From Desertimonas flava (lineage in GTDB: Bacteria > Actinomycetota > Acidimicrobiia > Acidimicrobiales > Ilumatobacteraceae): DNA of 64,000 nucleotides. Every line of letters starts with the position of its first letter. Positions within the stretch are counted from its first letter, which is position 1. Position numbers and translations under genes: made by a program. The notes beneath the pieces were generated by a model that did no database searches, was not told the DNA's origin, and saw nothing but the letters and a program-made list of their open reading frames with translations. The DNA is taken from the NCBI RefSeq assembly GCF_003426815.1, contig NZ_QKYK01000006.1:124001-188000 (forward strand). The letters are read 5' to 3'. Positions 1 to 64,000 of the stretch are shown piece by piece.

Positions 1-1072
1 GCTGCAGGGTGCCGCGGCGGCGATGATGGCACCGCAGGTGCTCACGATCGTGCAACGCCGGCTGCCCAGCGAGCGGCAGCCGATGGCCTTCGCCCTGTAC
101 GCCAGCGTGATCTCCGGCGCGGTCGTGGCCGGCCAGGTGCTCGGCGGCGTGCTCGTCGACGCCGATCTGTTCGGCTGGTCGTGGCGGACGGTGTTCCTCG
201 TCAACGTGCCGATCGGCGTGGCGGTGCTGTCGGTCGTGCCCCGGTGCGTCCCCGAGACCGACGAGCTCACCCGGCGCCGTCTCGACATCACGGGCGTCGG
301 ACTGCTCGCCGCCACGGTGGCGGCGATCATCGTGCCGCTGGTCGTCGGCCGCGAGACCGGCTTCTCGTGGGGCTTGTGGGTCCTGCTCGCCGCTGCCGTG
401 CCCCTCGGCGCGCTGTTCGCCCGTCACGTGAGCGTCCGCCAGGCCGTCACCGGTGACGCCCTCATCGATCTGGCGCTGCTGCGCCGGCCGGCGGTGGCCC
501 TCGGCTTCGGCTCGGTCGTGGCCCAGATGGCGGCCTACGGGGGGATGCTGTTCGCCATCACGTTGCACCTGCAACGCGGTCTCGGCTTCTCCCCCATCAG
601 GTCCGGGCTCTCCCTCGTCACGTTCGCCGTGGCCTTCGCCATCAGCAGCCTCGCCGTGCCGCGCCTGTCGGCGGCCGCTCGGCGGGCGGCACCCGTCGCC
701 GGGCTCGTCGTGACCGCCGCCGGGTTCCTCGTCGCGGCCTGGCTCGCCCGCGAGGGCCACTGGAACATGGCGACGACGGGGCTCGCCTTCGCCGTCGTCG
801 GTGGCGGATTCGGGTGCGGCTACAGCCCGGTCGTCAGCCGGACGGTGGCCACGGTGCCGCGAGCGCGCGCTGCCGACGCCAGCGGCATGTTCACCACGCT
901 CAACCAGCTCGCCTTCGCCATCGGGGTGGCGGCCGTCGGCAGCGTCTACCTCGCCGCCCGGTCCGGGCCCACGGCCGGCGACAGCGGCTCGGCGATGGCG
1001 GTGACGTTCGTCGTCGCCGCCGCCCTCATGCTGGTCGCCGCAGGCGCCGCCGCCACTCAGCGCGCCGACTGA
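1..1072 (+). CDS. MFS transporter, DHA2 (EmrB/QacA) type, 5' end missing
   Basis: C-terminal part of a drug:H+ antiporter-2 family exporter of the inner membrane. The frame is open from base 2 (LQGAAAAMMAPQVL), so the true start lies before the window. The first visible residues are the family signature of the LQG..AA..PQVL type, followed by the WSWRTVFLVNVPIG loop motif typical of 14-TM DHA2 proteins, then about eight hydrophobic segments to the stop. Roughly the first 110-130 residues of a usual 470-500 aa protein are missing. Family is clear; the exported compound is unknown. The next gene follows after 59 bases in the same direction, but no link in function is evident. Confidence 0.85.
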   Translation, partial: LQGAAAAMMAPQVLTIVQRRLPSERQPMAFALYASVISGAVVAGQVLGGVLVDADLFGWSWRTVFLVNVPIGVAVLSVVPRCVPETDELTRRRLDITGVGLLAATVAAIIVPLVVGRETGFSWGLWVLLAAAVPLGALFARHVSVRQAVTGDALIDLALLRRPAVALGFGSVVAQMAAYGGMLFAITLHLQRGLGFSPIRSGLSLVTFAVAFAISSLAVPRLSAAARRAAPVAGLVVTAAGFLVAAWLAREGHWNMATTGLAFAVVGGGFGCGYSPVVSRTVATVPRARAADASGMFTTLNQLAFAIGVAAVGSVYLAARSGPTAGDSGSAMAVTFVVAAALMLVAAGAAATQRAD

Positions 1073-1131
1073 CCGCCCGGCCCGCCGACCCGCATTCGAG
1101 CCACTGATGCGTCGGTCCGTACGCTCGCGCC

Positions 1132-1839
1132 ATGTCCTCCAGTGTGTCCAGCACGATCGCCGACGGCACGGCGACCATCACCCTCGACGACGGCAAGGCC
1201 AACGCCCTGCGACCCGAGACGCTGAGCGCGATCCACGCCGCGCTCGACGAGGCCGAGGCGGCGGAGGCCGTGGTGGTGCTGACCGGGCGGGACGGGATCT
1301 TCTCGGCCGGCTTCGATCTCGACATCATCCGCGCAGGTGGGGAGGGCACGGCATCGCTGGTGCGCGGCGGCATGGAGCTCGCCCTCCGGCTGCTGTCGTT
1401 CCCGGCGCCGGTGGTGGTGGCCTGCAGCGGCCACGCGATGGCGATGGGTTCCTTCCTCCTGCTGGCCGGCGACTACCGCCTCGGCGTCGCCGACAGCGGT
1501 CACCGGATCAGCGCCAACGAGGTGGCGATCGGCATGACGATGCCGCGAGCGGCCATCGAGATCTGTCTCCAGCGTTTGACTCCGGCGGGCTACAACCGCG
1601 CCATCCTCCTCGCCGACGTGTTCACGGGTGACGGCGCGGTCGCCGCCGGGTTCCTCGACACCACCGTGCCGGCCGGATCACTGGCCGACGCCGCCGCAGA
1701 GCGGGCGGCCGCCTTCGCCGGCCTCTCCCGGCGGGCCCACACCGAATCCAAGCTCCGTCTTCGCCAGGCGATGCTCGACCGGCTCGCCGCCGCCATCGAA
1801 GCCGACGACGTGTACCTGCGATCGCTCGTCGTGCGATAG
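1132..1839 (+). CDS. enoyl-CoA hydratase/isomerase family protein (crotonase)
   Basis: 235 aa single-domain crotonase-fold protein acting on an acyl-CoA thioester (hydration, isomerisation or hydrolysis). The two oxyanion-hole segments are visible: FSAGFDL near residue 61 and GHAMAMGSFLLLAGDYR near residue 102. The NEVAIGMTMP segment near residue 127 carries a glutamate at the position of one of the two catalytic acids of true hydratases; the second is not obvious, so the exact reaction is uncertain. At 235 aa it is slightly shorter than the usual 255-270 aa. ATG start at 1132. The next gene begins 9 bases after the stop and may be co-transcribed. Confidence 0.85.
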   Translation: MSSSVSSTIADGTATITLDDGKANALRPETLSAIHAALDEAEAAEAVVVLTGRDGIFSAGFDLDIIRAGGEGTASLVRGGMELALRLLSFPAPVVVACSGHAMAMGSFLLLAGDYRLGVADSGHRISANEVAIGMTMPRAAIEICLQRLTPAGYNRAILLADVFTGDGAVAAGFLDTTVPAGSLADAAAERAAAFAGLSRRAHTESKLRLRQAMLDRLAAAIEADDVYLRSLVVR

Positions 1840-1848
1840 ACCATTGCC

Positions 1849-2517
1849 ATGGACGTCGCAGAGCGCCTCACCGCCATCGATCCGGCCACCAGAGAGCGGC
1901 TGTTCGCCAACCGGGTCACCACCGTCGACGAGCTGCACGAGCTCAACGGCGTGCCCCACCCGCTGATCCTCGAGAAGCACACGACGCAGCTCACGCCTCT
2001 GCTCGCCGACTTCATCACGATGTCGCCGCTGTTCTTCCTCGCCACGTCCAACGAGGACGGCTCCACCGACGTCTCGCCGCGGGGCGACCCCGCCGGCCAG
2101 GTGAGGATCCTCGACGAGCGCACCATCTTCTTCGCCGACCGCGCCGGCAACCGGCGCCTCGACTCCTTCCGCAACATCGTGTCGCGTCCCTCGGTGGGCC
2201 TCGCCTTCCTCGTCCCGCCCGTCGACGAGCTCGTCCGCGTCAACGGCCGCGCGACGATCACCAGGGACGAGGAGTTCCTCGCCGCCATGACGATCCGCGG
2301 CCGGACTCCCAAGCTGGGCGTGCTCGTCGAGATCGACGAGGTGTACGGCCACTGCTCGCGAGCCCTGCTCCGCAGCGCGGTGTTCGACCCGGCGACGTGG
2401 ACCGACCCCGACACCGTGCCGACGCTGAGCGCGATCTACTGCCAACAGAAGAACCTGCCGGCCCCCGACGAGTCGGGCGGCAAGCGGCAGGAGGACTACC
2501 GCAACGAACTCGGCTGA
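1849..2517 (+). CDS. PPOX-class FMN-dependent protein, DR_2398/TIGR04025-like
   Basis: 222 aa split-barrel flavin-binding protein of the pyridoxamine-5'-phosphate oxidase superfamily. The pattern FFLATSNEDGSTDVSPRGDPAG (in pieces: LATSNEDG near residue 64, SPRGDPAG near 75) followed by DRAGNRRLDS and LRSAVFDP matches the DR_2398-type subfamily, from which a cytosolic FMN-dependent oxidoreductase role follows; substrate is not known for the family. ATG start, 9 bases after the crotonase stop. Its 3' end faces the next gene, and a perfect 18-bp-arm palindrome (2527-2563) lies between them. Confidence 0.85.
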   Translation: MDVAERLTAIDPATRERLFANRVTTVDELHELNGVPHPLILEKHTTQLTPLLADFITMSPLFFLATSNEDGSTDVSPRGDPAGQVRILDERTIFFADRAGNRRLDSFRNIVSRPSVGLAFLVPPVDELVRVNGRATITRDEEFLAAMTIRGRTPKLGVLVEIDEVYGHCSRALLRSAVFDPATWTDPDTVPTLSAIYCQQKNLPAPDESGGKRQEDYRNELG

Positions 2518-2526
2518 ACGAGGTGG

Positions 2527-2563
2527 CGGGTAACAGATGGTGCCAGGCACCATCTGTTACCCG
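2527..2563. repeat. palindromic hairpin IR1, TGCCAGGCA-core family
   Basis: Perfect inverted repeat with 18-bp arms around a single central A (position 2545). Outer arm starts CGGGTAACAGATGG; centre GTGCCAGGCAC. It lies between the convergent stops of the genes at 1849-2517 and 2580-2999. It shares 32 of 33 central bases with IR2 (3055-3093). No U-tract follows, so a Rho-independent terminator is possible but not typical; a REP-like dispersed repeat is the alternative. Confidence 0.9.
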
Positions 2564-2579
2564 AAGCCGTGGCCCGGCG

Positions 2580-2999
2580 TCAGTCGAACCAGGGCCCGAT
2601 GCCACCGATCCGATCGACGCGAATACGTGTCAGCCATCCGGGCGGAGCGTCCGCCGGCGGAAATCCCGAGTCCGGGGCGAGGGTCGCTGCCAGCTCGGCG
2701 AGTAACTCGGGCGCTCCACCTTCCTCGATGCGCGCCGTTCCGGCGACCGACAGGTAGTGCTGCATCAGCCCGTCGTTTTCGGCCGACACGACGGTCAGCG
2801 CGACCCGACCATCGCGACGGACGTTTCGCACCTTCCGGTGCTCGCCGAAGTGGCCGCAGACCAGCTCATCATCGTCGCCGTCCGATCGGAGGGCGACCCA
2901 GACCAGGCTCACTTGAGGACTGCCGTCCTCGTTGAGCGTGACGAGGGTTGCGTTGGCACCGGCACCGATGAGGTCACGCGCAGCGTCGGGAAGTTTCAC
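2580..2999 (-). CDS. PPOX-class F420/flavin-dependent protein (Rv1155-like)
   Basis: 139 aa small split-barrel protein, the usual length of actinobacterial PPOX-class F420-dependent enzymes. ATLVTLNEDGSPQVSLVWV near residue 17 is the typical first strand pair, and HRKVRNVRRDGRVALTV near residue 54 the conserved basic stretch that binds cofactor phosphate in this family. F420 or FMN binding is inferred from family only. Start is GTG at 2999 (MKLPDAARDL); the upstream ribosome-binding site is weak. The gene is bracketed by two near-identical palindromes, IR1 downstream and IR2 upstream. Confidence 0.8.
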   Translation of the reverse strand: MKLPDAARDLIGAGANATLVTLNEDGSPQVSLVWVALRSDGDDDELVCGHFGEHRKVRNVRRDGRVALTVVSAENDGLMQHYLSVAGTARIEEGGAPELLAELAATLAPDSGFPPADAPPGWLTRIRVDRIGGIGPWFD

Positions 3000-3054
3000 A
3001 CCCGTCTTCGACGTCCGCTGACTCCGAGATATTCCCGTGCGTCGGCATCACAGC

Positions 3055-3093
3055 GGCGGTAACAGATGGGGCCAGGCACCATCTGTTACCGCC
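3055..3093. repeat. palindromic hairpin IR2, TGCCAGGCA-core family
   Basis: Inverted repeat with 19-bp arms around a central A at 3074 and one mismatch (G3070 opposite A3078). The outer arm GGTAACAGATGG is the same as in IR1; the core reads GGCCAGGCACC because of one T-to-G change. It lies in the 111-base gap downstream of the stop of the FAH-family gene and upstream of the PPOX gene start, both on the minus strand. Confidence 0.88.
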
Positions 3094-3110
3094 CGCGGTC
3101 GGAGGCTCGC

Positions 3111-4049
3111 TCAGAAGCCGGTGCGGAGACGGTGCACCGGCTTCGACGGCAGGATCTCGTGCTCGATGAAGCCGAGCTCCTGCACCTCGAGACGCACCAC
3201 GTCGCCCGGCTGCAGCCAGCCGCGGAACTTGTCGGGGCCGTCGACGGCGAAGTGCTCGACGAGGCACCCGGTGGGCACGGTGCCCGAGCCGATCACCTCG
3301 CCGGGCAACAGGCGCGTGCCTCGCGACGCGTACGAGAGCACCTCGCCCCACGACCAGTCCATCTGGTCCATGAAGCCGTGGCTCACCTTCTCGCCGTTGA
3401 CGTACCCGGTCATCTCGAGGTGGTACGACGGGCCCGACTTGAACGGTTCGAGCTCGTCGGTGGTCACCAGCATCGGGCCGAGCGTGTTGGCTCCGTCCTT
3501 GCCCTTCGAGGGTCCGAGGCTGAGTCGCATCTCGTGGAACTGGAGATCGCGAGCGCTCCAGTCGCAGAAGATCGTGAACCCGGCGATGTGGGACGCCGCC
3601 TCGTCGGGATGGAGGTCGCCACCCTCGCGGCCGATCACCGCGCCGACCTCCAGCTCGTAGTCGAACTGCTCGGAGCCGGGCGAGATCGCCACCTTCTCGC
3701 GCGGCCCGATCACCCCGGTGGTGTTGGAGAAGTAGAACGCCGGGATCTCCTCCCACGCGGGGTCGATCTCGCCGCCGATCGCCGAGCGGGCGTTGCGGAG
3801 GTGGTCGAGGAACGTGAGGCAGTCACGGATCTGGCCGGGACGGATCGGCGGGCCGAGCGCCGCCTCGTCGAACGGCACGACGTCCGTCGGCCGCTCTCTG
3901 GCCTGCTGGGCCGCGGCGTCCATCTTCTCGCCGTCGTCGCCGAGCAGGTCGATCACCCGGCTTCCGGCGGCGAGCCCGTGGACGGCCCCGTCGAGGACGA
4001 GCCCGGCTCGCTCGTCTCCGTCACCGGATCGGTACATCACCCATCGCAT
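3111..4049 (-). CDS. fumarylacetoacetate hydrolase (FAH) family protein
   Basis: 312 aa. FAH-fold enzymes cleave C-C bonds in beta-diketo acids, or isomerise or decarboxylate oxo-acids, at the end of aromatic and heteroaromatic pathways. Visible hallmarks are FDYELEVGAVIGREGGDL near residue 130 (metal-ligand glutamates), FTIFCDWSARDLQF near residue 160 (metal-ligand aspartate), and the C-terminal GSGTVPTGC and LQPGDVVRLEVQELG motifs. ATG at 4049 is chosen because AAGGGAG lies about 7 bases upstream. Its start overlaps the 3' end of the ligase gene by 13 nt, so the two are translationally coupled and probably in one catabolic pathway. Cytosolic; substrate unknown. Confidence 0.87.
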   Translation of the reverse strand: MRWVMYRSGDGDERAGLVLDGAVHGLAAGSRVIDLLGDDGEKMDAAAQQARERPTDVVPFDEAALGPPIRPGQIRDCLTFLDHLRNARSAIGGEIDPAWEEIPAFYFSNTTGVIGPREKVAISPGSEQFDYELEVGAVIGREGGDLHPDEAASHIAGFTIFCDWSARDLQFHEMRLSLGPSKGKDGANTLGPMLVTTDELEPFKSGPSYHLEMTGYVNGEKVSHGFMDQMDWSWGEVLSYASRGTRLLPGEVIGSGTVPTGCLVEHFAVDGPDKFRGWLQPGDVVRLEVQELGFIEHEILPSKPVHRLRTGF

Positions 4050-5755
4050 GATTCGCTCCCTTGCTGATTGTGGTCGTGGTTCGAGTTGTCGGTCGAGTTG
4101 CTCTTCGAGTTGCTGTTCGAGGCGTGGCTCGGAGTGGTGTTCGAGTCGTGGCCCGGATCGTCGGCGTCGAGCTCGTCCCCGTCGGCGGCAGCCGTGGGTT
4201 CGGCGCCGAGGAGGAACTTGCGGATCTTGCCCACCGACGTGCGCGGCAGGTCGTCGACGAAGTGGTACGCCGCGGGGCGCTTGGACGGGGCGAGGCGCTC
4301 GGCGACCCACGCGCGGAGCTCGTCGTCGAGCTCGGCCGGCTTCGGCGCGCCCTCCGCGGCCACGACGTAGGCCACCGGCACCTCGTCACGCATCGGGTCG
4401 GGGCGTCCGACCACGGCCACATCGCCGACCGCCGGATGCTCCGCGAGGACGTGCTCCACCTCGACCACCGACACGTTCTCGCCGGCGACCTTCAAGACGT
4501 CGCTGCGACGGCCGGCGAAGTGGAACATGCCGCGGCCGTCCACGGTGGCCCGGTCACCTGTGTCGAACCAGACGAACCCGTCGGCGGTCTCCTCGACGAT
4601 CGCCGCGGCGGTGGTGTCGGGGTCGTCGAGGTACTCGGCGAAGACGGTGACGCCGGGGACGCCGCCGACGTGGATAGCCCCCTCCTCGTCGAGGGCGACG
4701 GCTGTCCGCGACGGTCCGACGACCCGGACGGCGCAGCCGAGCGTGGGTCGACCGATCGCCGACGGCACGGCGCCGACCAGCGGATTGGACAGGACGGCGG
4801 GCACCGTCTCGGTCATGCCGTAGATCTGTCGAGGCGTGCAGCCGAGCAGCTCGGCCGTCCTGGCGTATTGGTCGGCCGACAGGTTCTGGGCGAACCACGC
4901 GTTGCGCAGCTTCAGTGGCGCCGTGTCCTCAGGCGTCCGGGCGAGGATCATGCGGATCGGCGCGGCGAAGAGCGATGCGTGGGTGACCTCGTGCCGTCGC
5001 GCCTGCTCGACGAACCGTGACGCCGAGAAGGCGCCGATGAGCGCCACGCTGGCCCCGGCCGCGATCGCCGCGGCGAACGAGTAGTACTGCGCGTTGGCAT
5101 GGAACAGCGGCAGCACCACGAGTTGCCGGTCGAAGCGCGTGAGCGACGACGAGGCGGCCATGACCAGTCCGGCGTAGGCGTAGTTGGCCTGGGTGAGCAC
5201 GACACCCTTCGGCGCCGACGTGGTCCCCGAGGTGAACATCACGGCGAGCCGGGTCATCGGATCGACCGTTGCCGGCACCGAGACCGGCTCGGCAGTGGCG
5301 AGCCGGCCGAGGGTGACATCGCGCTCGTCGACGGCGACGACCTCGGTCGTCACGCCCGGCGCCAGGTCGCACGCGGCGAGGAGGTCGGCCTCGCGCCTTG
5401 GCGTCGTGACGGCGACTCGTGGAGTCGTGCGGCGCAGGTGCTCCGCCAACTCGGCGACGCCGGCGCGCGGATCGCTCGGGACGATCCAGGCACCGAGCGC
5501 CGAGCAGGCGAGCCACACGGCGACGAACGCCACGGTGTTGGGCAGCACCAGATGCACGGCATCACCGGCGCCGACGCCTCGGGCCGTCAGCCCTCCCGCG
5601 ACCCGGCGCACGAGCCGGTCCATGTCGCCGTAGGTGAAGTCGCTCACCGCGCCGTCGACGTCCTCGAAGATCAAGAACGGGCGACGGCCGCACTCGTCGA
5701 CGGCGAGCTGCCACAGCTCGGCGAAGCCCGGTACGGCGGGCGCTCTCGGCGTCAT
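4037..5755 (-). CDS. AMP-forming acyl-CoA ligase (ANL superfamily)
   Basis: 572 aa. Activates a carboxylic acid to its CoA thioester through an acyl-adenylate. The phosphate-binding loop TSGTTSAPKGV (near residue 175), YGMTET (near 323), the WFDTGDR aspartate (near 423) and the A10 lysine in RTSVGKIRKFLL (near 518) are all present, so it should be active. ATG at 5755 is chosen for the GGGGGAT box just upstream rather than the far longer open frame. Odd feature: after the A10 motif comes a 45-50 residue acidic, then Asn/Ser-rich tail (SNSKSNSTDNSNHDHN) encoded by short imperfect DNA repeats and overlapping the FAH gene start. First gene of a minus-strand pair divergent from the peptide-type ABC importer. 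Confidence 0.9.
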   Translation of the reverse strand: MTPRAPAVPGFAELWQLAVDECGRRPFLIFEDVDGAVSDFTYGDMDRLVRRVAGGLTARGVGAGDAVHLVLPNTVAFVAVWLACSALGAWIVPSDPRAGVAELAEHLRRTTPRVAVTTPRREADLLAACDLAPGVTTEVVAVDERDVTLGRLATAEPVSVPATVDPMTRLAVMFTSGTTSAPKGVVLTQANYAYAGLVMAASSSLTRFDRQLVVLPLFHANAQYYSFAAAIAAGASVALIGAFSASRFVEQARRHEVTHASLFAAPIRMILARTPEDTAPLKLRNAWFAQNLSADQYARTAELLGCTPRQIYGMTETVPAVLSNPLVGAVPSAIGRPTLGCAVRVVGPSRTAVALDEEGAIHVGGVPGVTVFAEYLDDPDTTAAAIVEETADGFVWFDTGDRATVDGRGMFHFAGRRSDVLKVAGENVSVVEVEHVLAEHPAVGDVAVVGRPDPMRDEVPVAYVVAAEGAPKPAELDDELRAWVAERLAPSKRPAAYHFVDDLPRTSVGKIRKFLLGAEPTAAADGDELDADDPGHDSNTTPSHASNSNSKSNSTDNSNHDHNQQGSESCDG

Positions 5756-5851
5756 CGGCGATCCCCCATGGCCGGATCCCGGTCCGGCTCGTGTCGTTCC
5801 AACATGCTCAGTCCCGACCCTCGTGTGGACTGCCGTCCGAGACAGGGTCTT

Positions 5852-5871
5852 GAAATCTATAGATTGTCGAA
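5852..5871. promoter_or_regulatory. candidate GntR operator, copy 1
   Basis: Read on the minus strand the site is of the form TTnGACAATCTATnnnTTTC, the same as 14752-14771 (17 of 22 bases shared with flanks). It contains the 12-bp perfect palindrome AATCTATAGATT (5854-5865) and is followed by the palindrome AATGTACATT (5870-5879), centres 15 bp apart. It sits in the divergent promoter region between the acyl-CoA ligase (minus) and the ABC binding protein (plus). The most likely ligand is the GntR protein at 14060-14734 (inference). Confidence 0.6.
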
Positions 5872-5915
5872 TGTACATTGACACAGGGCAACGCATTCGA
5901 CAAGGGGGAATTGCC

Positions 5916-7445
5916 ATGCGCACACGACGTGTTCGCTGTCTGATCGCGGCCGTAGCCGCCGCCGTCGCCGCGACGGGGTTCGGCACTGCCGGGGCCACCA
6001 GTCCACCGGCGGCGTCATCCGACGCCGTCATCCGCTACCAGTGGGGAACGCCGGGCGGGAGCAACTACGACCCGCAGCAGGCCTTCAACCAGTTCGCCAA
6101 CATCTACCTGTACCCGGCGTACGACCGCCTCACCGAGCTCACGCCCGAGGGCGAGGTCATCCCGATGCTCGCCGAGTCGTGGGAGTTCGCCGAGAACGAC
6201 ACCGTGCTCCGCCTGGTGCTGCGTCAAGGCGTCGTGTTCCACGACGGCGAGCCGTTCAACGCCGAGGCCGTGAAGGCCAACATCGAACGTGGCCAGACGC
6301 TGGAGACGTCGGCCGTCAAGCCCGACCTGGCCTCCATCGAGGAGGTCGTCGTGGTCGACGAGCACACCGTCGAGCTCCATCTGTCGTCGCCGGGCTCGTC
6401 ACTTCCCGCCCTGCTGTCCGACCGGGCCGGGATGATGATCAGCCCCGCCGCGTTCGACAATCCCGACATCGACCTGATGCCGGTCGGCGCCGGCCCCTAC
6501 CAGGTGGTCGAGCACGTGCCCGGCTCGGTGATCAGCTTCGAGCGCTTCCCCGACTACTGGAACCCGGAGATGCAGACGCTCGGTGGGGTCGAGATCACGA
6601 TGCAGCTCGACCCCGACGCCCGGCTGCGGGCCGTCGCCGACGGCCAGGCCGACGGGACGACGCTCAACCCCGATCAGTTGTCAGCCGCCGAGGACGCCGG
6701 GCTCACCGTGCAGACCCGTGAATCGGCCGGAGCGTTCCTGCTGTTCCTGAACATGGCGAGCCCGGGGCTCGACACGCTCGAGGTGCGCCAGGCGATCAGC
6801 ATGGCGATCGATCGGCAGGGTCTCGCCGACGCCCTCCACGCCGGGCTCTGCACGCCGACGAACCAGATCTTCCCGTCGAGCTACTGGGCGGCCAGCCCGG
6901 ACGTGGTGACCGACAGCTTCGACGTGGAGGCCGCCCGTGCCCTGCTCGAAGAGGCCGGGTACGGCGACGGACTCGCGCTGAGCGCCGTCGTGGTCAACGT
7001 GCCGTTCTACGTGGCCCAGCTCGAGGCGCTCCAGGCGATGCTCGGCGAGATCGGCATCGACCTCGAGGTGACGGCCCTCGAGCCCACCGAGCTGCTGTCC
7101 CGGTTCAGCACCGGCGACGCCGACATGTACTTCACCCAGTACCCGGGCAGCGTCGACCCAGCCAAGACGGTCGCGTCGATCTTCGCCGCCCAAGCCGCGC
7201 TGAACCCCGGCCACTACAGCAACGCCGATGTCGACGCCCTGGCCCTCGAGGGCCTGTCAATCGTGGCCCAGGAGGAGCGGGCCCCGATCTACCAGGAGCT
7301 GTCCGCGGCCGCGGCCGCCGATTACTTCCACATCCCGATCTGCAGCCCGCAGGGCGTCTTCGTCCTCACCGATGCCGTGGGCAACTTCACACCCACGCTG
7401 AGCGGATCGGTCGATTTTCGTGGGGTGACCCTGGCGGGGTCGTGA
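5916..7445 (+). CDS. ABC transporter substrate-binding protein, family 5 (peptide/nickel type)
   Basis: 509 aa periplasmic-type (exported) solute receptor of the SBP_bac_5 family, normal length. The N-terminus MRTRRVRCLIAAVAAAVAATGFG is a signal peptide; I see no lipobox cysteine, so a lipoprotein is not evident. The core shows WEFAENDTVLRLVLRQGVVFHDGEPFNAEAVKAN-type features (FHDGEPFNAEAV near residue 108), VGAGPYQV near 190 and FERFPDYWN near 207, all family signatures. ATG at 5916 follows AAGGGGGA with 7-base spacing. First gene of a five-gene importer operon; permease gene starts 3 bases after its stop. Ligand unknown; family members bind peptides, nickel chelates, opines or sugars. Confidence 0.92.
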   Translation: MRTRRVRCLIAAVAAAVAATGFGTAGATSPPAASSDAVIRYQWGTPGGSNYDPQQAFNQFANIYLYPAYDRLTELTPEGEVIPMLAESWEFAENDTVLRLVLRQGVVFHDGEPFNAEAVKANIERGQTLETSAVKPDLASIEEVVVVDEHTVELHLSSPGSSLPALLSDRAGMMISPAAFDNPDIDLMPVGAGPYQVVEHVPGSVISFERFPDYWNPEMQTLGGVEITMQLDPDARLRAVADGQADGTTLNPDQLSAAEDAGLTVQTRESAGAFLLFLNMASPGLDTLEVRQAISMAIDRQGLADALHAGLCTPTNQIFPSSYWAASPDVVTDSFDVEAARALLEEAGYGDGLALSAVVVNVPFYVAQLEALQAMLGEIGIDLEVTALEPTELLSRFSTGDADMYFTQYPGSVDPAKTVASIFAAQAALNPGHYSNADVDALALEGLSIVAQEERAPIYQELSAAAAADYFHIPICSPQGVFVLTDAVGNFTPTLSGSVDFRGVTLAGS

Positions 7446-7448
7446 CGG

Positions 7449-8393
7449 ATGCTCCGACTGACCCTGCGCCGGCTCGCCGCGCTGATCCCACTCCTGTTCA
7501 TCGTCACGGTGGTCGTGTGGGGTCTCCTGCTGCTCATTCCGGGGGATCCGGCCCAGTCGCTGGTGGGCGACTCGGCCACCCCCGAGCAGCTCGCCGCGGT
7601 GCGTGAGGAGTTGGGCCTGAACGACCCCGCCTACGAGCGGTACGGCCGCTGGTTGGGCGGGGTCGTCCGGGGTGATCTGGGCACCTCGCTGTTCACGAGC
7701 TACCAGGTGACCGACGCGATCACCGACCGCCTGCCCGTCACGCTGTCGCTGGTCGCCTGCTCGTTCGTGCTGGCGACCATCCTCGGTATGACGGCGGGCG
7801 TGGTCGCCGCCACCCACCGCGGCCGGTGGCTCGACCGGCTGCTGACCGTGGGCACGTCGGTGGGCGTGGCCGTTCCCAACTTCTGGCTCGGTCTCGTCCT
7901 CGTCACCTTCTTCGCCATGAAGCTCGACCTCTTCCCGGCCGGCGACTACGTCGGACTGACCGAATCGCCGCTCGGTTGGCTGCACCACATCACCCTGCCG
8001 GCGGTCACGCTGGCGTTGGCCGCCGCGGCCGAGATCGCCCGCCAGATGCGCGCCAGCATGGTCGACGTCCTCGAGCGCGACTACGTGCGGACCCACCGCG
8101 CCCGGGGCATGCCCGAACGAGCCGTCGTCGGCCGGTACGCCTTGAAGAACGCGGCGATGCCCGTGGTCACGGTCGCCGGCCTCCAGGTCGCCCGCCTCTT
8201 CGGCCTGTCGACGATCATCGAACAGATCTTCAACATGCAGGGCGTCGGCCAGCTCGCCGTCGACAGCGTCTTCAAGCGCGACGTGCCGATGATCCAGGGG
8301 GTCGTCCTCACGATCACCGTCGTGGTCGTGCTCACGAACCTCGTCGTCGATGTGTCGTACGGCCTGCTCAACCCCAAGGTTCGAGAATCGTGA
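7449..8393 (+). CDS. ABC transporter permease, DppB/OppB type
   Basis: 314 aa inner-membrane permease with six predicted membrane segments, the first at residues 8-30 (LAALIPLLFIVTVVVWGLLLLIPGD). The periplasmic segment ending in GLNDPAYERYGRWLGGVVRGDLGTS is the typical OppB-like signature, and the EAA-type cytoplasmic loop is visible as DYVRTHRARGMPERAVVGRYALKNA near residue 212. ATG at 7449. Stop overlaps the next permease start (GTGA). Forms the heterodimeric channel with the following permease. Confidence 0.92.
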   Translation: MLRLTLRRLAALIPLLFIVTVVVWGLLLLIPGDPAQSLVGDSATPEQLAAVREELGLNDPAYERYGRWLGGVVRGDLGTSLFTSYQVTDAITDRLPVTLSLVACSFVLATILGMTAGVVAATHRGRWLDRLLTVGTSVGVAVPNFWLGLVLVTFFAMKLDLFPAGDYVGLTESPLGWLHHITLPAVTLALAAAAEIARQMRASMVDVLERDYVRTHRARGMPERAVVGRYALKNAAMPVVTVAGLQVARLFGLSTIIEQIFNMQGVGQLAVDSVFKRDVPMIQGVVLTITVVVVLTNLVVDVSYGLLNPKVRES

Positions 8394-9271
8394 CGGCGGT
8401 CGCCATCGCGGCCACGCCGGCGCGCGGCGAGAGCCCGGCGCGGCGGTTCGTCCGCCGATTCCGGCACGATCGCGCCGCGATGACCGCCAGCGTCGTCCTG
8501 CTGGTCATCGTGGTGTGCGCCGTCGCCGCTCCCCTCCTGGCCCCGTACGACCCCGACGCGCAGTCCTTGACCGACCGGCTGCAGGCCTTCAACGGCGATC
8601 ACTGGCTGGGCACGGACGACCTCGGTCGCGATGTGCTGTCCCGGCTGCTGTTCGCCTCCAGGGTCTCGCTGATCGCCGCCGTCCAGGCCACCGCCGTCGG
8701 CGTGGTGCTCGGCGTGCCGACCGGCCTCGTCGCCGGCTACGCCCGGGGCGTGATCGACAACGTGCTCGGCCGCATCGCCGACGCGATGATGTCGATCCCC
8801 GCCCTGCTTCTCGCCCTGGCCATCGTCGGCGTGCTCGAGCCCAACCTCACCAGCGCGATGATCGCGATCGGCATCGTGTACGCCCCACGCCTGTTCCGCA
8901 TCACGCGGTCGGCCGCGCTGTCGGTCCGCGAGGAGACGTTCGTCGAGGCGGCGTGCAGCGTCGGGGCGGGGCCGTGGCGCATCGTCACCGGCCACGTGCT
9001 GCCCAACGTGCTCTCGCCGCTGATCGTCCAGGTGTCGCTCTCGATGGGCTTCGCCATCCTCTTCGAGGCCAGCATCAGCTTCCTCGGCCTCGGCGTGCAG
9101 CCCCCCGATGCGTCGTGGGGTTCGATGCTGGGTCGCTCGACACGCTTCTTCGAGCAGAGCCCGCATCTCGTCGTCGTGCCGGGCGTGATGATCCTCGTCA
9201 CCGTCCTCGCCTTCAACGTGATCGGCGACGGCATCCGCGACTCGCTCGGCACGGAGGTGCGGCGCGGATGA
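8390..9271 (+). CDS. ABC transporter permease, DppC/OppC type
   Basis: 293 aa inner-membrane permease. A short N-terminal cytoplasmic arm is followed by a first membrane helix (VVLLVIVVCAVAAPLLAPYDPD near residue 34) and the OppC-type signature HWLGTDDLGRDVLSRLLFASRVSL near residue 73. The EAA loop reads REETFVEAACSVGAGPWRIVTGHVLPN near residue 181. I chose the GTG at 8390, which overlaps the upstream stop by 4 nt (GTGA); this gives the family's usual length. Its own stop overlaps the next gene's ATG (ATGA), so the operon is tightly coupled. Confidence 0.9.
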   Translation: MTAVAIAATPARGESPARRFVRRFRHDRAAMTASVVLLVIVVCAVAAPLLAPYDPDAQSLTDRLQAFNGDHWLGTDDLGRDVLSRLLFASRVSLIAAVQATAVGVVLGVPTGLVAGYARGVIDNVLGRIADAMMSIPALLLALAIVGVLEPNLTSAMIAIGIVYAPRLFRITRSAALSVREETFVEAACSVGAGPWRIVTGHVLPNVLSPLIVQVSLSMGFAILFEASISFLGLGVQPPDASWGSMLGRSTRFFEQSPHLVVVPGVMILVTVLAFNVIGDGIRDSLGTEVRRG

Positions 9272-10344
9272 GTGCCGACGACGCCCGGACCACCCCTCCC
9301 ACCGCCGACAGCGTCACCGTCGGGCGGTCGCCGCTGTTGTCGGTCGAGCACCTCGAGGTTCGCTTCGCCACCGAGTACGGCGTCGTCCCCGTCGTCGAAG
9401 ACGTGTCGTTTCACGTCGAGCCGGGCGAGATCGTCGGACTCGTCGGCGAGTCGGGGTGCGGCAAGTCGGTGACCTCGCTCGCCATCATGCGGCTGATCCC
9501 GTCGCCGCCCGGCCGCATCACCGCCGGCCGGATCGTCTTCGAGGGCCGCGACCTCCTCACCCTGACCGAGCACGAGATGCAATCGGTGCGCGGTGACCGG
9601 ATGGCGATGGTGTTCCAGGAGCCGATGACCAGCCTCGACCCGGCGTTCAAGGTCGGCGAGCAGATCGCCTCGACCTACCGCCGCCATTGCGGCGGCACGA
9701 AACGAGCGGCCTGGGAGCGAGCGGTCGAGGTGCTCGACCTCGTCGGCATCCCCGGCGCGCGGGCGCGGGCAGGCGACTACCCGCACACGTTCTCGGGAGG
9801 CATGCGCCAGCGGGTGATGATCGCCATGGCCCTCTCGTGCGGGCCGTCGCTGCTGATCGCCGACGAGCCGACCACGGCGCTGGACGTGACCATCCAGGCG
9901 CAGGTGCTCGATCTCCTGCGCGACCTCCAGTCGCGCCTCGGCATGGCCGTCGTCTTCGTCACCCACGACCTCGGTGTGGTGTCGGAGATGTGCGACCGGG
10001 TCGTCGTCATGTACGCCGGGCAGGTGGTCGAGTCGGCGCCCACGCGCGAGCTGTTCGACGATCCGGCGCACCCCTACACCCACGGCCTGCTCGACTGCCT
10101 GCCGTCCGAGCACATCGGCGAGCGCCTGCGCCCGATCCCGGGTTTCGTGCCGCCGGCGGGTCAGATGCCGGCGGGATGTCGATTCCACCCGCGGTGCCCG
10201 CACGCGCAGCCCGGTCGTTGCGACACCGACGCCGTCGTCCTCGGTCCGGCCGGACCCGGGCGCCTCGCCCGATGTGTCCGCATCGGCGAACTCGTCCGCG
10301 AGGAGGCCGCCTCGCCGCTCGTCACGGACGGGGCGGTGCGATGA
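9268..10344 (+). CDS. ABC transporter ATP-binding protein, DppD/OppD type
   Basis: 358 aa ATPase of the oligopeptide/nickel importer. Walker A GESGCGKS near residue 63, Q-loop [10 protein letters not shown] near 119, ABC signature FSGGMRQR near 175, Walker [13 protein letters not shown] near 195 and switch histidine VTHDLG near 232 are all present. The C-terminal oligopeptide-transporter domain has the [15 protein letters not shown] cysteines that resemble the Fe-S or metal site seen in this family. ATG at 9268 overlaps the permease stop by 4 nt. A paralogous ATPase follows with the same overlap. Confidence 0.93.
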
Positions 10345-11474
10345 CCGTCACCCTCGAGGCCTCCGGCCTGGTCAAGTCGTTCATCGCCCGCCGGGACGTG
10401 CTCGGTCGCCCGACCCGGCGGGTCGCAGCCGTCGCCGACGTCTCGCTCGCGGTCGGTGCGGGTGAGACCCTCGGTCTGGTCGGCGAGTCGGGCTCGGGCA
10501 AGTCGACGGTGGGCCGGCTGGTCGCCCAGCTCATCTCCGCCGATGCCGGGACCGTTCAGCTCGCCGGCCGCGACCTCGGTGCGCTGCGCGGCAGGCAGCT
10601 GAGGCAGGCCCGGCGCGACGTGCAGGTGGTCTTCCAGGATCCGTTCGCGTCACTCGATCCGTCGTGGATCGTCGGCAACATCGTCACCGAGGGGCTGCGG
10701 GCCCAGCGCCTCGTCGCCCGCGGCGATCGCGAGGAGCGGGCGGTGGAGCTGCTCGAGCTCGTCGGGCTGCGGGCCGACCACGTCCGCCGATATCCCTACG
10801 AGTTCTCGGGCGGGCAGCGTCAGCGCATCGCCATCGCCCGGGCGCTCGCCCTCGAGCCCAAGGTGTTGATCTGCGACGAGGCGGTGTCAGCGCTCGACGT
10901 GTCCACCCAGGCAGCGATCCTCGTCACGCTCGAGGACCTGCAGGACCGCCTCGGGCTCAGCTACCTGTTCATCTCGCACGACCTCGGAGTCGTCCGCCAC
11001 GTCAGCGACCGCATCGCCGTGATGTATCTCGGCCGCATCGTCGAGACCGGGCCCGCCGCCGAGATCTACGACGATCCGCGGCACCCCTACACCCAGGCCC
11101 TGCTGTCGGCGATCCCTCAGGTGCGTACGGCGCGGCGCGAGCGCATCGCCCTGTCCGGCGACCTTCCTGACCCGAGCGACCCGCCCACCGGCTGCGCCTT
11201 CCACACCCGCTGCCCGGTCGTCATCGAACGCTGCCGGACCGAGCGCCCCGCCCTCGGTCCCGTCGCCGGTTCGCCGGGACGGGTGGCGGCGTGCCACCTC
11301 GTCGCCGACCACAGCAGTCCGCCCCCCACCGACCTCGACCATCCCACCGATCCCACCGTCTATCTCGGCCCGGTCCCGAACCGGGCCAAGGAGGAGCCAT
11401 GTCCGACCACCACGCCGCCCACGCCGCCCACGTCAGTGTGCCCGCCGGGCCCGACACCAACGGCCACGTGCTGA
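10341..11474 (+). CDS. ABC transporter ATP-binding protein, DppF/OppF type
   Basis: 377 aa second ATPase of the importer. Walker A GESGSGKS near residue 48, Q-loop FQDPFASLDP near 99, signature FSGGQRQR near 155, Walker B VLICDEAVSALD near 175, H-loop ISHDLG. The Walker B region has DEAVSALD in place of the commoner DEPVSALD. C-terminal CAFHTRCPVVIERC motif is present. After the normal family end (ACHLV) a further 45-residue Pro/Thr-rich tail runs to 11474 and overlaps the start of the MBL-fold gene by 76 nt in another frame; the tail is probably a by-product of the overlap. ATG at 10341 overlaps the previous stop (ATGA). Confidence 0.92.
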   Translation: MTVTLEASGLVKSFIARRDVLGRPTRRVAAVADVSLAVGAGETLGLVGESGSGKSTVGRLVAQLISADAGTVQLAGRDLGALRGRQLRQARRDVQVVFQDPFASLDPSWIVGNIVTEGLRAQRLVARGDREERAVELLELVGLRADHVRRYPYEFSGGQRQRIAIARALALEPKVLICDEAVSALDVSTQAAILVTLEDLQDRLGLSYLFISHDLGVVRHVSDRIAVMYLGRIVETGPAAEIYDDPRHPYTQALLSAIPQVRTARRERIALSGDLPDPSDPPTGCAFHTRCPVVIERCRTERPALGPVAGSPGRVAACHLVADHSSPPPTDLDHPTDPTVYLGPVPNRAKEEPCPTTTPPTPPTSVCPPGPTPTATC

Positions 11475-12439
11475 CCGACCAGCATCTCGCCCACCTGCAC
11501 CCCGGCACCATCTACAAGAAGGGCCTCCACGAGGTCGGGGACGGGTGCTTCGCATGGCTCGAACCCGACGGCAGCTGGGGCTGGAGCAACGCCGGTCTCA
11601 TCACCGGCGACGGCGTGTCGATCCTCGTCGACACGCTCTTCGACGTGCCACTCACCCGCAACATGCTCGACGGCATGGCGTCGATCACGTCGACCAAGCC
11701 GATCTCCACGGTGTTCAACACGCACTCGAACGGCGACCACTGGTTCGGCAACCAATTGCTCGCCGATCGCGAGATCATCGCCTCGGCCAAGGCCGCGGCC
11801 GAGATGCCCGAGGCCGGACCGGAGCGCCTCGTCGCCTTGCGCGAGCTGCCCGGACCAACGGGCGACTTCGCACGCGAGATCTTCGGCCCGTTCGACTGGA
11901 CCGACTGCACGCCGGCGCTGCCGACGCGGACGTTCGACAAACAGCTCGATCTGCAGATCGGCGGCGTCGACGTCGTGCTCTACGAGCTCGGGCCGGCCCA
12001 CACCAATGGCGACACCGTCGCGTGGGTCCCGTCGACCAAGACGTTGTATGCCGGCGACCTGCTCTTCATCGGCGGTACCCCGATCATCTGGGCCGGCCCA
12101 CTCTCCAACTGGGTGGCGGCGTGCGACTTCATGCTGTCGCTCGAGCCCGAGTTCGTGGTGCCCGGGCACGGCCCCGTGACTGACGCCGGCGGCATCCAGG
12201 TCGTGCGTGACTACCTCACGTACGTCGACACGGAGAGTCGCAAGCGCTTCGAGGCCGGCATGAGCGCCGAGGAGGCGATCCAGGACATCGATCTCGGCGA
12301 CTTCGGCCTGCTGGCCGAGCACGGCCGCATCGCCCAGAACGTGCTCTCGGTGTTCTACGAGCTCGACCCGGAGACGCGCCGCCGCGACGTGCTCGAGGTG
12401 TTCGCCGAGATCGGCCGCCTCGAGGGCTTCACCGGCTGA
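11399..12439 (+). CDS. MBL-fold metallo-hydrolase
   Basis: 346 aa metallo-beta-lactamase-fold hydrolase. The metal motif, normally HxHxDH, reads THSNGDHWFGN near residue 115, with Asn where the second His usually stands; later ligands look kept in GPAHTNGD (near 199), AGDLLF (near 219) and PGHGPV (near 259). The HSNGDH form occurs in a distinct MBL subgroup, so the protein is probably active but may bind metal differently. N-terminus is His-rich (MSDHHAAHAAH). ATG at 11399 is preceded by AAGGAGG with good spacing, inside the tail of the ATPase gene, so it is the last gene of the importer operon. Likely hydrolyses an ester, lactone or thioester in this pathway (inference). Confidence 0.85.
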   Translation: MSDHHAAHAAHVSVPAGPDTNGHVLTDQHLAHLHPGTIYKKGLHEVGDGCFAWLEPDGSWGWSNAGLITGDGVSILVDTLFDVPLTRNMLDGMASITSTKPISTVFNTHSNGDHWFGNQLLADREIIASAKAAAEMPEAGPERLVALRELPGPTGDFAREIFGPFDWTDCTPALPTRTFDKQLDLQIGGVDVVLYELGPAHTNGDTVAWVPSTKTLYAGDLLFIGGTPIIWAGPLSNWVAACDFMLSLEPEFVVPGHGPVTDAGGIQVVRDYLTYVDTESRKRFEAGMSAEEAIQDIDLGDFGLLAEHGRIAQNVLSVFYELDPETRRRDVLEVFAEIGRLEGFTG

Positions 12440-12458
12440 CCATCAACGCCGCCGCCGG

Positions 12459-12491
12459 GTCCCGAGATAGTGCCAGGCACTATCTCGGGAC
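12459..12491. repeat. palindromic hairpin IR3, TGCCAGGCA-core family
   Basis: Perfect 16-bp arms around a central A at 12475. Centre AGTGCCAGGCACT, outer arm GTCCCGAGAT. It lies between the convergent 3' ends of the MBL-fold gene and the second ligase gene. Only the central nine bases match IR1 and IR2; the outer stem is different yet still perfectly paired. Confidence 0.9.
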
Positions 12492-12509
12492 TCCTCGCAT
12501 GGAGTCAGC

Positions 12510-14063
12510 TCAGTTCTGGCCGTCGGGGCCGAGCAGCCGCTGCAGGTCCCGCTTGAGCACTTTGCCGAGCGTGTTGCGGGGGAGCTCGTCGATGACGACG
12601 AGACGCTTGGGCACCTTGTAGTCGGCGAGCCGCTCGGCGGCCCAGGCCAGCAACTCGTCAGGGGTCGCGTCGTCGCCGGGCTGCAGCACGACGAAGGCGA
12701 CGATCTCCTCGTCGCCGGCGGCATTGGCCGCCCCGACGACCGACGCGTCGAGCACCGACACGTGCTCGTAGAGCACCCGCTCGATCTCCGGCGCCGACAC
12801 GTTGTCGACGCCCGGCTTGATCAGTTCCACGGCTCGTCCGAGGAAGCGGAAGCTGCCGTCGGGCTCCTGCACCATGCGATCGCCGGTGCGCAGCCACCCG
12901 TCGCGGAGCACGAGGGCCGTCTCCTCGGGACGGCGGTAGTACCCCGCCATGAGCGTCCGGCCCGGCTCCCCCTGGACGACCAGCTCGCCGTCCACGCCGG
13001 GCGCGACGTCACGGCCGGCCCGATCGACGAGCTTCACCGTGGCCCACAGCGCCGCCCGGCCGAGCACGTCGGCGTCGCGCGGCCCGTACGGAGCGTCGGC
13101 GATCGTCGGGGCGATCGTCTCGGTGAGGCCGTACACCTGCACCGCCGGAGCGTCGAAGCGCGCTTCGATCTGCTCCCGTTCGACGGACGTGAGGTGCTGG
13201 GCGAACAGGAACAAACGCAGCGTCGACGGCGCGGCGTGCGCGGGTGGGTCGACCGACAGGAGGCTGCGGGCATGGACGGCGAACAGGCTCGAGAGCGTCG
13301 CACCGGTCGCATCGACGGCGGCGTCCCACGAGCCCGGGTCGAACCGGTCGAGCAGGGCGACCGAGGCCTGCGACGAGATGGCCGACATCAGCGAGTAGCC
13401 GAGAGCGTTGAGGTGGAACAGCGGCAGCGACACGAGCCACCGGTCGTCGGGGCGCAGCCGCACGTGGGCGGCGACCGCTTCACCGGAGAACAGCAGATTG
13501 CGATTGGAGAGCATCACGCCCTTGGGCCAGCCCGTCGTCCCGGACGTGTAGAGCACGGCGGCGAGGTCGCCGTCGCGCCCGTCATGGTCGGGGGCACTGG
13601 CCGGCTCGGCGTCGCGCAGATCCTCGAGGCGGCCGACGCCCTCGGGCGCGGTCGCCGCCCCGACGCTGATCACGTGGACGATCTCGGGAGCCATCTCGCG
13701 GGCGGCGAGCACGACGTCCACACCGATATCACCGACGATGCTCACAGCGCACTCGGCGTGCGACGCGATGTAGGCGACGTCGTCGGTCGTGGACGCCGGG
13801 CTGGTGGGCACGAGCACCCCGCCGAGCCGGTTGACGGCGAAGAGGCAGGCCACGAACTCGATGGAGTTCGCCAGCTGCACGTGCACCGCCGAGCCCGACC
13901 CGACACCCAGACCGGCCAGCGCCGCCGCCGTGCGATCGACCAGCGAGTCGACAGCGGCGTAGCTCCAGTGCGCTCCCCCACCCGCCACGTCGACCACGAA
14001 CGTCGCGTCGCCGGCGACGGCGGCAACCTCCCGGAGCCGCTGCGAGATCGTCACCGCCATCAT
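12510..14063 (-). CDS. AMP-forming acyl-CoA ligase (ANL superfamily), second of the island
   Basis: 517 aa. Motifs: TSGTTGWPKGV near residue 174, YGLTET near 312, the WLRTGDR aspartate near 392, and the A10 lysine in RNTLGKVLKRDL near 502. It resembles the ligase at 4037-5755 in layout and in the FAQHL/FAQNL segment before the adenine motif, so the two are probably paralogs working on related acids in one pathway. ATG at 14063 (a second ATG follows at once) has GGAGGGGGG immediately upstream, within the end of the GntR gene; the two overlap by 4 nt. Cytosolic. Substrate unknown. Confidence 0.9.
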   Translation of the reverse strand: MMAVTISQRLREVAAVAGDATFVVDVAGGGAHWSYAAVDSLVDRTAAALAGLGVGSGSAVHVQLANSIEFVACLFAVNRLGGVLVPTSPASTTDDVAYIASHAECAVSIVGDIGVDVVLAAREMAPEIVHVISVGAATAPEGVGRLEDLRDAEPASAPDHDGRDGDLAAVLYTSGTTGWPKGVMLSNRNLLFSGEAVAAHVRLRPDDRWLVSLPLFHLNALGYSLMSAISSQASVALLDRFDPGSWDAAVDATGATLSSLFAVHARSLLSVDPPAHAAPSTLRLFLFAQHLTSVEREQIEARFDAPAVQVYGLTETIAPTIADAPYGPRDADVLGRAALWATVKLVDRAGRDVAPGVDGELVVQGEPGRTLMAGYYRRPEETALVLRDGWLRTGDRMVQEPDGSFRFLGRAVELIKPGVDNVSAPEIERVLYEHVSVLDASVVGAANAAGDEEIVAFVVLQPGDDATPDELLAWAAERLADYKVPKRLVVIDELPRNTLGKVLKRDLQRLLGPDGQN

Positions 14064-14734
14064 CCCCCCTCCAGATGCGCATACCCCTCGGCGAACAACT
14101 CGATCTCGGCTCGGACAGCAGCCGCAGCCGGCTTGGCCTTCCCGCCCGTCGCCGCCGCCGCCAGACGACCGATCAGGTCGGCGAGATGCTCCCGGTCGAG
14201 ACTCTCGAGCGTCGCTGCCCGGTACCTGGCGTGCTGATCACGCACGGACGTGGCGTAGCGGCGCAGCCGGACTGAGTCGCAGGTGCTGGTGAGCGTGGCG
14301 TAGAAGGCGCGGTAGGCGTTCTCGCTGACCGCGACGACGTGGCGGCGCGCGCCGAGGGCGGCGGTCAGGTCGGCTGCCGACGATGCCACCGCCGCGACCC
14401 ACGTGTCCGACGGGTGCTCGAGCGCATGGACGACGCACGCCGGCTCGAGCAGCACGCGCAGCTCGGTGAGCTCGCGGCTGTCCGTCGCCGACAGCTCGGC
14501 GACCCGGGCGCCGCGCTGCGGGATGAACTCGACGAGGCCCTCTCCGGCGAAGCGATGGAGCGCTTCGCGCAGCGGCGTGGGGCTCACCTGGAAGCGCTCG
14601 GAGAGCTGCGCCGTCAGCAAGCGCTCGCCCGGTGCCAGCTCCCCGTTGAGCAATGCCGTGCGCAGTTGCTCCTCGACCCATTCGATACGGCTGATCGGAC
14701 CGTCGGCGATGACTGCCTCCTGCGGACGCGCCAC
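14060..14734 (-). CDS. GntR family transcriptional regulator, FadR/FCD subfamily
   Basis: 224 aa DNA-binding regulator. Winged helix-turn-helix at residues 15-75, with LLTAQLSERFQVSPTPLREALHRFAGEGLVEF being the GntR recognition region, and a C-terminal all-helical FCD effector domain (residues 85-215) that usually binds a small organic acid. First gene of an operon with the acyl-CoA ligase (4-nt overlap) and divergent from the SMP-30 gene. A 20-bp site in its upstream region (14752-14771) recurs in the divergent promoter of the ABC importer (5852-5871), so it probably controls itself, the importer, both ligases and the hydrolases. Confidence 0.9.
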   Translation of the reverse strand: MARPQEAVIADGPISRIEWVEEQLRTALLNGELAPGERLLTAQLSERFQVSPTPLREALHRFAGEGLVEFIPQRGARVAELSATDSRELTELRVLLEPACVVHALEHPSDTWVAAVASSAADLTAALGARRHVVAVSENAYRAFYATLTSTCDSVRLRRYATSVRDQHARYRAATLESLDREHLADLIGRLAAAATGGKAKPAAAAVRAEIELFAEGYAHLEGG

Positions 14735-14751
14735 CCGGACGGCGGCGGCGA

Positions 14752-14771
14752 TTTGACAATCTATCTGTTTC
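14752..14771. promoter_or_regulatory. candidate GntR operator, copy 2
   Basis: Plus strand reads TTTGACAATCTATCTGTTTC. The 10-mer GACAATCTAT and the flanking TT and TTTC match the site at 5852-5871. It lies in the 98-base divergent region between the GntR gene (minus, start 14734) and the SMP-30 gene (plus, start 14833), where an autoregulatory operator would be expected. Confidence 0.6.
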
Positions 14772-14832
14772 GCCCGAGGGGCCGCGTGGAAGACAGACGG
14801 CAGGGGACGTCGACGATCGTTACCCTGCGGGC

Positions 14833-15744
14833 GTGGCCAACCCCCCGATCGCGACGACGGACGTCGTCCTTCGCAACGTCGCCGACCTCATCGAGTGTCC
14901 GCTGTGGGACGAACGCTCCGGACGAGTCGTGTTCGTCGACTGCCTGGGCGCCCGCGTTCTCGACGTCGATCCCGCCGATCCGGCGTCGCTCAGGGTCCGC
15001 TACGACGACCTGGGGCCGGACGGCACCATCGTCGGGTTCGCCGGGTTGGCCGCCGACGACGGGCTCGTCGTCGGCTCCACCGGCGGCGTGTACCAGGTCG
15101 CTCCCGACGGCCAGATCACGCAGTTGGCCGATCCTCCCCCCGGCGCGCCCGACGACGTGCGCTTCAACGACGGCCGCGTCGACAGGCACGGACGTCTGTG
15201 GGCGGGCACGACCACGGCCGACCGGCGCCCGGGCGCCGGTCTGCTGGCACGGCTCGAGCCCGATGACGGCGACGGCTGGCGTTGGCACCCGGTGGTGCCG
15301 GGCGCCGCCCTGTCGAACGGCCTCGACTGGAGCGACGACGGCCGGACGTTGTACTACGCCGATTCGATGGCCACGCTCGTCACCCGCTACCGGTTGGACG
15401 ATGCCGGCCGCGACGTCATCGAGTCCGAGCCGTTCCTGTCGTACGACCTGCCGATCGGACCCGACGGCCTCGTCGTCGACGCCGAGGGGTTCGTGTGGGT
15501 CGCGGTGTGGGGGGCCGGCGAGGTGAGGCGCTACGACCCCGACGGCGAACTGGAGCGCGTGGTCGTGGTCCCGACGGCCAACGTCACCAGCTGCTGCTTC
15601 GGCGGGGCCGACCTCGACCTCCTCTTCATCACGTCCGAGGGACCCGTCGCCGACCAGGCCGCCGGTGGGCACCACGAGCTGGGCGGCTCGCTCTTCGTCA
15701 CCCAGCCCGGCGTCCGCGGCCGCCTGTCGCACCGGTTCGCATGA
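14833..15744 (+). CDS. SMP-30/gluconolactonase/LRE family protein
   Basis: 303 aa six-bladed beta-propeller lactonase, normal length. Divalent-metal ligands of the family are visible: Glu in LIECPLWDE near residue 21, Asn in LSNGLDWSDD near 158, Asp in GPDGLVVDAEG near 216. Such enzymes open sugar or other lactones; members also bind calcium. No signal peptide, so cytosolic. Start is GTG at 14833 (MANPPIATTD); ribosome-binding site is weak. Divergent from the GntR gene and next to its candidate operator. Its stop overlaps the start of a P-type ATPase (ATGA), an unusual pairing. Confidence 0.88.
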   Translation: MANPPIATTDVVLRNVADLIECPLWDERSGRVVFVDCLGARVLDVDPADPASLRVRYDDLGPDGTIVGFAGLAADDGLVVGSTGGVYQVAPDGQITQLADPPPGAPDDVRFNDGRVDRHGRLWAGTTTADRRPGAGLLARLEPDDGDGWRWHPVVPGAALSNGLDWSDDGRTLYYADSMATLVTRYRLDDAGRDVIESEPFLSYDLPIGPDGLVVDAEGFVWVAVWGAGEVRRYDPDGELERVVVVPTANVTSCCFGGADLDLLFITSEGPVADQAAGGHHELGGSLFVTQPGVRGRLSHRFA

Positions 15745-18143
15745 GCACCTCCCCCGCCACCACGTTCGCCGGACTCACGTCCGCCGAGGTCGCCGCTCGC
15801 GTCGCCGACGGGCGCGTCAACGCCGTCCCGAAGGCGCCGGTACGGACACTCGGCGAGATCGTCAGGGCAAACGTCTTCACGTGGGTGAACGCCATCGTGG
15901 GCGTACTGTTCGTGCTGCTGCTCGTGGTGGGTCGCCCCGCCGACGGCCTGTTCGTCGGCGTCATCGTCTCCAACAGCGCGATCGGGATCTTCCAGGAACT
16001 CCGGGCTCGGCGCACGCTCGAAGCGCTCGCCGTGCTCAACGCCCCGAAGGCCCACGTCCGCCGGGACGGCACCGACCACGAGATCGCCCTCGGCGACATC
16101 GTCGCCGACGACCTGCTGCTGCTGTCGACCGGTGACCAGGTCCCCGTCGACGGCGAGGTACTCGACAGCACCGGGCTCGAGCTCGACGAGTCGCTGCTCA
16201 CCGGCGAGGCCGACCCGGTGACGAAGGGGGTGGGCGACGAGGCACTGTCGGGCAGCTTCGTCGTCGCCGGCAGCGGCATCATGCGGGCGACGAAGATCGG
16301 CGCGGCCTCCTACGCCAGCTCGCTCGCCGAGGAGGCCCGCCGGTTCCAGATGGCGTCGAGCGGCCTGCGGGCCGACGTCGACCGCGTCCTGCGCTGGCAG
16401 ATCGTCATCATCCCGCCCGTCGCGATCCTCCTGCTGATCCGCCAGCTCGACCTTCACGACGACTGGCGCGACGCGGTCACGGACATGGTCGCCGCGGCCG
16501 TGTCGATGGTGCCGGCCGGTCTCGCCCTGCTGATCTCGATCGCCTTCATCGTCGGAGTGCTCGAGCTGGCGCGGCGCAAGGCGCTCGCCAAGGAGCTGGC
16601 GTCGGTCGAGCTGCTTGCCCGAGTCGACACGCTGTGCCTCGACAAGACGGGCACGATCACGACTGGCGAGATCTCCTTCGCCGACGCCGAGACGGTCGGC
16701 GACGTCGACGGCGAGTGGCTGCAGTCGGCGCTCACCACCCTCGTGTCGTCGGATCCCAATCCCAACCCGACGCTGCAGGCGATCGCCGCCGGCAACGACG
16801 GGGCGCCACCCTGGACCGTGGCGGCCACGGTGCCGTTCTCGTCGGCCCGCAAATGGGCGGCCATCCGCGTCGACGGTGAAGGATCGATCTATCTCGGTGC
16901 GCCGGAGATGGTGCTCGCCGGCGTCGACCTCGACGGTGACGGAGATCCCGACGGGTTGGTCGACCGCACCAACGCGCTCGTCAGCGTCTCGGCGGAAGAG
17001 GGCAAGCGGGTCCTCGTCGTGGCCCGGAGCGACGAGTGGGATGACGACCGCCTCCCCGGTCACGTTCGGCCTGCCGGCGTGGTGCGGCTGGAGGACACCG
17101 TCCGCCCCGACGCCCACGAGATCCTGTCCTACTTCGGCGAGCAGGGCGTCACGTTGAAGGTGATCTCGGGCGACAACCCGCGGACGGTCGCCGCCGTCGC
17201 GGCGCGGGCCGGCGTGCCCGGTGCCGACCACTGGATCGACGCCCGCGAGCTGCCGACCGACAACGAGGAGCTCGCCGATGCCCTCGAGCAGCACGCCGTC
17301 TTCGGACGCGTCGGTCCGCACCAGAAGCGGGCCATGGTGAAGGCGATGCAGTCGCGGGGACACACCGTGGCGATGACGGGCGACGGCGTCAACGATGTCC
17401 TCGCCCTCAAGGACTCCGACACGGGTATCGCCATGGGATCAGGATCGGCGGCCAGCCGCGCCGTCGCCCAGCTCGTGCTGCTCGACAACAAGTTCTCCAC
17501 GCTGCCGGTCGCCCTCGCTCAAGGCCGCCGAGTGATCAACAACATCGAGCGCGTCGCCAACCTGTTCCTCACCAAGACGGCGTACGCCCTCACCCTCACG
17601 CTGCTGGTCGGGATCCGCGGCGTACCGTTCCCGTTCCTGCCGCGCCAGCAGACGCTCATCGACACGTTCAGCATCGGCGTGCCCGGGTTCGTGCTCGCCC
17701 TCGCCGCCAACACCGACCCGATCCGCCCCGGCCTGCTCCGCCGGGTCCTCTTGTTCGCGATCCCCGCCGGGATCGTCGCCGGCACCGCCTCGTTCACGTT
17801 GTACGACGTCGTGCTCGACCGCAGCGGCACCACCCTCGACCAGGCCCGCACGGCGTCGACGCTCACGCTGCTCGGGATCTCCCTGGTGGTCCTCGTGCTC
17901 GCCAGCCGCCCCCTGGCGGTCTGGAAGGTCGTCCTCGCCGGCGGGATGTTGGCGTCCTACGCGGCCATCACGGCGATCGGCCCGCTGCGTCGCTACTTCC
18001 GGTTGGACGTGCCGGACGAGGGCATCGTGCGTTGGTGGATCGCCCTGGCGATCGTGATCGGTGGTGCGGGGGTGGTAGCGGTGCGGCTGATCACCGATCG
18101 GCTCGACGACCACCGGACCGCTAGCGCGTCGCGGGCGACGTGA
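15741..18143 (+). CDS. P-type cation-transporting ATPase (CtpE-like)
   Basis: 800 aa inner-membrane pump. Actuator-domain LTGEADP near residue 153, phosphorylation motif CLDKTGTIT with Asp near 301, KWAAIR-type nucleotide site near 370, and hinge [16 protein letters not shown] near 545. Helices cluster at residues 50-90, 215-280 and in the C-terminal half, as in type II-like pumps such as mycobacterial CtpE, a Ca2+ transporter. The transmembrane-4 motif reads VPAGLAL near residue 257, where Ca2+ pumps usually have PEGL, so ion specificity is open. ATG at 15741 overlaps the SMP-30 stop by 4 nt. The 3' end overlaps folE (minus) by 23 bp. Confidence 0.88.
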
Positions 18144-18711
18144 TCAGGCTCATCGCCTCGGCGCGGGAGCGGGCGTCATCGCGGAAGAGGCCGCGGACGG
18201 CCGACGTCACCGTGAGCGCACCGGGCTTGTGCACGCCACGGATCGACATGCACAGGTGCTCGGCCTCGAGCACCACGATGACACCCGTGGGTGCCAACGC
18301 CTCCTCCATCGCCGTCGCGATCTGCGTCGTGAGACGCTCCTGTACCTGAAGTCGCCTGGCGAAGCCGTCGACGAGCCGGGCCAGCTTCGACAGGCCGGTC
18401 ACCCGCCCGGTCGGTCCGGGGATGTAGCCGAGATGGGCGCGACCGATGAACGGCAGGAGATGGTGCTCGCACATCGACGAGAAGGCGATGTCGCGAACGA
18501 TGACGATCTCGTCGTGGTCGGCCTCGAACGTCGTCTCGAGGTGCATCGCCGGGTCCTCGCGCATACCGGCCGTGACCTCGGCATACATGCGGGCCACGCG
18601 ACCCGGGGTGGCGAGCAGCCCGTCGCGGCTCGGGTCCTCACCGATCGCGGCCAAGAGCTCACGGACGGCGGCCTCGATTCGGTCGTGATCGGCAGAGACG
18701 ACGTCGGTCAT
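18121..18711 (-). CDS. folE: GTP cyclohydrolase I
   Basis: 196 aa, usual length. Converts GTP to 7,8-dihydroneopterin triphosphate, the first step of tetrahydrofolate (and pterin) synthesis, as a cytosolic homodecamer. Zinc-site and active-site motifs are plain: [21 protein letters not shown] near residue 70, RLQVQERLT near 118 and [12 protein letters not shown] near 150. I use the ATG at 18711 ([10 protein letters not shown]), which lies 4 bases after the folP stop, rather than the longer open frame. Co-transcribed with folP; the rest of the folate genes are not in this window. Confidence 0.95.
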
Positions 18712-18715
18712 CGGG

Positions 18716-19606
18716 TCAGCTTGACGGGCGCCCGCCGGCGGCGGCAAACGCAGCGTCCAGCGCGGCCGCCATGCGGAGGGCCTGGATCTGGGTGACCACG
18801 TCGTGGACGCGCACGATGGCCGCGGCCCGGCGGGCCGCCTCGACGTGGACGATCGCCGAGCCGACGTCGCGATCAGCTGCCGCCGCCGCCCCGGTGATCG
18901 CACCGACGAACCGCTTGCGGGATGCTCCGATGAGCACCGGGCCGTCCACGTCGAGAGGAAGGGCGGCGAGGATGGCGAGGTTGTGCCGCTGACCCTTCCC
19001 GAATCCGATGCCGGGATCGGCGATCACCGAGGGGATGCCGGCGGCCCGGGCCATGGCGATGCGATCGGAGAGCCAGGCGGTCACCTCGGCCACGACGTCG
19101 CCGTACTCGGGCTCGTCGCCGAGCGCCACGGGGATCCCGCGGTGATGCACGACGACGACGGGGACTCCGGCACGCGAGCACACCCCGGCCATGTCGGGGT
19201 CGTCGAGGCCGCTCACGTCGTTGACGAGATGGGCGCCGGCGGCCGTCGCCGCCTCGGCGACCACGGCGTGGCGCGTGTCGACGCTGATCAGCGCGGGCAG
19301 TGACTCCTCGCGTAACGCCGAGATCACCGGCAGGACCCGGGAGAGCTCGACCTCGGGATCGACCGGATCGGCGCCGGGCCGGGTCGACTCGCCGCCCACG
19401 TCCACGATCGCCGCGCCGGCGGCGACCATCTCCCCGGCGTGCTCGACCGCCGAGGTCGCATCGGCGAAGCGGCCGCCGTCGCTGAAGGAATCGGGCGTGA
19501 CGTTGACGATGCCCATCACCGCCGTACGGTTCCATCGCCACACGCTGCCGCCGTCGACGCCGCGGCCGCCGGGCAGCCGCTTGGCGCTGTGCAGCTCCCA
19601 CGTCAT
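18716..19606 (-). CDS. folP: dihydropteroate synthase
   Basis: 296 aa from the ATG at 19606. Condenses hydroxymethyl-dihydropterin pyrophosphate with p-aminobenzoate to dihydropteroate; sulfonamide target. TIM-barrel motifs: [14 protein letters not shown] near residue 31, [11 protein letters not shown] near 68, NDVSG near 127, ADPGIGFGK near 203 and IGASRKRF near 228. A TTG at 19633 would add 9 residues (MFPEYPPQP); neither start has a clear ribosome-binding site, so a leaderless message is possible. Lies 4 bases upstream of folE and is divergent from the Ddn-like gene. Confidence 0.93.
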
Positions 19607-19663
19607 CGGTTGCGGAGGGTACTCGGGGAACAACGGAGGCAGCTCTGTGGTTGAGTGTGACCG

Positions 19664-20101
19664 ATGAGTATCTCAGGTGACTACGAACCGAGCCCGACCG
19701 ACTGGGTCCGCCAGCAGGTGGACAAGATCGCCGAGACCGGCGACACGGGCTCGGTCGACATCCGCGGACGGGCCGTCGTGCTGCTGTCGATGATCGGGGG
19801 CAAGTCGGGCAAGCTCCGCAAGGTGCCGTTGATGCGGGTCGAGCACGACGGCGTGTACGCCGCCGTCGCCAGCCTCGGCGGCGCACCGCAGCACCCGGTC
19901 TGGTACTACAACCTGCTCGCCAACCCGGACATCGACCTTCAGGACGGGACGACCACCACCCCACGCCGAGCCCGTCTGGTGACCGACGAAGCGGAACGGG
20001 CCGTGTGGTGGGAGCGGGCCGTCGAGGCCTACCCCGACTACGCCGACTACCAGACCAAGACCGAACGCGTCATCCCGATCTTCGTCCTCGAGCCCCGTTG
20101 A
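19664..20101 (+). CDS. nitroreductase/deazaflavin-dependent oxidoreductase (DUF385, Ddn-like)
   Basis: 145 aa split-barrel protein of the F420H2-dependent quinone-reductase family. LLSMIGGKSGKLRKVPLMRV near residue 40 is the conserved cofactor phosphate-binding stretch, and GAPQHPVWYYNLLANPDI near residue 76 is the family hallmark. Such enzymes use reduced F420 to reduce quinones or nitro compounds at the membrane face. ATG start at 19664. Divergent from folP. Substrate unknown. Confidence 0.88.
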   Translation: MSISGDYEPSPTDWVRQQVDKIAETGDTGSVDIRGRAVVLLSMIGGKSGKLRKVPLMRVEHDGVYAAVASLGGAPQHPVWYYNLLANPDIDLQDGTTTTPRRARLVTDEAERAVWWERAVEAYPDYADYQTKTERVIPIFVLEPR

Positions 20102-20130
20102 TCAACCGTGGTGGGTGACATGCTGGAGTG

Positions 20131-20724
20131 ATGGGCGACCAGTCGAGCACCGACCAACAGAAAGACGTCCTGCGCCGGTACCTCCAGGCCGGCCGGGACG
20201 CGCTGCTGAGCAAGCTCGACGGGGTGAGCGAGTACGACGCTCGCCGGCCCGTCGTGCCCACCGGGACCAACCTCCTCGGCCTCGTCAAGCACGTCGCCAG
20301 CGTCGAGTCGGGCTACCTCGGCGACACGTTCGGGCGGCCGTCGGGCGAAACGCTGCCCTGGTTCGACGACGACGCCGAGCCCAACGCCGACATGTGGGCG
20401 ACGGTCGACGAGTCGCTCGACGACATCGTCAGCCTGTACCGGCGTGTGTGGGCGCATTCCGACGCGACGATCGCCGCCCTCGAACTCGACGCCCCCGGTC
20501 ACGTTCCGTGGTGGGGCGATCGCAGCGAGGTCACGCTCCAGCAGATCCTCGTCCACATGACCGTCGAGACGCACCGTCACGCCGGCCACGCCGACATCGT
20601 GCGGGAGCTGATCGACGGCACGGCCGGCCTGCGCGCGCCGAACGACAACCTGCCCGGCGAAGACGCGGCCTGGTGGGCGGACTATCGTCAGCGCGTCCAG
20701 CAGGCCGCCGACCACTTCCGCTGA
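20131..20724 (+). CDS. DinB family protein (DUF664)
   Basis: 197 aa four-helix-bundle protein. Histidines in the DinB metal positions are visible: GLVKHVASVESGYLG near residue 52 and the pair in LVHMTVETHRHAGHADIV near residue 148. Actinobacterial DinB/DUF664 proteins are often thiol (mycothiol)-dependent transferases or detoxification enzymes; function here is not known. ATG at 20131 is preceded by GGAG; a GTG one codon upstream is the alternative. Its 3' end faces the LivF gene across 12 bases. Confidence 0.85.
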   Translation: MGDQSSTDQQKDVLRRYLQAGRDALLSKLDGVSEYDARRPVVPTGTNLLGLVKHVASVESGYLGDTFGRPSGETLPWFDDDAEPNADMWATVDESLDDIVSLYRRVWAHSDATIAALELDAPGHVPWWGDRSEVTLQQILVHMTVETHRHAGHADIVRELIDGTAGLRAPNDNLPGEDAAWWADYRQRVQQAADHFR

Positions 20725-20736
20725 GTGCGTCGAACC

Positions 20737-21441
20737 CTACGAGAGGTACGCCGACTCGAGCAGTGACCGGTCGTCCCCCAACTGGCCGGCATCACCGTCC
20801 AAGACCACGCGACCGCGGACGAGAACGACCGCACGATCGGCGATCTCGAGGGCCGCGGCGACGTGCTGCTCGACCAGGAGGACGCCGATACCCAGTTCGT
20901 CAGTGATACGCCGCACGATCGGGAGGATGGCGTCGACGACGACGGGCGCCAGACCCATGCTCAACTCGTCGATCAGCACGACGCGTGGCCCGCTGACGAT
21001 CTGGCCGGCGAGCGCGAGCATCTGCTGCTCACCGCCCGACAGCAGGCCGGCGCGACGGGTGAGCAGGCCTCGCAGCGCGGGGAACAACTCGAGGACCGAG
21101 GCGATGGCGACCTTGCTGCCACGGCGATGGCGCAAGCGGAGATTGTCCCCCACCGTGAGCTGGGGGAAGAGACCGCGGTCTTGTGGTAGCAGCGACAGAC
21201 CCCGGCGCGCCAACACGTGGCTCGGCCGTCCGACCGCCGGCTCACCGAGTACGTCGATCTCCCCGGCGATCGCGGGCACCGCTCCGGCGATCGTCATCAG
21301 CGTCGTCGTCTTGCCGGCGCCGTTCGGACCGAGCAGTGCGACGACCTCCCCGGCGCCGACGGTGAGGTCGAGGCCGCGCACGACCGCGACGCCTGCGTAG
21401 CCGGCGACGAGTCCGCGCACCGAGATCACCGGGTCGGTCAC
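20737..21441 (-). CDS. livF: branched-chain amino acid-type ABC transporter ATP-binding protein, LivF type
   Basis: 234 aa ATPase. Walker A GPNGAGKTTT near residue 37, Q-loop LLPQDRGLFPQLTV near 83, signature LLSGGEQQ near 133, Walker B VVLIDELSMGLAP near 153, H-loop VEQHVA near 188. Length and the DELSMGLAP motif fit LivF. GTG start at 21441 overlaps the stop of the upstream triple-fusion gene (GTGA). Last gene of a six-gene operon whose other members are a binding protein, fused permease-ATPase, aldehyde dehydrogenase, esterase and amidase, so it probably imports their substrate rather than an amino acid (inference). Confidence 0.9.
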   Translation of the reverse strand: MTDPVISVRGLVAGYAGVAVVRGLDLTVGAGEVVALLGPNGAGKTTTLMTIAGAVPAIAGEIDVLGEPAVGRPSHVLARRGLSLLPQDRGLFPQLTVGDNLRLRHRRGSKVAIASVLELFPALRGLLTRRAGLLSGGEQQMLALAGQIVSGPRVVLIDELSMGLAPVVVDAILPIVRRITDELGIGVLLVEQHVAAALEIADRAVVLVRGRVVLDGDAGQLGDDRSLLESAYLS

Positions 21442-24245
21442 GAGCCGGCCACCGCCGCCACTCGGGCGTCGCCACCACCGAGGTATGCCTCGACGACCCG
21501 CGAAGACGAGCGGATCTCGGTCGGAGGACCAGATGCGATCATCTTGCCGAAGTCGAGCACGTACACGCGATCGCACACGTCGAGAACGAGGCTCATGTCG
21601 TGATCGACGAGGAGGATGGCGGGCCCGGTTGCGGCGATGTCGCGTAGACGATCGCCCAGTTCGGCGCTCTCCGCGGTGTCCAACCCGGCCGCCGGTTCGT
21701 CGAGGAGCAGGACCGCCGGATCGGCGGCGAGAGCGCGAGCCACGCCGACCAGCTTCTGCTGCCCGAGCGACAGCTCGAGCGGCCGGCGTGTCGCGGCGTG
21801 GGACAGACCCAGCTGGGCCAGGACTCGATCCTCGTGGCGCACCTCTGATCGGCGGCGCGGGAACAGCACACCGAGGGCGAGGTGCTTCCAGTCGGCTCGC
21901 TCGCCGGCGACCTGCAGGTTCTCGATCACGTCGAGGTCGTCGAAGAGCTCGACGGACTGCCACGTGCGGATGAGCCCGGCCGCCGCCCGGCGGTGCGGCG
22001 GCAGGGCGGAGATGTCCCGACCGCGGAGCCTCACGGCACCGCCGGCGGGCACGAACCCGGTGACGGCATCGATGAAGGTGGTCTTGCCGGCGCCGTTGGG
22101 ACCGATCAGGCCGACGATCTCACCGGCGTGGACGGTGAGATCCACACGATCCACGGCGACGACGCCGCCATAGGTGACGCTGAGCGAGGCGACGTCGAAG
22201 ACGACGCACCCGACCTCACGTCGAGACGGCACCGGGAGCGCTCGGGCGGCCGACGCCGACATCGCGGGGACCGCGACGACCGGCTCGAGCGGACTTTCGG
22301 AGACCGGGCGACCATGTCGCGTCACCCGGCGCAGGGCGTCGGCGGTCGCCTGGGCGATTCCGACGGGATTGAAGATCGCCGTCGTCACGAGGCCGATGCC
22401 ACCGAGCAGTGAGTAGGTCTCGACAGAGAGATCGAACCACCGGTCGAGCACCACGAACGTGACGCCGAGCGGAACGAACAGACCGGCGAGGACTGCGCCA
22501 CCGACGCTCGTGATGCCGCCGAGGTAGGCGAAGGCCAGCACCGAGATGCCGACGGTGGCGGTGAACGAGTCGGCAGACAACTGGTTGCGGCTGTACCCGA
22601 GGAGCGCGCCACCGAGTCCGGCGAGGAACGACGCGATGCTGAACGCCAGCACCTTGGTCCGGGCGACGTCGACCCCGGCGGCTGCCGCAGCTCGTTCGTT
22701 GGAACGCACGGCGAGGAACCGTCGTCCGATCCCGCTACGCGTCAGATTCCCGACGAGCCAGCACGCGGCGAGCAGCACCACGAGAACCATGACGCCGAAC
22801 TGGAGACGGGCCACATTGGTGCCCGATCGGACGGACAGGTCGAGACCGAGCAGCGTCGGGCCGTCGACGCGGTTGCCGTGAGCCGTCGTGATCGAGGGGT
22901 TGCGGAACACGAACTGCTCGATGGCCACGGCCATGGCCAAGGTGACGACGGCGAGCTGGGCGCCCCGGATCCGCAGCGCCGGGAGCCCGACGACCGCACC
23001 GAGCGCGCCTGCGGCGAGGGCGGCCGCCAACGGCGCCACCGGGAAGGGGAGAGACGGTCCGACCTTGGCGAGCACGAAGCCCCCGGTGCCGGCGAAGGCG
23101 GCCTGGGCGAGCGAGATCTGACCGACGAGTCCGGTCAGCACGACCAGCGACAGGGCGATGACCGCGAAGATCATGCTCGTCACCACACCGAAGCGGTAGC
23201 CGCCACTCGTCACGACCAGGCCGACTGCGCCCGTGATGGCCACCGCGAGCAACGTACCGAACGGGCGTGATCCGCGGCGACGCACCTCGGGGAGGGGATC
23301 GGCGGGAGCCGAACCGCGCAACGGGACCCGGTGCCCGACGGCGAACAGTGCGGCGACCACGATCAGGAACGGCAGGGCGTCGACCGCGCCGCTGCGCCCC
23401 CACCCTGGCCACCATGAACGCGTCGTCCAGAACTGCAGGACCGACTGCACGGCACCGATCGACAGCCCGGCCACCGCCGTCACCCAGAGTCTGCTGAACC
23501 GCCCGATCAGAGCCGCGGCGAGAGCGGGGACCACCGCCAGACCGAACTGCGACGGCGTGAGGATCGTGGTCGGGCTGACGAGTACCGCCAGGAAGCCCAC
23601 CACGGACGACGCCACGATCCAGGCCGTCGCCGCCAGGCGGCGCGGCGAGTACCCGGCGAGGCCGACCGCGTGCTCGCTGTGCGCACCGGCACGGATCGCC
23701 AGGCCGATACGAGTCCGGAAGAGGAGCGTCAAGACCGCGGCGACGGCCAGCACCCCCGCGGCCAGCCAGAGGCGGTCGCGCGGCACCGCCTGGCCGGCGA
23801 TCCGCACTGCCTCGGCCGGCACGATCGGCTCGACCCTGCGCGCGTTCGACGAGAAGTGGAGTACCACGAGCGCCTGGATCGTCAGCATCAGCCCCACGGA
23901 GCCGACGACCTTCGCCAGCACCGGGGCGCGGCGAAGCGGATCGAACACCAGGACGTGGGCGAGTGCTCCGATGAGCGCGGCGACAGCGACCGCCAGCACG
24001 AGTGCTGGAATGGTCGGGACGGCGTCCCCGAGCGACACGCGCTCGGGGACGATGACCACGGGAAGCACGAGGTCACCGGTCCGGCGCAACTCGTCGTACT
24101 CGTACGCCGCGAACGCGCCCATCGCCCCGGCGGCGAAGTTCACGACGCCACTGCCCTGATAGCCGACAACGATGCCGAGAGCGATCGCCGCGTAGAGGAC
24201 ACCAGAGCCGAGCCCGATCGCCGCGAAGAGCAACACCTGATCCAT
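21438..24245 (-). CDS. fused Liv-type ABC transporter: LivH permease - LivM permease - LivG ATPase
   Basis: 935 aa, three normally separate subunits in one chain. Residues 1-about 300 form a LivH-like permease (VGYQGSGVVNFAAGAMGAFAAY near 27); about 315-640 a LivM-like permease (VVLTGLVGQISLAQAAFAGTGG near 380 and LAFAYLGGITSVGGAVLAG near 570); about 680-935 a LivG ATPase with Walker A GPNGAGKTTF (near 718), signature LSLGQQKL (near 820), Walker B AVLLLDEPAAGLD (near 838) and H-loop VDHDMS (near 872). The joint between LivM and LivG is a short Arg/Ser/Pro-rich linker. ATG at 24245 has GAGGG upstream. The single open frame with no internal stop argues for a real fusion. Confidence 0.9.
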   Translation of the reverse strand: MDQVLLFAAIGLGSGVLYAAIALGIVVGYQGSGVVNFAAGAMGAFAAYEYDELRRTGDLVLPVVIVPERVSLGDAVPTIPALVLAVAVAALIGALAHVLVFDPLRRAPVLAKVVGSVGLMLTIQALVVLHFSSNARRVEPIVPAEAVRIAGQAVPRDRLWLAAGVLAVAAVLTLLFRTRIGLAIRAGAHSEHAVGLAGYSPRRLAATAWIVASSVVGFLAVLVSPTTILTPSQFGLAVVPALAAALIGRFSRLWVTAVAGLSIGAVQSVLQFWTTRSWWPGWGRSGAVDALPFLIVVAALFAVGHRVPLRGSAPADPLPEVRRRGSRPFGTLLAVAITGAVGLVVTSGGYRFGVVTSMIFAVIALSLVVLTGLVGQISLAQAAFAGTGGFVLAKVGPSLPFPVAPLAAALAAGALGAVVGLPALRIRGAQLAVVTLAMAVAIEQFVFRNPSITTAHGNRVDGPTLLGLDLSVRSGTNVARLQFGVMVLVVLLAACWLVGNLTRSGIGRRFLAVRSNERAAAAAGVDVARTKVLAFSIASFLAGLGGALLGYSRNQLSADSFTATVGISVLAFAYLGGITSVGGAVLAGLFVPLGVTFVVLDRWFDLSVETYSLLGGIGLVTTAIFNPVGIAQATADALRRVTRHGRPVSESPLEPVVAVPAMSASAARALPVPSRREVGCVVFDVASLSVTYGGVVAVDRVDLTVHAGEIVGLIGPNGAGKTTFIDAVTGFVPAGGAVRLRGRDISALPPHRRAAAGLIRTWQSVELFDDLDVIENLQVAGERADWKHLALGVLFPRRRSEVRHEDRVLAQLGLSHAATRRPLELSLGQQKLVGVARALAADPAVLLLDEPAAGLDTAESAELGDRLRDIAATGPAILLVDHDMSLVLDVCDRVYVLDFGKMIASGPPTEIRSSSRVVEAYLGGGDARVAAVAGS

Positions 24246-24280
24246 GAGCCCTCAGATCCCCGTCCGAGTGACCACGGTGG

Positions 24281-25510
24281 TCAGCCCTCCGGCAGGTACG
24301 GCGTGATGTCGATCATGCCGTCGCTGTGCAGGGTGATGGCTCCCTCACTCACCGTGTACACGACCACATCGCGACTGCAGGCCGTCTCACCCGGCCACGC
24401 CGGCGTCGTGCAGTCGATCGACCCACCCATGAAGCGGTCGACCTTCGCCGACGCGAAGGCCGCAGCCACGCTCGCCGCGTCGATGTCACCGTCGATCGTC
24501 GACAGGATCGAGTGCACGTCGATACCGACGCCGAACCACCCCTGGGCGTTGAAACCATTGGTGACGATCTCGTCCACTCCAGCAGCAGCCATCGCCTCGA
24601 GGTAGATCGCCAACTCGTCGCCCGCTCGCCCGCCGATGTCGCCGACCAGAGACGGGGCGAACAGGTCGGCGGTCATGAGCACGCCGTCGGCCGCCTCCGG
24701 ACCGAGCGTTTCGATGAATTCGGTGCACTGCGAGGCGTACACGAGCCCGTCGTACCCCGCGGCTCGGAGGGCGTCGATCATGGCGATGCAGTCGGGATCG
24801 GCCAGCCCGGTGGACCCCACTGCCTGTGGGTCGTCGGAGAGGGCCGCGGCGACCACCGCCGACCAGTCGGCCGCTCCGGGCGCGAAGTAGACCGCGTTCA
24901 CGTCGACCCCGATGCTCTCGGCGACCGGCTCGATGACGTCGCTGACGAAGTCGTGGGAACTGGGGATGTCGTTGAAGAACAGCGTGGCCCGCTCGGCGCC
25001 TTCGTCCTTGAACGTGCTCAACGCGGCGATTGCGAAGGCCTGGAGAGCGCCGCCCGTGAAGTACGAATGGCCGATGTCGATCTGCTGTTGCGGCCCGAAC
25101 GCGTTCTTGCCGGTTTCGACGATGCCGGCGTCGGTGAGGATCGGCAGTGCCGCGTCGGCACCGGCGTCGACACCCTGCACGGCGAGCACGACCGATTCCT
25201 CGACGAATCGGTTGGCGCAGTTGATCGACGACTCGGGCGAGCCATCGGTGTTGCAGACGACGACCTCGATCGGCCGACCGCCCACGCCGCCGAGCTGGTC
25301 GTTCACGTACTGCACGGCTGCCTCGAAGCCCAGCCGCAACTCTGGAAGCGACACGGCCCCACCCTCCATGTTGTGGAAGCCGATCTTCACCGCCGGGGGC
25401 GGCGACGCGATGGTGTGACCGGAGGCCGCCATCGCCGCGGCGGCCAAGACGGCCGAGGCGACGGCGACGTGGCAAGGCCCCGACCATCCTGGATGCGCTC
25501 GATGATTCAT
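24281..25510 (-). CDS. branched-chain amino acid-type ABC transporter substrate-binding protein
   Basis: 409 aa exported solute receptor of the Leu/Ile/Val-binding (Peripla_BP_6) family. Signal peptide in the first 36 residues (HVAVASAVLAAAAMAASGH core); mature chain starts around VKIGFHNMEGG, followed by the family's YVNDQLGGVGGRPIEVVVCN segment near residue 69. No lipobox. ATG at 25510 overlaps the stop of the aldehyde dehydrogenase gene (ATGA); the fused permease follows after 35 bases. The family also binds aromatic acids, amides and short acids, and the neighbours suggest a non-amino-acid ligand. Confidence 0.87.
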   Translation of the reverse strand: MNHRAHPGWSGPCHVAVASAVLAAAAMAASGHTIASPPPAVKIGFHNMEGGAVSLPELRLGFEAAVQYVNDQLGGVGGRPIEVVVCNTDGSPESSINCANRFVEESVVLAVQGVDAGADAALPILTDAGIVETGKNAFGPQQQIDIGHSYFTGGALQAFAIAALSTFKDEGAERATLFFNDIPSSHDFVSDVIEPVAESIGVDVNAVYFAPGAADWSAVVAAALSDDPQAVGSTGLADPDCIAMIDALRAAGYDGLVYASQCTEFIETLGPEAADGVLMTADLFAPSLVGDIGGRAGDELAIYLEAMAAAGVDEIVTNGFNAQGWFGVGIDVHSILSTIDGDIDAASVAAAFASAKVDRFMGGSIDCTTPAWPGETACSRDVVVYTVSEGAITLHSDGMIDITPYLPEG

Positions 25511-27063
25511 GACTGATCCCCTCTCGTCGGGACCGCGCCCGACGTTGCCGGCCGTGGTGGAATGGTCTGGACCAGCAGGCGCTCGTCCATCTGCTGGCGG
25601 ATCTCTCGACGGAGTCCCTCCCGGCCGTATCCGGAGGTCCCCCATCCGCCGAACGGCATCGGATCGACGCGCCAGCTGTTGACGTCGTTGACGATCACGC
25701 TGCCGACGTGCGCCGCCGAGTACAGGCGCCGCACGAGTGTGAGATCGCTGGTGAACAGGCCGACCTGAAGCCCGGATCCGGGCCGGTCGGCCTCGGCGAT
25801 CGCCTCGTCGAAGTCGTCGTAGCGTTCGACGGTGACGACGGGGGCGAACACCTCCTCGCACGCGACCTGCATGGTCGTGTCGGTTCCCGTGAGGACGGTC
25901 GCCGGGAACAGCGTTCCGCGAACCGGTCCACCGACCAGGAGTTCCGCCCCCGCCGCGACGGCGTCCGCCACCCAGCGCTCGGCACGAGACGCGGCCGCCG
26001 CGTTGATCATCGGCCCGAGTGTGGTGCGCCGGTCGCGGGGGTCGCCGAGCACGTGAGTGCGGACCTGGCCGACGAGGGCCGACAGAAACGTGTCGGCCAC
26101 GTCGCGGTGCACGAGGATGCGCTGGACCGAGGCGCACACCTGCCCGGCGAGCAGGAAGCCACCGATCGAACAACGCGCCGCGGCATGGGCGACGTCGGCG
26201 TCGCGGTGGACGATCGTCGCCCCGTTGCCTCCGAGCTCGAGCAGCAGCCGCTTCGAGGTGAGCACCGCGCGTGACGCCAGCTGCCACCCGACGCCGGTCG
26301 AGCCGGTGAACTGGAACGTCTTGATGCGGCGATCGGTGACGAGGCGATCCGCGACGTCGTCGCCACACGGCAGCACGCTGACCGCAGCAGCCGGTAGCCG
26401 GTGGTCGTCGAGGGAGGCCACGGTGAGCCGTCCGAGCGAGAGAGCGCTGAGCGGTGTCGCCGGGGCCGGCTTCACGATGATCGGATTGCCGGCGGCGATC
26501 GCCGCGCCGATCTTGTGGGCCACCAGGTTCAACGGCGAGTTGAAGGGTGTGATCGCGGCGACCGGACCGAGCGGGAACCAGCGGGCCTCGGCCCACCGCC
26601 CCTCACCTCCCGCCACGGCGTCGATCGGCTCCACCGTCCCGCCGATCCGAGTCGCCTCTTCTGCGGCGAGCCGCATCGTCGTGGCGGCGCGCCGTACTTC
26701 CACCTCCGCCTCGGTGATCGGCTTGCCCGTCTCCAGCGTCACTCCGGCAGCGAGATCGACGGCGTCGCGTTCGATGGCCTCGGCGACGGCACGCAGCACG
26801 TCGGCCCGTTCGAACGGCGCCGCGGCCGACAGCGGCCCCGCCGCGGCCGCCGCGCCTGCGATGGCGGAGTTCATCTGGGCAGCCGAGGCTGCGCCGACAG
26901 TGGCCACCACCGTCGAGTCGTATGGAAACGTCACGTCGAACGTCCCTGCCGTTCCGAGCGTGTCCTGCCCGGCGACGACCAGCGCCACCGACCCGCCGAC
27001 CTCGACGCTCGAGACACGTCGAACGGTCGGCGCCGATCCGGCGTCTGGTGCGGCTCGATCCAT
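25507..27063 (-). CDS. aldehyde dehydrogenase family protein
   Basis: 518 aa NAD(P)+-dependent aldehyde dehydrogenase. Key residues: catalytic Cys in LAGQVCASVQR near residue 311, general-base Glu in LLLELGGNGA near 277, coenzyme motif FTGSTGVGWQ near 253, and PFNSPLN near 168. Oxidises an aldehyde to a carboxylate or CoA ester. Two ATGs compete: 27063 has GGAG 9 bases upstream and is preferred; 27072 (adds MQD) would have that box directly against the codon. Lies between the esterase (15 bases upstream) and the binding protein (4-nt overlap). Could oxidise the aldehyde formed from an alcohol released by the esterase (inference). Confidence 0.9.
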   Translation of the reverse strand: MDRAAPDAGSAPTVRRVSSVEVGGSVALVVAGQDTLGTAGTFDVTFPYDSTVVATVGAASAAQMNSAIAGAAAAAGPLSAAAPFERADVLRAVAEAIERDAVDLAAGVTLETGKPITEAEVEVRRAATTMRLAAEEATRIGGTVEPIDAVAGGEGRWAEARWFPLGPVAAITPFNSPLNLVAHKIGAAIAAGNPIIVKPAPATPLSALSLGRLTVASLDDHRLPAAAVSVLPCGDDVADRLVTDRRIKTFQFTGSTGVGWQLASRAVLTSKRLLLELGGNGATIVHRDADVAHAAARCSIGGFLLAGQVCASVQRILVHRDVADTFLSALVGQVRTHVLGDPRDRRTTLGPMINAAAASRAERWVADAVAAGAELLVGGPVRGTLFPATVLTGTDTTMQVACEEVFAPVVTVERYDDFDEAIAEADRPGSGLQVGLFTSDLTLVRRLYSAAHVGSVIVNDVNSWRVDPMPFGGWGTSGYGREGLRREIRQQMDERLLVQTIPPRPATSGAVPTRGDQS

Positions 27064-27078
27064 GTCCTGCATCTCCGC

Positions 27079-28617
27079 TCAGACCCCGAGCAGCCGCTCG
27101 GGGAGGTCGTCGTACCACCGCAGCGTTGCCGCGTCGGGGGCGTACGCGACTCCGGACGAGTCGTCGAACACCATCGTCGGACACGTCGCGTCGACCATCG
27201 GCCAGGTCAATGACGGTCCCGAGGGATCGCCGTCAGAGACGAACCGCACCCAGGCGGCGTGCATCACGTCGGCGAGCTGCTGAGGAGCATCGACACCGGC
27301 GAGCAGGGCGGAGGTGTCGTCGTCGAGCAAGTCGAAGACGTACGGCAGCTCGGTGGCGTGTCCCGCTCCGATCGTTCCACCGAACGCGCTCGACCGGCGA
27401 GCGTGTCGGTACAGCCACGCCCGGCCGCCCACCGCGGCCTGGGCGGCCGCGAGGCGGATCGCCGGCACGCGATACTGCCGGTCGGTCTGGATCGCCGCGA
27501 CGAGGCTCGTCGGATCGGCGCCAGCCGTCTCGGCGTACAGCGCGCGAGCCGCCGAGGCGTGGTCCCCGAACACCGCCCCGTACAGGGCCGCGACGACGTC
27601 CTCGTCGACGGTGAAGAACTCGCTGGCGGCGCCGAGGTGCAAGCGGTACTCCTCGGCGCAGTAACCGACGAGGAGAGGGATGTCGGCGACGCGTCCCCGG
27701 CGGACCGCGTCGATGGGCAGGTCGGGAACGACGTCGCCGCCGACGACCGGCTGGAACGGGATCGTCCACGGTCGATCGATCACCGGCCCCCAGCGCTCGC
27801 GGTCGCTCGACGTGGCCACCTCCGCCGCCACCTCGCCCTGCACCTGGAGCACACGGTCGACCGGTACGGCGCGAAGGGCGTCGAGGCCTTGACCGACTCC
27901 GAGCCGTCGCCGGACCTCGGCCGCCACATGAGCTGCGGCCGATCCCGCGAGGCCGTTGTGCCCGGCGCCGCTCTGGAGGATCGCACCCCGAAAGAGGCCG
28001 CGGGCACCGGGAGCGGCGAGCAGGGCGGCGACCGACATCGCCCCCGACGACTCCCCGGCGATCGTGACCCGCGCCGGGTCCCCGCCGAACGCTGCGATGT
28101 TGTCCGACACCCACCTCAGGGCCGCGATCTGATCGAGCGTGCCGTAGTTCCCCGAGCCCGGCGTGTCGTCGCCGACGTGGAGGAATCCCTCGGCGCCGAG
28201 GCGGTAGTTGATGGTGACGCACACGACGCCGTCACGGGCGAAGCGAGAGCCGTCGTAGAGGTCCTCGTTGCCCGAGCCGACCTGGAATCCGCCACCGTGA
28301 ATCCACACCAGGACCGGCAGTGACGCTCCCGCGTCCGGCGTCCACACATTGAGGTTGAGGCAGTCGCCGCCCTGCGCACCGCGAGGCTGGAAGACGCGAT
28401 CGAGCGGCGCCGGTACCGGGTTCTGGGGAACAACGACCCCAAGGGCCGAGGCGTCGCGGACGCCGGACCACGGCGCCGGGGGGACCGGGCTCGCGAAGCG
28501 GCCGGCTCCGACGGGCGCGGCGGCGAACGGAACGCCGTAGAAGGCATGGACCCCGGAGCAGCCGGCGCGCCGCGTCGGCGTTCCACGGAGGGCTCCACCA
28601 CTGGTCGTCACCCTCAC
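27079..28617 (-). CDS. type-B carboxylesterase
   Basis: 512 aa alpha/beta-hydrolase of the carboxylesterase type-B family. Nucleophile elbow GESSGAM near residue 182, oxyanion hole WIHGGGFQVG near 107, GGDCLNLNVW near 83, and catalytic His in GAGHATELPYVF near 412. No signal peptide is seen, so cytosolic. GTG at 28617 (MRVTTSGGA) overlaps the amidase stop (GTGA) and is preferred over the much longer open frame, whose first residues look like out-of-frame amidase sequence. Hydrolyses an ester or possibly a carbamate; sits between amidase and aldehyde dehydrogenase in one operon. Confidence 0.88.
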   Translation of the reverse strand: MRVTTSGGALRGTPTRRAGCSGVHAFYGVPFAAAPVGAGRFASPVPPAPWSGVRDASALGVVVPQNPVPAPLDRVFQPRGAQGGDCLNLNVWTPDAGASLPVLVWIHGGGFQVGSGNEDLYDGSRFARDGVVCVTINYRLGAEGFLHVGDDTPGSGNYGTLDQIAALRWVSDNIAAFGGDPARVTIAGESSGAMSVAALLAAPGARGLFRGAILQSGAGHNGLAGSAAAHVAAEVRRRLGVGQGLDALRAVPVDRVLQVQGEVAAEVATSSDRERWGPVIDRPWTIPFQPVVGGDVVPDLPIDAVRRGRVADIPLLVGYCAEEYRLHLGAASEFFTVDEDVVAALYGAVFGDHASAARALYAETAGADPTSLVAAIQTDRQYRVPAIRLAAAQAAVGGRAWLYRHARRSSAFGGTIGAGHATELPYVFDLLDDDTSALLAGVDAPQQLADVMHAAWVRFVSDGDPSGPSLTWPMVDATCPTMVFDDSSGVAYAPDAATLRWYDDLPERLLGV

Positions 28618-30011
28618 AGCGGGGCCACCAATCCGAGGCCGAGGACGCGCTCCAGGTGCGCCATCGTCGCGAGCGCCCCGGCTTCGTCGAAGTGGGGCGC
28701 GACCACCTGGATGCCGATCGGCAGGCCCTCGGCGCTGAAGCCGGCACACACGGTGCCGGCAGGGTGGCGCGACATGTTGAAGAGGCCAGGGAACCGGGTC
28801 CAGTACGGGTCCGGCGTGCCGTTGACCGTTCCGTCGGCTCCGATGCGAGGGGTCAGACCCGCGTTGACAGGGCAGAGGAGTATCGGGACGCGGGCGAAGA
28901 CCTCGGCGAGCGAGGCGTTGACGTGGTAGCAGGCGTCGAGCGTCCGGGCGTGCTCGACCGCGGTGACGTCCTTGCCCAACGTGATCAGGGTTCTCAGGGT
29001 CGGGTCGATCTCATCCCACTCGGGCGTTCCCTCGTGATGCCCGAGCACCTTGCGACGCGACACCGTCCAGATGCGGAAGAAGTCGAGCGACGGGTCCTCC
29101 GCGAAGGGGCCGTCGACCTCGATCACGTCACAGCCTGCGGCGGCCAGCGCCGCGACGGCAGACTCGCACACCTTCATCACCTCGGCGTCGACCTCGGCGA
29201 ACCCGAGGTCGGGCGACCATCCGACCCGGGGCGGCGCAGGCGCTGTGACGACGTGGTCGTGCCACGACGTCGCCTGGCGTGGCAGGGAGAACGGGTCGCA
29301 CGGATGGGGACCCGCGACCGTGTCGAGGACGTAGGCCACGTCGGCCGCACGGCAGGCCATCGGACCATCCACGGTCATCAGCCCGGTACCGGGGGCCGCC
29401 GGGCCGGGGATCGGCACACGCCCCTGCTGTGGCTTGAGCGCCGAGAGCCCGCACAGGGCGGCCGGGATGCGGATCGATCCGCCGCCGTCCGACCCGGTCG
29501 CGAGGGGGACGATCCCACTGGCGATCGCCGCCGCCGAGCCACCCGACGACCCGCCGGCGCTGTGGTCGAGCGACCAGGGGTTTCGGGTCGGGCCGAACAC
29601 GCGGTTGTCCGTCACCGCCTTGTGCCCGTACTCCGGCGCGTTCGTCTTTCCGATGACGACGCACCCAGCGGCGCGGAGGCGGGCGACCTGCAGGCTGTCG
29701 GCCGTGGCGGGGGGCGCGTCGGCCTCCAGCGCCGACCCGTGGGTCGTGCGGAACCCGGCAGCGTCCTCGAGATCCTTCACCCCGATCGGGATCCCGGCGA
29801 GCGGACCGACGTGGTCGCCGCGTACGAGTCGCTCGTCGATGGTGCGCGCCTCGGCGAGTGCTCGGTCGCCGTCCCAGTCGACGAACGCGTTCACCTGGGA
29901 GTTCACCTCCTCGAGCCGCCGGAGCGCGTGTTCCACCAGATCGGCCGCCGCCAGCTCGCGCCGCCGGATCAGCCGACTGAGGTCGGCCAGCCGTATGTCA
30001 CGAACGTCCAT
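28614..30011 (-). CDS. amidase signature family protein
   Basis: 465 aa, usual length. The Ser-cisSer-Lys triad is visible: Lys in GIPIGVKDL near residue 78, and the serines in HSAGGSSGGSAAAIASG near residue 150 with the GSDGGGSIRIPA segment near 172. Hydrolyses an amide to acid and ammonia or amine. ATG at 30011 is preceded by GGAGGG with good spacing. First gene of a six-gene operon that ends with the Liv-type importer, divergent from a TetR regulator whose candidate operator lies between them. Typical neighbours suggest catabolism of an amide or ester compound taken up by the transporter (inference). Confidence 0.9.
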   Translation of the reverse strand: MDVRDIRLADLSRLIRRRELAAADLVEHALRRLEEVNSQVNAFVDWDGDRALAEARTIDERLVRGDHVGPLAGIPIGVKDLEDAAGFRTTHGSALEADAPPATADSLQVARLRAAGCVVIGKTNAPEYGHKAVTDNRVFGPTRNPWSLDHSAGGSSGGSAAAIASGIVPLATGSDGGGSIRIPAALCGLSALKPQQGRVPIPGPAAPGTGLMTVDGPMACRAADVAYVLDTVAGPHPCDPFSLPRQATSWHDHVVTAPAPPRVGWSPDLGFAEVDAEVMKVCESAVAALAAAGCDVIEVDGPFAEDPSLDFFRIWTVSRRKVLGHHEGTPEWDEIDPTLRTLITLGKDVTAVEHARTLDACYHVNASLAEVFARVPILLCPVNAGLTPRIGADGTVNGTPDPYWTRFPGLFNMSRHPAGTVCAGFSAEGLPIGIQVVAPHFDEAGALATMAHLERVLGLGLVAPL

Positions 30012-30094
30012 CCTGAGCCCTCCTGATTCTTCCGATCACCCCGGGACGAGCGGACCGATCTCGCCGGGACGAGGCCCCGTCACACGATCGCCCC

Positions 30095-30120
30095 GGTACT
30101 GATTGACCCATATTGGTACC
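30095..30120. promoter_or_regulatory. candidate TetR operator between amidase operon and tetR
   Basis: Imperfect 26-bp palindrome: GGTAC at 30095-30099 and GTACC at 30116-30120 are inverted arms, with additional inner AT..AT symmetry. It ends directly before the ATG at 30121 and lies in the 109-base divergent region. Position and symmetry fit autoregulation by the adjacent TetR protein; not proven. Confidence 0.5.
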
Positions 30121-30786
30121 ATGAGTGGACGCGCCGATGTGCGTGCCACCTCCATGACTGCGCCGATCGATCAGCCACCCCCGCCCCGTCTCGGACCGCC
30201 CTCCGAACAGCTGACGCCCCGTCAGCGCGAGGTTCTCGACGACCTCGAGGCGATCATCGTCGCCGAGGGCTTCGCTCACCTGACGGTCGGCGAGCTGGCG
30301 CGCCGCCTGCGTTGCTCGCGCCGAACGCTCTACGAGCTGGCGCCGACGAAGGACGACCTGGTGCTGCTGGTGATCGACCGCCGCCTGCGGCGGACGGGAG
30401 CGATCGCGCGTGAGCACATGGCGGCTGCCGACGATCCGGGAGACAAGATCGACGCCTACCTCATCCGTTCGGGTCTCCGGCCGACGTCGCTGCGGTTCGC
30501 CGACGACGTGGCAGCCCACCCCGCAGCCCACCGACTGTTCGGCGATCACTACCACTTCGCGATCACGATGCTCGCCGACGTGCTGCGCGCCGGCATGGCG
30601 ACCGGCCGCGTCCGTCCCGTCGATCCGCTGGTCGTGGGCGAGATCATCGACGCCGCGCTGGAACGTCTCGCTCGGCCCGACGTGCTGCGCGCGACCGGCC
30701 GCAGCTTCTTCGACCTCGCCGAGGACCTCAGCGCGCTCGTTCGGTACGGCCTGTTGCTCGAACCGGCATCCGACGACGATCGTTGA
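30121..30786 (+). CDS. TetR family transcriptional regulator
   Basis: 221 aa. N-terminal helix-turn-helix at about residues 35-80: EGFAHLTVGELARRLRCSRRTLYELAPTKDDLV pattern (LTVGELARRLRCSRRTLYEL near 54) is TetR-type; C-terminal helical ligand-binding region follows. ATG at 30121 has no ribosome-binding site and follows a palindrome directly, so translation may be leaderless, or begin at the ATG at 30154 (MTAPIDQP). Divergent from the amidase-esterase-transporter operon, which it probably represses until the substrate appears. The VOC-family gene lies 5 bases beyond its stop on the other strand. Confidence 0.85.
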   Translation: MSGRADVRATSMTAPIDQPPPPRLGPPSEQLTPRQREVLDDLEAIIVAEGFAHLTVGELARRLRCSRRTLYELAPTKDDLVLLVIDRRLRRTGAIAREHMAAADDPGDKIDAYLIRSGLRPTSLRFADDVAAHPAAHRLFGDHYHFAITMLADVLRAGMATGRVRPVDPLVVGEIIDAALERLARPDVLRATGRSFFDLAEDLSALVRYGLLLEPASDDDR

Positions 30787-30791
30787 CGGAG

Positions 30792-31520
30792 TCACACCAG
30801 CTGGATCCTCGTCCGGGCGACGACGTACACCTCGCCGACGCGTTCACGGTCCGTCGCTTCCAGATCGATCGCCGTGAGGCGGTCCGGCGATTCGCCACCG
30901 GACTCCGTGAAGCGGATCGTTGCGCCGTCGACCGCCACGTGTCCATCGCGTCCGACGCCGACTCCGGCGATACCTGCGATTCGCTCGGCCACCCGGCGCG
31001 CGTTCCGAGCGGCGATCTCGACGCCGACGATGCCGCCCACCACCTGCTCGCGGCGGTGGAGATGCCACGCCTCACCCGCGTACGGCCAGGCCTGTGGCGG
31101 CTGGGGATGCTCCAGGGTGAAGAAGGTGCCGCCCGTGTCGCCTGGGTGAAGATGACGCGCCGACGCCGACGCGCCGTTGAGCGAGCGGTCATCGAACGCG
31201 TACACCGTTCGCACGTCGGCTGCCGCGGCTCGCTCGGCAGCGGCCGGGAGATCATCGACCTGGATGCAGACCATGTAGCCGGCGTCGCCCCCCTGGGCGA
31301 GGAGGAAGCGAGCCGCTGGCGCCGAGTCGACGACTGGCTCGCACACCTCGATGAAGGTGTCCCCGACAGCGAGGACGGCGTTGCGGAGCCCGAACTCCTC
31401 GGCGAAGTCGTCTCGCTGGGTCACGGCCACCCCGAGAAGGTCCGTCAGCCGGCGTTCGACCGCGTCGAGATCCGACGTGCACAGCACGACGTGACGCACG
31501 CGAGTCTTCGAGACGGTCAT
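30792..31520 (-). CDS. VOC family (glyoxalase/dioxygenase fold) protein
   Basis: 242 aa. N-terminal vicinal-oxygen-chelate domain starts TRVRHVVLCTSDLDAVERRLTDLLGV (residues 6-31), with metal-type His near 10 and Glu in GDTFIEVCEP near residue 57. A second, more degenerate half begins around VVGGIVGVEIAAR (near 163), so this is a two-module VOC protein of the methylmalonyl-CoA-epimerase-like type, although exact reaction is unknown. ATG at 31520 overlaps the stop of the dehydratase gene (ATGA). Likely regulated by the LacI protein at 32822 through the shared promoter. Confidence 0.8.
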   Translation of the reverse strand: MTVSKTRVRHVVLCTSDLDAVERRLTDLLGVAVTQRDDFAEEFGLRNAVLAVGDTFIEVCEPVVDSAPAARFLLAQGGDAGYMVCIQVDDLPAAAERAAAADVRTVYAFDDRSLNGASASARHLHPGDTGGTFFTLEHPQPPQAWPYAGEAWHLHRREQVVGGIVGVEIAARNARRVAERIAGIAGVGVGRDGHVAVDGATIRFTESGGESPDRLTAIDLEATDRERVGEVYVVARTRIQLV

Positions 31521-32704
31521 CCTGCAGCCTCGATCACGACGGGCGGCGCGGTGGAGAATCGCTCGAGGATGTCACGATCGAGCTCCACACCGAGCCCGGG
31601 CTGCTCCGTCAGCTGGAGCCATCCCTTCTCCACGTGCGGGCGCCGGCTGAAGAGGTGAGCCCAGAGCGGATCCCGGTCGCTGTTCGGGAACACCTCCTGG
31701 ACATGGCCGTTGGGGGCCGCGGCGAGAAGATGCCCGTGGAGCTGCGGATCGTGGTGTGGGGCCATGAGCACGCCGTGGGCCGAGGCGTGTGCAGCCACCT
31801 TCAACCAGTCGGTCACGCCGCCGGCGCGCGTGCAGTCGAACTGGAGGATGCGGATGCCGCCGTGTTCGACGAGGTCGCGACAGGACCACCGATGGAGCTC
31901 CTGCTCGCCACTGGCGATGGGAATCGTGGTCGACGTTGCGACCTGCGCCGTCCCGTGGACCGGGTCGAACCAGGCGACCGGTTCCTCGAGCCAACGGATG
32001 TCGAACGCCTCGAACGCCTTGGCCGCGGCGATCCCACCGGGCACGTCGTAGGCGGAATTGGCGTCGAGCATCAGCCCGACGTCCGGAAGCGCATCACGGA
32101 CGGCCGCGACCCGGCGGATGTCGTCGTCCAAGGCGACGCCTCCGACCTTCATCTTCACGGCGTCGTACCCTTGGCCGGCGTACTCGGTCATCTCCTCCAC
32201 GAGCAGATCGATGGCCGGTTCGCCGTCCGGGCCGTAGTAGCCGCCGCTTGCGTAGGCGGCGACCGACGGCTCGGTTCCTCCCAGGTACCGATACAGCGGC
32301 TGCCCGGCGGCCTGGGCCTTGAGATCCCACAACGCGATGTCGACGCCGGCGAGGGCCGCCATCAACTGGGGCTTGACGCCGGCCCCGAAGTGCGGTTGGC
32401 CGTCGCTGGCGGCGAACACGGCCGACCCTCTGCTGTACGTCAGGCGGAAGATCTGCTCCCAGATCGCCTCGGTGGCCGCTGGGTCGGAGCCGATCAACAT
32501 CGGTCCGACGCAGTCCCGCAGGAGGCCGATGATCTGATCCTGAGGCCGTCCGTGAATCTGGCCGATGCCGACGAGCCCGTCGTCCGTCGTGACCTCGACG
32601 AGCACCTCGGCGGCCCGGGTGTACGGCTCGAGCGACATCCAGTACGAGCGGCACAGCGGGACGGAGATCGCATGGACGCGAATCTCGGCGATCGAACGGG
32701 TCAC
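31517..32704 (-). CDS. mandelate racemase/muconate lactonizing enzyme family protein (enolase superfamily)
   Basis: 395 aa, usual length. Members remove a proton alpha to a carboxylate to racemise or dehydrate sugar acids. The MR-subgroup bases are visible: KxK in YDAVKMKVGG near residue 165 and the His in MAPHHDPQLHGHL near residue 330; Mg2+ ligands in LMLDANSAY (near 193), RWLEEPV (near 221) and ASGEQ (near 246). The KxK plus His set fits a sugar-acid dehydratase such as galactonate or related type (inference). GTG at 32704 has a perfect AAGGAGGA 7 bases upstream. Promoter carries a LacI-type double palindrome; LacI gene is divergent. Confidence 0.9.
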   Translation of the reverse strand: MTRSIAEIRVHAISVPLCRSYWMSLEPYTRAAEVLVEVTTDDGLVGIGQIHGRPQDQIIGLLRDCVGPMLIGSDPAATEAIWEQIFRLTYSRGSAVFAASDGQPHFGAGVKPQLMAALAGVDIALWDLKAQAAGQPLYRYLGGTEPSVAAYASGGYYGPDGEPAIDLLVEEMTEYAGQGYDAVKMKVGGVALDDDIRRVAAVRDALPDVGLMLDANSAYDVPGGIAAAKAFEAFDIRWLEEPVAWFDPVHGTAQVATSTTIPIASGEQELHRWSCRDLVEHGGIRILQFDCTRAGGVTDWLKVAAHASAHGVLMAPHHDPQLHGHLLAAAPNGHVQEVFPNSDRDPLWAHLFSRRPHVEKGWLQLTEQPGLGVELDRDILERFSTAPPVVIEAAG

Positions 32705-32715
32705 GAACGGTCCTC

Positions 32716-32746
32716 CTTGGAAACGTTTCTTGGATACGTTTCCAAG
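32716..32746. promoter_or_regulatory. LacI-type operator pair
   Basis: Inverted arms CTTGGAAACGT (32716-32726) and ACGTTTCCAAG (32736-32746), 11 bp each, with a 9-base spacer. Each half also resembles the general LacI/GalR palindrome GGAAACGTTTCC (32719-32729 and 32732-32743). It lies just upstream of the ribosome-binding site of the dehydratase, in the divergent region with the LacI gene. Confidence 0.8.
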
Positions 32747-32821
32747 ACCGTACAGTGCACGACCGCGCCGGCGCAAGCCGTACGCCGAATTCACCCACCG
32801 AGATCCAGGAGACGACGAGCG

Positions 32822-33832
32822 ATGCGAACGACCGTGCGCGACGTGGCCCGCGAAGCCGGAGTCGCCATCTCGTCGGTGTCCCGCGTGTTGAGCGGCCATC
32901 CCAATGTGCGCGAGGAGTTGCGCCAGCGTGTTCTGGAAGCAGCCGACCGGCTCGGTTACCGCACCAACCTCATCGCACGGAGCTTCCGCACCGACACGAC
33001 TCGCTCGATCGGGTTCATCGTCGGCGACATCTCCAACCCGCTCATGGCCGAGATCGCCCTCGGAGCGGAACGGGTGCTGGCGGCGAACGGCTATGCGACA
33101 CTGCTCACGAACTCCGAGGGCGATCCGAACCTGGACGCCCACAACGTGGGGATCTTCGAGCAGCGACGGGTCGACGGCGTGCTGCTGTCGCTCGCCAGCG
33201 AACGGCACGCTCGCACCCTGGCTGCGCTGCGGGCGCTCGACGTGCCACGGGTGGTCATCGATCGGCGTCTCCCGCCCGACCTCGCCGCCAGCGCGGTGTG
33301 GTCCGACCATGCCGTCGGCGTGCGCGCCGCAGTCGACGATCTCGTCTCGTGCGGCCACCACCGGATCGCCCTGGTCGTCGGCAACCCGATGCGGCCGTCC
33401 CGCGAGCGGCAACGAGCGTTCGAGAAGGCCGCCGCTGCGCACGACCTCGGTGACGGCGCGGTCGTCGTCGGCGGCTCGATGACGATCGCCCACGGCGAGG
33501 CGGCGGCTGACGACCTCCTCACCGCACACGATCCTCCGACGGCGATCATCCTCGGCGGCAACCAGCTCCTCGTCGGTGCGTTGAGGTCGATGCGTCGGCA
33601 CCGGATCTCGGTCGGCACCGACGTGTCACTCGTGACGTGTGACGACCTCCCTCTCGCCGAGCTTCACGACCCTCCGATCGCGGTGATCACCCGCGATCTC
33701 GGGGCCCTCGGACGCACCGCGGCCGAGCTTCTCGTCGAGCGCCTGGGCGGGGGCGCAGCGCGCACCATCACGCTGCCGACCGATTACGTCCACCGGCCCA
33801 GCGTCGTGCCACGTCGCACCGGGGGCCGGTAG
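32822..33832 (+). CDS. LacI family transcriptional regulator
   Basis: 336 aa, normal length. N-terminal LacI helix-turn-helix TVRDVAREAGVAISSVSRVL (residues 4-23) with hinge LGYRTNLIARSFRT near residue 44; C-terminal sugar-binding-type domain with SIGFIVGDISNPLMAEIA near 61, and the DDL..AEL..P segment near 277. ATG at 32822 has GGAG about 12 bases upstream. Divergent from the dehydratase-VOC operon. Palindromes of the LacI type at 32716-32746 and at 34866-34879 indicate it controls that operon and the MDR reductase. Effector probably a sugar acid or lactone (inference). Confidence 0.93.
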   Translation: MRTTVRDVAREAGVAISSVSRVLSGHPNVREELRQRVLEAADRLGYRTNLIARSFRTDTTRSIGFIVGDISNPLMAEIALGAERVLAANGYATLLTNSEGDPNLDAHNVGIFEQRRVDGVLLSLASERHARTLAALRALDVPRVVIDRRLPPDLAASAVWSDHAVGVRAAVDDLVSCGHHRIALVVGNPMRPSRERQRAFEKAAAAHDLGDGAVVVGGSMTIAHGEAAADDLLTAHDPPTAIILGGNQLLVGALRSMRRHRISVGTDVSLVTCDDLPLAELHDPPIAVITRDLGALGRTAAELLVERLGGGAARTITLPTDYVHRPSVVPRRTGGR

Positions 33833-33848
33833 ACCCAGGACCGTCGGC

Positions 33849-34862
33849 TCAGTCGGCGACCCGCACGAGGCGCTTGCCGACGTTGGAGCCCGCGAGCAAC
33901 CCGATCAGGGCACCCGGTGCGGACGCCAGTCCCTCGACGATGTCCTCGACGGCGACCAGCGAGCCGTCGTCCAGCCATCGCCGGAGGGCGGCGTTCGCCT
34001 CGTCGAACCGGTGGGCGTAGTCGAAGACGATGAAACCTTCCATCCGGAGGCGCTTCGTCACCAGCAGACCGGGCACGCCGGCCGGACCCGGGTCGGGAGT
34101 CTCCTTGTCATATTGCGAGGCGGCCCCGCAGCAGACGATTCGGCCGCGCAGGTTCATCGCACGGAGCATCGTGGCGAGGATCGGCCCTCCGACGTTGTCG
34201 AAGTACACGTCGGCCCCGTCGGGGCAGGCGGTCCTCAGGGCGGATCGGAGGTCGGACGCGTGACGGTTGACGAAGCCGTCGAAGCCCAGGCGCTCGACGA
34301 GCAGTGCCCCCTTGTCGTCCGACCCGACGATCCCGATGATCCGGGCGCCGGCGATCCGCGCCAACTGTCCGACGAGCGACCCGGTTGCCCCGGCGGCCGC
34401 CGAGACCACGACCGTCTCCCCTGGCCGGAGTGCGCCGACGTCGAACAATCCGAAGTAGGCCGTGTGGCCCGTCACGTCGAGGACGCTGAGGTGGCGCGTG
34501 ATCGGCACGGCGTCATCGACGGGGCGAACGGCCGAGCCCGGCAACGTCGCGTACCGCTGCCAACCGGAATCGCACCGCACGATCGTGCCGGCCGGCACGT
34601 GGTCCGCACGGCTCACCACCACTTCGGCGACGGCGGCACCGGGGATGACGTCCCCCACCTCCAGGCGCTCCCGGTAGGTCCGACCCTGCATCCACGTACG
34701 CGCAGCAGCGTCGATGGAGAGCCACCACGTCCGGCAGACGACGTCGCCGTCATGCGGCGGTGTGGTCGCCACGTCCTCGATCATGAAGTGATGGTCGGCG
34801 AGGGGACCCACCGGACGTTCGGCGAGGATGACGCGCTGGTTGTCAGGCGCTGCGAACCGCAT
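33849..34862 (-). CDS. MDR-family NADP-dependent oxidoreductase (CurA/2-alkenal reductase type)
   Basis: 337 aa zinc-independent medium-chain dehydrogenase/reductase. Nucleotide-binding motif VVSAAAGATGSLVGQLARI near residue 150; VYFDNVGGPILATML near 220 and GRIVCCGAASQYD near 240 are hallmarks of the CurA, leukotriene-B4-dehydrogenase group, which reduces C=C bonds of enones. ATG at 34862 (MRFAAPDNQ) matches family N-termini; a GTG at 34892 would add 10 residues and run through the operator. A LacI-type palindrome lies 4 bases before the ATG, so the message may be leaderless and is probably repressed by the neighbouring LacI protein, although the gene is convergent with it. Confidence 0.88.
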   Translation of the reverse strand: MRFAAPDNQRVILAERPVGPLADHHFMIEDVATTPPHDGDVVCRTWWLSIDAAARTWMQGRTYRERLEVGDVIPGAAVAEVVVSRADHVPAGTIVRCDSGWQRYATLPGSAVRPVDDAVPITRHLSVLDVTGHTAYFGLFDVGALRPGETVVVSAAAGATGSLVGQLARIAGARIIGIVGSDDKGALLVERLGFDGFVNRHASDLRSALRTACPDGADVYFDNVGGPILATMLRAMNLRGRIVCCGAASQYDKETPDPGPAGVPGLLVTKRLRMEGFIVFDYAHRFDEANAALRRWLDDGSLVAVEDIVEGLASAPGALIGLLAGSNVGKRLVRVAD

Positions 34863-34865
34863 GTC

Positions 34866-34879
34866 TGGAAACGTTACCA
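34866..34879. promoter_or_regulatory. LacI-type operator upstream of the MDR gene
   Basis: TGGAAACGTTACCA, one mismatch from the perfect LacI/GalR palindrome TGGAAACGTTTCCA and close to both halves of the site at 32716-32746. Lies 4 bases upstream of the MDR start codon on the minus strand. Confidence 0.7.
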
Positions 34880-35000
34880 ACGAGGTCGTCACGCCATCCA
34901 GCCGAACCGCGGCACGGCTCGCCTGGACGGAAGACCGACCTTCCCACCTCTCAGGAGAGCAGGGCCGTTTCGCCAACTCCGGGCGTTACCCTCCCGGCCC

Positions 35001-36149
35001 GTGAAGACGCCCCACTCCTTGTTCGCTGCGGCCGCGTGCGCGGCGGGAATCGTCGTCGGATCGTCCAGTGTCGGAGCCATTGCGCCGCCGACCAACCCGC
35101 CGCCGGCACCGCCGTCCACCGTTGCTCCCTCTGTCGCTCCCGCAACCACGGCGGCCCCGCCGACGACCGCTGCGCCCACCACGACGGCTGCGCCGACCAC
35201 GACGGCTGCGCCCACCACGACGCTGCCGCCCATTCCCCCCGGTGTCTTCAACCCGGACTGTGCCCGGGTCGTGCAGCCCGGCGATTCGATCAGCCTGCTC
35301 AGCGACATCGTCGGCGCCGGGATGCGCGACCTCCAGGCCGAGAACTCCATCGGCGACGGCCACACGCTCCAGCCCGGCGACGTGCTCGACGTGTGCGTCG
35401 CCAACGGCGTCAACGACCTCAACGGAGCCAGCCGCCTCCGTCCCCCCACCACGCTGATCCCCGATGCCGACCCGGCCGGGATCATGGCCCAGCAGCAGAA
35501 GCTCAACGATCTCTTCGGCCCGTTCGGAATGAAGCCGCTGTCCGTCGACGGCATCTCCGGGCGACTCACGCGTCAACAGCTCTGCGCGGCCCGGGTTTTC
35601 CTCGGCCTGCCCATCAGCCGCAGCGACATGGCGATCGGCAGCGAGGAGGAGGCCAAGCTGCTGGCGATGACGTCGGTGCCCGTCCCTCCGGGCGCGCCGA
35701 GTGGCAGCAACCGCTGGATCCTGCTCGACATGACGTGCCAGGTCCTGATCGCCGGCGAAGGATCATCCGGGGTGCGATTCGTCTTCCCGACCTCGACCGG
35801 GCAGGACGGCTTCGAGACGCGCGTCGTCAGCACCGCCCGGGCCTTCCGGTTCGACCCGGCGATCGACAACGGCGGCTGGCACGACAGCTCGGAGTTCCCG
35901 TCGGCATACGACAACCCGTTGAACGGCAACATGTACAAGCCGATCTACTTCAGCAACGGCCAGGCCATCCACGGCGCCAACAACGTGCCGCCCGAGCCGG
36001 CCAGCAAGGGATGCGCGCGGCTGCCGGTCGACTCCCACGACGAGCTCGTGGCCTGGCTCGGCCTCAGCGGCGCCACCGGCCCGGTGTGGTCAGAGGGCAC
36101 GATCGGCCTCACCGTCACCACGCAGGGGGGCTTCCTCCCCGACCCGTGA
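35001..36149 (+). CDS. exported L,D-transpeptidase (YkuD) with LysM-like and peptidoglycan-binding-like regions
   Basis: 382 aa cell-wall cross-linking or modifying enzyme. Signal peptide MKTPHSLFAAAACAAGIVVGSSSVGA (1-26); Pro/Thr/Ala linker with APTTTA repeats (about 30-75); a LysM-like stretch CARVVQPGDSISLLSDIVG (near 88) ending LQPGDVLDVC; a putative peptidoglycan-binding segment (about 155-215); then the YkuD domain with catalytic motif HGANNVPPEPASKGCARL (His near 324, Cys near 338). Makes 3-3 cross-links, as is common in actinobacteria. GTG start at 35001 gives a clean signal peptide. Divergent from the MDR gene. Confidence 0.87.
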   Translation: MKTPHSLFAAAACAAGIVVGSSSVGAIAPPTNPPPAPPSTVAPSVAPATTAAPPTTAAPTTTAAPTTTAAPTTTLPPIPPGVFNPDCARVVQPGDSISLLSDIVGAGMRDLQAENSIGDGHTLQPGDVLDVCVANGVNDLNGASRLRPPTTLIPDADPAGIMAQQQKLNDLFGPFGMKPLSVDGISGRLTRQQLCAARVFLGLPISRSDMAIGSEEEAKLLAMTSVPVPPGAPSGSNRWILLDMTCQVLIAGEGSSGVRFVFPTSTGQDGFETRVVSTARAFRFDPAIDNGGWHDSSEFPSAYDNPLNGNMYKPIYFSNGQAIHGANNVPPEPASKGCARLPVDSHDELVAWLGLSGATGPVWSEGTIGLTVTTQGGFLPDP

Positions 36150-36210
36150 CCGGGTCGGCGCGCCCGACCGATGATCCTGGGACGCGCGCGGGCGCGCTAA
36201 ACCTCATGCC

Positions 36211-37929
36211 GTGGAGGCGCAGCCGGCGAGCGAGGTCCGATCACCGCTGAGCGCCGTCCTCCCCGGCCTCCCCGGCCTCGCCGTGCTCCGGGAGTACCGA
36301 ATCGGCTGGCTGCGCAGCGACCTCGTGGCGGGCCTGACCGTGGGCGCGATGCTCATACCGCAGTGCATGGCCTACGCCGAGCTGGCGGGGCTCCCGCCGC
36401 AGTTCGGGTTCTACGCCGTCATCGCCGCGCTGGTCGTCTACGCCCTCCTCGGCACCAGCCGCCACCTCGGCGTCGGGCCCGAACCGGGCACGGCGATCCT
36501 CGCTGCCACCGGCGTCGGGGCGATCGCCGGCGGCGACACCGATCGCTACGTCGAGCTGATGGCCGCCCTCGCCATCGTCGTCGCGGCGATCTGCATCGTC
36601 GCCGGGGTTGCCCGCCTCGGCTTCCTCGCCTCGGCGCTGTCCAAGCCGGTGCTGGTCGGCTACATCACCGGCGTCGGGCTGACACTGCTCAGCAGCCAGC
36701 TCGCCGCCTTCACCGGCGTCGACATCACCAGCGGCTCGTTCTTCCCCCGGTTCCGCGACCTGCTGACCAACCTCGACGAGGTGCACGCCGGTACGTTGCT
36801 GCTCGGCGCCGGGACGCTCGCCGCGATCCTCGCCCTCAAGCGGAGGGCGCCTCGCGTGCCCGGCGCCCTGGCCGGCGTCGTCGCCGCCACCGCCATCGTC
36901 ATGGCGTTCGGCTTGGACGAGCACGGCATCGCCGTGATCGGCGCGATCCCCGGCGGCCTGCCCGTCCCCCGCTGGCCCACCGTCTCGTCCGACGACCTGG
37001 TCGAGCTGCTGCCGGTCGCAGCCGGTGTCGCGCTCGTCGGCTACAGCGACAACGTGCTCACGGCCCGCTCCGTGGCCGCCCGCCACGGCTACCGCATCGA
37101 TGCCAACCAGGAGCTGTTCGCGCTCGGGATGATCAACCTCGCCGCTGGCGTCTCGCGAGGGTTCCCGGTGTCCTCCAGCGCCAGCCGCACCGCCGTGCCG
37201 GCCTCGCTCGGCAGCAAGACCCAGCTCGTGTCGATCGTGGCATCGGCATTCGTCGTGGCGAGTCTGCTGACGCTGCGCCCGCTGCTGGCGGAGATCCCTC
37301 GTGCCGCGCTCGCCGCCGTGATCGTCTCGGCGGCGATCGCCATCATCGACCTCCCCGGCTATCTCGCGCTCTGGACGGTGAGCCGTATCGAGTTCGCGCT
37401 GGCCGTCGTCACGGCCCTCGGCGTGATCGTGTTCGACGTCCTCGTCGGGGTGCTCGTCGCCGTGTCGCTGTCGATCCTCGTCGCCCTCCATCGGATCGCC
37501 CGCCCGCACGACGCCGTGCTCGGCGACTATCCCGGCCTCGACGGCTGGGTGGATGCCCGGGCCTATCCCGACGCGGTCCCCGAACCGGGCTTGCTCGTCT
37601 ACCGCTTCGATGCCCCGCTGTTCTTCGTCAACGCCGAGCACTTCCGCGAACGGGTCGAGGAGGCCGTCGCCAGCAACCCTGGCGACGAGGATTGGCTGGT
37701 CCTGGACTTCGAGGGCGTCGGGGCGATCGACGCAACGGCGGTCGACGTGCTCGCAGAGTTCCTCCAGCGCGTGGCGAGCATGGGAGTGCGGGTGATCGCC
37801 GTGGCCCGCGCCAACGAAGGGGTGCTCGACCGGCTCCAGCGTGGCGGTCTCACCGAGCCGGCCGGTGTCCTTCGGGTCTTCCCGACGATCAACAGCGCCG
37901 TTCACGCCTATCGACGGCGGGATGAGTGA
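36211..37929 (+). CDS. SulP family anion transporter with C-terminal STAS domain
   Basis: 572 aa inner-membrane transporter, usual length. SulP signature near the N-terminus: LVAGLTVGAMLIPQCMAYAELAGLPPQFGFYA (about residues 36-68), then about ten further hydrophobic segments to residue 430. The cytoplasmic STAS domain (about 450-560) contains LLVYRFDAPLFFVNAEHFRERV and VLDFEGVGAIDATAVDVL. Transports sulfate, bicarbonate or dicarboxylates; the ion cannot be told. GTG start at 36211 (MEAQPASEV). Stands alone between the transpeptidase and the convergent ligase. Confidence 0.92.
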   Translation: MEAQPASEVRSPLSAVLPGLPGLAVLREYRIGWLRSDLVAGLTVGAMLIPQCMAYAELAGLPPQFGFYAVIAALVVYALLGTSRHLGVGPEPGTAILAATGVGAIAGGDTDRYVELMAALAIVVAAICIVAGVARLGFLASALSKPVLVGYITGVGLTLLSSQLAAFTGVDITSGSFFPRFRDLLTNLDEVHAGTLLLGAGTLAAILALKRRAPRVPGALAGVVAATAIVMAFGLDEHGIAVIGAIPGGLPVPRWPTVSSDDLVELLPVAAGVALVGYSDNVLTARSVAARHGYRIDANQELFALGMINLAAGVSRGFPVSSSASRTAVPASLGSKTQLVSIVASAFVVASLLTLRPLLAEIPRAALAAVIVSAAIAIIDLPGYLALWTVSRIEFALAVVTALGVIVFDVLVGVLVAVSLSILVALHRIARPHDAVLGDYPGLDGWVDARAYPDAVPEPGLLVYRFDAPLFFVNAEHFRERVEEAVASNPGDEDWLVLDFEGVGAIDATAVDVLAEFLQRVASMGVRVIAVARANEGVLDRLQRGGLTEPAGVLRVFPTINSAVHAYRRRDE

Positions 37930-37988
37930 CGGTCCTCCGCCGAGCCCCCGGTCGTCGGGACGCCCGTCGGACCGAACCCGCCGGTCTG

Positions 37989-39512
37989 TCAGCCGCCGAC
38001 GGTGGCTTGGCGTTGCGGCAGGTCGGCGTACTCCTCGCGGAGCTGGCGCTTGGCGATCTTGCCGCTGGCCATGCGCGGCAGCGGTGACGCCGACCGCACC
38101 ACGTAGCGCGGCACCTTGAACACGGCGAGCTCGGCGGCGGCCTTGTCGCGGACGGCTTGTTCGTCGAAGCCGGAATCGGAGTAGACGATGGCCGCCGGCG
38201 TCTCACCCCACTGCTGGTCCTGGACGGCGATGACGGCGACCTCGCTGACCCCGGGAACCGAGCCGATCACGGCCTCGACCTCGCTCGGCGAGACGTTGAA
38301 GCCGCCCGAGATGATGAGGTCCTTGAGCCGGTCGACGTAACGCAGGTACCCGCGTTCGTCGATGATGCCGATGTCGCCCGAGTGCAACCAGCCATCGACG
38401 ATGGCCGCCGCGGTGGCCTCCTCGTTGTTCCAGTAGCGAGCCATCATCGCCGGGCCTCGCATGACGATCTCCCCTTGCTCGCCGGGGTCGCAGAACGTCC
38501 CGTCCGGGCGCATCGTGCGCACCTCGGTGAAGATCGATCCGTCGCCGCACAGCTCGGGGTGGGCCAGGGCATCGGCCGGACGCGGCACGGTGCCGCACCC
38601 TCCGACCTCGGTCATGCCGTACATGTGGCGCAGGGCGACGCCGACGCGGTGGAAGGCGGCGAGCAGCTCGTCCGACACGCGGGCCCCGCCGACCTGGGCG
38701 ACGACGAGGTGCGAAAGATCGTGATCGGCGAAGTCGGGCAGCGCGGCGATGCGCTCGTAGATCACCGGGACGCCGTTGGTGTGGCTGATGCGGTGACGCA
38801 CCATCAAGTCGAGGGCGGCGGCGGGGTCGAAGTCGCGCATGATCACCGTCTTGCCGCCCCGCGCCATCATGTGGCTGAGAGCGTGGACGATGCCGGCCAC
38901 GCTGAACAGCGGCAACATGAACAGCATGTTCGTGGCTTCCGGCGGGGTCGGGTCCTTGAGGATCAGCTCGAACAGCCCGGCCAGCACCGTCTCGTTGGTG
39001 TAGACGAGCCCCTTCGGCTGGCCGGTCGTTCCGCTGGTGTAGGCGAGGATGACCGGCTCACGAGGGTCGACGTCGATGTCGACGGCAACCGGATCGCCGT
39101 GCTGCCGGGCCCGGATCCAAGAGGTCGGCACGACCGGGATGTCGATGCCGCGCGCGGCGAGCTCGGCGAACTTGACCGCTTCGGTCTCGTCGGCGACGAC
39201 GGCCGCCGGCGTGCAGTCCCGAGCGAGGTACTCGACCTCGCTCACCGTGTACCTGAAGTTCACGGGCGTGACGATGGCGCCGGCCTTCATCACCCCGATC
39301 GCCGCGACACACCACTCGAGCGAGTTGTACCCGGCGATCGCCACGACGTCACCGATGGAGATGCCGTGCTCGTCGATGAGCCCACGAGCGACACGATCCG
39401 ACCACGCACCGAGGTCGCGATACGTGAGCTCGGTGCCCTCGACGTCGAGGGCGACGCGGTCGGGCAGCGCACGCGTCCACCAGTCCAGCGCGTCGGTGAT
39501 CAGTTCGGCCAT
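37989..39512 (-). CDS. AMP-forming acyl-CoA ligase (ANL superfamily), third in window
   Basis: 507 aa. Motifs: YTSGTTGQPKGL near residue 156, YGMTEVGG near 299, LHSGDIG near 378, and the A10 lysine in RMASGKIAKRQL near 487. The N-terminus (WWTRALPDRVALDVEGTELTYRDL) is that of medium- or long-chain and aromatic acyl-CoA ligases. ATG at 39512 follows GAGGAGGA. Monocistronic, divergent from a TetR gene, with a TATTCTAGGGACGTTAG site between them that recurs at the Liv-operon promoter, so it probably activates the acid imported by that transporter (inference). Confidence 0.9.
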   Translation of the reverse strand: MAELITDALDWWTRALPDRVALDVEGTELTYRDLGAWSDRVARGLIDEHGISIGDVVAIAGYNSLEWCVAAIGVMKAGAIVTPVNFRYTVSEVEYLARDCTPAAVVADETEAVKFAELAARGIDIPVVPTSWIRARQHGDPVAVDIDVDPREPVILAYTSGTTGQPKGLVYTNETVLAGLFELILKDPTPPEATNMLFMLPLFSVAGIVHALSHMMARGGKTVIMRDFDPAAALDLMVRHRISHTNGVPVIYERIAALPDFADHDLSHLVVAQVGGARVSDELLAAFHRVGVALRHMYGMTEVGGCGTVPRPADALAHPELCGDGSIFTEVRTMRPDGTFCDPGEQGEIVMRGPAMMARYWNNEEATAAAIVDGWLHSGDIGIIDERGYLRYVDRLKDLIISGGFNVSPSEVEAVIGSVPGVSEVAVIAVQDQQWGETPAAIVYSDSGFDEQAVRDKAAAELAVFKVPRYVVRSASPLPRMASGKIAKRQLREEYADLPQRQATVGG

Positions 39513-39562
39513 CTGTCCTCCTCGGCAGGCGAGTTCGTCGAGCCGGTTCCCCCCGGACCCCG

Positions 39563-39589
39563 AATATTCTAGGGACGTTAGTCTATTCG
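39563..39589. promoter_or_regulatory. candidate TetR operator, CTAGGG type, copy 1
   Basis: Contains TATTCTAGGGACGTTAG, an imperfect palindrome CTA(n)7TAG. The same sequence with one base change occurs at 49569-49588 upstream of the binding protein of the Liv operon. It lies in the 140-base divergent region between the acyl-CoA ligase (minus) and TetR (plus). Confidence 0.6.
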
Positions 39590-39652
39590 TCGGAGTCGGA
39601 CAAGCCCCCGCTCCGACAACTCGTGCGGCACCTCCGGTAGAGTCGCGCCGCG

Positions 39653-40354
39653 ATGGGTCGACCAGCGGTGATCACGAAGGAGCGCGTCGCCGAGGTCACC
39701 TTACGACTGATCGACGAGGAAGGCCTCGACGCGGTGAGCATCGAGCGCATCGGATCCGAGCTCGGAGTCCGGGGCCCGTCGCTGTACCACCACTTCGCCG
39801 ACAAGGCCGCGATCCTCACCGAGGTCGCCCGGCTCGTGCTCGGCGATCTCGACATGGATCGCCCCGGCGACGATTGGCAGCAGTGGCTGGTCGACACGTC
39901 GTTGATCTTGTATCGGCGCGTGCTCGAGCACCCGCAAGCTGCGGTCATCCTGATGCAGTTCATGCCCGACGCGTCGGCGGTGCCCGGCTTCGGCCGCGCC
40001 GCGCACTTGCTCACCAAGGCCGGGGTCGACCCGTCCGTGCAGGTCCTGCTGATGGAGGGCTGCGAGAAGCTGATTTGGGGCTGGGCCCTGCAGCGAGCGA
40101 TGGCGGCGTCGCACGAGGATCGGCGCATCAGGTCGGCGTCGGTCGAGCTGCGCTGGCCGGAGCTCTCGACTGCCGTCCGGGAGAGTCGCTGGAGCGACGA
40201 AGCGATGGTCGAAGCGTCGCTTCGGGCGTTCATGCAGGGCGTCATCGACGGCCGGGCCGGAAACCCTGGCGAGCCGCGCAAGACGCGGTCGTCCCGGACC
40301 AAGGCCGTCAAGCGGCCGGCCCGCCCGGCGGCGACGCAGCGCGCTCGATCCTGA
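39653..40354 (+). CDS. TetR family transcriptional regulator (paralog 1)
   Basis: 233 aa. Helix-turn-helix at residues 22-52: VSIERIGSELGVRGPSLYHHFADKAAIL. The C-terminal half (PQAAVILMQFMPDASAVPGFGRAAHLLTKAGVDPSVQVLLMEGCEKLIWGW region) aligns by eye along its length with the regulator at 43687-44346, so these are paralogs with probably similar operators. ATG at 39653 (MGRPAVITKE). The basic C-terminal tail (KTRSSRTKAVKRPARPA) is unusual and overlaps the 3' end of the SDR gene on the other strand by 47 bp. Probably controls the divergent ligase and the Liv operon. Confidence 0.88.
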   Translation: MGRPAVITKERVAEVTLRLIDEEGLDAVSIERIGSELGVRGPSLYHHFADKAAILTEVARLVLGDLDMDRPGDDWQQWLVDTSLILYRRVLEHPQAAVILMQFMPDASAVPGFGRAAHLLTKAGVDPSVQVLLMEGCEKLIWGWALQRAMAASHEDRRIRSASVELRWPELSTAVRESRWSDEAMVEASLRAFMQGVIDGRAGNPGEPRKTRSSRTKAVKRPARPAATQRARS

Positions 40355-41093
40355 TCGGCGCCGGCCCGCCGAGCCACGCGGCGACGTCCTCACCCGACAC
40401 GTACGCCGCCTCCGTCGAAGTCAGGTAGGCGACGACCGACGCCACCGCCTCGGGCGGCACCGACGGCCAGGTCGACTCCATGTGGGCGATCGCCCCCTCA
40501 CCCGCCTCCCGCGTCATGTCGGTCGCCACATAGCCGGGGACCACGGTGTTGACCGTGATGCCGCGACGGGCGGTCTCGATGGCAAGTGCCCTCGTGAGCC
40601 CGACGAGACCGGCCTTCGCCGCGGCGTAGGCGCCCGTCCCGGGCGAGATCGACCGACCGCCGCCGGGACTCCCGAGGAAGACGATGCGACCCCAGCCCCG
40701 TTCGTACATGGCAGGCAGGGCTGCGTGCGCGCAGTAGAAGGCCCCGCTGAGATTGACGGCGATGCACCGGTCCCAGTCGACAGGATCGAGCTTGATGACT
40801 GCGCCGAGCACCGAGAGTCCGGCGTTGTTCACCACGATCGTCGGCGGACCGAGGCGCTCGGCGGCCGCGCCGAACATCGCGTCGACCGCCTGCTGATCGG
40901 CGACGTCGGCCTGGACGGCGATCGCCCGGCCACCGGCCGACTCGATCTCCTCGACGAGGGAGTCGGCGGCGGCGGCGCTCCTCGCATAGTTGATCACCAC
41001 GGGGTGCCCCTCGGCCGCGAGACGACGGCAGATCGCCACCCCGATCCCGCGGGCCCCTCCCGTGACCAGCGCTACCTCACGTCGACGGTCCAC
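40308..41093 (-). CDS. short-chain dehydrogenase/reductase (FabG-like)
   Basis: 261 aa classical SDR. Cofactor motif TGGARGIG (near residue 11), NNAG (near 89), catalytic Ser in VFLGSPGGG (near 142) and YxxxK in AYAAAKAG (near 156), so all key residues are kept; an Arg/Asn pattern YARS after strand 2 suggests NADP(H). Oxidises or reduces a hydroxy or keto group, fitting beta-oxidation-like or ring-modification steps of the neighbouring genes. GTG start at 41093 (MDRRREVAL). Divergent from the Rieske oxygenase gene. Confidence 0.88.
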   Translation of the reverse strand: MDRRREVALVTGGARGIGVAICRRLAAEGHPVVINYARSAAAADSLVEEIESAGGRAIAVQADVADQQAVDAMFGAAAERLGPPTIVVNNAGLSVLGAVIKLDPVDWDRCIAVNLSGAFYCAHAALPAMYERGWGRIVFLGSPGGGRSISPGTGAYAAAKAGLVGLTRALAIETARRGITVNTVVPGYVATDMTREAGEGAIAHMESTWPSVPPEAVASVVAYLTSTEAAYVSGEDVAAWLGGPAPIRIERAASPPGGPAA

Positions 41094-41156
41094 ACGTCCT
41101 CCACATCGTCAAGGGCCGGGCGCGGCGGCTCGCCGTTGACGCCGACCGATCGATCT

Positions 41157-41169
41157 CAGTAATCTAGTG
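41157..41169. promoter_or_regulatory. candidate operator between SDR and Rieske genes
   Basis: CAGTAATCTAGTG, whose reverse complement CACTAGATTACTG matches CACTAGATAACTG at 52384-52396 with one mismatch. Both copies lie in intergenic promoter regions of oxidoreductase genes. The CTAG and following ATTCG resemble the CTAGGG-type sites of the same island. Confidence 0.45.
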
Positions 41170-41229
41170 TTATTCGGAAACGCCGTCCCACCCGGACGTC
41201 GTCGTGGGGAACGAGAAGCGGAGGAATCG

Positions 41230-42426
41230 ATGAGCGACGTGACGCTGGAGAAGCCGTACACCCTGACGGCGCCCCGGGAGATGGTCTCGGCGCTCCTCAC
41301 CCACCTGCGCAACGGCACCACCGACCAATGCGCCGACGTGATGCACCTCGAGCCGGCGATCTTCACCGACCCCGAGATCGCCCGCCGTGAACGGGCCGGG
41401 GTCTTCGGGCAGGTGCCGTTCATCGCCGCCCACCGGTCCGAACTGCCCAAGCCTCACGACTTCATCACCAAGCGTCTGCCACGCAACGAGGCGATCATCA
41501 TCCGCCTGGGTGACGGCTCGGTCCGCACGTTCGTCAACATGTGCCGGCATCGCGGGGCGACGCTCGTCGCCGAGGAGTCGGGCCACTGCCGGGTGTTCAG
41601 CTGCGCGTACCACGGATGGTCCTACGACCTCGAGGGCAGCCTGCGCAACCTGACGTACGCCGACTCCTTCGGCGACGTCGACGTCGCGAAGCTGGGTCTC
41701 GTCCAACTCCCCTGCGAGGAGCGCCACGGGTTCATCTGGGTGGTCGACGATCCCGATGCCACGATCGACGTGGCCGCCCACCTCGGCCCCGAGCACGACG
41801 GGTTCCTCGCCTCGTACGGCATCGAGGGCCTCGAGTGCTATGAGCACGGCGTGTTCGACGAACCGACCAACTGGAAGATCATGCACGATGCCTTCCTCGA
41901 CGGCTATCACATCAAGTTCGCCCACCCGAACTCGGCCGGCAAGCTGATCCACACGAACACCTACGTCGTGGAGGACTACGGCAGTCACGCCCGCTTCATC
42001 TCGCCGCGCAAGTCGCTCGACGCGTGGCTCGAGCGGGACCCGGAGGCGGGCGAGTCGATGGTGGAACACGTGATGCTCACCCACTTCATCGGCCCCAACA
42101 CGACGCTGCTCCAGCTCCCCGACAACTTCCAGGTGCTCAACTTCTACCCGATCTCCGACGACCCCGGCCGATCTCGCATGGAGATGCGGCTGCTCGTGCC
42201 GCCTCGCGAACGCACCGGGCTCGATGAGGAGGCGTGGCGCAAGAAGTGGGACAAGAACTGGTACATCCTCCAGACCGTGCTCGCCGGCGAAGACTTCCCG
42301 ATCCTGCGCGGGATCCAGCAGGCCTACGGGAGCGCGGCGAAGTCGCCGACCATCCTCGGCCGCAACGAGCTGCTCAACCAGGCGTTCCACCGCGAGGTGG
42401 CCAAGCTCCGCGACTCCGTCTCCTGA
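41230..42426 (+). CDS. Rieske non-heme iron oxygenase, catalytic subunit
   Basis: 398 aa aromatic-ring- or steroid-hydroxylating oxygenase alpha subunit. Rieske [2Fe-2S] ligands in NMCRHRGATLV (near residue 98) and CAYHGWSYD (near 120): C-x-H and C-x2-H are complete. The mononuclear iron motif is seen in MHDAFLDGYHIKFAHPN near residue 218 (Asp bridging, two His). Needs an electron donor, but no ferredoxin or reductase gene is next to it. ATG at 41230 follows GGAGGAA. Divergent from the SDR gene. Homologous in layout to the partial oxygenase at 63312. Confidence 0.92.
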   Translation: MSDVTLEKPYTLTAPREMVSALLTHLRNGTTDQCADVMHLEPAIFTDPEIARRERAGVFGQVPFIAAHRSELPKPHDFITKRLPRNEAIIIRLGDGSVRTFVNMCRHRGATLVAEESGHCRVFSCAYHGWSYDLEGSLRNLTYADSFGDVDVAKLGLVQLPCEERHGFIWVVDDPDATIDVAAHLGPEHDGFLASYGIEGLECYEHGVFDEPTNWKIMHDAFLDGYHIKFAHPNSAGKLIHTNTYVVEDYGSHARFISPRKSLDAWLERDPEAGESMVEHVMLTHFIGPNTTLLQLPDNFQVLNFYPISDDPGRSRMEMRLLVPPRERTGLDEEAWRKKWDKNWYILQTVLAGEDFPILRGIQQAYGSAAKSPTILGRNELLNQAFHREVAKLRDSVS

Positions 42427-42478
42427 ACGGCGCCGCCGACGGATGGACGCGGGGGCTGCCCATCGTCGGCGGCGCCCG

Positions 42479-43690
42479 TCAGAGCGTGGCGGCCGAACCG
42501 AACAGCGCCGACGACACCAGCGGGGCGCCCGGCCCACCAGCGAGCAACGACAGCTCGGCTCCGGGCACCGGGTTCGGTGAGCCGCCGATGATCTGACGGA
42601 CCGCTTCGGCCGCGCCGGCCATGCCGTGGACGAACCCCTCGGCGAGATTGCCCCCTGCGGTGTTGATCGGCAGCGAGCCGGTGGGCGTGATGAGGTTGTC
42701 GAACGTGAGCACCTTGGCCGCCGTCTCGAGCGTGCAGAAGCCGTGGTCGATCAGCGAGGCGACGGCCGGTCCGGTGAAGTTCTCGTACACCTGCACCACG
42801 TCGACGTCGTCGGGCCCGTAGCCGGATTCCGCCCAGAGCCGACGCGCCACGGACTCGAATCCGGCCGACCAGTAGGGCTCGCCGCTCTCCTCCACCTCGC
42901 CACCCCACCGGGCCGCCGCGCCGTGAGGCGCCGCGAGCACGTACGCCGGGCGCGCGACCAGATCGGCCGCTCGCTCGGCCGACGTGATGATCAGGGCGAT
43001 CGCCCCGTCGTTCTCACGCGAGCAGTCGAACAGGTGGAGCGGTTCGGACACCCATCGGGACTGTTCGTAGAGGTCGTTGTCGAACTCCACGTGCCTCCCG
43101 AACGCGCGCGGATTGGTGCGTGCGTGATGGTACGACGCTGCGGCGACGGCGTACATCGTCGAACGCGGCACGCCCTCGGCCAACAGGCGTTGCGTCCGCA
43201 GGGCACAGATCTGAGCCGGTGACTGAATCCCGTTGACGAGGTACTGCAGGCTGAAGTGCCCCTTCGACACGTCGTCGCGCAGGCGCCCGCCGTCGCGCTC
43301 GGCGAGACCACGGACGAAGGCGATCGTCTCGGCCTGTCCGGCGATGATCGCGCTGGCCGCCATCCCGACCGCGGCGGCGATACCTCCACCGCCGCCCTCC
43401 CACACCATCGACGACCACCGCAGCTCCCTGCTGCCGAGTGCCGCCATCATCCGTGGACCGGCGTTGCGATCCGATCCGTAGGACACGAAGCCGTCCACGT
43501 CACGGGGGTCGAGGCCCGCCTGCCGGCATGCCTCGACCACCGCAGCCACGCAGAGGCCTCGCTCGCCGACCGGTGCGGTACCGCGCCGGTACATCGGCGT
43601 GTTGCCGACGCCGACGACGGCGGTCGCGCCGCGGAACCTCGAGGCCGGCCCGGCGGGACGCGGGGAGGTGTCGGTGCTGGGTGCGTTCAT
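42479..43690 (-). CDS. thiolase-like lipid-transfer protein (Ltp2/SCP2-thiolase type)
   Basis: 403 aa thiolase-fold protein. In the steroid side-chain pathway Ltp2 cleaves a beta-hydroxyacyl-CoA by retro-aldol reaction in complex with a DUF35 protein. Here GVGNTPMYRRG near residue 27, WEGGGGGIAAAVGMAASAI near 97 and VVQVYENFTGPAVASLIDHGFC near 310 fit that group; the catalytic cysteine and C-terminal CxG of degradative thiolases are not evident, supporting an aldolase-type role. ATG at 43690 follows GAGGAGA and overlaps the TetR stop (ATGA). The DUF35 partner is encoded two genes upstream in the same operon. Confidence 0.87.
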   Translation of the reverse strand: MNAPSTDTSPRPAGPASRFRGATAVVGVGNTPMYRRGTAPVGERGLCVAAVVEACRQAGLDPRDVDGFVSYGSDRNAGPRMMAALGSRELRWSSMVWEGGGGGIAAAVGMAASAIIAGQAETIAFVRGLAERDGGRLRDDVSKGHFSLQYLVNGIQSPAQICALRTQRLLAEGVPRSTMYAVAAASYHHARTNPRAFGRHVEFDNDLYEQSRWVSEPLHLFDCSRENDGAIALIITSAERAADLVARPAYVLAAPHGAAARWGGEVEESGEPYWSAGFESVARRLWAESGYGPDDVDVVQVYENFTGPAVASLIDHGFCTLETAAKVLTFDNLITPTGSLPINTAGGNLAEGFVHGMAGAAEAVRQIIGGSPNPVPGAELSLLAGGPGAPLVSSALFGSAATL

Positions 43691-44346
43691 CGAGTGGTCT
43701 CCTCGTCGGACAGAGATGCGGGCTGCGGTCGGGGTTCGACGTCGGACAACACGGCGAGCGTGCCGCTCAGGTACGAGCGGACGGAGCGCTCGAGTGTCTG
43801 GCGGCCGTCGCGCCAGCGGTCACGGCGCCGTGCCTCGCCCAGTTCGGGCCACTGCTCGGCCGGATCGGCGAAGGGGTCGACGTCGCTCGTCGCGAGAACG
43901 GCCCGATACAGGGTGAACCCCCACGCCAGGTGTTGGACGCCTTCCATGAGCTGCATGTGGATCGCCGGATCGACCCCCGCTTCCGTCAGCAGCTGCGCGC
44001 CGCGCCCGAAACCCACCAGGACCGCCCGCGGGGAGAGGTGCTCCATCAGCAGGGACGCCGCGTGGGGATGGGCCATCACCCGGTCGTGGAAGGCCAAGGC
44101 GTTGTCGACGAGCCAGGCTTCCCAGTCGGTCTCGGGGCGCAGGACGTCCAGATCGCCGATCACACGGCGAGCGACGGCGGCGAGGATCGCCGACTTGTCG
44201 GGATAGTGGTAGTAGAGCGACGGGCCGCGCACGCCGACCTCCCGGGCGATCCGCTCGAGGCTGAGGCCGGCGACGCCTTCGTCGTCGAGGATCGCCAGGG
44301 CGGCGTCGATGACACCTTCCTTGGAGATGTGCTGACGGCGTCCCAT
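43687..44346 (-). CDS. TetR family transcriptional regulator (paralog 2)
   Basis: 219 aa. Helix-turn-helix LSLERIAREVGVRGPSLYYHYPDKSAIL at residues 28-55; C-terminal domain with LVGFGRGAQLLTEAGVDPAIHMQLMEGVQHLAWG near 110, clearly paralogous to the regulator at 39653-40354. ATG at 44346 (MGRRQHISKE). Lies 12 bases after the DUF35 gene and overlaps the Ltp2-like gene by 4 nt, so it is embedded in the operon it probably controls. Candidate sites: 39563-39589, 49569-49588 and 49604-49617. Confidence 0.88.
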   Translation of the reverse strand: MGRRQHISKEGVIDAALAILDDEGVAGLSLERIAREVGVRGPSLYYHYPDKSAILAAVARRVIGDLDVLRPETDWEAWLVDNALAFHDRVMAHPHAASLLMEHLSPRAVLVGFGRGAQLLTEAGVDPAIHMQLMEGVQHLAWGFTLYRAVLATSDVDPFADPAEQWPELGEARRRDRWRDGRQTLERSVRSYLSGTLAVLSDVEPRPQPASLSDEETTR

Positions 44347-44358
44347 CGGTACGGGCGG

Positions 44359-44793
44359 TCAACCGGCCGGGGCCCCGCGTGCCCAGGTGAGCGACGGGAG
44401 CCCATACGTTCGATCGGACGGGGCGAGGATCTGGCCGCGGACCGGCTCACCGACCACCAGTTCGTCGGCGCTGTCGCCGGCGTAGACGCCGAGGACGCGC
44501 ACGTTCCCCGCCGCTGGCAGCTCGACGAGCACGACGACGTAGGGCAGGTCCGCGGCCCGGACGGCCACGAACGGGTACCACGTGCGGGTCCACGAGTACA
44601 CGACGCCGACCGGCTCGACGTCGCGCCAGGCGAGTTCGGCATGGAGACAGCCGGGGCATGACGGCTGCGCCGGCCACACCCAGCGGTCGCATTCGGGGCA
44701 CTGCGGCAGCCGGACGGCGCCGTCACCGAGGCCGCTCCAGAACTGCGCGTCGACGCCGGTCGCGGCCAACTGGCGAGCCGCCTCGGGGGTCAT
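44359..44793 (-). CDS. Zn-ribbon/OB-fold protein (DUF35), acyl-CoA-binding partner of Ltp2-like protein
   Basis: 144 aa, usual length. The rubredoxin-like zinc ribbon is visible as CPECDRWVWPAQPSCPGC (residues 32-49, two CxxC), followed by an OB-fold (GVVYSWTRTWYPF, VVLVELP, VRGQI). DUF35 proteins bind the CoA ester and are needed for activity of Ltp2-type aldolases and of some thiolases. ATG at 44793 overlaps the LivF stop (ATGA). Its presence directly behind the transporter genes indicates that transport and CoA-dependent chain shortening are made together. Confidence 0.88.
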   Translation of the reverse strand: MTPEAARQLAATGVDAQFWSGLGDGAVRLPQCPECDRWVWPAQPSCPGCLHAELAWRDVEPVGVVYSWTRTWYPFVAVRAADLPYVVVLVELPAAGNVRVLGVYAGDSADELVVGEPVRGQILAPSDRTYGLPSLTWARGAPAG

Positions 44794-45554
44794 TCCGTGC
44801 CGCCCTTTGCGTGATGTCCGCTCGACGCGGGGATCCGTTCGTCGCCGCCGCTCGCGGCGAACAGCCCGTCGCGGGCGACGACGGCGCGCAGCTCGTCGGC
44901 GGTGCCGGCGATGTGGATCCGGCCGGTCTCCATGATGACGCCCCGGCTGGCGACCGCGAGGGCGAGCGAGGCGTTCTGCTCGACGACGAGCACGGCGACC
45001 TCGAACAGCTCGCGGACGCGCCGGAGCACGCCGGGAAGCTCGTTGACCACGATCGGCGCGAGGCCGAGGGACGGCTCGTCGAGCAACAGCAGCCGCGGGC
45101 GGGACATCAGCCCGCGGGCGATCGCCAGCATCTGCTGCTGGCCGCCGCTCATCGCCTTGCCGAGATGACGCCGCCGCTCACCGAGGATGGGGAAGATGTC
45201 GTACATCAGGGCGATGTCCTGCTCGATAGCCGCCTTGCCCGAGCGGGAGTGGGCGCCGATGCGGAGGTTGTCCTCGATCGTCATCGCCTGGAAGATGTGC
45301 CGGCCTTCCGGCACCAGGGAGATGCCGGCGGCGACGGCGCAGCGTTCGCCGCGCCCGCTGATGCGGTCCCCATCCAGGGTGATCGTGCCGGTGCGGGGCG
45401 CGACCGCGCCGGCGATCGCTTTGAGCAGCGTGGACTTGCCGGCCCCGTTGGGACCCATGACGCACACCGACTCGCCGGCCGCGACCGTCAGGTCGATGCC
45501 GTGCAGCACATGGGCGTCGCCGTAGTAGACGTGCAGGTCAGTGAGCGCCAACAA
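44790..45554 (-). CDS. livF: Liv-type ABC transporter ATP-binding protein, LivF type
   Basis: 254 aa. Walker A GPNGAGKST near residue 34, Q-loop LVPEGRHIF near 80, signature MSGGQQQ near 134, Walker B LLLLDEPSLGLAP near 153, H-loop VEQNAS near 189; the PEGRHIF motif is typical of LivF. Start is TTG at 45554 (or the TTG next to it), with GGAGG 5-8 bases upstream and a 17-nt overlap with livG. A 20-residue Ser/Gly/His tail extends past the usual end. Energises uptake with LivG, LivH and LivM encoded upstream. Confidence 0.9.
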   Translation of the reverse strand: MLALTDLHVYYGDAHVLHGIDLTVAAGESVCVMGPNGAGKSTLLKAIAGAVAPRTGTITLDGDRISGRGERCAVAAGISLVPEGRHIFQAMTIEDNLRIGAHSRSGKAAIEQDIALMYDIFPILGERRRHLGKAMSGGQQQMLAIARGLMSRPRLLLLDEPSLGLAPIVVNELPGVLRRVRELFEVAVLVVEQNASLALAVASRGVIMETGRIHIAGTADELRAVVARDGLFAASGGDERIPASSGHHAKGGTE

Positions 45555-46260
45555 GCGAGCCTCCTAGATACGCCTCGATCACGCCCGGGTCGCGCCGGAC
45601 CTCGGCCGGGGTGCCGGTGGCGATCACCGACCCGGTGTTGAGGACGACGGCGCGCTCGCACAGGGCCGCGATGAACGGCATGTCGTGCTCGATCACCACG
45701 AGCGTCACACCGAGCGCACTGAGGCGTTCGAGCATCTCGAGCAGCTCGTGCGTCTCGCGCTCGTTGAGGCCGGCGGCCGGCTCGTCGAGCATCAGCAGTC
45801 GCGGGTTCAGCGCCACCGCGATGGCGATGCCGAGCCGCCGGCGGTTGCCGTAGGGAAGCGACTTCGCCGGGGACGCCGCCTGACCGGACAGCCCGGCGAG
45901 ATCGAGCAGGCTGGGGACGTCGGCCGGCAGTTCCGTCGCCGCCCCGGCCCGGCGGATCAGCGGCAGCTCGAGGTTCTGCTCGACCCGCAGGCCGGGGAAG
46001 ACGGCGTCGTGCTGGAACGTGCGGACGAGACCGCGGCGAGCGGTCTGCTCCATCGTCAGCCTGGTGATGTCGGCATCGAGGAATCGCACCGAACCGCCCG
46101 TCGGGCGCATCGCCCCGGACACCGCGTTGAACAGCGTCGTCTTACCCGAACCGTTGGGACCGATCAGCGCCAGACGCTCGCCTTCGCTCACGTCGAGGTC
46201 GACGTCCTGGAGCGCCCGCACCTGTCCGAAGGACTTGGACAGGCCACGCACCGTGAGCAT
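45538..46260 (-). CDS. livG: Liv-type ABC transporter ATP-binding protein, LivG type
   Basis: 240 aa. Walker A GPNGSGKTTLF near residue 35, Q-loop RTFQHDAVFPGL near 82, signature LPYGNRRRL near 142 (the usual LSYGxQR replaced by LPYGNRR), Walker B LLMLDEPAAGLN near 162, H-loop IEHDMP near 196. ATG at 46260 shares one base with the livM stop (TGATG). The closely spaced order livH-livM-livG-livF is classical, in contrast to the fused transporter at 21438-24245. Confidence 0.9.
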   Translation of the reverse strand: MLTVRGLSKSFGQVRALQDVDLDVSEGERLALIGPNGSGKTTLFNAVSGAMRPTGGSVRFLDADITRLTMEQTARRGLVRTFQHDAVFPGLRVEQNLELPLIRRAGAATELPADVPSLLDLAGLSGQAASPAKSLPYGNRRRLGIAIAVALNPRLLMLDEPAAGLNERETHELLEMLERLSALGVTLVVIEHDMPFIAALCERAVVLNTGSVIATGTPAEVRRDPGVIEAYLGGSLVGAH

Positions 46261-47303
46261 CACGAGCCCCGCCTGGTGAGCTTGCGCCATCCCGCTTCGA
46301 TGCCGCCGAGGATGCCGGTCGGCAGGACGATGACCATCACGCACAGCGCCGCGCCGTAGGCGATGAGCACCCTGTTGGGGTCGAGCTTGATGATCTCGGG
46401 CAGGTAGTACGCCACGGCGGCGCCGACGACCGGGCCGAGAATCGACTGACGACCGCCGATCACGACGATGAGGATGAGCGTGATCGCCTGGTTGACGCCG
46501 AACCCGTGGATGTCGATGTGGGACAGGTAGAAGGCGTAGAACACGCCGGCGATACCTGCGAGGGAGGCTCCGATGGCGAGGCTGAAGATCTTCAGCCACG
46601 TGGTCTCGATGCCGATCGAGCGCGCCAGCTCCTCGTTCTCGCGGATGGACACGAACAGCTTGCCGAGGTCCGACCCGCGCAACCAGACGACGCCGAGCGC
46701 CATCACGGCCACCACGCCGAGACAGAGGTAGAAGACGCTCGTGCGGCTCGCGAACTCGACGCCGAAGATGTCGATCTGCTTGGGGATCGACATGCCGCTC
46801 CCACCGCGGCCCGCCGTCACACTCCAGTTGTTGGCGACCACGGTGACCGCCTCGGCGATGACGAACGTGACGATGACGAAGTAGTGGCCCTTCGTGCGCA
46901 GGATCGGCATGGCCATCAGGGCGCCGGCGGCGAACGAGAACACGATCGCCAGACCCAGGCAGCCGAGGAACGGCCAGTCCCAGTACTTGACGAAGATGCC
47001 GGTGGTGAAGGCACCGACACCCCAGGCGGTGACGATGGCGACGGTCATCTGGCCGGCGAACGCATAGGGGACGAACAGTCCGTACGCGGCCATCGTCCAG
47101 ATGAGGCAGATCACCGCGAGGTGGACGTGACGGTTCGACAGCCCCACATGGGGCAGCAGCGTGAGCACCGCCATCGTCACGAGCACGGGGACATAGGCGC
47201 GCATGCGACCGACGCGTTTCGCAGACGCCGGAGACGGCGTCGCGGTTTCGGCTCCACGTGCCGGGGCGGTGAGCCTCGTGCCCGACACGGTCGTGTCAGA
47301 CAT
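46260..47303 (-). CDS. livM: Liv-type ABC transporter permease, LivM type
   Basis: 347 aa inner-membrane permease with about nine hydrophobic segments beginning at residue 37 (VPVLVTMAVLTLLPHVGL). Family patterns: YAFAGQMTVAIVTAWGVGAF near 79, RTKGHYFVIVTFVIAEAV near 135, ENEELARSIGIETTWLKIFSLAIGASLAGIAG near 217 (EAA-type loop) and GGRQSILGPVVGA near 280. It has an unusually long, Ala/Thr-rich cytoplasmic N-terminus of about 35 residues. ATG at 47303 overlaps livH by 8 nt. Confidence 0.9.
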   Translation of the reverse strand: MSDTTVSGTRLTAPARGAETATPSPASAKRVGRMRAYVPVLVTMAVLTLLPHVGLSNRHVHLAVICLIWTMAAYGLFVPYAFAGQMTVAIVTAWGVGAFTTGIFVKYWDWPFLGCLGLAIVFSFAAGALMAMPILRTKGHYFVIVTFVIAEAVTVVANNWSVTAGRGGSGMSIPKQIDIFGVEFASRTSVFYLCLGVVAVMALGVVWLRGSDLGKLFVSIRENEELARSIGIETTWLKIFSLAIGASLAGIAGVFYAFYLSHIDIHGFGVNQAITLILIVVIGGRQSILGPVVGAAVAYYLPEIIKLDPNRVLIAYGAALCVMVIVLPTGILGGIEAGWRKLTRRGS

Positions 47304-48162
47304 GTGCGCCCTCCGAGCCCTTGAACAGACCGGACGGCCGGACGAGCATGATGAGGATCACCAGCACGTAGCCGAAGAAGTCGGTCCACCGCGACGAGAT
47401 GTAGGCACCGCCGAACGTCTCGGCGAGACCGACGGCAAGGGCGGCGAGGGCGGCTCCCTCGACGCTGCCGAGACCGCCGATGAGTGAGACGACGAACGCC
47501 TTGACGACGAATCCGGCACCGAGCGTGACGGTCGCGCCGAACAGGCTCAGCAGGAGGGCTCCGGCGGCGCCGGCCAGGGCCCCGCCGACGAGGAACACCC
47601 CCATGATCAAGACCTTGGTGTTGACACCCATCAGCGCCGTCGTCTGCGGGTCCTCGGCGTAGGCCCGCGTCGCCCGACCGACCCTGGTACGGCGCAGCAC
47701 CAGCATCAGGGCCACCGTCAGCATGGCCGCGACGGCGACCACGACGAGGCGTTGGTAGCTGATCTGCACCCCGCCGACCTCGAGCACGCCGTCGATGGGC
47801 ACGTCGATGCGATGGAGCGAGTCGCCGTAGCGCTCGACCATCAGGCCCTCGATGACGAAGATCAGGCCGAGCGACAGGATGAAGCCGTTGATCGGATTGG
47901 CCGCGGTGAACCGGAAGCCGCCGCGCTCCATGGCCAGGCTCGCCCCACCACCCACCGATGCGGCGATGAGCACGGCGAGGAAGAACGGGATGCCGGAGCT
48001 GACGGCCGACCAGGCGGCGAAGGCGCCGACGGTCACGAGCTGGCCGTGGGCGAAGTTGATCAGGTTGGTCAGTCCGTAGACGAGCGTGACCCCGATCGCG
48101 ATCAGCGCGTACACGCTGCCGTTGACGAGGCCGTTCGCCAGCTGCTGCAAGAAGGTCTGCAT
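47296..48162 (-). CDS. livH: Liv-type ABC transporter permease, LivH type
   Basis: 288 aa inner-membrane permease. Hallmarks: LVNGSVYALIAIGVTLVYGLTNLINFAHGQL pattern at residues 12-43, RTRVGRATRAYAEDPQTTALMGVNTKVLIMGVF (EAA-type loop) near 158, and GGLGSVEGAALAALAVG near 235. ATG at 48162. It is separated from the binding-protein gene by 77 bases holding a strong hairpin (48196-48226). Confidence 0.92.
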   Translation of the reverse strand: MQTFLQQLANGLVNGSVYALIAIGVTLVYGLTNLINFAHGQLVTVGAFAAWSAVSSGIPFFLAVLIAASVGGGASLAMERGGFRFTAANPINGFILSLGLIFVIEGLMVERYGDSLHRIDVPIDGVLEVGGVQISYQRLVVVAVAAMLTVALMLVLRRTRVGRATRAYAEDPQTTALMGVNTKVLIMGVFLVGGALAGAAGALLLSLFGATVTLGAGFVVKAFVVSLIGGLGSVEGAALAALAVGLAETFGGAYISSRWTDFFGYVLVILIMLVRPSGLFKGSEGAHV

Positions 48163-48195
48163 GGTCGGGTCTCTCGATCTCCGGAGACGCCGGGG

Positions 48196-48226
48196 TCGTG
48201 GCCGGGCGGGCGCTGCCCGGCCACGA
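48196..48226 (-). terminator. strong hairpin between binding-protein gene and livH (partial terminator or mRNA stabiliser)
   Basis: Perfect 12-bp arms (TCGTGGCCGGGC at 48196-48207, and its complement at 48215-48226) around a 7-base loop. It sits just after the stop of the solute-binding protein gene and before livH. Such hairpins in transport operons usually lower expression of the permeases relative to the binding protein, by partial termination or by protecting the upstream mRNA. No U-run follows. Confidence 0.7.
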
Positions 48227-48239
48227 TCCCTGGCGACGG

Positions 48240-49493
48240 TCAGCTCTCGGGCTTGTCGAGCGTCTCGCAGGTCGGGACGCCGGCCTCGACCTTGCAGTAG
48301 TCGGCGGTGATCTGGGCGATGTTGAACTCGTTGTAGGAGATCGGTCCCATCGTCGGGCCGTCGAACTCGATCGCGTTGATCGCCGCGGCGATCGCCTCGG
48401 TGTCGTCGACCGACCCGGCGTCCTGGAGCGCCTGGACGAGCAGGAAGACGTAGTCGTAGAAGTACAGGGCGCCGCCTTCGTCGACGGAGATCTCCTCACC
48501 GAGGACGTTCACCACGTCGTCGAGGTAGGCGAGCTGGCCGTCACGGGGAGCGACGAGCGTGCCGTCCTCCAGCGCCTCCATGATGCCCGGCATGCTCACC
48601 ACGACCCACGGCTGTTCGATCGGCTCACCGATCGCCGTGCTCGTCGCCGGTCGCAGCGAGCCACCCCATGACATGAACGCGGGGGCCGCGCCGAGCTCGA
48701 TGGCCTGCTTGGCGATGTTGGCATTGGCCGTCGACGTGCAGCACACGAACACCACCTCGGGCTCGGCATCCTTGACCGTCGTGAGGATCGAGGCGAAGTC
48801 CGTCTCGTCGGCCGGGTAGACCTCCTCGGCGACGAGCTCGAGACCGAGCTCCTCGGCGGCCGTGGCGAAGTTCGGGCCCATGAAGGTCCCGATGCCACCG
48901 TCGTCGTAGATGGCCGCGACCCGCGTGGCGTCCGGGTAGCCGCGCTCCAGGGCAGCGGCCATGTAGGCGGCGATCGTCGCCTGGTCACCACTGGTGTTGA
49001 ACAGCGTGGGAGCTCCCCCGTCGAGCAGCATCGGCACGAGGGCGGTCGAACCGGAGAACATGATGGCGCCGCGCGGCACCGCGTACTCGGCCACGGCGGG
49101 GGCGGTGACGCTGGTGACGGGTCCGAGGATGATGTTCACGCCCTCGTCCTCGAGCAGCTGGGTGGCCGATGCCGTGGCGACAGCGGGGTCGCTGCGGTCG
49201 TCGAGCATGACCAGCTCGAGCTCGTACGTGGTGTCGCCGACGGTGAAGCCGCCCGCCGCGTTGATCTGCTGGACGGCGAGCTCGACGGCGTGGACGCCCC
49301 CTTCGGAGAAGGGAGCCACGGTGCCCGAGAGCGAGAAGATCGCGCCGATCTTCAGCGTCTCGGCCTCCGCCGATGCGTGGCCGATGCCGGCCGTCGCGGC
49401 CGCCAGCGACACGGCTGCCACCGCCGCGGCACCGAGCAACCGATGGCCCACCCGACGGCGACGAGGCCGCGTCGAACCAGAAGCGCGAGTCAT
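48240..49493 (-). CDS. branched-chain amino acid-type ABC transporter substrate-binding protein
   Basis: 417 aa exported receptor of the Peripla_BP_6 family. Basic N-terminus and signal core (RRRRVGHRLLGAAAVAAVSLAAATAGIG, to about residue 42); mature part begins near ETLKIGAIFSLSGTVAPFSEGGVHAVELAVQQINAAGG, the classical family opening. Extra cysteine pair CCTSTA near 252 and two late cysteines are unusual. ATG at 49493 follows AGGGGGA. First gene of an eight-gene operon (transporter, DUF35, TetR, Ltp2-like). Promoter region holds CTAGGG-type sites. Ligand probably an organic acid handled by the neighbouring CoA ligase (inference). Confidence 0.9.
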   Translation of the reverse strand: MTRASGSTRPRRRRVGHRLLGAAAVAAVSLAAATAGIGHASAEAETLKIGAIFSLSGTVAPFSEGGVHAVELAVQQINAAGGFTVGDTTYELELVMLDDRSDPAVATASATQLLEDEGVNIILGPVTSVTAPAVAEYAVPRGAIMFSGSTALVPMLLDGGAPTLFNTSGDQATIAAYMAAALERGYPDATRVAAIYDDGGIGTFMGPNFATAAEELGLELVAEEVYPADETDFASILTTVKDAEPEVVFVCCTSTANANIAKQAIELGAAPAFMSWGGSLRPATSTAIGEPIEQPWVVVSMPGIMEALEDGTLVAPRDGQLAYLDDVVNVLGEEISVDEGGALYFYDYVFLLVQALQDAGSVDDTEAIAAAINAIEFDGPTMGPISYNEFNIAQITADYCKVEAGVPTCETLDKPES

Positions 49494-49568
49494 GAGAGTC
49501 CCCCTGTGAGGTCGTTGAACCGTGAATGTCGCCCGGGAGAGCGGTTCCCCCGAACATCGTCAAGGCGA

Positions 49569-49588
49569 GTATTCTAGGGTCGTTAGAC
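49569..49588. promoter_or_regulatory. candidate TetR operator, CTAGGG type, copy 2
   Basis: GTATTCTAGGGTCGTTAGAC; shares TATTCTAGGG(A/T)CGTTAG with 39563-39589. Lies upstream of the Liv-operon binding protein (minus) and of the phosphoesterase gene (plus). Confidence 0.6.
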
Positions 49589-49603
49589 ATTGTCAAGAAG
49601 AAA

Positions 49604-49617
49604 CCTAGGGTCGTGAG
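49604..49617. promoter_or_regulatory. candidate TetR operator, CTAGGG type, copy 3
   Basis: CCTAGGGTCGTGAG. Its CTAGGG begins 31 bp after that of copy 2 (49574 and 49605), i.e. about three helical turns, on the same face of the DNA. It lies 15 bases upstream of the phosphoesterase start codon. Confidence 0.5.
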
Positions 49618-49631
49618 AAAAAGGGGGCACC

Positions 49632-50258
49632 ATGAGGTTCGGACTGCTGTCGGATGCCCACGGGAACCACGCCGCCCTACGCCACGCGGCGAGCTGGCTC
49701 AGCGATCGGGTGGACGACCTGATCTTCGCCGGCGACGCCTTCTCCGACCACCGGTTCTCCAACGAGACCGTCACGACACTGCGCGAACTCGGCGCCACGT
49801 ACGTGCTCGGCAATCACGAGCGTTCCCTGCTCTCGCCCGCCGGAGCCCGGGCGCGGGCCGCCGAGCACGTCGAACCCGACCTGCTGGCGTGGGTCGCCGA
49901 ACGTCCGAGTCGTGCCGAGGTCCTTGGCGACCGGGTGCGCATCCTGGTGGTCCATGCCAGTCCGTGGCCGCCGCTCGACCAGTACCTCAGCCCGTCAGCT
50001 GCCTCGCTCGGTCCGGCGGCCGATCTCGACGCCGACGTGCTCGTGGTCGGCCACGCTCATCAGCCCTTCGCCACGCAGATGGGCACGACTCTCGTCGTCA
50101 ACCCGGGCTCCGTCGGGCGGGCGGACGCGCCCGGCCTCGGCGATCTCCTCACGTTCGCCGTGCTCGACACCACGGGCTCCGGGGACGGCCGTCCGGCGGT
50201 GACCCATTACGCGTTCGTCGGACCCGACGGCGAGATCAGTCGACTGGACGAACGCTGA
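49632..50258 (+). CDS. metallophosphoesterase family protein (YfcE/MJ0936-like)
   Basis: 208 aa calcineurin-like phosphodiesterase. Metal motifs: LLSDAHGNHAA near residue 5, FAGDAFSD near 32 (usual GD, but the following residues differ from the common GDxxG), GNHE near 60, VHASPWPP near 106 and GHAHQP near 139. Hydrolyses a phosphodiester or phosphomonoester, substrate unknown. ATG at 49632 follows AAAGGGGG. It is divergent from the Liv operon and carries a CTAGGG-type site at its promoter, so it may be co-regulated. Its 3' end overlaps the molybdopterin oxidoreductase gene by 23 bp. Confidence 0.85.
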   Translation: MRFGLLSDAHGNHAALRHAASWLSDRVDDLIFAGDAFSDHRFSNETVTTLRELGATYVLGNHERSLLSPAGARARAAEHVEPDLLAWVAERPSRAEVLGDRVRILVVHASPWPPLDQYLSPSAASLGPAADLDADVLVVGHAHQPFATQMGTTLVVNPGSVGRADAPGLGDLLTFAVLDTTGSGDGRPAVTHYAFVGPDGEISRLDER

Positions 50259-52341
50259 CCGCCACGCCGGTCATGTGCTGCTGATTCGACAGCGCTTCGA
50301 AGCTGTCGGGACCGTGCGGCATCAAGACGTTGACGTTCACCCCTGGCTTCTCCCGCGCGAGCCGCAGCCCGGGCTGCACGCCCCAGCCGTGCTCCATCGA
50401 CACGACGCCGGGTCGAACCGCGTCATCGAGCTCGACCGTGACCTCGAGCTCACCCCATGCCGATGCGACCACCGCCCGAGTCCTCTCGGCGAGCCCCCGC
50501 TCGGCGGCATCGACGGGGTGCATGGCGAGCCGGTTCTCGGTCCGGTCGCCCCGCTTCATGCCCGGCACGTTGGCGTACCAGGAGTTGTGCATCCGGGAGT
50601 CCCGCCGGCTGATCAACCGCAGCTGATCAGGCGGTTCGGCGACCATCGCGGCGAAGATCTCAGCACAACGGCCGAGCGCCGGGCCGAACGCCTCGGGGCA
50701 GCAGTCCACCTTGCCGTCGGGGGTCTGGATGCGCTCGGACAGGAACCGGCCGTACTCGAGCCGCTTGCCGAGCGGGAGACCACGGGGGCTGGCCAGGAGC
50801 TCCTGGCGGGTGATGCCACCGCCGCTCAGCATGTGGTCGAGCCGCGCCCACTTCGCCTCCTCCGGATCGTCCTCGTCCAAGAGCGACTTCACACCGAGCT
50901 CCTGCGCCAGGCGGGCGTAGATCCACCACTCCTCGCGGCGCTCGTGCTGCGGCTCGGCCACCGGAGGGGTGAACTGCACCCACGGGTGGAGCTGCATCGT
51001 GTTGCCGGACACGCCGAGGTCGCCGCGTTCGAACTGATCGGTGGCCGGCAGCAGCCAGTCGGCGTACTCGGACGTGGCGTTGGGGTAGATGTCGACGACG
51101 ACCAGCAGCTCGAGCGCCTCGAACGCCTTGCGCAGCACCTCCTCGCCGGGCAGCGACAGCAGCGGGTTGCCGCTCGTGACGAACAGGGCGCGGACCGGCT
51201 CGTCGGCGTCGAGGATGTAGTGCGGAAGCAGCCCGCCAGGGATCTCCCCCGCTCGCATCCGTCCGAAGTCACCGTCGACGAACCCGGCCGCGTAGTCGCT
51301 TCGGCCCTTGGCGCCCATGTCGTAGTAGCCGGGGGCGAAGACGTTGCCGCCGGGGCGGTCGAGGTTGCCGGTGACGAACGCGAGCATGTGGACGAGCCAG
51401 TACGCCAGCGTGCCCTGGCGTCCCTGGTTGACCCCGGTGGACATGTGCACCGCGGCCGACGGCGCCGCGGCGAAGTCCCGAGCGAGGGCGGCGATGTCGG
51501 GCGCCGCCACCCCACAGATCTCGGCGACGCGCTCGGGCGGGTAGTCGGCGATGCACTCGCGGAGCTCGGCGACGTGCTTGCCATGGGACTGCGCGACGCG
51601 GTCGAACCCGACGCTGCGGTCGATCTCGTGGAGCATGGCGGCCAGCAGGTACACGTCGGTGTCGGGCCGGATCTGGATCGTCGGACCAGTGCGCTCGTCG
51701 GAGGACTCGGTGATGCGCGGGTTCACGAACACGACCCGGCCGCCACGGGCGGCGACCTCCATCAGCCGCTTGTACGGCGCCGGCAGCGACACGAAGCTGG
51801 CCTTCGAGGCCCGCCAGTTCGATCCGATCAGCAACAGGAAGTCGGTGTGGTCGACATCGGGGATGGGCTGCAGGTAGCTCGACCCGAACACCGCGTTGCT
51901 GCCGGCGTACTTGTTGACGCAGTCCTGCGTGCCGGCGTTGAAGTAGCGCCGCACGCCGAGGCGTCGCAGGGCGTCGGGCACCCCGGTCCCGAGGAGGCTG
52001 TTGAAGCCCGATGGGTTCCCGGCATACGTGGCGACTGCGTCGGGGCCGAAGCGATCGACGATCTCACGGACCTTGGCCGCGACGGCCGAGATCGACTCGT
52101 CCCACGTCCGTCGGACGAGCTCGCCGTTCACCCGCTGGTAGGGGTGGTCGAGGCGGTCGGGATCGTTGTGGATCTCCGCGCCCGCCAGCCCCTTCGGGCA
52201 GGCAAAGCCCTGCGTCACCGGGTGATCACGATCGGGTTCGAGCTTCACCAGCCGGCCCTCCTCGACGGTCGCGATCAGACCGCACGCCGGCTCACACACC
52301 CGGCAGAACGTCTCGCGTCGAACGGTGGCTGTCTCCGACAT
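50236..52341 (-). CDS. molybdopterin-dependent oxidoreductase (DMSO reductase family)
   Basis: 701 aa Mo/W-bisPGD enzyme. N-terminal [4Fe-4S] ligands C13, C16, C20 and C48 in FCRVCEPACG and ACPKG. A cysteine near residue 141 (NAGTQDCVNKYAG) is the likely molybdenum ligand. Cofactor-binding segments: GSNWRASKA near 179, STGVNQGRQG near 308, TSGNPLLSLPG near 400, and the C-terminal MSMEHGWGVQPG-type region. No twin-arginine signal, so cytoplasmic. ATG at 52341 follows AAGGGGAGA. No partner electron-transfer subunits adjoin. Related proteins are annotated as formate dehydrogenase or nitrate reductase-like; substrate cannot be told. Confidence 0.9.
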   Translation of the reverse strand: MSETATVRRETFCRVCEPACGLIATVEEGRLVKLEPDRDHPVTQGFACPKGLAGAEIHNDPDRLDHPYQRVNGELVRRTWDESISAVAAKVREIVDRFGPDAVATYAGNPSGFNSLLGTGVPDALRRLGVRRYFNAGTQDCVNKYAGSNAVFGSSYLQPIPDVDHTDFLLLIGSNWRASKASFVSLPAPYKRLMEVAARGGRVVFVNPRITESSDERTGPTIQIRPDTDVYLLAAMLHEIDRSVGFDRVAQSHGKHVAELRECIADYPPERVAEICGVAAPDIAALARDFAAAPSAAVHMSTGVNQGRQGTLAYWLVHMLAFVTGNLDRPGGNVFAPGYYDMGAKGRSDYAAGFVDGDFGRMRAGEIPGGLLPHYILDADEPVRALFVTSGNPLLSLPGEEVLRKAFEALELLVVVDIYPNATSEYADWLLPATDQFERGDLGVSGNTMQLHPWVQFTPPVAEPQHERREEWWIYARLAQELGVKSLLDEDDPEEAKWARLDHMLSGGGITRQELLASPRGLPLGKRLEYGRFLSERIQTPDGKVDCCPEAFGPALGRCAEIFAAMVAEPPDQLRLISRRDSRMHNSWYANVPGMKRGDRTENRLAMHPVDAAERGLAERTRAVVASAWGELEVTVELDDAVRPGVVSMEHGWGVQPGLRLAREKPGVNVNVLMPHGPDSFEALSNQQHMTGVAVSVRPVD

Positions 52342-52376
52342 GTTTCCGTCTCCCCTTCCGGCGAACGGCACGTACC

Positions 52377-52396
52377 CTAGCATCACTAGATAACTG
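52377..52396. promoter_or_regulatory. candidate operator upstream of the molybdopterin oxidoreductase
   Basis: CTAGCATCACTAGATAACTG: two CTAG tetramers 9 bp apart, the second within CACTAGATAACTG, which matches 41157-41169 (reverse complement) with one mismatch. On the minus strand CTAGGGTACGT also reads here, resembling the CTAGGGTCGT sites at 49569-49617. Confidence 0.4.
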
Positions 52397-52439
52397 TCGA
52401 GTCCGGCGTGACGTAGTTGGACGAGCCATCGACTGGTCG

Positions 52440-52458
52440 TTAGGGTTGCCGAACATGC
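52440..52458 (+). promoter_or_regulatory. possible IdeR/DmdR-type iron box
   Basis: TTAGGGTTGCCGAACATGC matches 12 of 19 positions of the actinobacterial iron box TTAGGTTAGGCTAACCTAA (known consensus), and overlaps the start codon of the iron-type binding protein gene. Weak match; position and gene function make it worth noting. Confidence 0.3.
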
Positions 52459-53435
52459 GATTCGGACGACTCACACTCATCGCTGCCCTGCTCGGCGCCG
52501 CAGCGTGGACGACTCCCGTTGCCGCCTCGGCGCCGCCCACCGACGGCACGGCGGCCGACGCGACGGCAGCGGACTCGTTCACGCCCGTGACGATCGAGCA
52601 TCGGTACGGCTCCACCGAGATCAGCGAACGCCCGGAGCGCATCGTCTCGCTCGACGGCCAGTGGACCGACACCCTCGTCGCCCTCGGCGCGCTGCCCGTC
52701 GGATACCTCGCCGACACCTACTACGACGGCGACGTCTACCCGTGGCTCGGCGACTCGCTCGCCGACAGCGCCCGTCTCGAGTTCACCGATTCGATCTCCT
52801 ACGAGCAGGTCGCCGCGCTCGAGCCGGATCTCATCGTCATCTCGTGGCGAGCCGAGGATGAGGGGATGTACGACAGCCTGGCTGCGATCGCGCCGACGAT
52901 CACGTCGCTCTCCGACGCTGTCGTCGACCCGTGGCAGGACATCACCGCCGCCGCCGGTCAGATCCTCGGCGAGGAGGAGCACGCGGCCCAGCTCATCGAC
53001 GAGGTCGAGCAGCAGATCGCCGGTGTCGCCACCGAGCTCCCCGGCCTCGCCGGCAAGACCTTCGCCTTCGCCAACTACCTGCCGGGCGATCAGATCTATG
53101 TCCTCACCGATCCGGCCGACGGGGCGATCGCCTTTTTCCTGGCGCTCGGGCTCGAGCTCCCCGAGAGTCTGGTGGGCGGCGAGGCGCCGGCCGGCGGCCG
53201 CTACGAGATCAGCTTCGAGCAGATCAGCCTGCTCGACTCCGACGTGCTGATCATGCTCACCAACGGCGCCGACACCTCCGACATCACGGGGTTCGACCAG
53301 CTGCCCGCTGTGCAGGACGACGCCTACATCCTGCTCGACTACGCCGGGGCGACGGCGCTGAACGTGCCCAGCGCACTGTCGCTGTCGTACGGCATCGACG
53401 CCGTCATGCCCGCCCTGGAGGCCGCTGCGTCGTGA
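52455..53435 (+). CDS. ABC transporter substrate-binding protein, iron-siderophore/cobalamin type
   Basis: 326 aa exported receptor of the FecB/BtuF (Peripla_BP_2) family. Signal peptide in the first 25 residues (LTLIAALLGAAAWTTPVAASA). Family features: SERPERIVSLDGQWTDTLVALGALPVGYL near residue 57, SYEQVAALEPDLIVIS near 114, and GIDAVMPALEA at the end. No lipobox Cys, although many such Gram-positive receptors are lipoproteins. ATG at 52455 (MRFGRLTLI) has no ribosome-binding site; a leaderless message is possible. No permease or ATPase genes adjoin, so it must work with a transporter encoded elsewhere. Confidence 0.87.
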   Translation: MRFGRLTLIAALLGAAAWTTPVAASAPPTDGTAADATAADSFTPVTIEHRYGSTEISERPERIVSLDGQWTDTLVALGALPVGYLADTYYDGDVYPWLGDSLADSARLEFTDSISYEQVAALEPDLIVISWRAEDEGMYDSLAAIAPTITSLSDAVVDPWQDITAAAGQILGEEEHAAQLIDEVEQQIAGVATELPGLAGKTFAFANYLPGDQIYVLTDPADGAIAFFLALGLELPESLVGGEAPAGGRYEISFEQISLLDSDVLIMLTNGADTSDITGFDQLPAVQDDAYILLDYAGATALNVPSALSLSYGIDAVMPALEAAAS

Positions 53436-54233
53436 TCAGGCGGCGGCGTCGTCACGCATGACGCCGCCGCTCGTCACATCGACGTTGAGCAGGAGGGCGA
53501 AACGGCCGCCGAGCGATTCGAGCCACCACGAGTCGCCGTAGCGCACGGCATCGAACACCAGCGTGACCTCATCACCTGCGGCCGTGGTGCGGACGGCGAC
53601 GGCGAGCGACTCGTCGGCGCCGAGCACGGCGTTGCGCTCGTCACGCTGTTTGACATCGGGCCCCGTGTAGAGCTCGGCGGCATCGGCGTCGATGTCCTCG
53701 AGGGCCACGAACTCGAAGTCGGCCAGTCCGGCCAGCGAGCCGGACGACATCGCGGCCGAGAGCGACTCCGTGAACTCGGCGGCGTCGTCCACCATCTGGC
53801 CTTGCGTGCGGTCGAGCTCGGGGTTGAGCAGGGCGAAGTACTGGTTGAGGATCTGGTTGACGACGGTGGCCCGGCGCTGCTCGACGTTGAACGCCGTGTT
53901 CAGCGGATCCCCCGACGGCAGCGGGATGCCGATCCCGTACGACTGGTAGAACCGCTGCCACTCGATGGCGGCCTCGAAGTCGTAGTGCTCGACGAACGTC
54001 TCGACGGCGAACGCGGCCGTGGCGCCGGCGAGGTCACCTGCGGCCAAGGCCGACAGGTACTCCGTGACGGCGTCCTCCGCCGACGCGGATCCGGGGCCTT
54101 CAGCCGTGGGGCCGGCGACGGCGGCGGCGGGCGGCACGTCGGTCGACGCCGAGACGGAGGCGACACCGAGGCCCGTGGCCAATCCGGTAGCGACGAGGAC
54201 GGAGAGTGTGGCGATGGCGCGGGATCGTGGCAT
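53436..54233 (-). CDS. exported protein of unknown function
   Basis: 265 aa. Not recognised as a known family. Signal peptide: SRAIATLSVLVATGLATGLGVASVSAS (residues 3-29), followed by an Ala/Pro/Gly-rich linker (to about 52), a segment AEDAVTEYLSALAAGDLAGATAAFA that recalls the helical start of SnoaL/NTF2-like or lumazine-binding-like folds, and a C-terminal stretch DEVTLVFDAVRYGDSWWLESLGGRF typical of strand pairs ending such folds. No metal or catalytic motif seen. Start ATG 54233 without clear ribosome-binding site. Its stop abuts that of the iron-type receptor. Confidence 0.7.
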   Translation of the reverse strand: MPRSRAIATLSVLVATGLATGLGVASVSASTDVPPAAAVAGPTAEGPGSASAEDAVTEYLSALAAGDLAGATAAFAVETFVEHYDFEAAIEWQRFYQSYGIGIPLPSGDPLNTAFNVEQRRATVVNQILNQYFALLNPELDRTQGQMVDDAAEFTESLSAAMSSGSLAGLADFEFVALEDIDADAAELYTGPDVKQRDERNAVLGADESLAVAVRTTAAGDEVTLVFDAVRYGDSWWLESLGGRFALLLNVDVTSGGVMRDDAAA

Positions 54234-54299
54234 GGGAACGTTCGTAGCACTCGAGTCCCGGAGTTTCCACCGTGAAACGTTCGATCCTCTGCCATATTG

Positions 54300-54309
54300 A
54301 CCGATCGGT
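54300..54309. promoter_or_regulatory. ACCGATCGGT palindrome (possible TetR-type operator)
   Basis: Perfect 10-bp palindrome ACCGATCGGT in the context TTGACCGATCGGTTAC, 12 bases upstream of the luciferase-like gene start. This pattern is common at TetR-family-controlled promoters. No TetR gene is adjacent, so the regulator is unknown. Confidence 0.45.
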
Positions 54310-54321
54310 TACTTTGCCCGT

Positions 54322-55224
54322 ATGCCCGTCCACGGCGTCGAGCTGATCGCCAATCTTCCCGCCACCGCCGATCCCGCCGGCTTCGCCCGCATGGCCGAGG
54401 ACGCCGGGTTCGACGGCGTGGCGTGCTCCGACCACTACTGGATGAGCGCCGCGTACCCGCATCTGTGGGTGGCGCTGGCCACGATGGCTGCGACGACGAG
54501 CCGGGTGAGCGTGCTGCCGTCGTTCGCCAACAACCTGCTCCGGTCGCCGTTCGAGTTCGTCCAGGCGAGCGTCACGCTCCACGGTGCTGCGGGCGGCCGC
54601 TACGAGGCCGGGCTCGGCGCCGGCTGGACCGAGCAGGAGCTCGTGGCGACGGGCCAGCGCTACCCCAGCGGACCCGACCGGGCCCGGCGGTACCGCGAAG
54701 CGCTCCTGATCGTCCGGGAGCTCCTCACGACCGGGGCCTGCTCCTTCCGCGGCGACCACTACACGTTCGACACTCCTGAGCTCCCGCCGCTCCGGCACCC
54801 CGAGATCCCCCTGGTGGCGTCTGTCGGCGGACCGTGGACGATCCGTCACATCACACCGATCGTCGACCGCGTCGAGCTCAAGTTCGGCCGCACGACGCGT
54901 GGCGGGCAGCTCGACATGGCGGCTCTGGCGAGCGTCACCATCGATGAGCTCGCGGCCATGGTCGCCGCGGTCCGCGAGGTGCGACCTGACATCGACATCG
55001 GGCTGTTCCTCATGATCGCTGCGGGCGACGGCCCGCAGGTCGACGCCGTCGCCGGGCGCTTCGGCTCGAACCTGGTGGGGCGCTTCGCCGGCGAGCCACG
55101 CAAGGTGATCGACAACGTCGTCGCCCTGTCCGAGATCGGCATCGGGCGTGTGCAGCTCACGGAGCTGGCGCCGGGATCACTGGCCAACGTGGCCGCAATC
55201 CTGCAGGACATCGGCCATGACTGA
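54322..55224 (+). CDS. LLM-class F420-dependent oxidoreductase
   Basis: 300 aa luciferase-like monooxygenase-fold (TIM barrel) protein. Family patterns: GFARMAEDAGFDGVACSDHYW near residue 20, GGRYEAGLGAGWTEQEL near 91, YREALLIVRELL near 124. These actinobacterial proteins usually use reduced F420 for hydride transfer; cofactor is inferred. ATG at 54322. It leads a run of same-strand genes (SnoaL, alpha/beta-hydrolase, ABM, unknown); SnoaL start overlaps its stop by 8 nt. Confidence 0.88.
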   Translation: MPVHGVELIANLPATADPAGFARMAEDAGFDGVACSDHYWMSAAYPHLWVALATMAATTSRVSVLPSFANNLLRSPFEFVQASVTLHGAAGGRYEAGLGAGWTEQELVATGQRYPSGPDRARRYREALLIVRELLTTGACSFRGDHYTFDTPELPPLRHPEIPLVASVGGPWTIRHITPIVDRVELKFGRTTRGGQLDMAALASVTIDELAAMVAAVREVRPDIDIGLFLMIAAGDGPQVDAVAGRFGSNLVGRFAGEPRKVIDNVVALSEIGIGRVQLTELAPGSLANVAAILQDIGHD

Positions 55225-55702
55225 TCGAACGGTCCACCCCGACCGGCTCGACGTGGCCGAGACCGTGTACCGCTACGCCGTCGGCATCGACACCCGTGAC
55301 TGGATCCTCTACCGCTCGATCTTCGCCGCCGACGTGGAGATCGACTTCGAGTCGTACAACGGAGTCGCCGCGGCCACGATGCCGGCCGACGCCTGGGTCC
55401 AGAATCTCGTGCCCGTGTTCACAGGGCTGTCCGCCACGCAGCACGCGATGTCGAACCCGATCACGACAGTCGCCGCGGACGCCGCCACGTGCCGGATGTA
55501 CATCCAAGCCCACCACGTGCTCGATGCCGACGACCCCGACTCGTGGTTCACGCTCGGCGGCTACTACGACGACCGCCTGGTGCGCGATCCCGGCGCTCCC
55601 GCGGGATGGGTGCTCACCGCTGTCCGCCTGACCGTGTTGTGGCGCCGGGGCGACCCCGGGATCATGCCGATCGCTCGACAGCGCGGTCTCGACGCACGCT
55701 GA
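55217..55702 (+). CDS. SnoaL-like/NTF2-fold protein
   Basis: 161 aa cone-shaped alpha+beta-fold protein. DVAETVYRYAVGIDTRDWILYRSIFAADVEIDF at residues 12-44 is the classical SnoaL-like opening, with HHVLDADDPDSWFTLGGYYDDRLVR near 92 as the sheet. Such proteins act as isomerases, cyclases, dehydratases or ring-hydroxylating beta-subunit-like partners, so the exact role is open. ATG at 55217 overlaps the upstream gene by 8 nt and indicates coupled translation. Confidence 0.85.
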   Translation: MTDRTVHPDRLDVAETVYRYAVGIDTRDWILYRSIFAADVEIDFESYNGVAAATMPADAWVQNLVPVFTGLSATQHAMSNPITTVAADAATCRMYIQAHHVLDADDPDSWFTLGGYYDDRLVRDPGAPAGWVLTAVRLTVLWRRGDPGIMPIARQRGLDAR

Positions 55703-55757
55703 GCGCGCCGTCGCTCCGACCGGTCGGCCTGACATCGACGTCGTCTACGGTCGCAGC

Positions 55758-56696
55758 GTGTCTCCCCGGCAGATCGTCCGCCCCGACGACGACGAGCTGA
55801 TCGCGCCCGACGCACCGAACTGGTTCAAGCGGGCGGTGTCGACGCCGTCGAGCGACCACTTCGTCACGTCCGGCGGCGTGGCGATCCACTACCTGGCGTG
55901 GGGCGAGCCGGGGCGACGGGGCCTCGTCTTCGTCCACGGCGGTGCGGCCCATGCCCACTGGTGGGCCCACATCGCCTCGCGGTTCGCGTCCACTCACCGC
56001 GTGGTCGCCGTCGACCTGTCCGGCCACGGTGACAGCGACTTCCGCGAGGACGGCTACACACTCGAGCGATTCGCGGCCGAGGTGATGGCGGCGGCCTCGG
56101 ACGCCGGCATCGACGGTCCGCCGGTCGTCATCGGGCACTCCTTCGGTGGGTTCGTCACCACCGTCACCGCCGCCCTACACGCCGACGATGTCGCCGGCGC
56201 GATCGTGTGCGATTCACCGATCACTGAACCCGATCCGGAGGTCGGCTCACACCGCTCGCGCCGAGCGTTCGGCAAGGTCCGGGTCTACTCGACCCGGGAG
56301 GAGGCGCTCGCCCGATTCCATCCCGAGCCCCGGCAGAAGAACGAGCTCACGTACGTCCTCCGTTACATCGGTCCGTGGTCGTTGCGGCAGGTGGCGGGCG
56401 GTTGGAGCTGGAAGTTCGACCACCGGATCTTCGAGGGCTTCGAGAACGGCACGCGTGCACTCGCCCTGCCGTACCTCAGCGAGGTCCGCTGCCGGTACGC
56501 CCTACTGCGCTCCGAGCACGGTCTGGTCACACCCGACATCGGCCAGGCGATGTACGAGAAGCTCGGTCGGGTCGCCCCGGTGATCGAGATTCCGCAGGCC
56601 GGCCACCACGCGATGCTCGACGAACCGCTGGTGCTGCTCACGGCGATCCGGACGTTGCTCGCCGACTGGGATCACTCGACGCCGCAGGTGCGGTGA
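55758..56696 (+). CDS. alpha/beta-hydrolase
   Basis: 312 aa hydrolase. Oxyanion region LVFVHGGAAHAHWW near residue 55, VDLSGHGDS near 89, nucleophile elbow IGHSFGGFV near 124, and catalytic His in IPQAGHHAMLDEP near 283; acid probably in the RYALLRSEHG region near 250. Hydrolyses an ester, lactone, C-C bond or epoxide; fits downstream processing of an oxygenated product. Start GTG at 55758 (MSPRQIVRP), 55 bases after the SnoaL stop. Confidence 0.88.
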   Translation: MSPRQIVRPDDDELIAPDAPNWFKRAVSTPSSDHFVTSGGVAIHYLAWGEPGRRGLVFVHGGAAHAHWWAHIASRFASTHRVVAVDLSGHGDSDFREDGYTLERFAAEVMAAASDAGIDGPPVVIGHSFGGFVTTVTAALHADDVAGAIVCDSPITEPDPEVGSHRSRRAFGKVRVYSTREEALARFHPEPRQKNELTYVLRYIGPWSLRQVAGGWSWKFDHRIFEGFENGTRALALPYLSEVRCRYALLRSEHGLVTPDIGQAMYEKLGRVAPVIEIPQAGHHAMLDEPLVLLTAIRTLLADWDHSTPQVR

Positions 56697-56748
56697 CCTG
56701 GTTCTCCGTGTCGCCCGTCACACATACTGACTGATAGGTTTGGCGTCC

Positions 56749-57054
56749 ATGGCTGATGTTGCTGTGATCGCTCGAGTACCCGCCGCCCCCGGCCAGCGGG
56801 CGGAGCTGGCCAAGGCGCTGCAGATGGCGCTCGACAACGTCGAGCAGGAGGCGGGGACCCGCTACTACCTGCTCCACGAAGCTCGCGACGACGAGGACAC
56901 CTTGTGGATGTACGAGATGTACGAGACGCAGGCCGACCTCGAGTCGCACATGGGGTCGTCGTGGTTCGCCGAGCTCGGCCCGGCGATCGCGCCGTTCCTC
57001 GGCGGGCGGCCCGAGCTGACGTTCCTCAAGCCGCTCGGCGGCAAGGGCGCATAG
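56749..57054 (+). CDS. antibiotic biosynthesis monooxygenase (ABM) fold protein
   Basis: 101 aa dimeric alpha-beta barrel protein. AVIARVPAAPGQRAELAKALQMALDNVEQEAGTRYYLLHEARDD-type layout (VIARVPAAPGQRAEL near residue 6, LWMYEMYETQADLESHM near 52) is typical of YgiN-like quinol monooxygenases. Could be a cofactor-free oxygenase or a heme/ring-modifying enzyme. ATG at 56749 with a TTG 9 bases upstream as the alternative; no clear ribosome-binding site. The 52-base upstream gap contains ACTGACTGATAGGTTTG, similar to the site before the Rieske gene at 63312. Confidence 0.82.
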   Translation: MADVAVIARVPAAPGQRAELAKALQMALDNVEQEAGTRYYLLHEARDDEDTLWMYEMYETQADLESHMGSSWFAELGPAIAPFLGGRPELTFLKPLGGKGA

Positions 57055-57072
57055 CGACGGACGGTCCGGCCG

Positions 57073-57696
57073 ATGACGTTCGTCTCCGACCCGTCGTTCC
57101 ACACGCTGCACGTCACCCGGATCCGGGGCCGGGCGCCGATCGATTCGGTGCGCGCCGCCACCGGGCGCCACGATGCGCTGCAGTTGCTCCAACAGCTCGC
57201 GGCGGTGGGCCACGTCGAGTACCACACCGGTCGAGCCGCCGGCTGGGGCGCGACCCCGCACGGGCGCGAGGCCCACGCGGCCCTGCTCGCCGCCGAGCGC
57301 GCCGCGGCCGCCGCGGACGCCCATGTGCGCCAGGCATACGACGCCTTCGTCGCCGTCAACCACGAGCTGATCGCCGCGTGCAGTGCGCACCAGATGCGTG
57401 ACGACGGCACGCTGAACGACCATCGTGACAAGGCGTACGAGGCGAAGGTCCTCGACCGCCTCGACGCGGTGCACGAGCAGGCGCGGCCGATCTGCGCCGC
57501 GCTGTCGTCGGCGATGGGGCGGTTCGGCAACTACGGCACGCGGCTCGGGCGGGCGCTCGACGGCGTTCGCGCCGGAGCGCACGAGTGGTTCACCAGCCTC
57601 GTCATCGACAGCTATCACACCGTGTGGTTCGAGCTCCACGAGGATCTCCTGCAGACCCTCGGCCTCGACCGCGCCACCGAGACCGCCGACCACTGA
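57073..57696 (+). CDS. protein with winged-helix-like N-terminus, function unknown
   Basis: 207 aa. The N-terminal 70 residues (FHTLHVTRIRGRAPIDSVRAATGRHDALQLLQQLAAVGHVEYHTGRAAGWGATPHGREAHAALLA region) look like a small winged helix: helix, recognition-type helix, then a wing VEYH..WGATPHGREA. The rest is helical with no motif I recognise. It may be a MarR-like regulator or an adaptor. ATG at 57073, 18 bases after the ABM gene and probably co-transcribed. Hairpin IR4 follows 12 bases after the stop. No function is assigned. Confidence 0.7.
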   Translation: MTFVSDPSFHTLHVTRIRGRAPIDSVRAATGRHDALQLLQQLAAVGHVEYHTGRAAGWGATPHGREAHAALLAAERAAAAADAHVRQAYDAFVAVNHELIAACSAHQMRDDGTLNDHRDKAYEAKVLDRLDAVHEQARPICAALSSAMGRFGNYGTRLGRALDGVRAGAHEWFTSLVIDSYHTVWFELHEDLLQTLGLDRATETADH

Positions 57697-57708
57697 CGCG
57701 CCGCCCGC

Positions 57709-57739
57709 CTGACGGGATGTGCCAGGCACATCCCGTCAG
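57709..57739. repeat. palindromic hairpin IR4, TGCCAGGCA-core family
   Basis: Perfect 15-bp arms around a central A at 57724. Centre TGTGCCAGGCACA, outer arm CTGACGGGA. Twelve bases after the stop of the gene at 57073-57696, in a convergent intergenic region. Same nine-base centre as IR1-IR3, third distinct outer stem. Confidence 0.9.
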
Positions 57740-58275
57740 ATCGAGACGCGGCGACACTCCTGTGCTGCTCTCGTCGCGATTTCGGGCGCTCGTGTCGCGT
57801 TCGTGGGTTCTGAACGGTGGAAGTGCGTACGGGGTGGGCCTCCGGGAGCGCGCTGGGTCGGCACTTCGACCGGGGCCGTCGCGCCTCGCCGCAGGTCGGT
57901 CCACTTCGCCGGTGACGGCTGCTGCTCCGACGGCGAGGTGATCGACGTCAGTGGCCGGGTGGACGCTGGACGACGTCGAGAATCTGGGGCTCGATCGTGC
58001 CATTCGGTGATCCAGGGCTGGATCGATACGAAAACCGTCACGATCCAGCCCCCGAAACATCCCCGACGAGCCGCGCCGACCTCGAGACCCCGCAGGCGGT
58101 GACGCAGAGTGCGGCAACCGCAACCGGCGACCCAAACCGCCCCGTCTCACCGACAAGCTGCCGGCGCCCGACGACCGACGTCGGCACTCCAGCCTCAGGA
58201 GCAGACAATCGTGCCGCAGCACAGCGATTCCTGTACTGCTGAGGTTGCAGAAACGCAACGAGAGACGGCTGAGAA
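57740..58275. other. intergenic region of 536 bases without a convincing gene
   Basis: No frame here has a plausible start, codon use or recognisable product; open frames of 80-127 codons on both strands lack any motif. Composition is visibly lower in GC than neighbouring genes. It holds a small inverted repeat GATCCAGGGCTGGATC (58009-58024) and a further GATCCAG at 58042. It could be a decayed gene or a non-coding RNA region, but nothing supports either. Confidence 0.6.
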
Positions 58276-59115
58276 TCAGGATTGGGGAACGCGAGCCTTG
58301 TACGGCGGAGGGAGGAGGCCGCGTTCGTCGCGGACGTCGAACTCGACGCCGAGGTCCTCGATCCACTGGATCGAGCCGGACCTCGCCATCAGGTCGGGGG
58401 CAGTGACGAGGGCGCCGATGGCGCGACCGACGCCGAGCGGCGTCTGGGCGTCGTCGAGGTTGGAGCCCCGCTCGTCGGCCCACGCCCTGATGAACTCGGT
58501 GGCCACGCTGCCGGGGTAGACGGTGCAGCAGGCGATGCCCTTCGGCTCGAGCTCGATCGCCATGTCGGCACCGAGCCGGTCGAGGCCGGCCTTGCCCGCT
58601 CCGTAGGACGCGCTGAAGTGGTACGACTGCCCGCCCGGCGAGGACACGTTGACGATCGCCCCTCCCGGACCGGCGGCGAACAGCAACGGCGCGGCGTGCC
58701 ACGACGCCACGTAGTGGGCGCGCAAACCGATCCCCACCTGGTCGTCCCAGATCGACACGGGATGGTCCCAGAAGCCGCCACCCCAAGCAGGGGGGTCGGG
58801 GATCTTGTAGACGTTGTTCACCAGCACGTCGAGGCGCCCGTGGTCGGCGGCGACGCGTGTGAAGAGGGCGGCGATCTGCTCGTCGTCGCCGTGGTCGGTG
58901 GCAACCGGGATGCCGGCGCCGCCGGCCTCGGTGACCAGCCGTGCCGACGTGTCGATCGTCAGCTCGCCGTCGCCGGTCGAGCGCCCGGTGACGTACACGG
59001 TGGCGCCGAGCTCGCCGAGGGCGATCGCCGTGCCGCGGCCGATGCCGCGGCTCGATCCGGTGACCACGGCGACCTTGCCGGCCAGCGGCCGGGTGGTCTC
59101 GTCTGACGTCGTCAT
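58276..59115 (-). CDS. short-chain dehydrogenase/reductase (DHRS1-like)
   Basis: 279 aa SDR. Cofactor motif TGSSRGIG near residue 19, TGRST after strand 2 (NADP-type Arg), NNVY in place of NNAG near 95, catalytic Ser in VNVSSPGG near 160 and YxxxK in SYGAGKAG near 171. The NNVY replacement and the extended PPAWGGGFWDHPVSIWD insert are features of the DHRS1-like group. ATG at 59115 overlaps the P450 stop (ATGA). Last gene of a coupled four-gene minus-strand operon (PEP-utilizing protein, F420 oxidoreductase, P450, SDR). Confidence 0.88.
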   Translation of the reverse strand: MTTSDETTRPLAGKVAVVTGSSRGIGRGTAIALGELGATVYVTGRSTGDGELTIDTSARLVTEAGGAGIPVATDHGDDEQIAALFTRVAADHGRLDVLVNNVYKIPDPPAWGGGFWDHPVSIWDDQVGIGLRAHYVASWHAAPLLFAAGPGGAIVNVSSPGGQSYHFSASYGAGKAGLDRLGADMAIELEPKGIACCTVYPGSVATEFIRAWADERGSNLDDAQTPLGVGRAIGALVTAPDLMARSGSIQWIEDLGVEFDVRDERGLLPPPYKARVPQS

Positions 59116-60416
59116 TGCACTGCCTCCTGGGCGGGGGTGAACTCCAGATCCAGCGACGTGAGGCCGCGGAGCATGAAGCTGGGGAAGTACTCGAAGCGGT
59201 TCGACGCCGGCAGCGTGATCGTGTCGAGGCGGCGCGAGAGCTCCTCGAGCGCGACCTTGCCTTCGAGCCGGGACAGGGCGGCGCCGAGACAGAAGTGCAC
59301 GCCCTTGCCGAACGCCAGATGTTCCTTGAGGTTGGCCCGGTCGGGATCGAACGCGTCGGGATCGTCGTAGAGCGACTCGTCCCGGTTGGCCGAGCAGTAT
59401 GCCACGACGAGCCGCGACCCGGCAGGAATGTCGACGCCTCCGAGCGTGACGTCGCGGGTGACGATGCGGAACATCCCCTGGGTCGGGGTGGACAGCCGCA
59501 GCGTCTCCTCGACGACCGCCTCCACCCGGGACGGGTCAGCCTTGACGCGGCGCCATTCCTCGGGGTGCTCGGCGAGCAGACGGATCATCTCCGTCAGCAT
59601 CTTCGTCGTCGTCTCGTTGCCGGCGACGAGCAGCTGCTGGAGGATGCTCAGCATCTCGGGCATGTCGAGCCCGCGTTCGTCGGTGACGCCGTCAGCGCTC
59701 CCCGCCCCGCCGTCGTCGGCGGCGACGCGGGCGTTGAGCAGATTGGTGAGCAGGTCGTCCTGGGGCTCGCGGCGTCGTTGTTCCAACTGGTCGGCGAAGT
59801 AGCGCTGGAAGTCGTTGACCCCCCGCTCGGCCTCGATGCGCCCGTCGATGTCGAGGGCCGTGCCGATCCCGGCGATCGAGTCGTCGGACCACTTCTTGAA
59901 GTCGGCGAGCCGCTCGTCGGGCACGTTCAGCGCGGTCGCGATCACGCGCACGGGGAGGGGGACGGCGAAGTCCGTCACGAACTCGATGCGCCCGCGCCCG
60001 ATCCACGAATCGATGAGCATGCATGTGATCGACCTGATCGCCGGCTCGAGCGCGGCGATCGCCTTCGGCGTGAAGGCCTTGGTGACCAGTCGCCGGTAAC
60101 GGGTGTGGTCGGGCGGGTCGGCGGTGAGCATCGTCGGCACCCGCGGGTAGCCCTCGGCCATCACCCCGGCCATCCGCAGCCGCTCGTCCTCGGGCAGGGG
60201 CATCGACGTCTGGCCGAACTGGTTGGAGTACGTCACCGGGTCGCGGACCACCTCGAGCACGAGGTCGTGCCGGGTCACCATGAACATGCCGAGCCCCAGC
60301 ACCTCGTGCACGGGCGCCTTGGCCCGCATCGCCGCGTAGTGCGGGAAGGGACACTGCAGTGTGGCCGGATCGAAGGGGTTGAACGAGCGCAGGTCGACGG
60401 TCGCGCCGGTGGTCAT
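59112..60416 (-). CDS. cytochrome P450
   Basis: 434 aa soluble bacterial P450. I-helix oxygen motif LLVAGNETTTK near residue 261, ExxR in VEETLRLS near 302, heme-ligand loop AFGKGVHFCLGAALSR with Cys near 372, and DPPDHTRYRRLV near 102. Resembles bacterial steroid/terpene hydroxylases of the CYP125/CYP142/CYP124-like clan (inference; assignment needs alignment). Needs ferredoxin and reductase encoded elsewhere. ATG at 60416 has GGAG upstream, in preference to a TTG 4 codons before. Overlaps the SDR gene by 4 nt. Confidence 0.93.
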   Translation of the reverse strand: MTTGATVDLRSFNPFDPATLQCPFPHYAAMRAKAPVHEVLGLGMFMVTRHDLVLEVVRDPVTYSNQFGQTSMPLPEDERLRMAGVMAEGYPRVPTMLTADPPDHTRYRRLVTKAFTPKAIAALEPAIRSITCMLIDSWIGRGRIEFVTDFAVPLPVRVIATALNVPDERLADFKKWSDDSIAGIGTALDIDGRIEAERGVNDFQRYFADQLEQRRREPQDDLLTNLLNARVAADDGGAGSADGVTDERGLDMPEMLSILQQLLVAGNETTTKMLTEMIRLLAEHPEEWRRVKADPSRVEAVVEETLRLSTPTQGMFRIVTRDVTLGGVDIPAGSRLVVAYCSANRDESLYDDPDAFDPDRANLKEHLAFGKGVHFCLGAALSRLEGKVALEELSRRLDTITLPASNRFEYFPSFMLRGLTSLDLEFTPAQEAVQ

Positions 60417-60462
60417 CGTGATCTCCAAGGGTGCGGAACGGACGTGGGTGGCCTCGTCATCG

Positions 60463-61428
60463 TCATCGGCCGGCGAGACGCTCGACCACGGGGGCGAACG
60501 ACGCGGCGACCGCCGAGCCGACGGTGACGTAGTTGATGCCGAACTCGGCGCGGCGCTGCTCGAGCTGCTCGCAGATCGCGTCCACCGACCCGATCAGGGC
60601 GTGGGGATGGCGTCCGAGCTCGTCCGCCTCGAGGCCCAGCATCGGCGCCATGTTGGCGAGGGTCGCCGCCCGGTCGTCGGTGACGACGGTGAAGTAGCCA
60701 CCGATCTCGATCTCCAGGTCGTCGAAACGCTCGCCGGCGCCGGCCCGTATCCAGTCGATCTTGCGCTTCGTCTCGGCCGCCGTGCTCGACCCGACACCCG
60801 CCGGGCCTATCTTGCCCGACGAGTTGTCGAAGTTGAGGCTGACGATGTCGGCCTCAGCACCGGCGAGCCCGAGCACGCGACGCGCTCCCCCACCGATCAT
60901 CAGGGGCGGCCGGCCGGCCGGGGGCTTCGGGACCCCCTCGAAGCCGACGGCATGGACGTATTCGCCGGTCACGTCGACGATGCCCTCGTCGAAGCAGGCC
61001 CGCAGGACGGCGATCGTCTCGACGAGACGATCGATGCGCACGCCGGGCGGGTCGAACGGCACGCCCATCGCCTCGTACTCGCCACCGAGCCATCCGGCGC
61101 CGATGCCGATCTCGAGCCGTCCGCCTGCGAAGAAGTCGATCGTCGCCAGCTCCTTGGCGAGGATCACCGGGTTCCGATAGTCGGCGCAGAGCACACGGCA
61201 TCCCACGCGGATGGTCTCGGTCGCCTCGGCGGCGACCGTCATCGCCGGGATGGCGGCGACCACTTGGACCGGGTGGTTGGTGGCGGCGAGCGCCGGCCCC
61301 GGCCCGATCACGTGATCGGCGAGGTGGAAGGCCGAGTAGCCGAGGGCCTCCGCTCGCTGCGCCTGTTCACGCCAGTCGGCGGCCGACATCGCGGTGTAGC
61401 TCTGCACACCGAAACGGAACGGCTTCAT
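60463..61428 (-). CDS. LLM-class F420-dependent oxidoreductase
   Basis: 321 aa luciferase-like fold enzyme. RFGVQSYTAMSAADWREQAQRAEALGYSAFHLADHV opening (SAADWREQAQRAEALGY near residue 15), RLEIGIGAGWLGGEYEAMGV near 105, RIDRLVETIAVLRA near 132, and PPLMIGGGARRVL near 173 mark an F420-dependent subgroup. Likely dehydrogenates or reduces a carbonyl or alkene of the pathway intermediate. ATG at 61428 has GGAGG upstream and overlaps the stop of the PEP-utilizing gene by 4 nt. Confidence 0.9.
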   Translation of the reverse strand: MKPFRFGVQSYTAMSAADWREQAQRAEALGYSAFHLADHVIGPGPALAATNHPVQVVAAIPAMTVAAEATETIRVGCRVLCADYRNPVILAKELATIDFFAGGRLEIGIGAGWLGGEYEAMGVPFDPPGVRIDRLVETIAVLRACFDEGIVDVTGEYVHAVGFEGVPKPPAGRPPLMIGGGARRVLGLAGAEADIVSLNFDNSSGKIGPAGVGSSTAAETKRKIDWIRAGAGERFDDLEIEIGGYFTVVTDDRAATLANMAPMLGLEADELGRHPHALIGSVDAICEQLEQRRAEFGINYVTVGSAVAASFAPVVERLAGR

Positions 61429-63167
61429 TTCGGAACCTCCAAGATGGTGACGGTGCCGTGGTCGGCGTCGACCGACACGAGGGCACCGTCGGGAATGCGC
61501 TCGGTGGCACCGGTGGCCGAGACCACGCAAGGCAGGCCGAGCTCGCGGCTGACGATGATGGCGTGACTGATCTGGCCACCGACGTCGACGACGACGGCGC
61601 CGACGGCCATGAACAGCGGCGTCCACGCCGGATCGGTGAGCGGGGCGACGAGCACGTCGCCGGGCCCGAGATCACCGGGCGCCGAGGGATCGGTGATCAC
61701 GCGGGCACGGCCCGTGAACGTGCCGGGTGAACCCGAGACACCGTGGAGCACGTCGCCCACGGCGGCCGGCACGGCATCGGACTCGCCTCGGCGGGCCCAC
61801 GACGTCAGCGGCGGCACGACGCCGTCGCGGATGAAGAAGGGTGGCACGAGGTCCCACAGCTCGCGCCACGCCCGGTAGCGGTCGGCGACGGTGTCCGTGA
61901 ATGACGCCGGGTCGGCGACGAACTGCTCGACCTCGGTGTCGAGGAGCATGAACACGTGCTTGGGGTCGAGCAGGTGACCGGCCTCGAAGTGCCGGCGCCC
62001 GAGTTCGCGGAACACCATGCGCCCTTCGTGCACGACGCGGATGATGTTCGTCTTGGTCCGCTCCCGCGCCGCCAGCTGGTGCGCCGCCACGAGGGCGGCT
62101 TCGAACTGGCCGGCCAGCTCCTCGCCCAGCGGGGAGACCTTGGCCCGCACCTCGGCGGCGGTCGCCTCACGCTCGGCGGCCAGACGCGCGTGGCGAGCCC
62201 GTGGCGACTCGCCGTCGTCCTGGAAGCGGATCCGGTCGAGGGCGGCGAGGACGATCTCCGGCCGGGTCTCCCAGGTCTCCGAGCTGATCTCCCACTCGTT
62301 CGGACCCCGTGACCCGTACTCGCCGATGAACTGACCGAAGTGCTCGAGGAAGTCGCCGGCCGCCGCATCGTCGGACCCCGCGAGGCGCTCGAGGAGGCCG
62401 TCGACGCCCTCGTCGAAGGCGGCGGTCAGCACGGGCGACTCCCGCACCCTGCGGGAGAGGTCCCAGAGGACGTAACCCGGCTCGGCCGAGTCGACGTCAC
62501 CGATGCCGGCGACGAGCTTCATCGGGATGGTCGGGTCGCCGATGGCGGCACCGACGGCGGCGAGGATTCCCGGCCCGATCGCCGAGCTGCTCGAGGTGAC
62601 GGTGTGGCTCTCGAACAGCTTCTGCAGCATCGGTTGAGTGGACCGGGCGTGGATCACCAGCTCCTCGTCGGTCAGCGTCGTCAGGTCCGGGCGCCGCTTC
62701 CGCAGCGAGATCGTCTCCTCACGCTCGTCGTCCCACTCCGGCCACGACGTTGTGGTCATCACCCAGCCCAGGTGCTCGGCCATCTTGGCGGTGAGGTCGG
62801 GGCGCTCGTCGAGCGGGTGGGGGACGTGGGGAGGGACGTCGGGATGGTCGCCGAAGAACGCCACGTCGAGCTGCTCGACGGTGACGACAGGGCTCCGCAC
62901 ACCCTGCATGCGCACGTTCGAGAGGTTGATGTACATGTAGCCGCCGAAGAAGCCGACCGCTTCGGGCAGCTCGGGATCGAACTCGTCCAGGTCGCATGCC
63001 CCGACCCGTACATACCCGTCCCGCCAGCCGGGCACGATGCCGTGGTCCCAGGTGAACTGCTGACCGAGCGGCGAGGCCGGGGTGGGGAGCACCTCGCCGG
63101 AGTTCGCTCTCGTGAAATGATTCCACCGTCCGGTCGTCGGCCAATCCGTGATCCAGCGGTCTTCCAT
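61425..63167 (-). CDS. PEP-utilizing-enzyme mobile-domain protein (phosphohistidine domain), lacking the ATP-grasp part
   Basis: 580 aa. The C-terminal domain (about 490-570) is the swivelling phosphohistidine domain of PEP synthase and PPDK: GVSGSPGTFTGRARV near 482 and GGQISHAIIVSRELGLPCVV near 531 with the phospho-carrying His near 536. The N-terminal 460 residues match no motif I know: no ATP-grasp nucleotide motif and no PEP-binding TIM-barrel. They contain WTWDHGIVPGW-like and EYGSRGPNEWE segments also known from the middle of rifampin phosphotransferase-like proteins, so the protein may work with a separate ATP-grasp subunit. ATG at 63167 follows AAGGGGGA; leads the operon with F420 oxidoreductase, P450 and SDR. 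Confidence 0.82.
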   Translation of the reverse strand: MEDRWITDWPTTGRWNHFTRANSGEVLPTPASPLGQQFTWDHGIVPGWRDGYVRVGACDLDEFDPELPEAVGFFGGYMYINLSNVRMQGVRSPVVTVEQLDVAFFGDHPDVPPHVPHPLDERPDLTAKMAEHLGWVMTTTSWPEWDDEREETISLRKRRPDLTTLTDEELVIHARSTQPMLQKLFESHTVTSSSSAIGPGILAAVGAAIGDPTIPMKLVAGIGDVDSAEPGYVLWDLSRRVRESPVLTAAFDEGVDGLLERLAGSDDAAAGDFLEHFGQFIGEYGSRGPNEWEISSETWETRPEIVLAALDRIRFQDDGESPRARHARLAAEREATAAEVRAKVSPLGEELAGQFEAALVAAHQLAARERTKTNIIRVVHEGRMVFRELGRRHFEAGHLLDPKHVFMLLDTEVEQFVADPASFTDTVADRYRAWRELWDLVPPFFIRDGVVPPLTSWARRGESDAVPAAVGDVLHGVSGSPGTFTGRARVITDPSAPGDLGPGDVLVAPLTDPAWTPLFMAVGAVVVDVGGQISHAIIVSRELGLPCVVSATGATERIPDGALVSVDADHGTVTILEVPK

Positions 63168-63241
63168 CGGTCCCCCTTGCCAATCCGTACGGGTGCGAGC
63201 GTCATCCCCAAGCGACCCGTCCGCTCCGAGTGACCCGTAAA

Positions 63242-63259
63242 ACTAACTGATGGATTAGT
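63242..63259. promoter_or_regulatory. candidate operator between PEP-utilizing operon and Rieske gene
   Basis: Inverted arms ACTAA and TTAGT with an 8-base spacer (ACTAACTGATGGATTAGT) in the divergent 144-base region. AACTGATGGATT is similar to GACTGATAGGTT upstream of the ABM gene (about 56730-56741). The regulator is not in the window. Confidence 0.4.
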
Positions 63260-63311
63260 ATGTTGTCACGGTCGCCGGGGGCTGGCGCCGTGACGAGGAG
63301 GACGCGCAGGG

Positions 63312-64000
63312 ATGATTCCGGAGACTCGACCGAACGACTGGGACGAGATCGTCGCCAGGCTGCTCGTGCACCTCGATGCGGGGACGACGGACTCGGCGGA
63401 CGGCGTTCACGCCGTCGACGTGAGCGACTACCTCGATGCCGATCGGTGGGCTCGCGAAATGGATCGCATCTTCCGCCACTCGCCGGTGGTCGTCGCCCTC
63501 ACGGCCCACCTTCCCGAACCCGGCTCGTACCGGTCGATCGACCTGGCCGGGATCCCCGTGCTGTCGGTGCGCCAGGCCGACGGGAGCGTCCGGGCGTTCA
63601 TCAACGCCTGCCGTCACCGTGGCGCCCAGATCGTCGCCCACGGCACCGGCAAGGCCCGCCGGTTCACCTGCCCGTACCACGCGTGGAGCTACGACGGCAG
63701 CGGTGCCCTGCTCGGCGTGGCCGGTCGTCCCACGTTCGGCGACATCGCCGACAACCATCAGCAGCTCACCGAGCTGCCGTGCGCCGAGCGTTCCGGGTTC
63801 GTCTTCGCCGTGCTCGACCCCGCCGTCTCGTTCGACGTCGACGAGTGGCTCGCCGGGTACGGCCCGATCCTCGACGCCCTCGGGCTCGACGACGTCGAGC
63901 TGCTCGACGAGCGCGAGCTCATCGGCCCCAACTGGAAGGTCGCCTACGACGGGTACGTCGACGGCTACCACCTCGACATCCTCCACAAGGACACCCTCGG
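63312..64000 (+). CDS. Rieske non-heme iron oxygenase, 3' end beyond window
   Basis: First 229 residues of an oxygenase alpha subunit. Rieske motif complete: ACRHRGAQIV (near residue 97) and CPYHAWSYD (near 119). The start of the mononuclear iron site is visible as GPNWKVAYDGYVDGYHLDILHK near 205, with Asp-x3-His-x4-His spacing as at 41230-42426. ATG at 63312 follows GAGGAGG. Divergent from the PEP-utilizing/P450 operon, so probably part of the same pathway. Open frame runs off the end of the window. Confidence 0.9.
   Translation, partial: MIPETRPNDWDEIVARLLVHLDAGTTDSADGVHAVDVSDYLDADRWAREMDRIFRHSPVVVALTAHLPEPGSYRSIDLAGIPVLSVRQADGSVRAFINACRHRGAQIVAHGTGKARRFTCPYHAWSYDGSGALLGVAGRPTFGDIADNHQQLTELPCAERSGFVFAVLDPAVSFDVDEWLAGYGPILDALGLDDVELLDERELIGPNWKVAYDGYVDGYHLDILHKDTL

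Follow-up and report, generated by a model that had tools for sequence, protein, structure and literature searches.

Two near-identical palindromes bracketing a PPOX-class gene belong to a genome-dispersed hairpin family, and the bracket is probably a coincidence

Y1 HUH enzymes, such as TnpA_REP and the transposases of IS200/IS605, cut and rejoin single-stranded DNA with hairpin ends. RAYT-like genes with terminal inverted repeats (TIRYT, TIRtrons) have been described as well, and the portions of that paper dealing with the repeats describe families of moderate size, some with self-complementary repeats, and the sequence GGGGWSAS in some of the terminal inverted repeats only (Di Nocera 2013; PMC3733652). 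In a later survey, most TIRYT were placed in subclass 2.1, which has a C-terminal HTH, and the passages of the survey on this subclass report no REP-like sequences near its genes (Quentin 2018; PMC6006769). IS elements that target REP sequences, including ISPpu9, are reported in parts of two other papers (PMC1525189, PMC8450116). In a literature search that covered few subscription papers, the term 'TIRYT' was found only in PMC3733652 and PMC6006769, and among the matches listed nothing joined Acidimicrobi- or Ilumatobacter with REP or RAYT.

In the window (the whole 64,000-nt stretch of Desertimonas flava DNA that was analysed), two 33-nt palindromes at 2529-2561 (IR1) and 3058-3090 (IR2) are identical at 32 of 33 bases, as the initial annotation had reported. 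The annotation was also right that this near-identical pair flanks one small PPOX gene only, since the minus-strand gene at 2580-2999 is the sole called gene between them (Table 1); the mechanical ORF list also holds overlapping frames there. The motif GTAACAGRTGG, with at most one mismatch, occurs four times in the window, every time inside IR1 or IR2, compared with 0.35 expected occurrences, and at least four were reached in none of 100 shuffles of the window. RNA folding z-scores relative to shuffled sequence were -5.9 and -6.3 for the two strands of IR1 and -4.7 for IR2. Because no shuffle reached the motif count and both palindromes fold far better than shuffled sequence, the observation stands. 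The two had further been said to have the same outer stem, and this is true of its pairing but not of its sequence (cggg/cccg in IR1, gcgg/ccgc in IR2). Similarly, the distinction drawn between this pair and two other hairpins of the window, IR3 and IR4, applies to the arms, which differ, but not to the 11-nt core GTGCCAGGCAC, which is common to all. A search of Rfam with positions 1-20000 of the window returned no match. With respect to the gene itself, its description as a flavin/F420 PPOX protein agrees with a TIGR03618 score of 95 bits (cut-off, 79), and its supposed lack of relation to its neighbours holds at subfamily level only, because the left neighbour at 1849-2517 is also of the PNPOx_N superfamily.

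Table 1. Coordinates of the features discussed (positions in the window, except where a locus is named)
Feature	Position	Strand	Remarks
MSMEG_1061-type FMN PPOX flavoprotein gene	1849-2517	+	TIGR04025, PNPOx_N PF01243
IR1, class-A REP-like palindrome	2527-2563 (extended stem); family unit 2529-2561	.	exact consensus 33-mer
Rv1155-type F420-dependent PPOX-class oxidoreductase gene, 139 aa	2580-2999	-	TIGR03618; between IR1 and IR2
IR2, class-A REP-like palindrome	3055-3093 (extended stem); family unit 3058-3090	.	one T to G off consensus
Fumarylacetoacetate hydrolase (FAH) family gene	3111-4049	-	PF01557
IR3, class-B hairpin	12457-12493, centre 12475	.	core GTGCCAGGCAC; convergent gap; two stops 36 and 35 nt away
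IR4, class-C hairpin	57709-57739, centre 57724	.	core GTGCCAGGCAC
RAYT-A, HUH/Y1 transposase gene	L002:152-946		contig other than the window's
RAYT-B, HUH/Y1 transposase gene	L001:1465-2319		

The genome containing the window (G000) is a 6.2-Mb draft of 73 contigs, in which the core GTGCCNGGCAC occurs 182 times, compared with 18 times for the reversed control; counts in 60 relatives range from 0 to 73. The class-A hairpin is found at 43 places in the genome (35 with no mismatch and eight with one), the listing being complete to one mismatch as counted on the better side of each hairpin, and class B comprises 47 exact 25-mers, with just two more places within a limit of three mismatches. The core reads GGTGCCAGGCACC in class A and AGTGCCAGGCACT in class B, and the hairpins of both classes are near-perfectly symmetric around one central base. 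Flanks were examined for 39 of the 43 class-A copies and 33 of the 47 class-B copies. Outside the stems of these copies no base is strongly conserved and there are only mild, symmetric preferences (in class A, G at -18 in 25/39 and C at +18 in 24/39), and thus no unpaired GTAG/CGTC tag is present at the hairpin foot. IR1 and IR2 are indeed copies of one element, as had been proposed, in the sense that both belong to this genome-dispersed class-A family; they are, moreover, no more alike than other class-A members. Among the 38 sampled class-A copies other than IR1, 20 are identical to it at 33/33 positions and 10 match it at 32/33, and because 20 of 38 are identical, the likeness of IR1 and IR2 is uninformative about the pair.

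Two intact copies of class C and one of class D were found, and that these classes have decayed is only a guess; no cognate transposase gene for either class was found in the genome. Six of 14 further cores in the sample pair at seven or fewer of the 11 arm positions, and some of these six are probably chance cores. One convergent gap (L190, C7:97410-97727) holds class-C, class-B and degenerate A-like hairpins, and at C10:73549/73579 the B hairpins form a 30-nt tandem. In the genome of a relative, a perfect palindrome around GGGTCTGACCC (L062:2872), of another arm class but the same kind, lies near that genome's own PPOX-type homologue. An IS end adjoins exactly half a hairpin, immediately after the central base, at 7/7 copies found, and the half-hairpins cut in this manner are located at the ends of contigs C6, C7, C8, C9, C38, C43 and C67 (L182-L188), six of them belonging to class A and the seventh being D-like. 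Only one end of this IS is assembled, to about 100 nt, before the contig stops, and a search for its other end gave no match. The IS targets the centre of REP-like hairpins.

The placing of the hairpins was assessed with gene calls from a codon-usage caller trained on the window. By these calls, 36 of 39 class-A and 32 of 33 sampled class-B hairpins are intergenic, and 3/39 and 1/33, respectively, are inside called genes. The centre of the intergenic hairpins is at most 60 nt from a stop codon in 33/36 cases for class A and 30/32 for class B, compared with a window baseline for the same rule of 2.2% of all positions and 40% of intergenic ones; divergent gaps, which make up 42% of intergenic positions, hold no intergenic copy among the 36 A and 32 B hairpins. 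In 6/39 class-A copies a TAA stop is provided by the hairpin itself, and in class B a stop is at most 16 nt from the centre in 11/33 copies, eight of these stops being a TAG inside the hairpin. Where only one gene is adjacent, the central base showed no clear bias in its orientation towards that gene (9 T and 4 A in class A; 6 T and 5 A in class B). These data demonstrate a repeat family whose arms are mainly of two classes, A and B, and whose copies are placed just 3' of stop codons. IR1 and IR2 each follow this rule, and they do so for separate genes: the stops of 1849-2517 and 2580-2999 are 28 and 35 nt, respectively, from the centre of IR1, which lies in a convergent gap, and the FAH-family gene has its stop 37 nt from the centre of IR2.

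Two genes of the genome, RAYT-A and RAYT-B, score over the cut-off of PF01797, and each is bracketed by its own hairpin class, RAYT-A by A and RAYT-B by B. On the 3' side of RAYT-A a full A hairpin stands 10 nt past the stop, and on the 5' side the start is preceded by an A half-hairpin that an IS end has interrupted at the centre; RAYT-B is flanked on each side by B hairpins. The B hairpin downstream of RAYT-B (L001:2280-2319) is read within the transposase frame, near the C-terminal end. The two transposases, 264 and 284 aa in length, are 52% identical and both carry NHYH and YIHRNP motifs; with NF047646, the NCBI equivalog for REP-associated tyrosine transposases, both score 52 bits, below the cut-off of 80. 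A structure model of RAYT-A has a mean pLDDT of 88.7 and a helical C-terminus, and its best match among solved folds is 4er8, TnpA_REP bound to a REP hairpin (E 1.4e-6; TM 0.48 over the query). The N-terminal part of the family profile likewise matches 4er8 (E 8.4e-5), the sole transposase among seven profile matches, and the C-terminal part matches DnaA chains (best E 1.8e-7). Bac_DnaA_C was detected at E of 1 or below in 7/18 aligned members and is absent from RAYT-A itself at that level.

A comparison of flanks covered 99 transposase loci, of this genome and others, with 84 loci scorable and 15 not. The main test, in which a palindrome was not demanded, replaced a strict palindrome-only version that was positive in 4/80 loci compared with 0/160 controls. 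By the main test, both flanks share a segment with a score of at least 16 in 56/84 loci, compared with 5/168 swapped flanks. Among these 56 loci, to which this genome's own two belong, GGGTCA[AG] was found in 38 and the published GGGGWSAS in 14; GGGGWSAS is absent from this genome's own hairpin cores, which read as given above for classes A and B. For loci of the same order together with those of named Acidimicrobiales/Ilumatobacter, 17 of the 18 scored reach 16 (the own two included), and eight of the segments are at least 75% self-complementary; for all other loci, 39/66 reach 16, the shared segments are all inverted and none attains 75% self-complementarity. Six of the 16 scored relatives of the order or named group have a palindrome with C[A/T]G at its centre (L087, L088, L093, L095, L106 and L119). 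At L093, from a relative of the same family, the RAYT locus lies between near-perfect palindromes of 31-33 nt centred on TCTCAGAGA, a core that differs but likewise has CAG at its centre.

Altogether, the bracket around 2580-2999 is best explained as a coincidence of two dispersed class-A REP-like copies spread by RAYT-A, and not as a cassette, with a probability of roughly 80%. Mobility of the hairpins is probable, with a transposase that processes hairpins as the agent of their spread. IR1 and IR2 would each be a separate copy of a class-A element that is short, untagged and near-perfectly palindromic, and RAYT-A, a predicted single-strand HUH/Y1 transposase encoded on another contig, would spread this class by cutting and rejoining the single-stranded A hairpin, as reported for TnpA_REP. 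RAYT-A would act on class-A arms and RAYT-B on class-B arms, the core being common to both, and copies would settle, or find tolerance, at the 3' ends of genes and hardly elsewhere, possibly persisting there because they are harmful in other places. IR1 would thus represent a hit in the convergent gap of two PPOX-type genes and IR2 a hit after the FAH-family gene, and the gene at 2580-2999 would owe its bracket to separate hits at two neighbouring 3' ends. A two-part code can be suggested only tentatively, and is rather doubtful: the core GTGCC-A/T-GGCAC would be read by the conserved Y1 core of both enzymes and the class arms by their diverged C-terminal DNA-binding part, such that the two paralogues (52% identical) keep two hairpin populations, both aimed at gene 3' ends. 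Classes C and D may be orphans of lost enzyme members.

It is unlikely that the two hairpins are instead the ends of a composite cassette, in which a second A hairpin accompanied the PPOX gene into the convergent gap and on whose ends RAYT-A would act. The gene is compositionally odd, its GC3 being 0.757 compared with 0.91-0.96 in its neighbours and the third lowest among 47 validly framed genes of the window (a hand-made list of 48 hand-picked genes, from which the out-of-frame row 5918-7445 was left out), and the homologues that match it best among 60 relatives are from outside its own family (55, 48 and 49% versus 44%). On account of this low GC3 and these homologues, the gene may well have been gained, which would suit a cassette, as does the similar bracketing of the RAYT genes themselves. 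However, the gene is single-copy in its own genome, and 41 other A hairpins stand apart from it; the initial annotation, which had proposed a cassette with recent copies of one element as its ends, had itself named hairpins apart from the gene as evidence against this. Furthermore, IR1 and IR2 each obey the stop-codon rule for a different neighbour, and their flanks show neither duplication nor a target repeat: the longest stretch common to the left of IR1 and the right of IR2 is 4 nt, and outside the putative IR1-gene-IR2 unit no target repeat longer than this was found. Homologues were searched for in the own genome and 60 relatives for 2580-2999, and in 248 genomes of the order for each of 1849-2517 and the FAH-family gene; among the matches listed, none of 67 homologue loci (about 1.5 kb per side, and no same-genus genome) held two of the three genes. 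L064 is a distant acyl-CoA-synthetase match with 25% identity.

The cassette is also weakened by the expectation that such a bracket arises by chance about one time in five. When 41 hairpins were placed at random in non-divergent gaps, with gap weights and a gene list of the analyst's choice, the mean number of A-bracketed genes was 0.23 and at least one was obtained in 21% of runs; a single A-bracketed gene is therefore unremarkable, since about 0.2 are expected by chance. It should be noted, however, that two class-A pairs less than 600 nt apart were observed compared with 0.18 expected, and four same-class A/B pairs less than 1500 nt apart compared with about one, both expectations being for uniform placing. 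The four close pairs are one local duplication, one 30-nt tandem, RAYT-B's own bracket and IR1-IR2; the IR1-IR2 pair adds to a mild excess of close same-class pairs, and this counts against the chance reading.

The hairpins could also be selected host signals, acting as bidirectional transcription ends or as mRNA 3' stabilisers, and not mobile repeats at all, although this is very improbable. Their near-exclusive 3' placing with no divergent-gap copy in the sample, along with their very stable folds, is what such signals would show; however, a terminator scan of 1800-4200 found no T-tailed hairpin, and no terminator-type T tract, at IR1 or IR2. In addition, each of the two arm classes has a transposase gene to go with it, and some hairpins supply a gene's stop (TAA by A in 6/39, TAG by B in 8/33), which fits insertion. 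A secondary role of the hairpins as RNA ends may exist. Least probable of all is the initial annotation's other proposal, a local tandem duplication of one hairpin around the inserted gene, because, although local cases exist in the genome (C67:10373/10607, with shared flanks, and the 30-nt tandem at C10:73549/73579), IR1 and IR2 agree at only 30% over their 56 flanking bases, below the mean of 35% (sd 5.6) over all pairs of the 39 A copies, whereas the C67 pair, a true local duplication, agrees at 73%, the highest value among A pairs, the next best pair reaching 54%.

With the bracket read as a chance meeting of two dispersed copies, a striking local arrangement is reduced to what a dispersed hairpin family would ordinarily produce, and a false cassette claim is avoided. 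This genome, with its two enzymes and the two hairpin classes that have a core in common, offers a natural pair that could serve as a model for palindrome recognition by HUH transposases of the TIRYT kind, and the same pair bears on why copies survive almost only beside stop codons. If the enzymes are of subclass 2.1, part of the gap left by the 2018 survey, in which REP-like repeats were not reported near those genes, would be filled.

Compared with known systems, the hairpins resemble REP sequences and their RAYT/TnpA_REP (REPtron, e.g., in E. coli) in being short palindromes in many copies, mostly 3' of genes, and in that the HUH/Y1 transposase gene is flanked by its own repeat class (for RAYT-A, on one side by an IS-cut half). 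Unlike those of the REPtron, the hairpins described here have no unpaired GTAG/CGTC tag and are near-perfectly symmetric around one central base, and the enzymes, at 264 and 284 aa, fall below the NCBI REP_Tyr_transpos cut-off (52 versus 80 bits). The adjoining of an IS to an exact half-hairpin in 7/7 copies is similar to the REP-targeting IS elements described in parts of the reports on them (PMC1525189; ISPpu9, PMC8450116). The nearest kind, as compared by features, is TIRYT/TIRtron: the Y1 core is shared with TIRYT/TIRtron (PMC3733652) and TnpAY1 subclass 2.1 (PMC6006769) as the relevant portions of those papers describe them, and the C-terminal part of the family profile, which is like the DnaA DNA-binding domain, may be a further likeness. 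Dissimilar from TIRYT/TIRtron, the ends described here are full palindromes present in 43 and 47 copies, with cores other than GGGGWSAS. What is apparently new is the link of near-perfectly palindromic repeats that lack a tag to a TIRYT-like enzyme, in two parallel enzyme-hairpin sets with one core.
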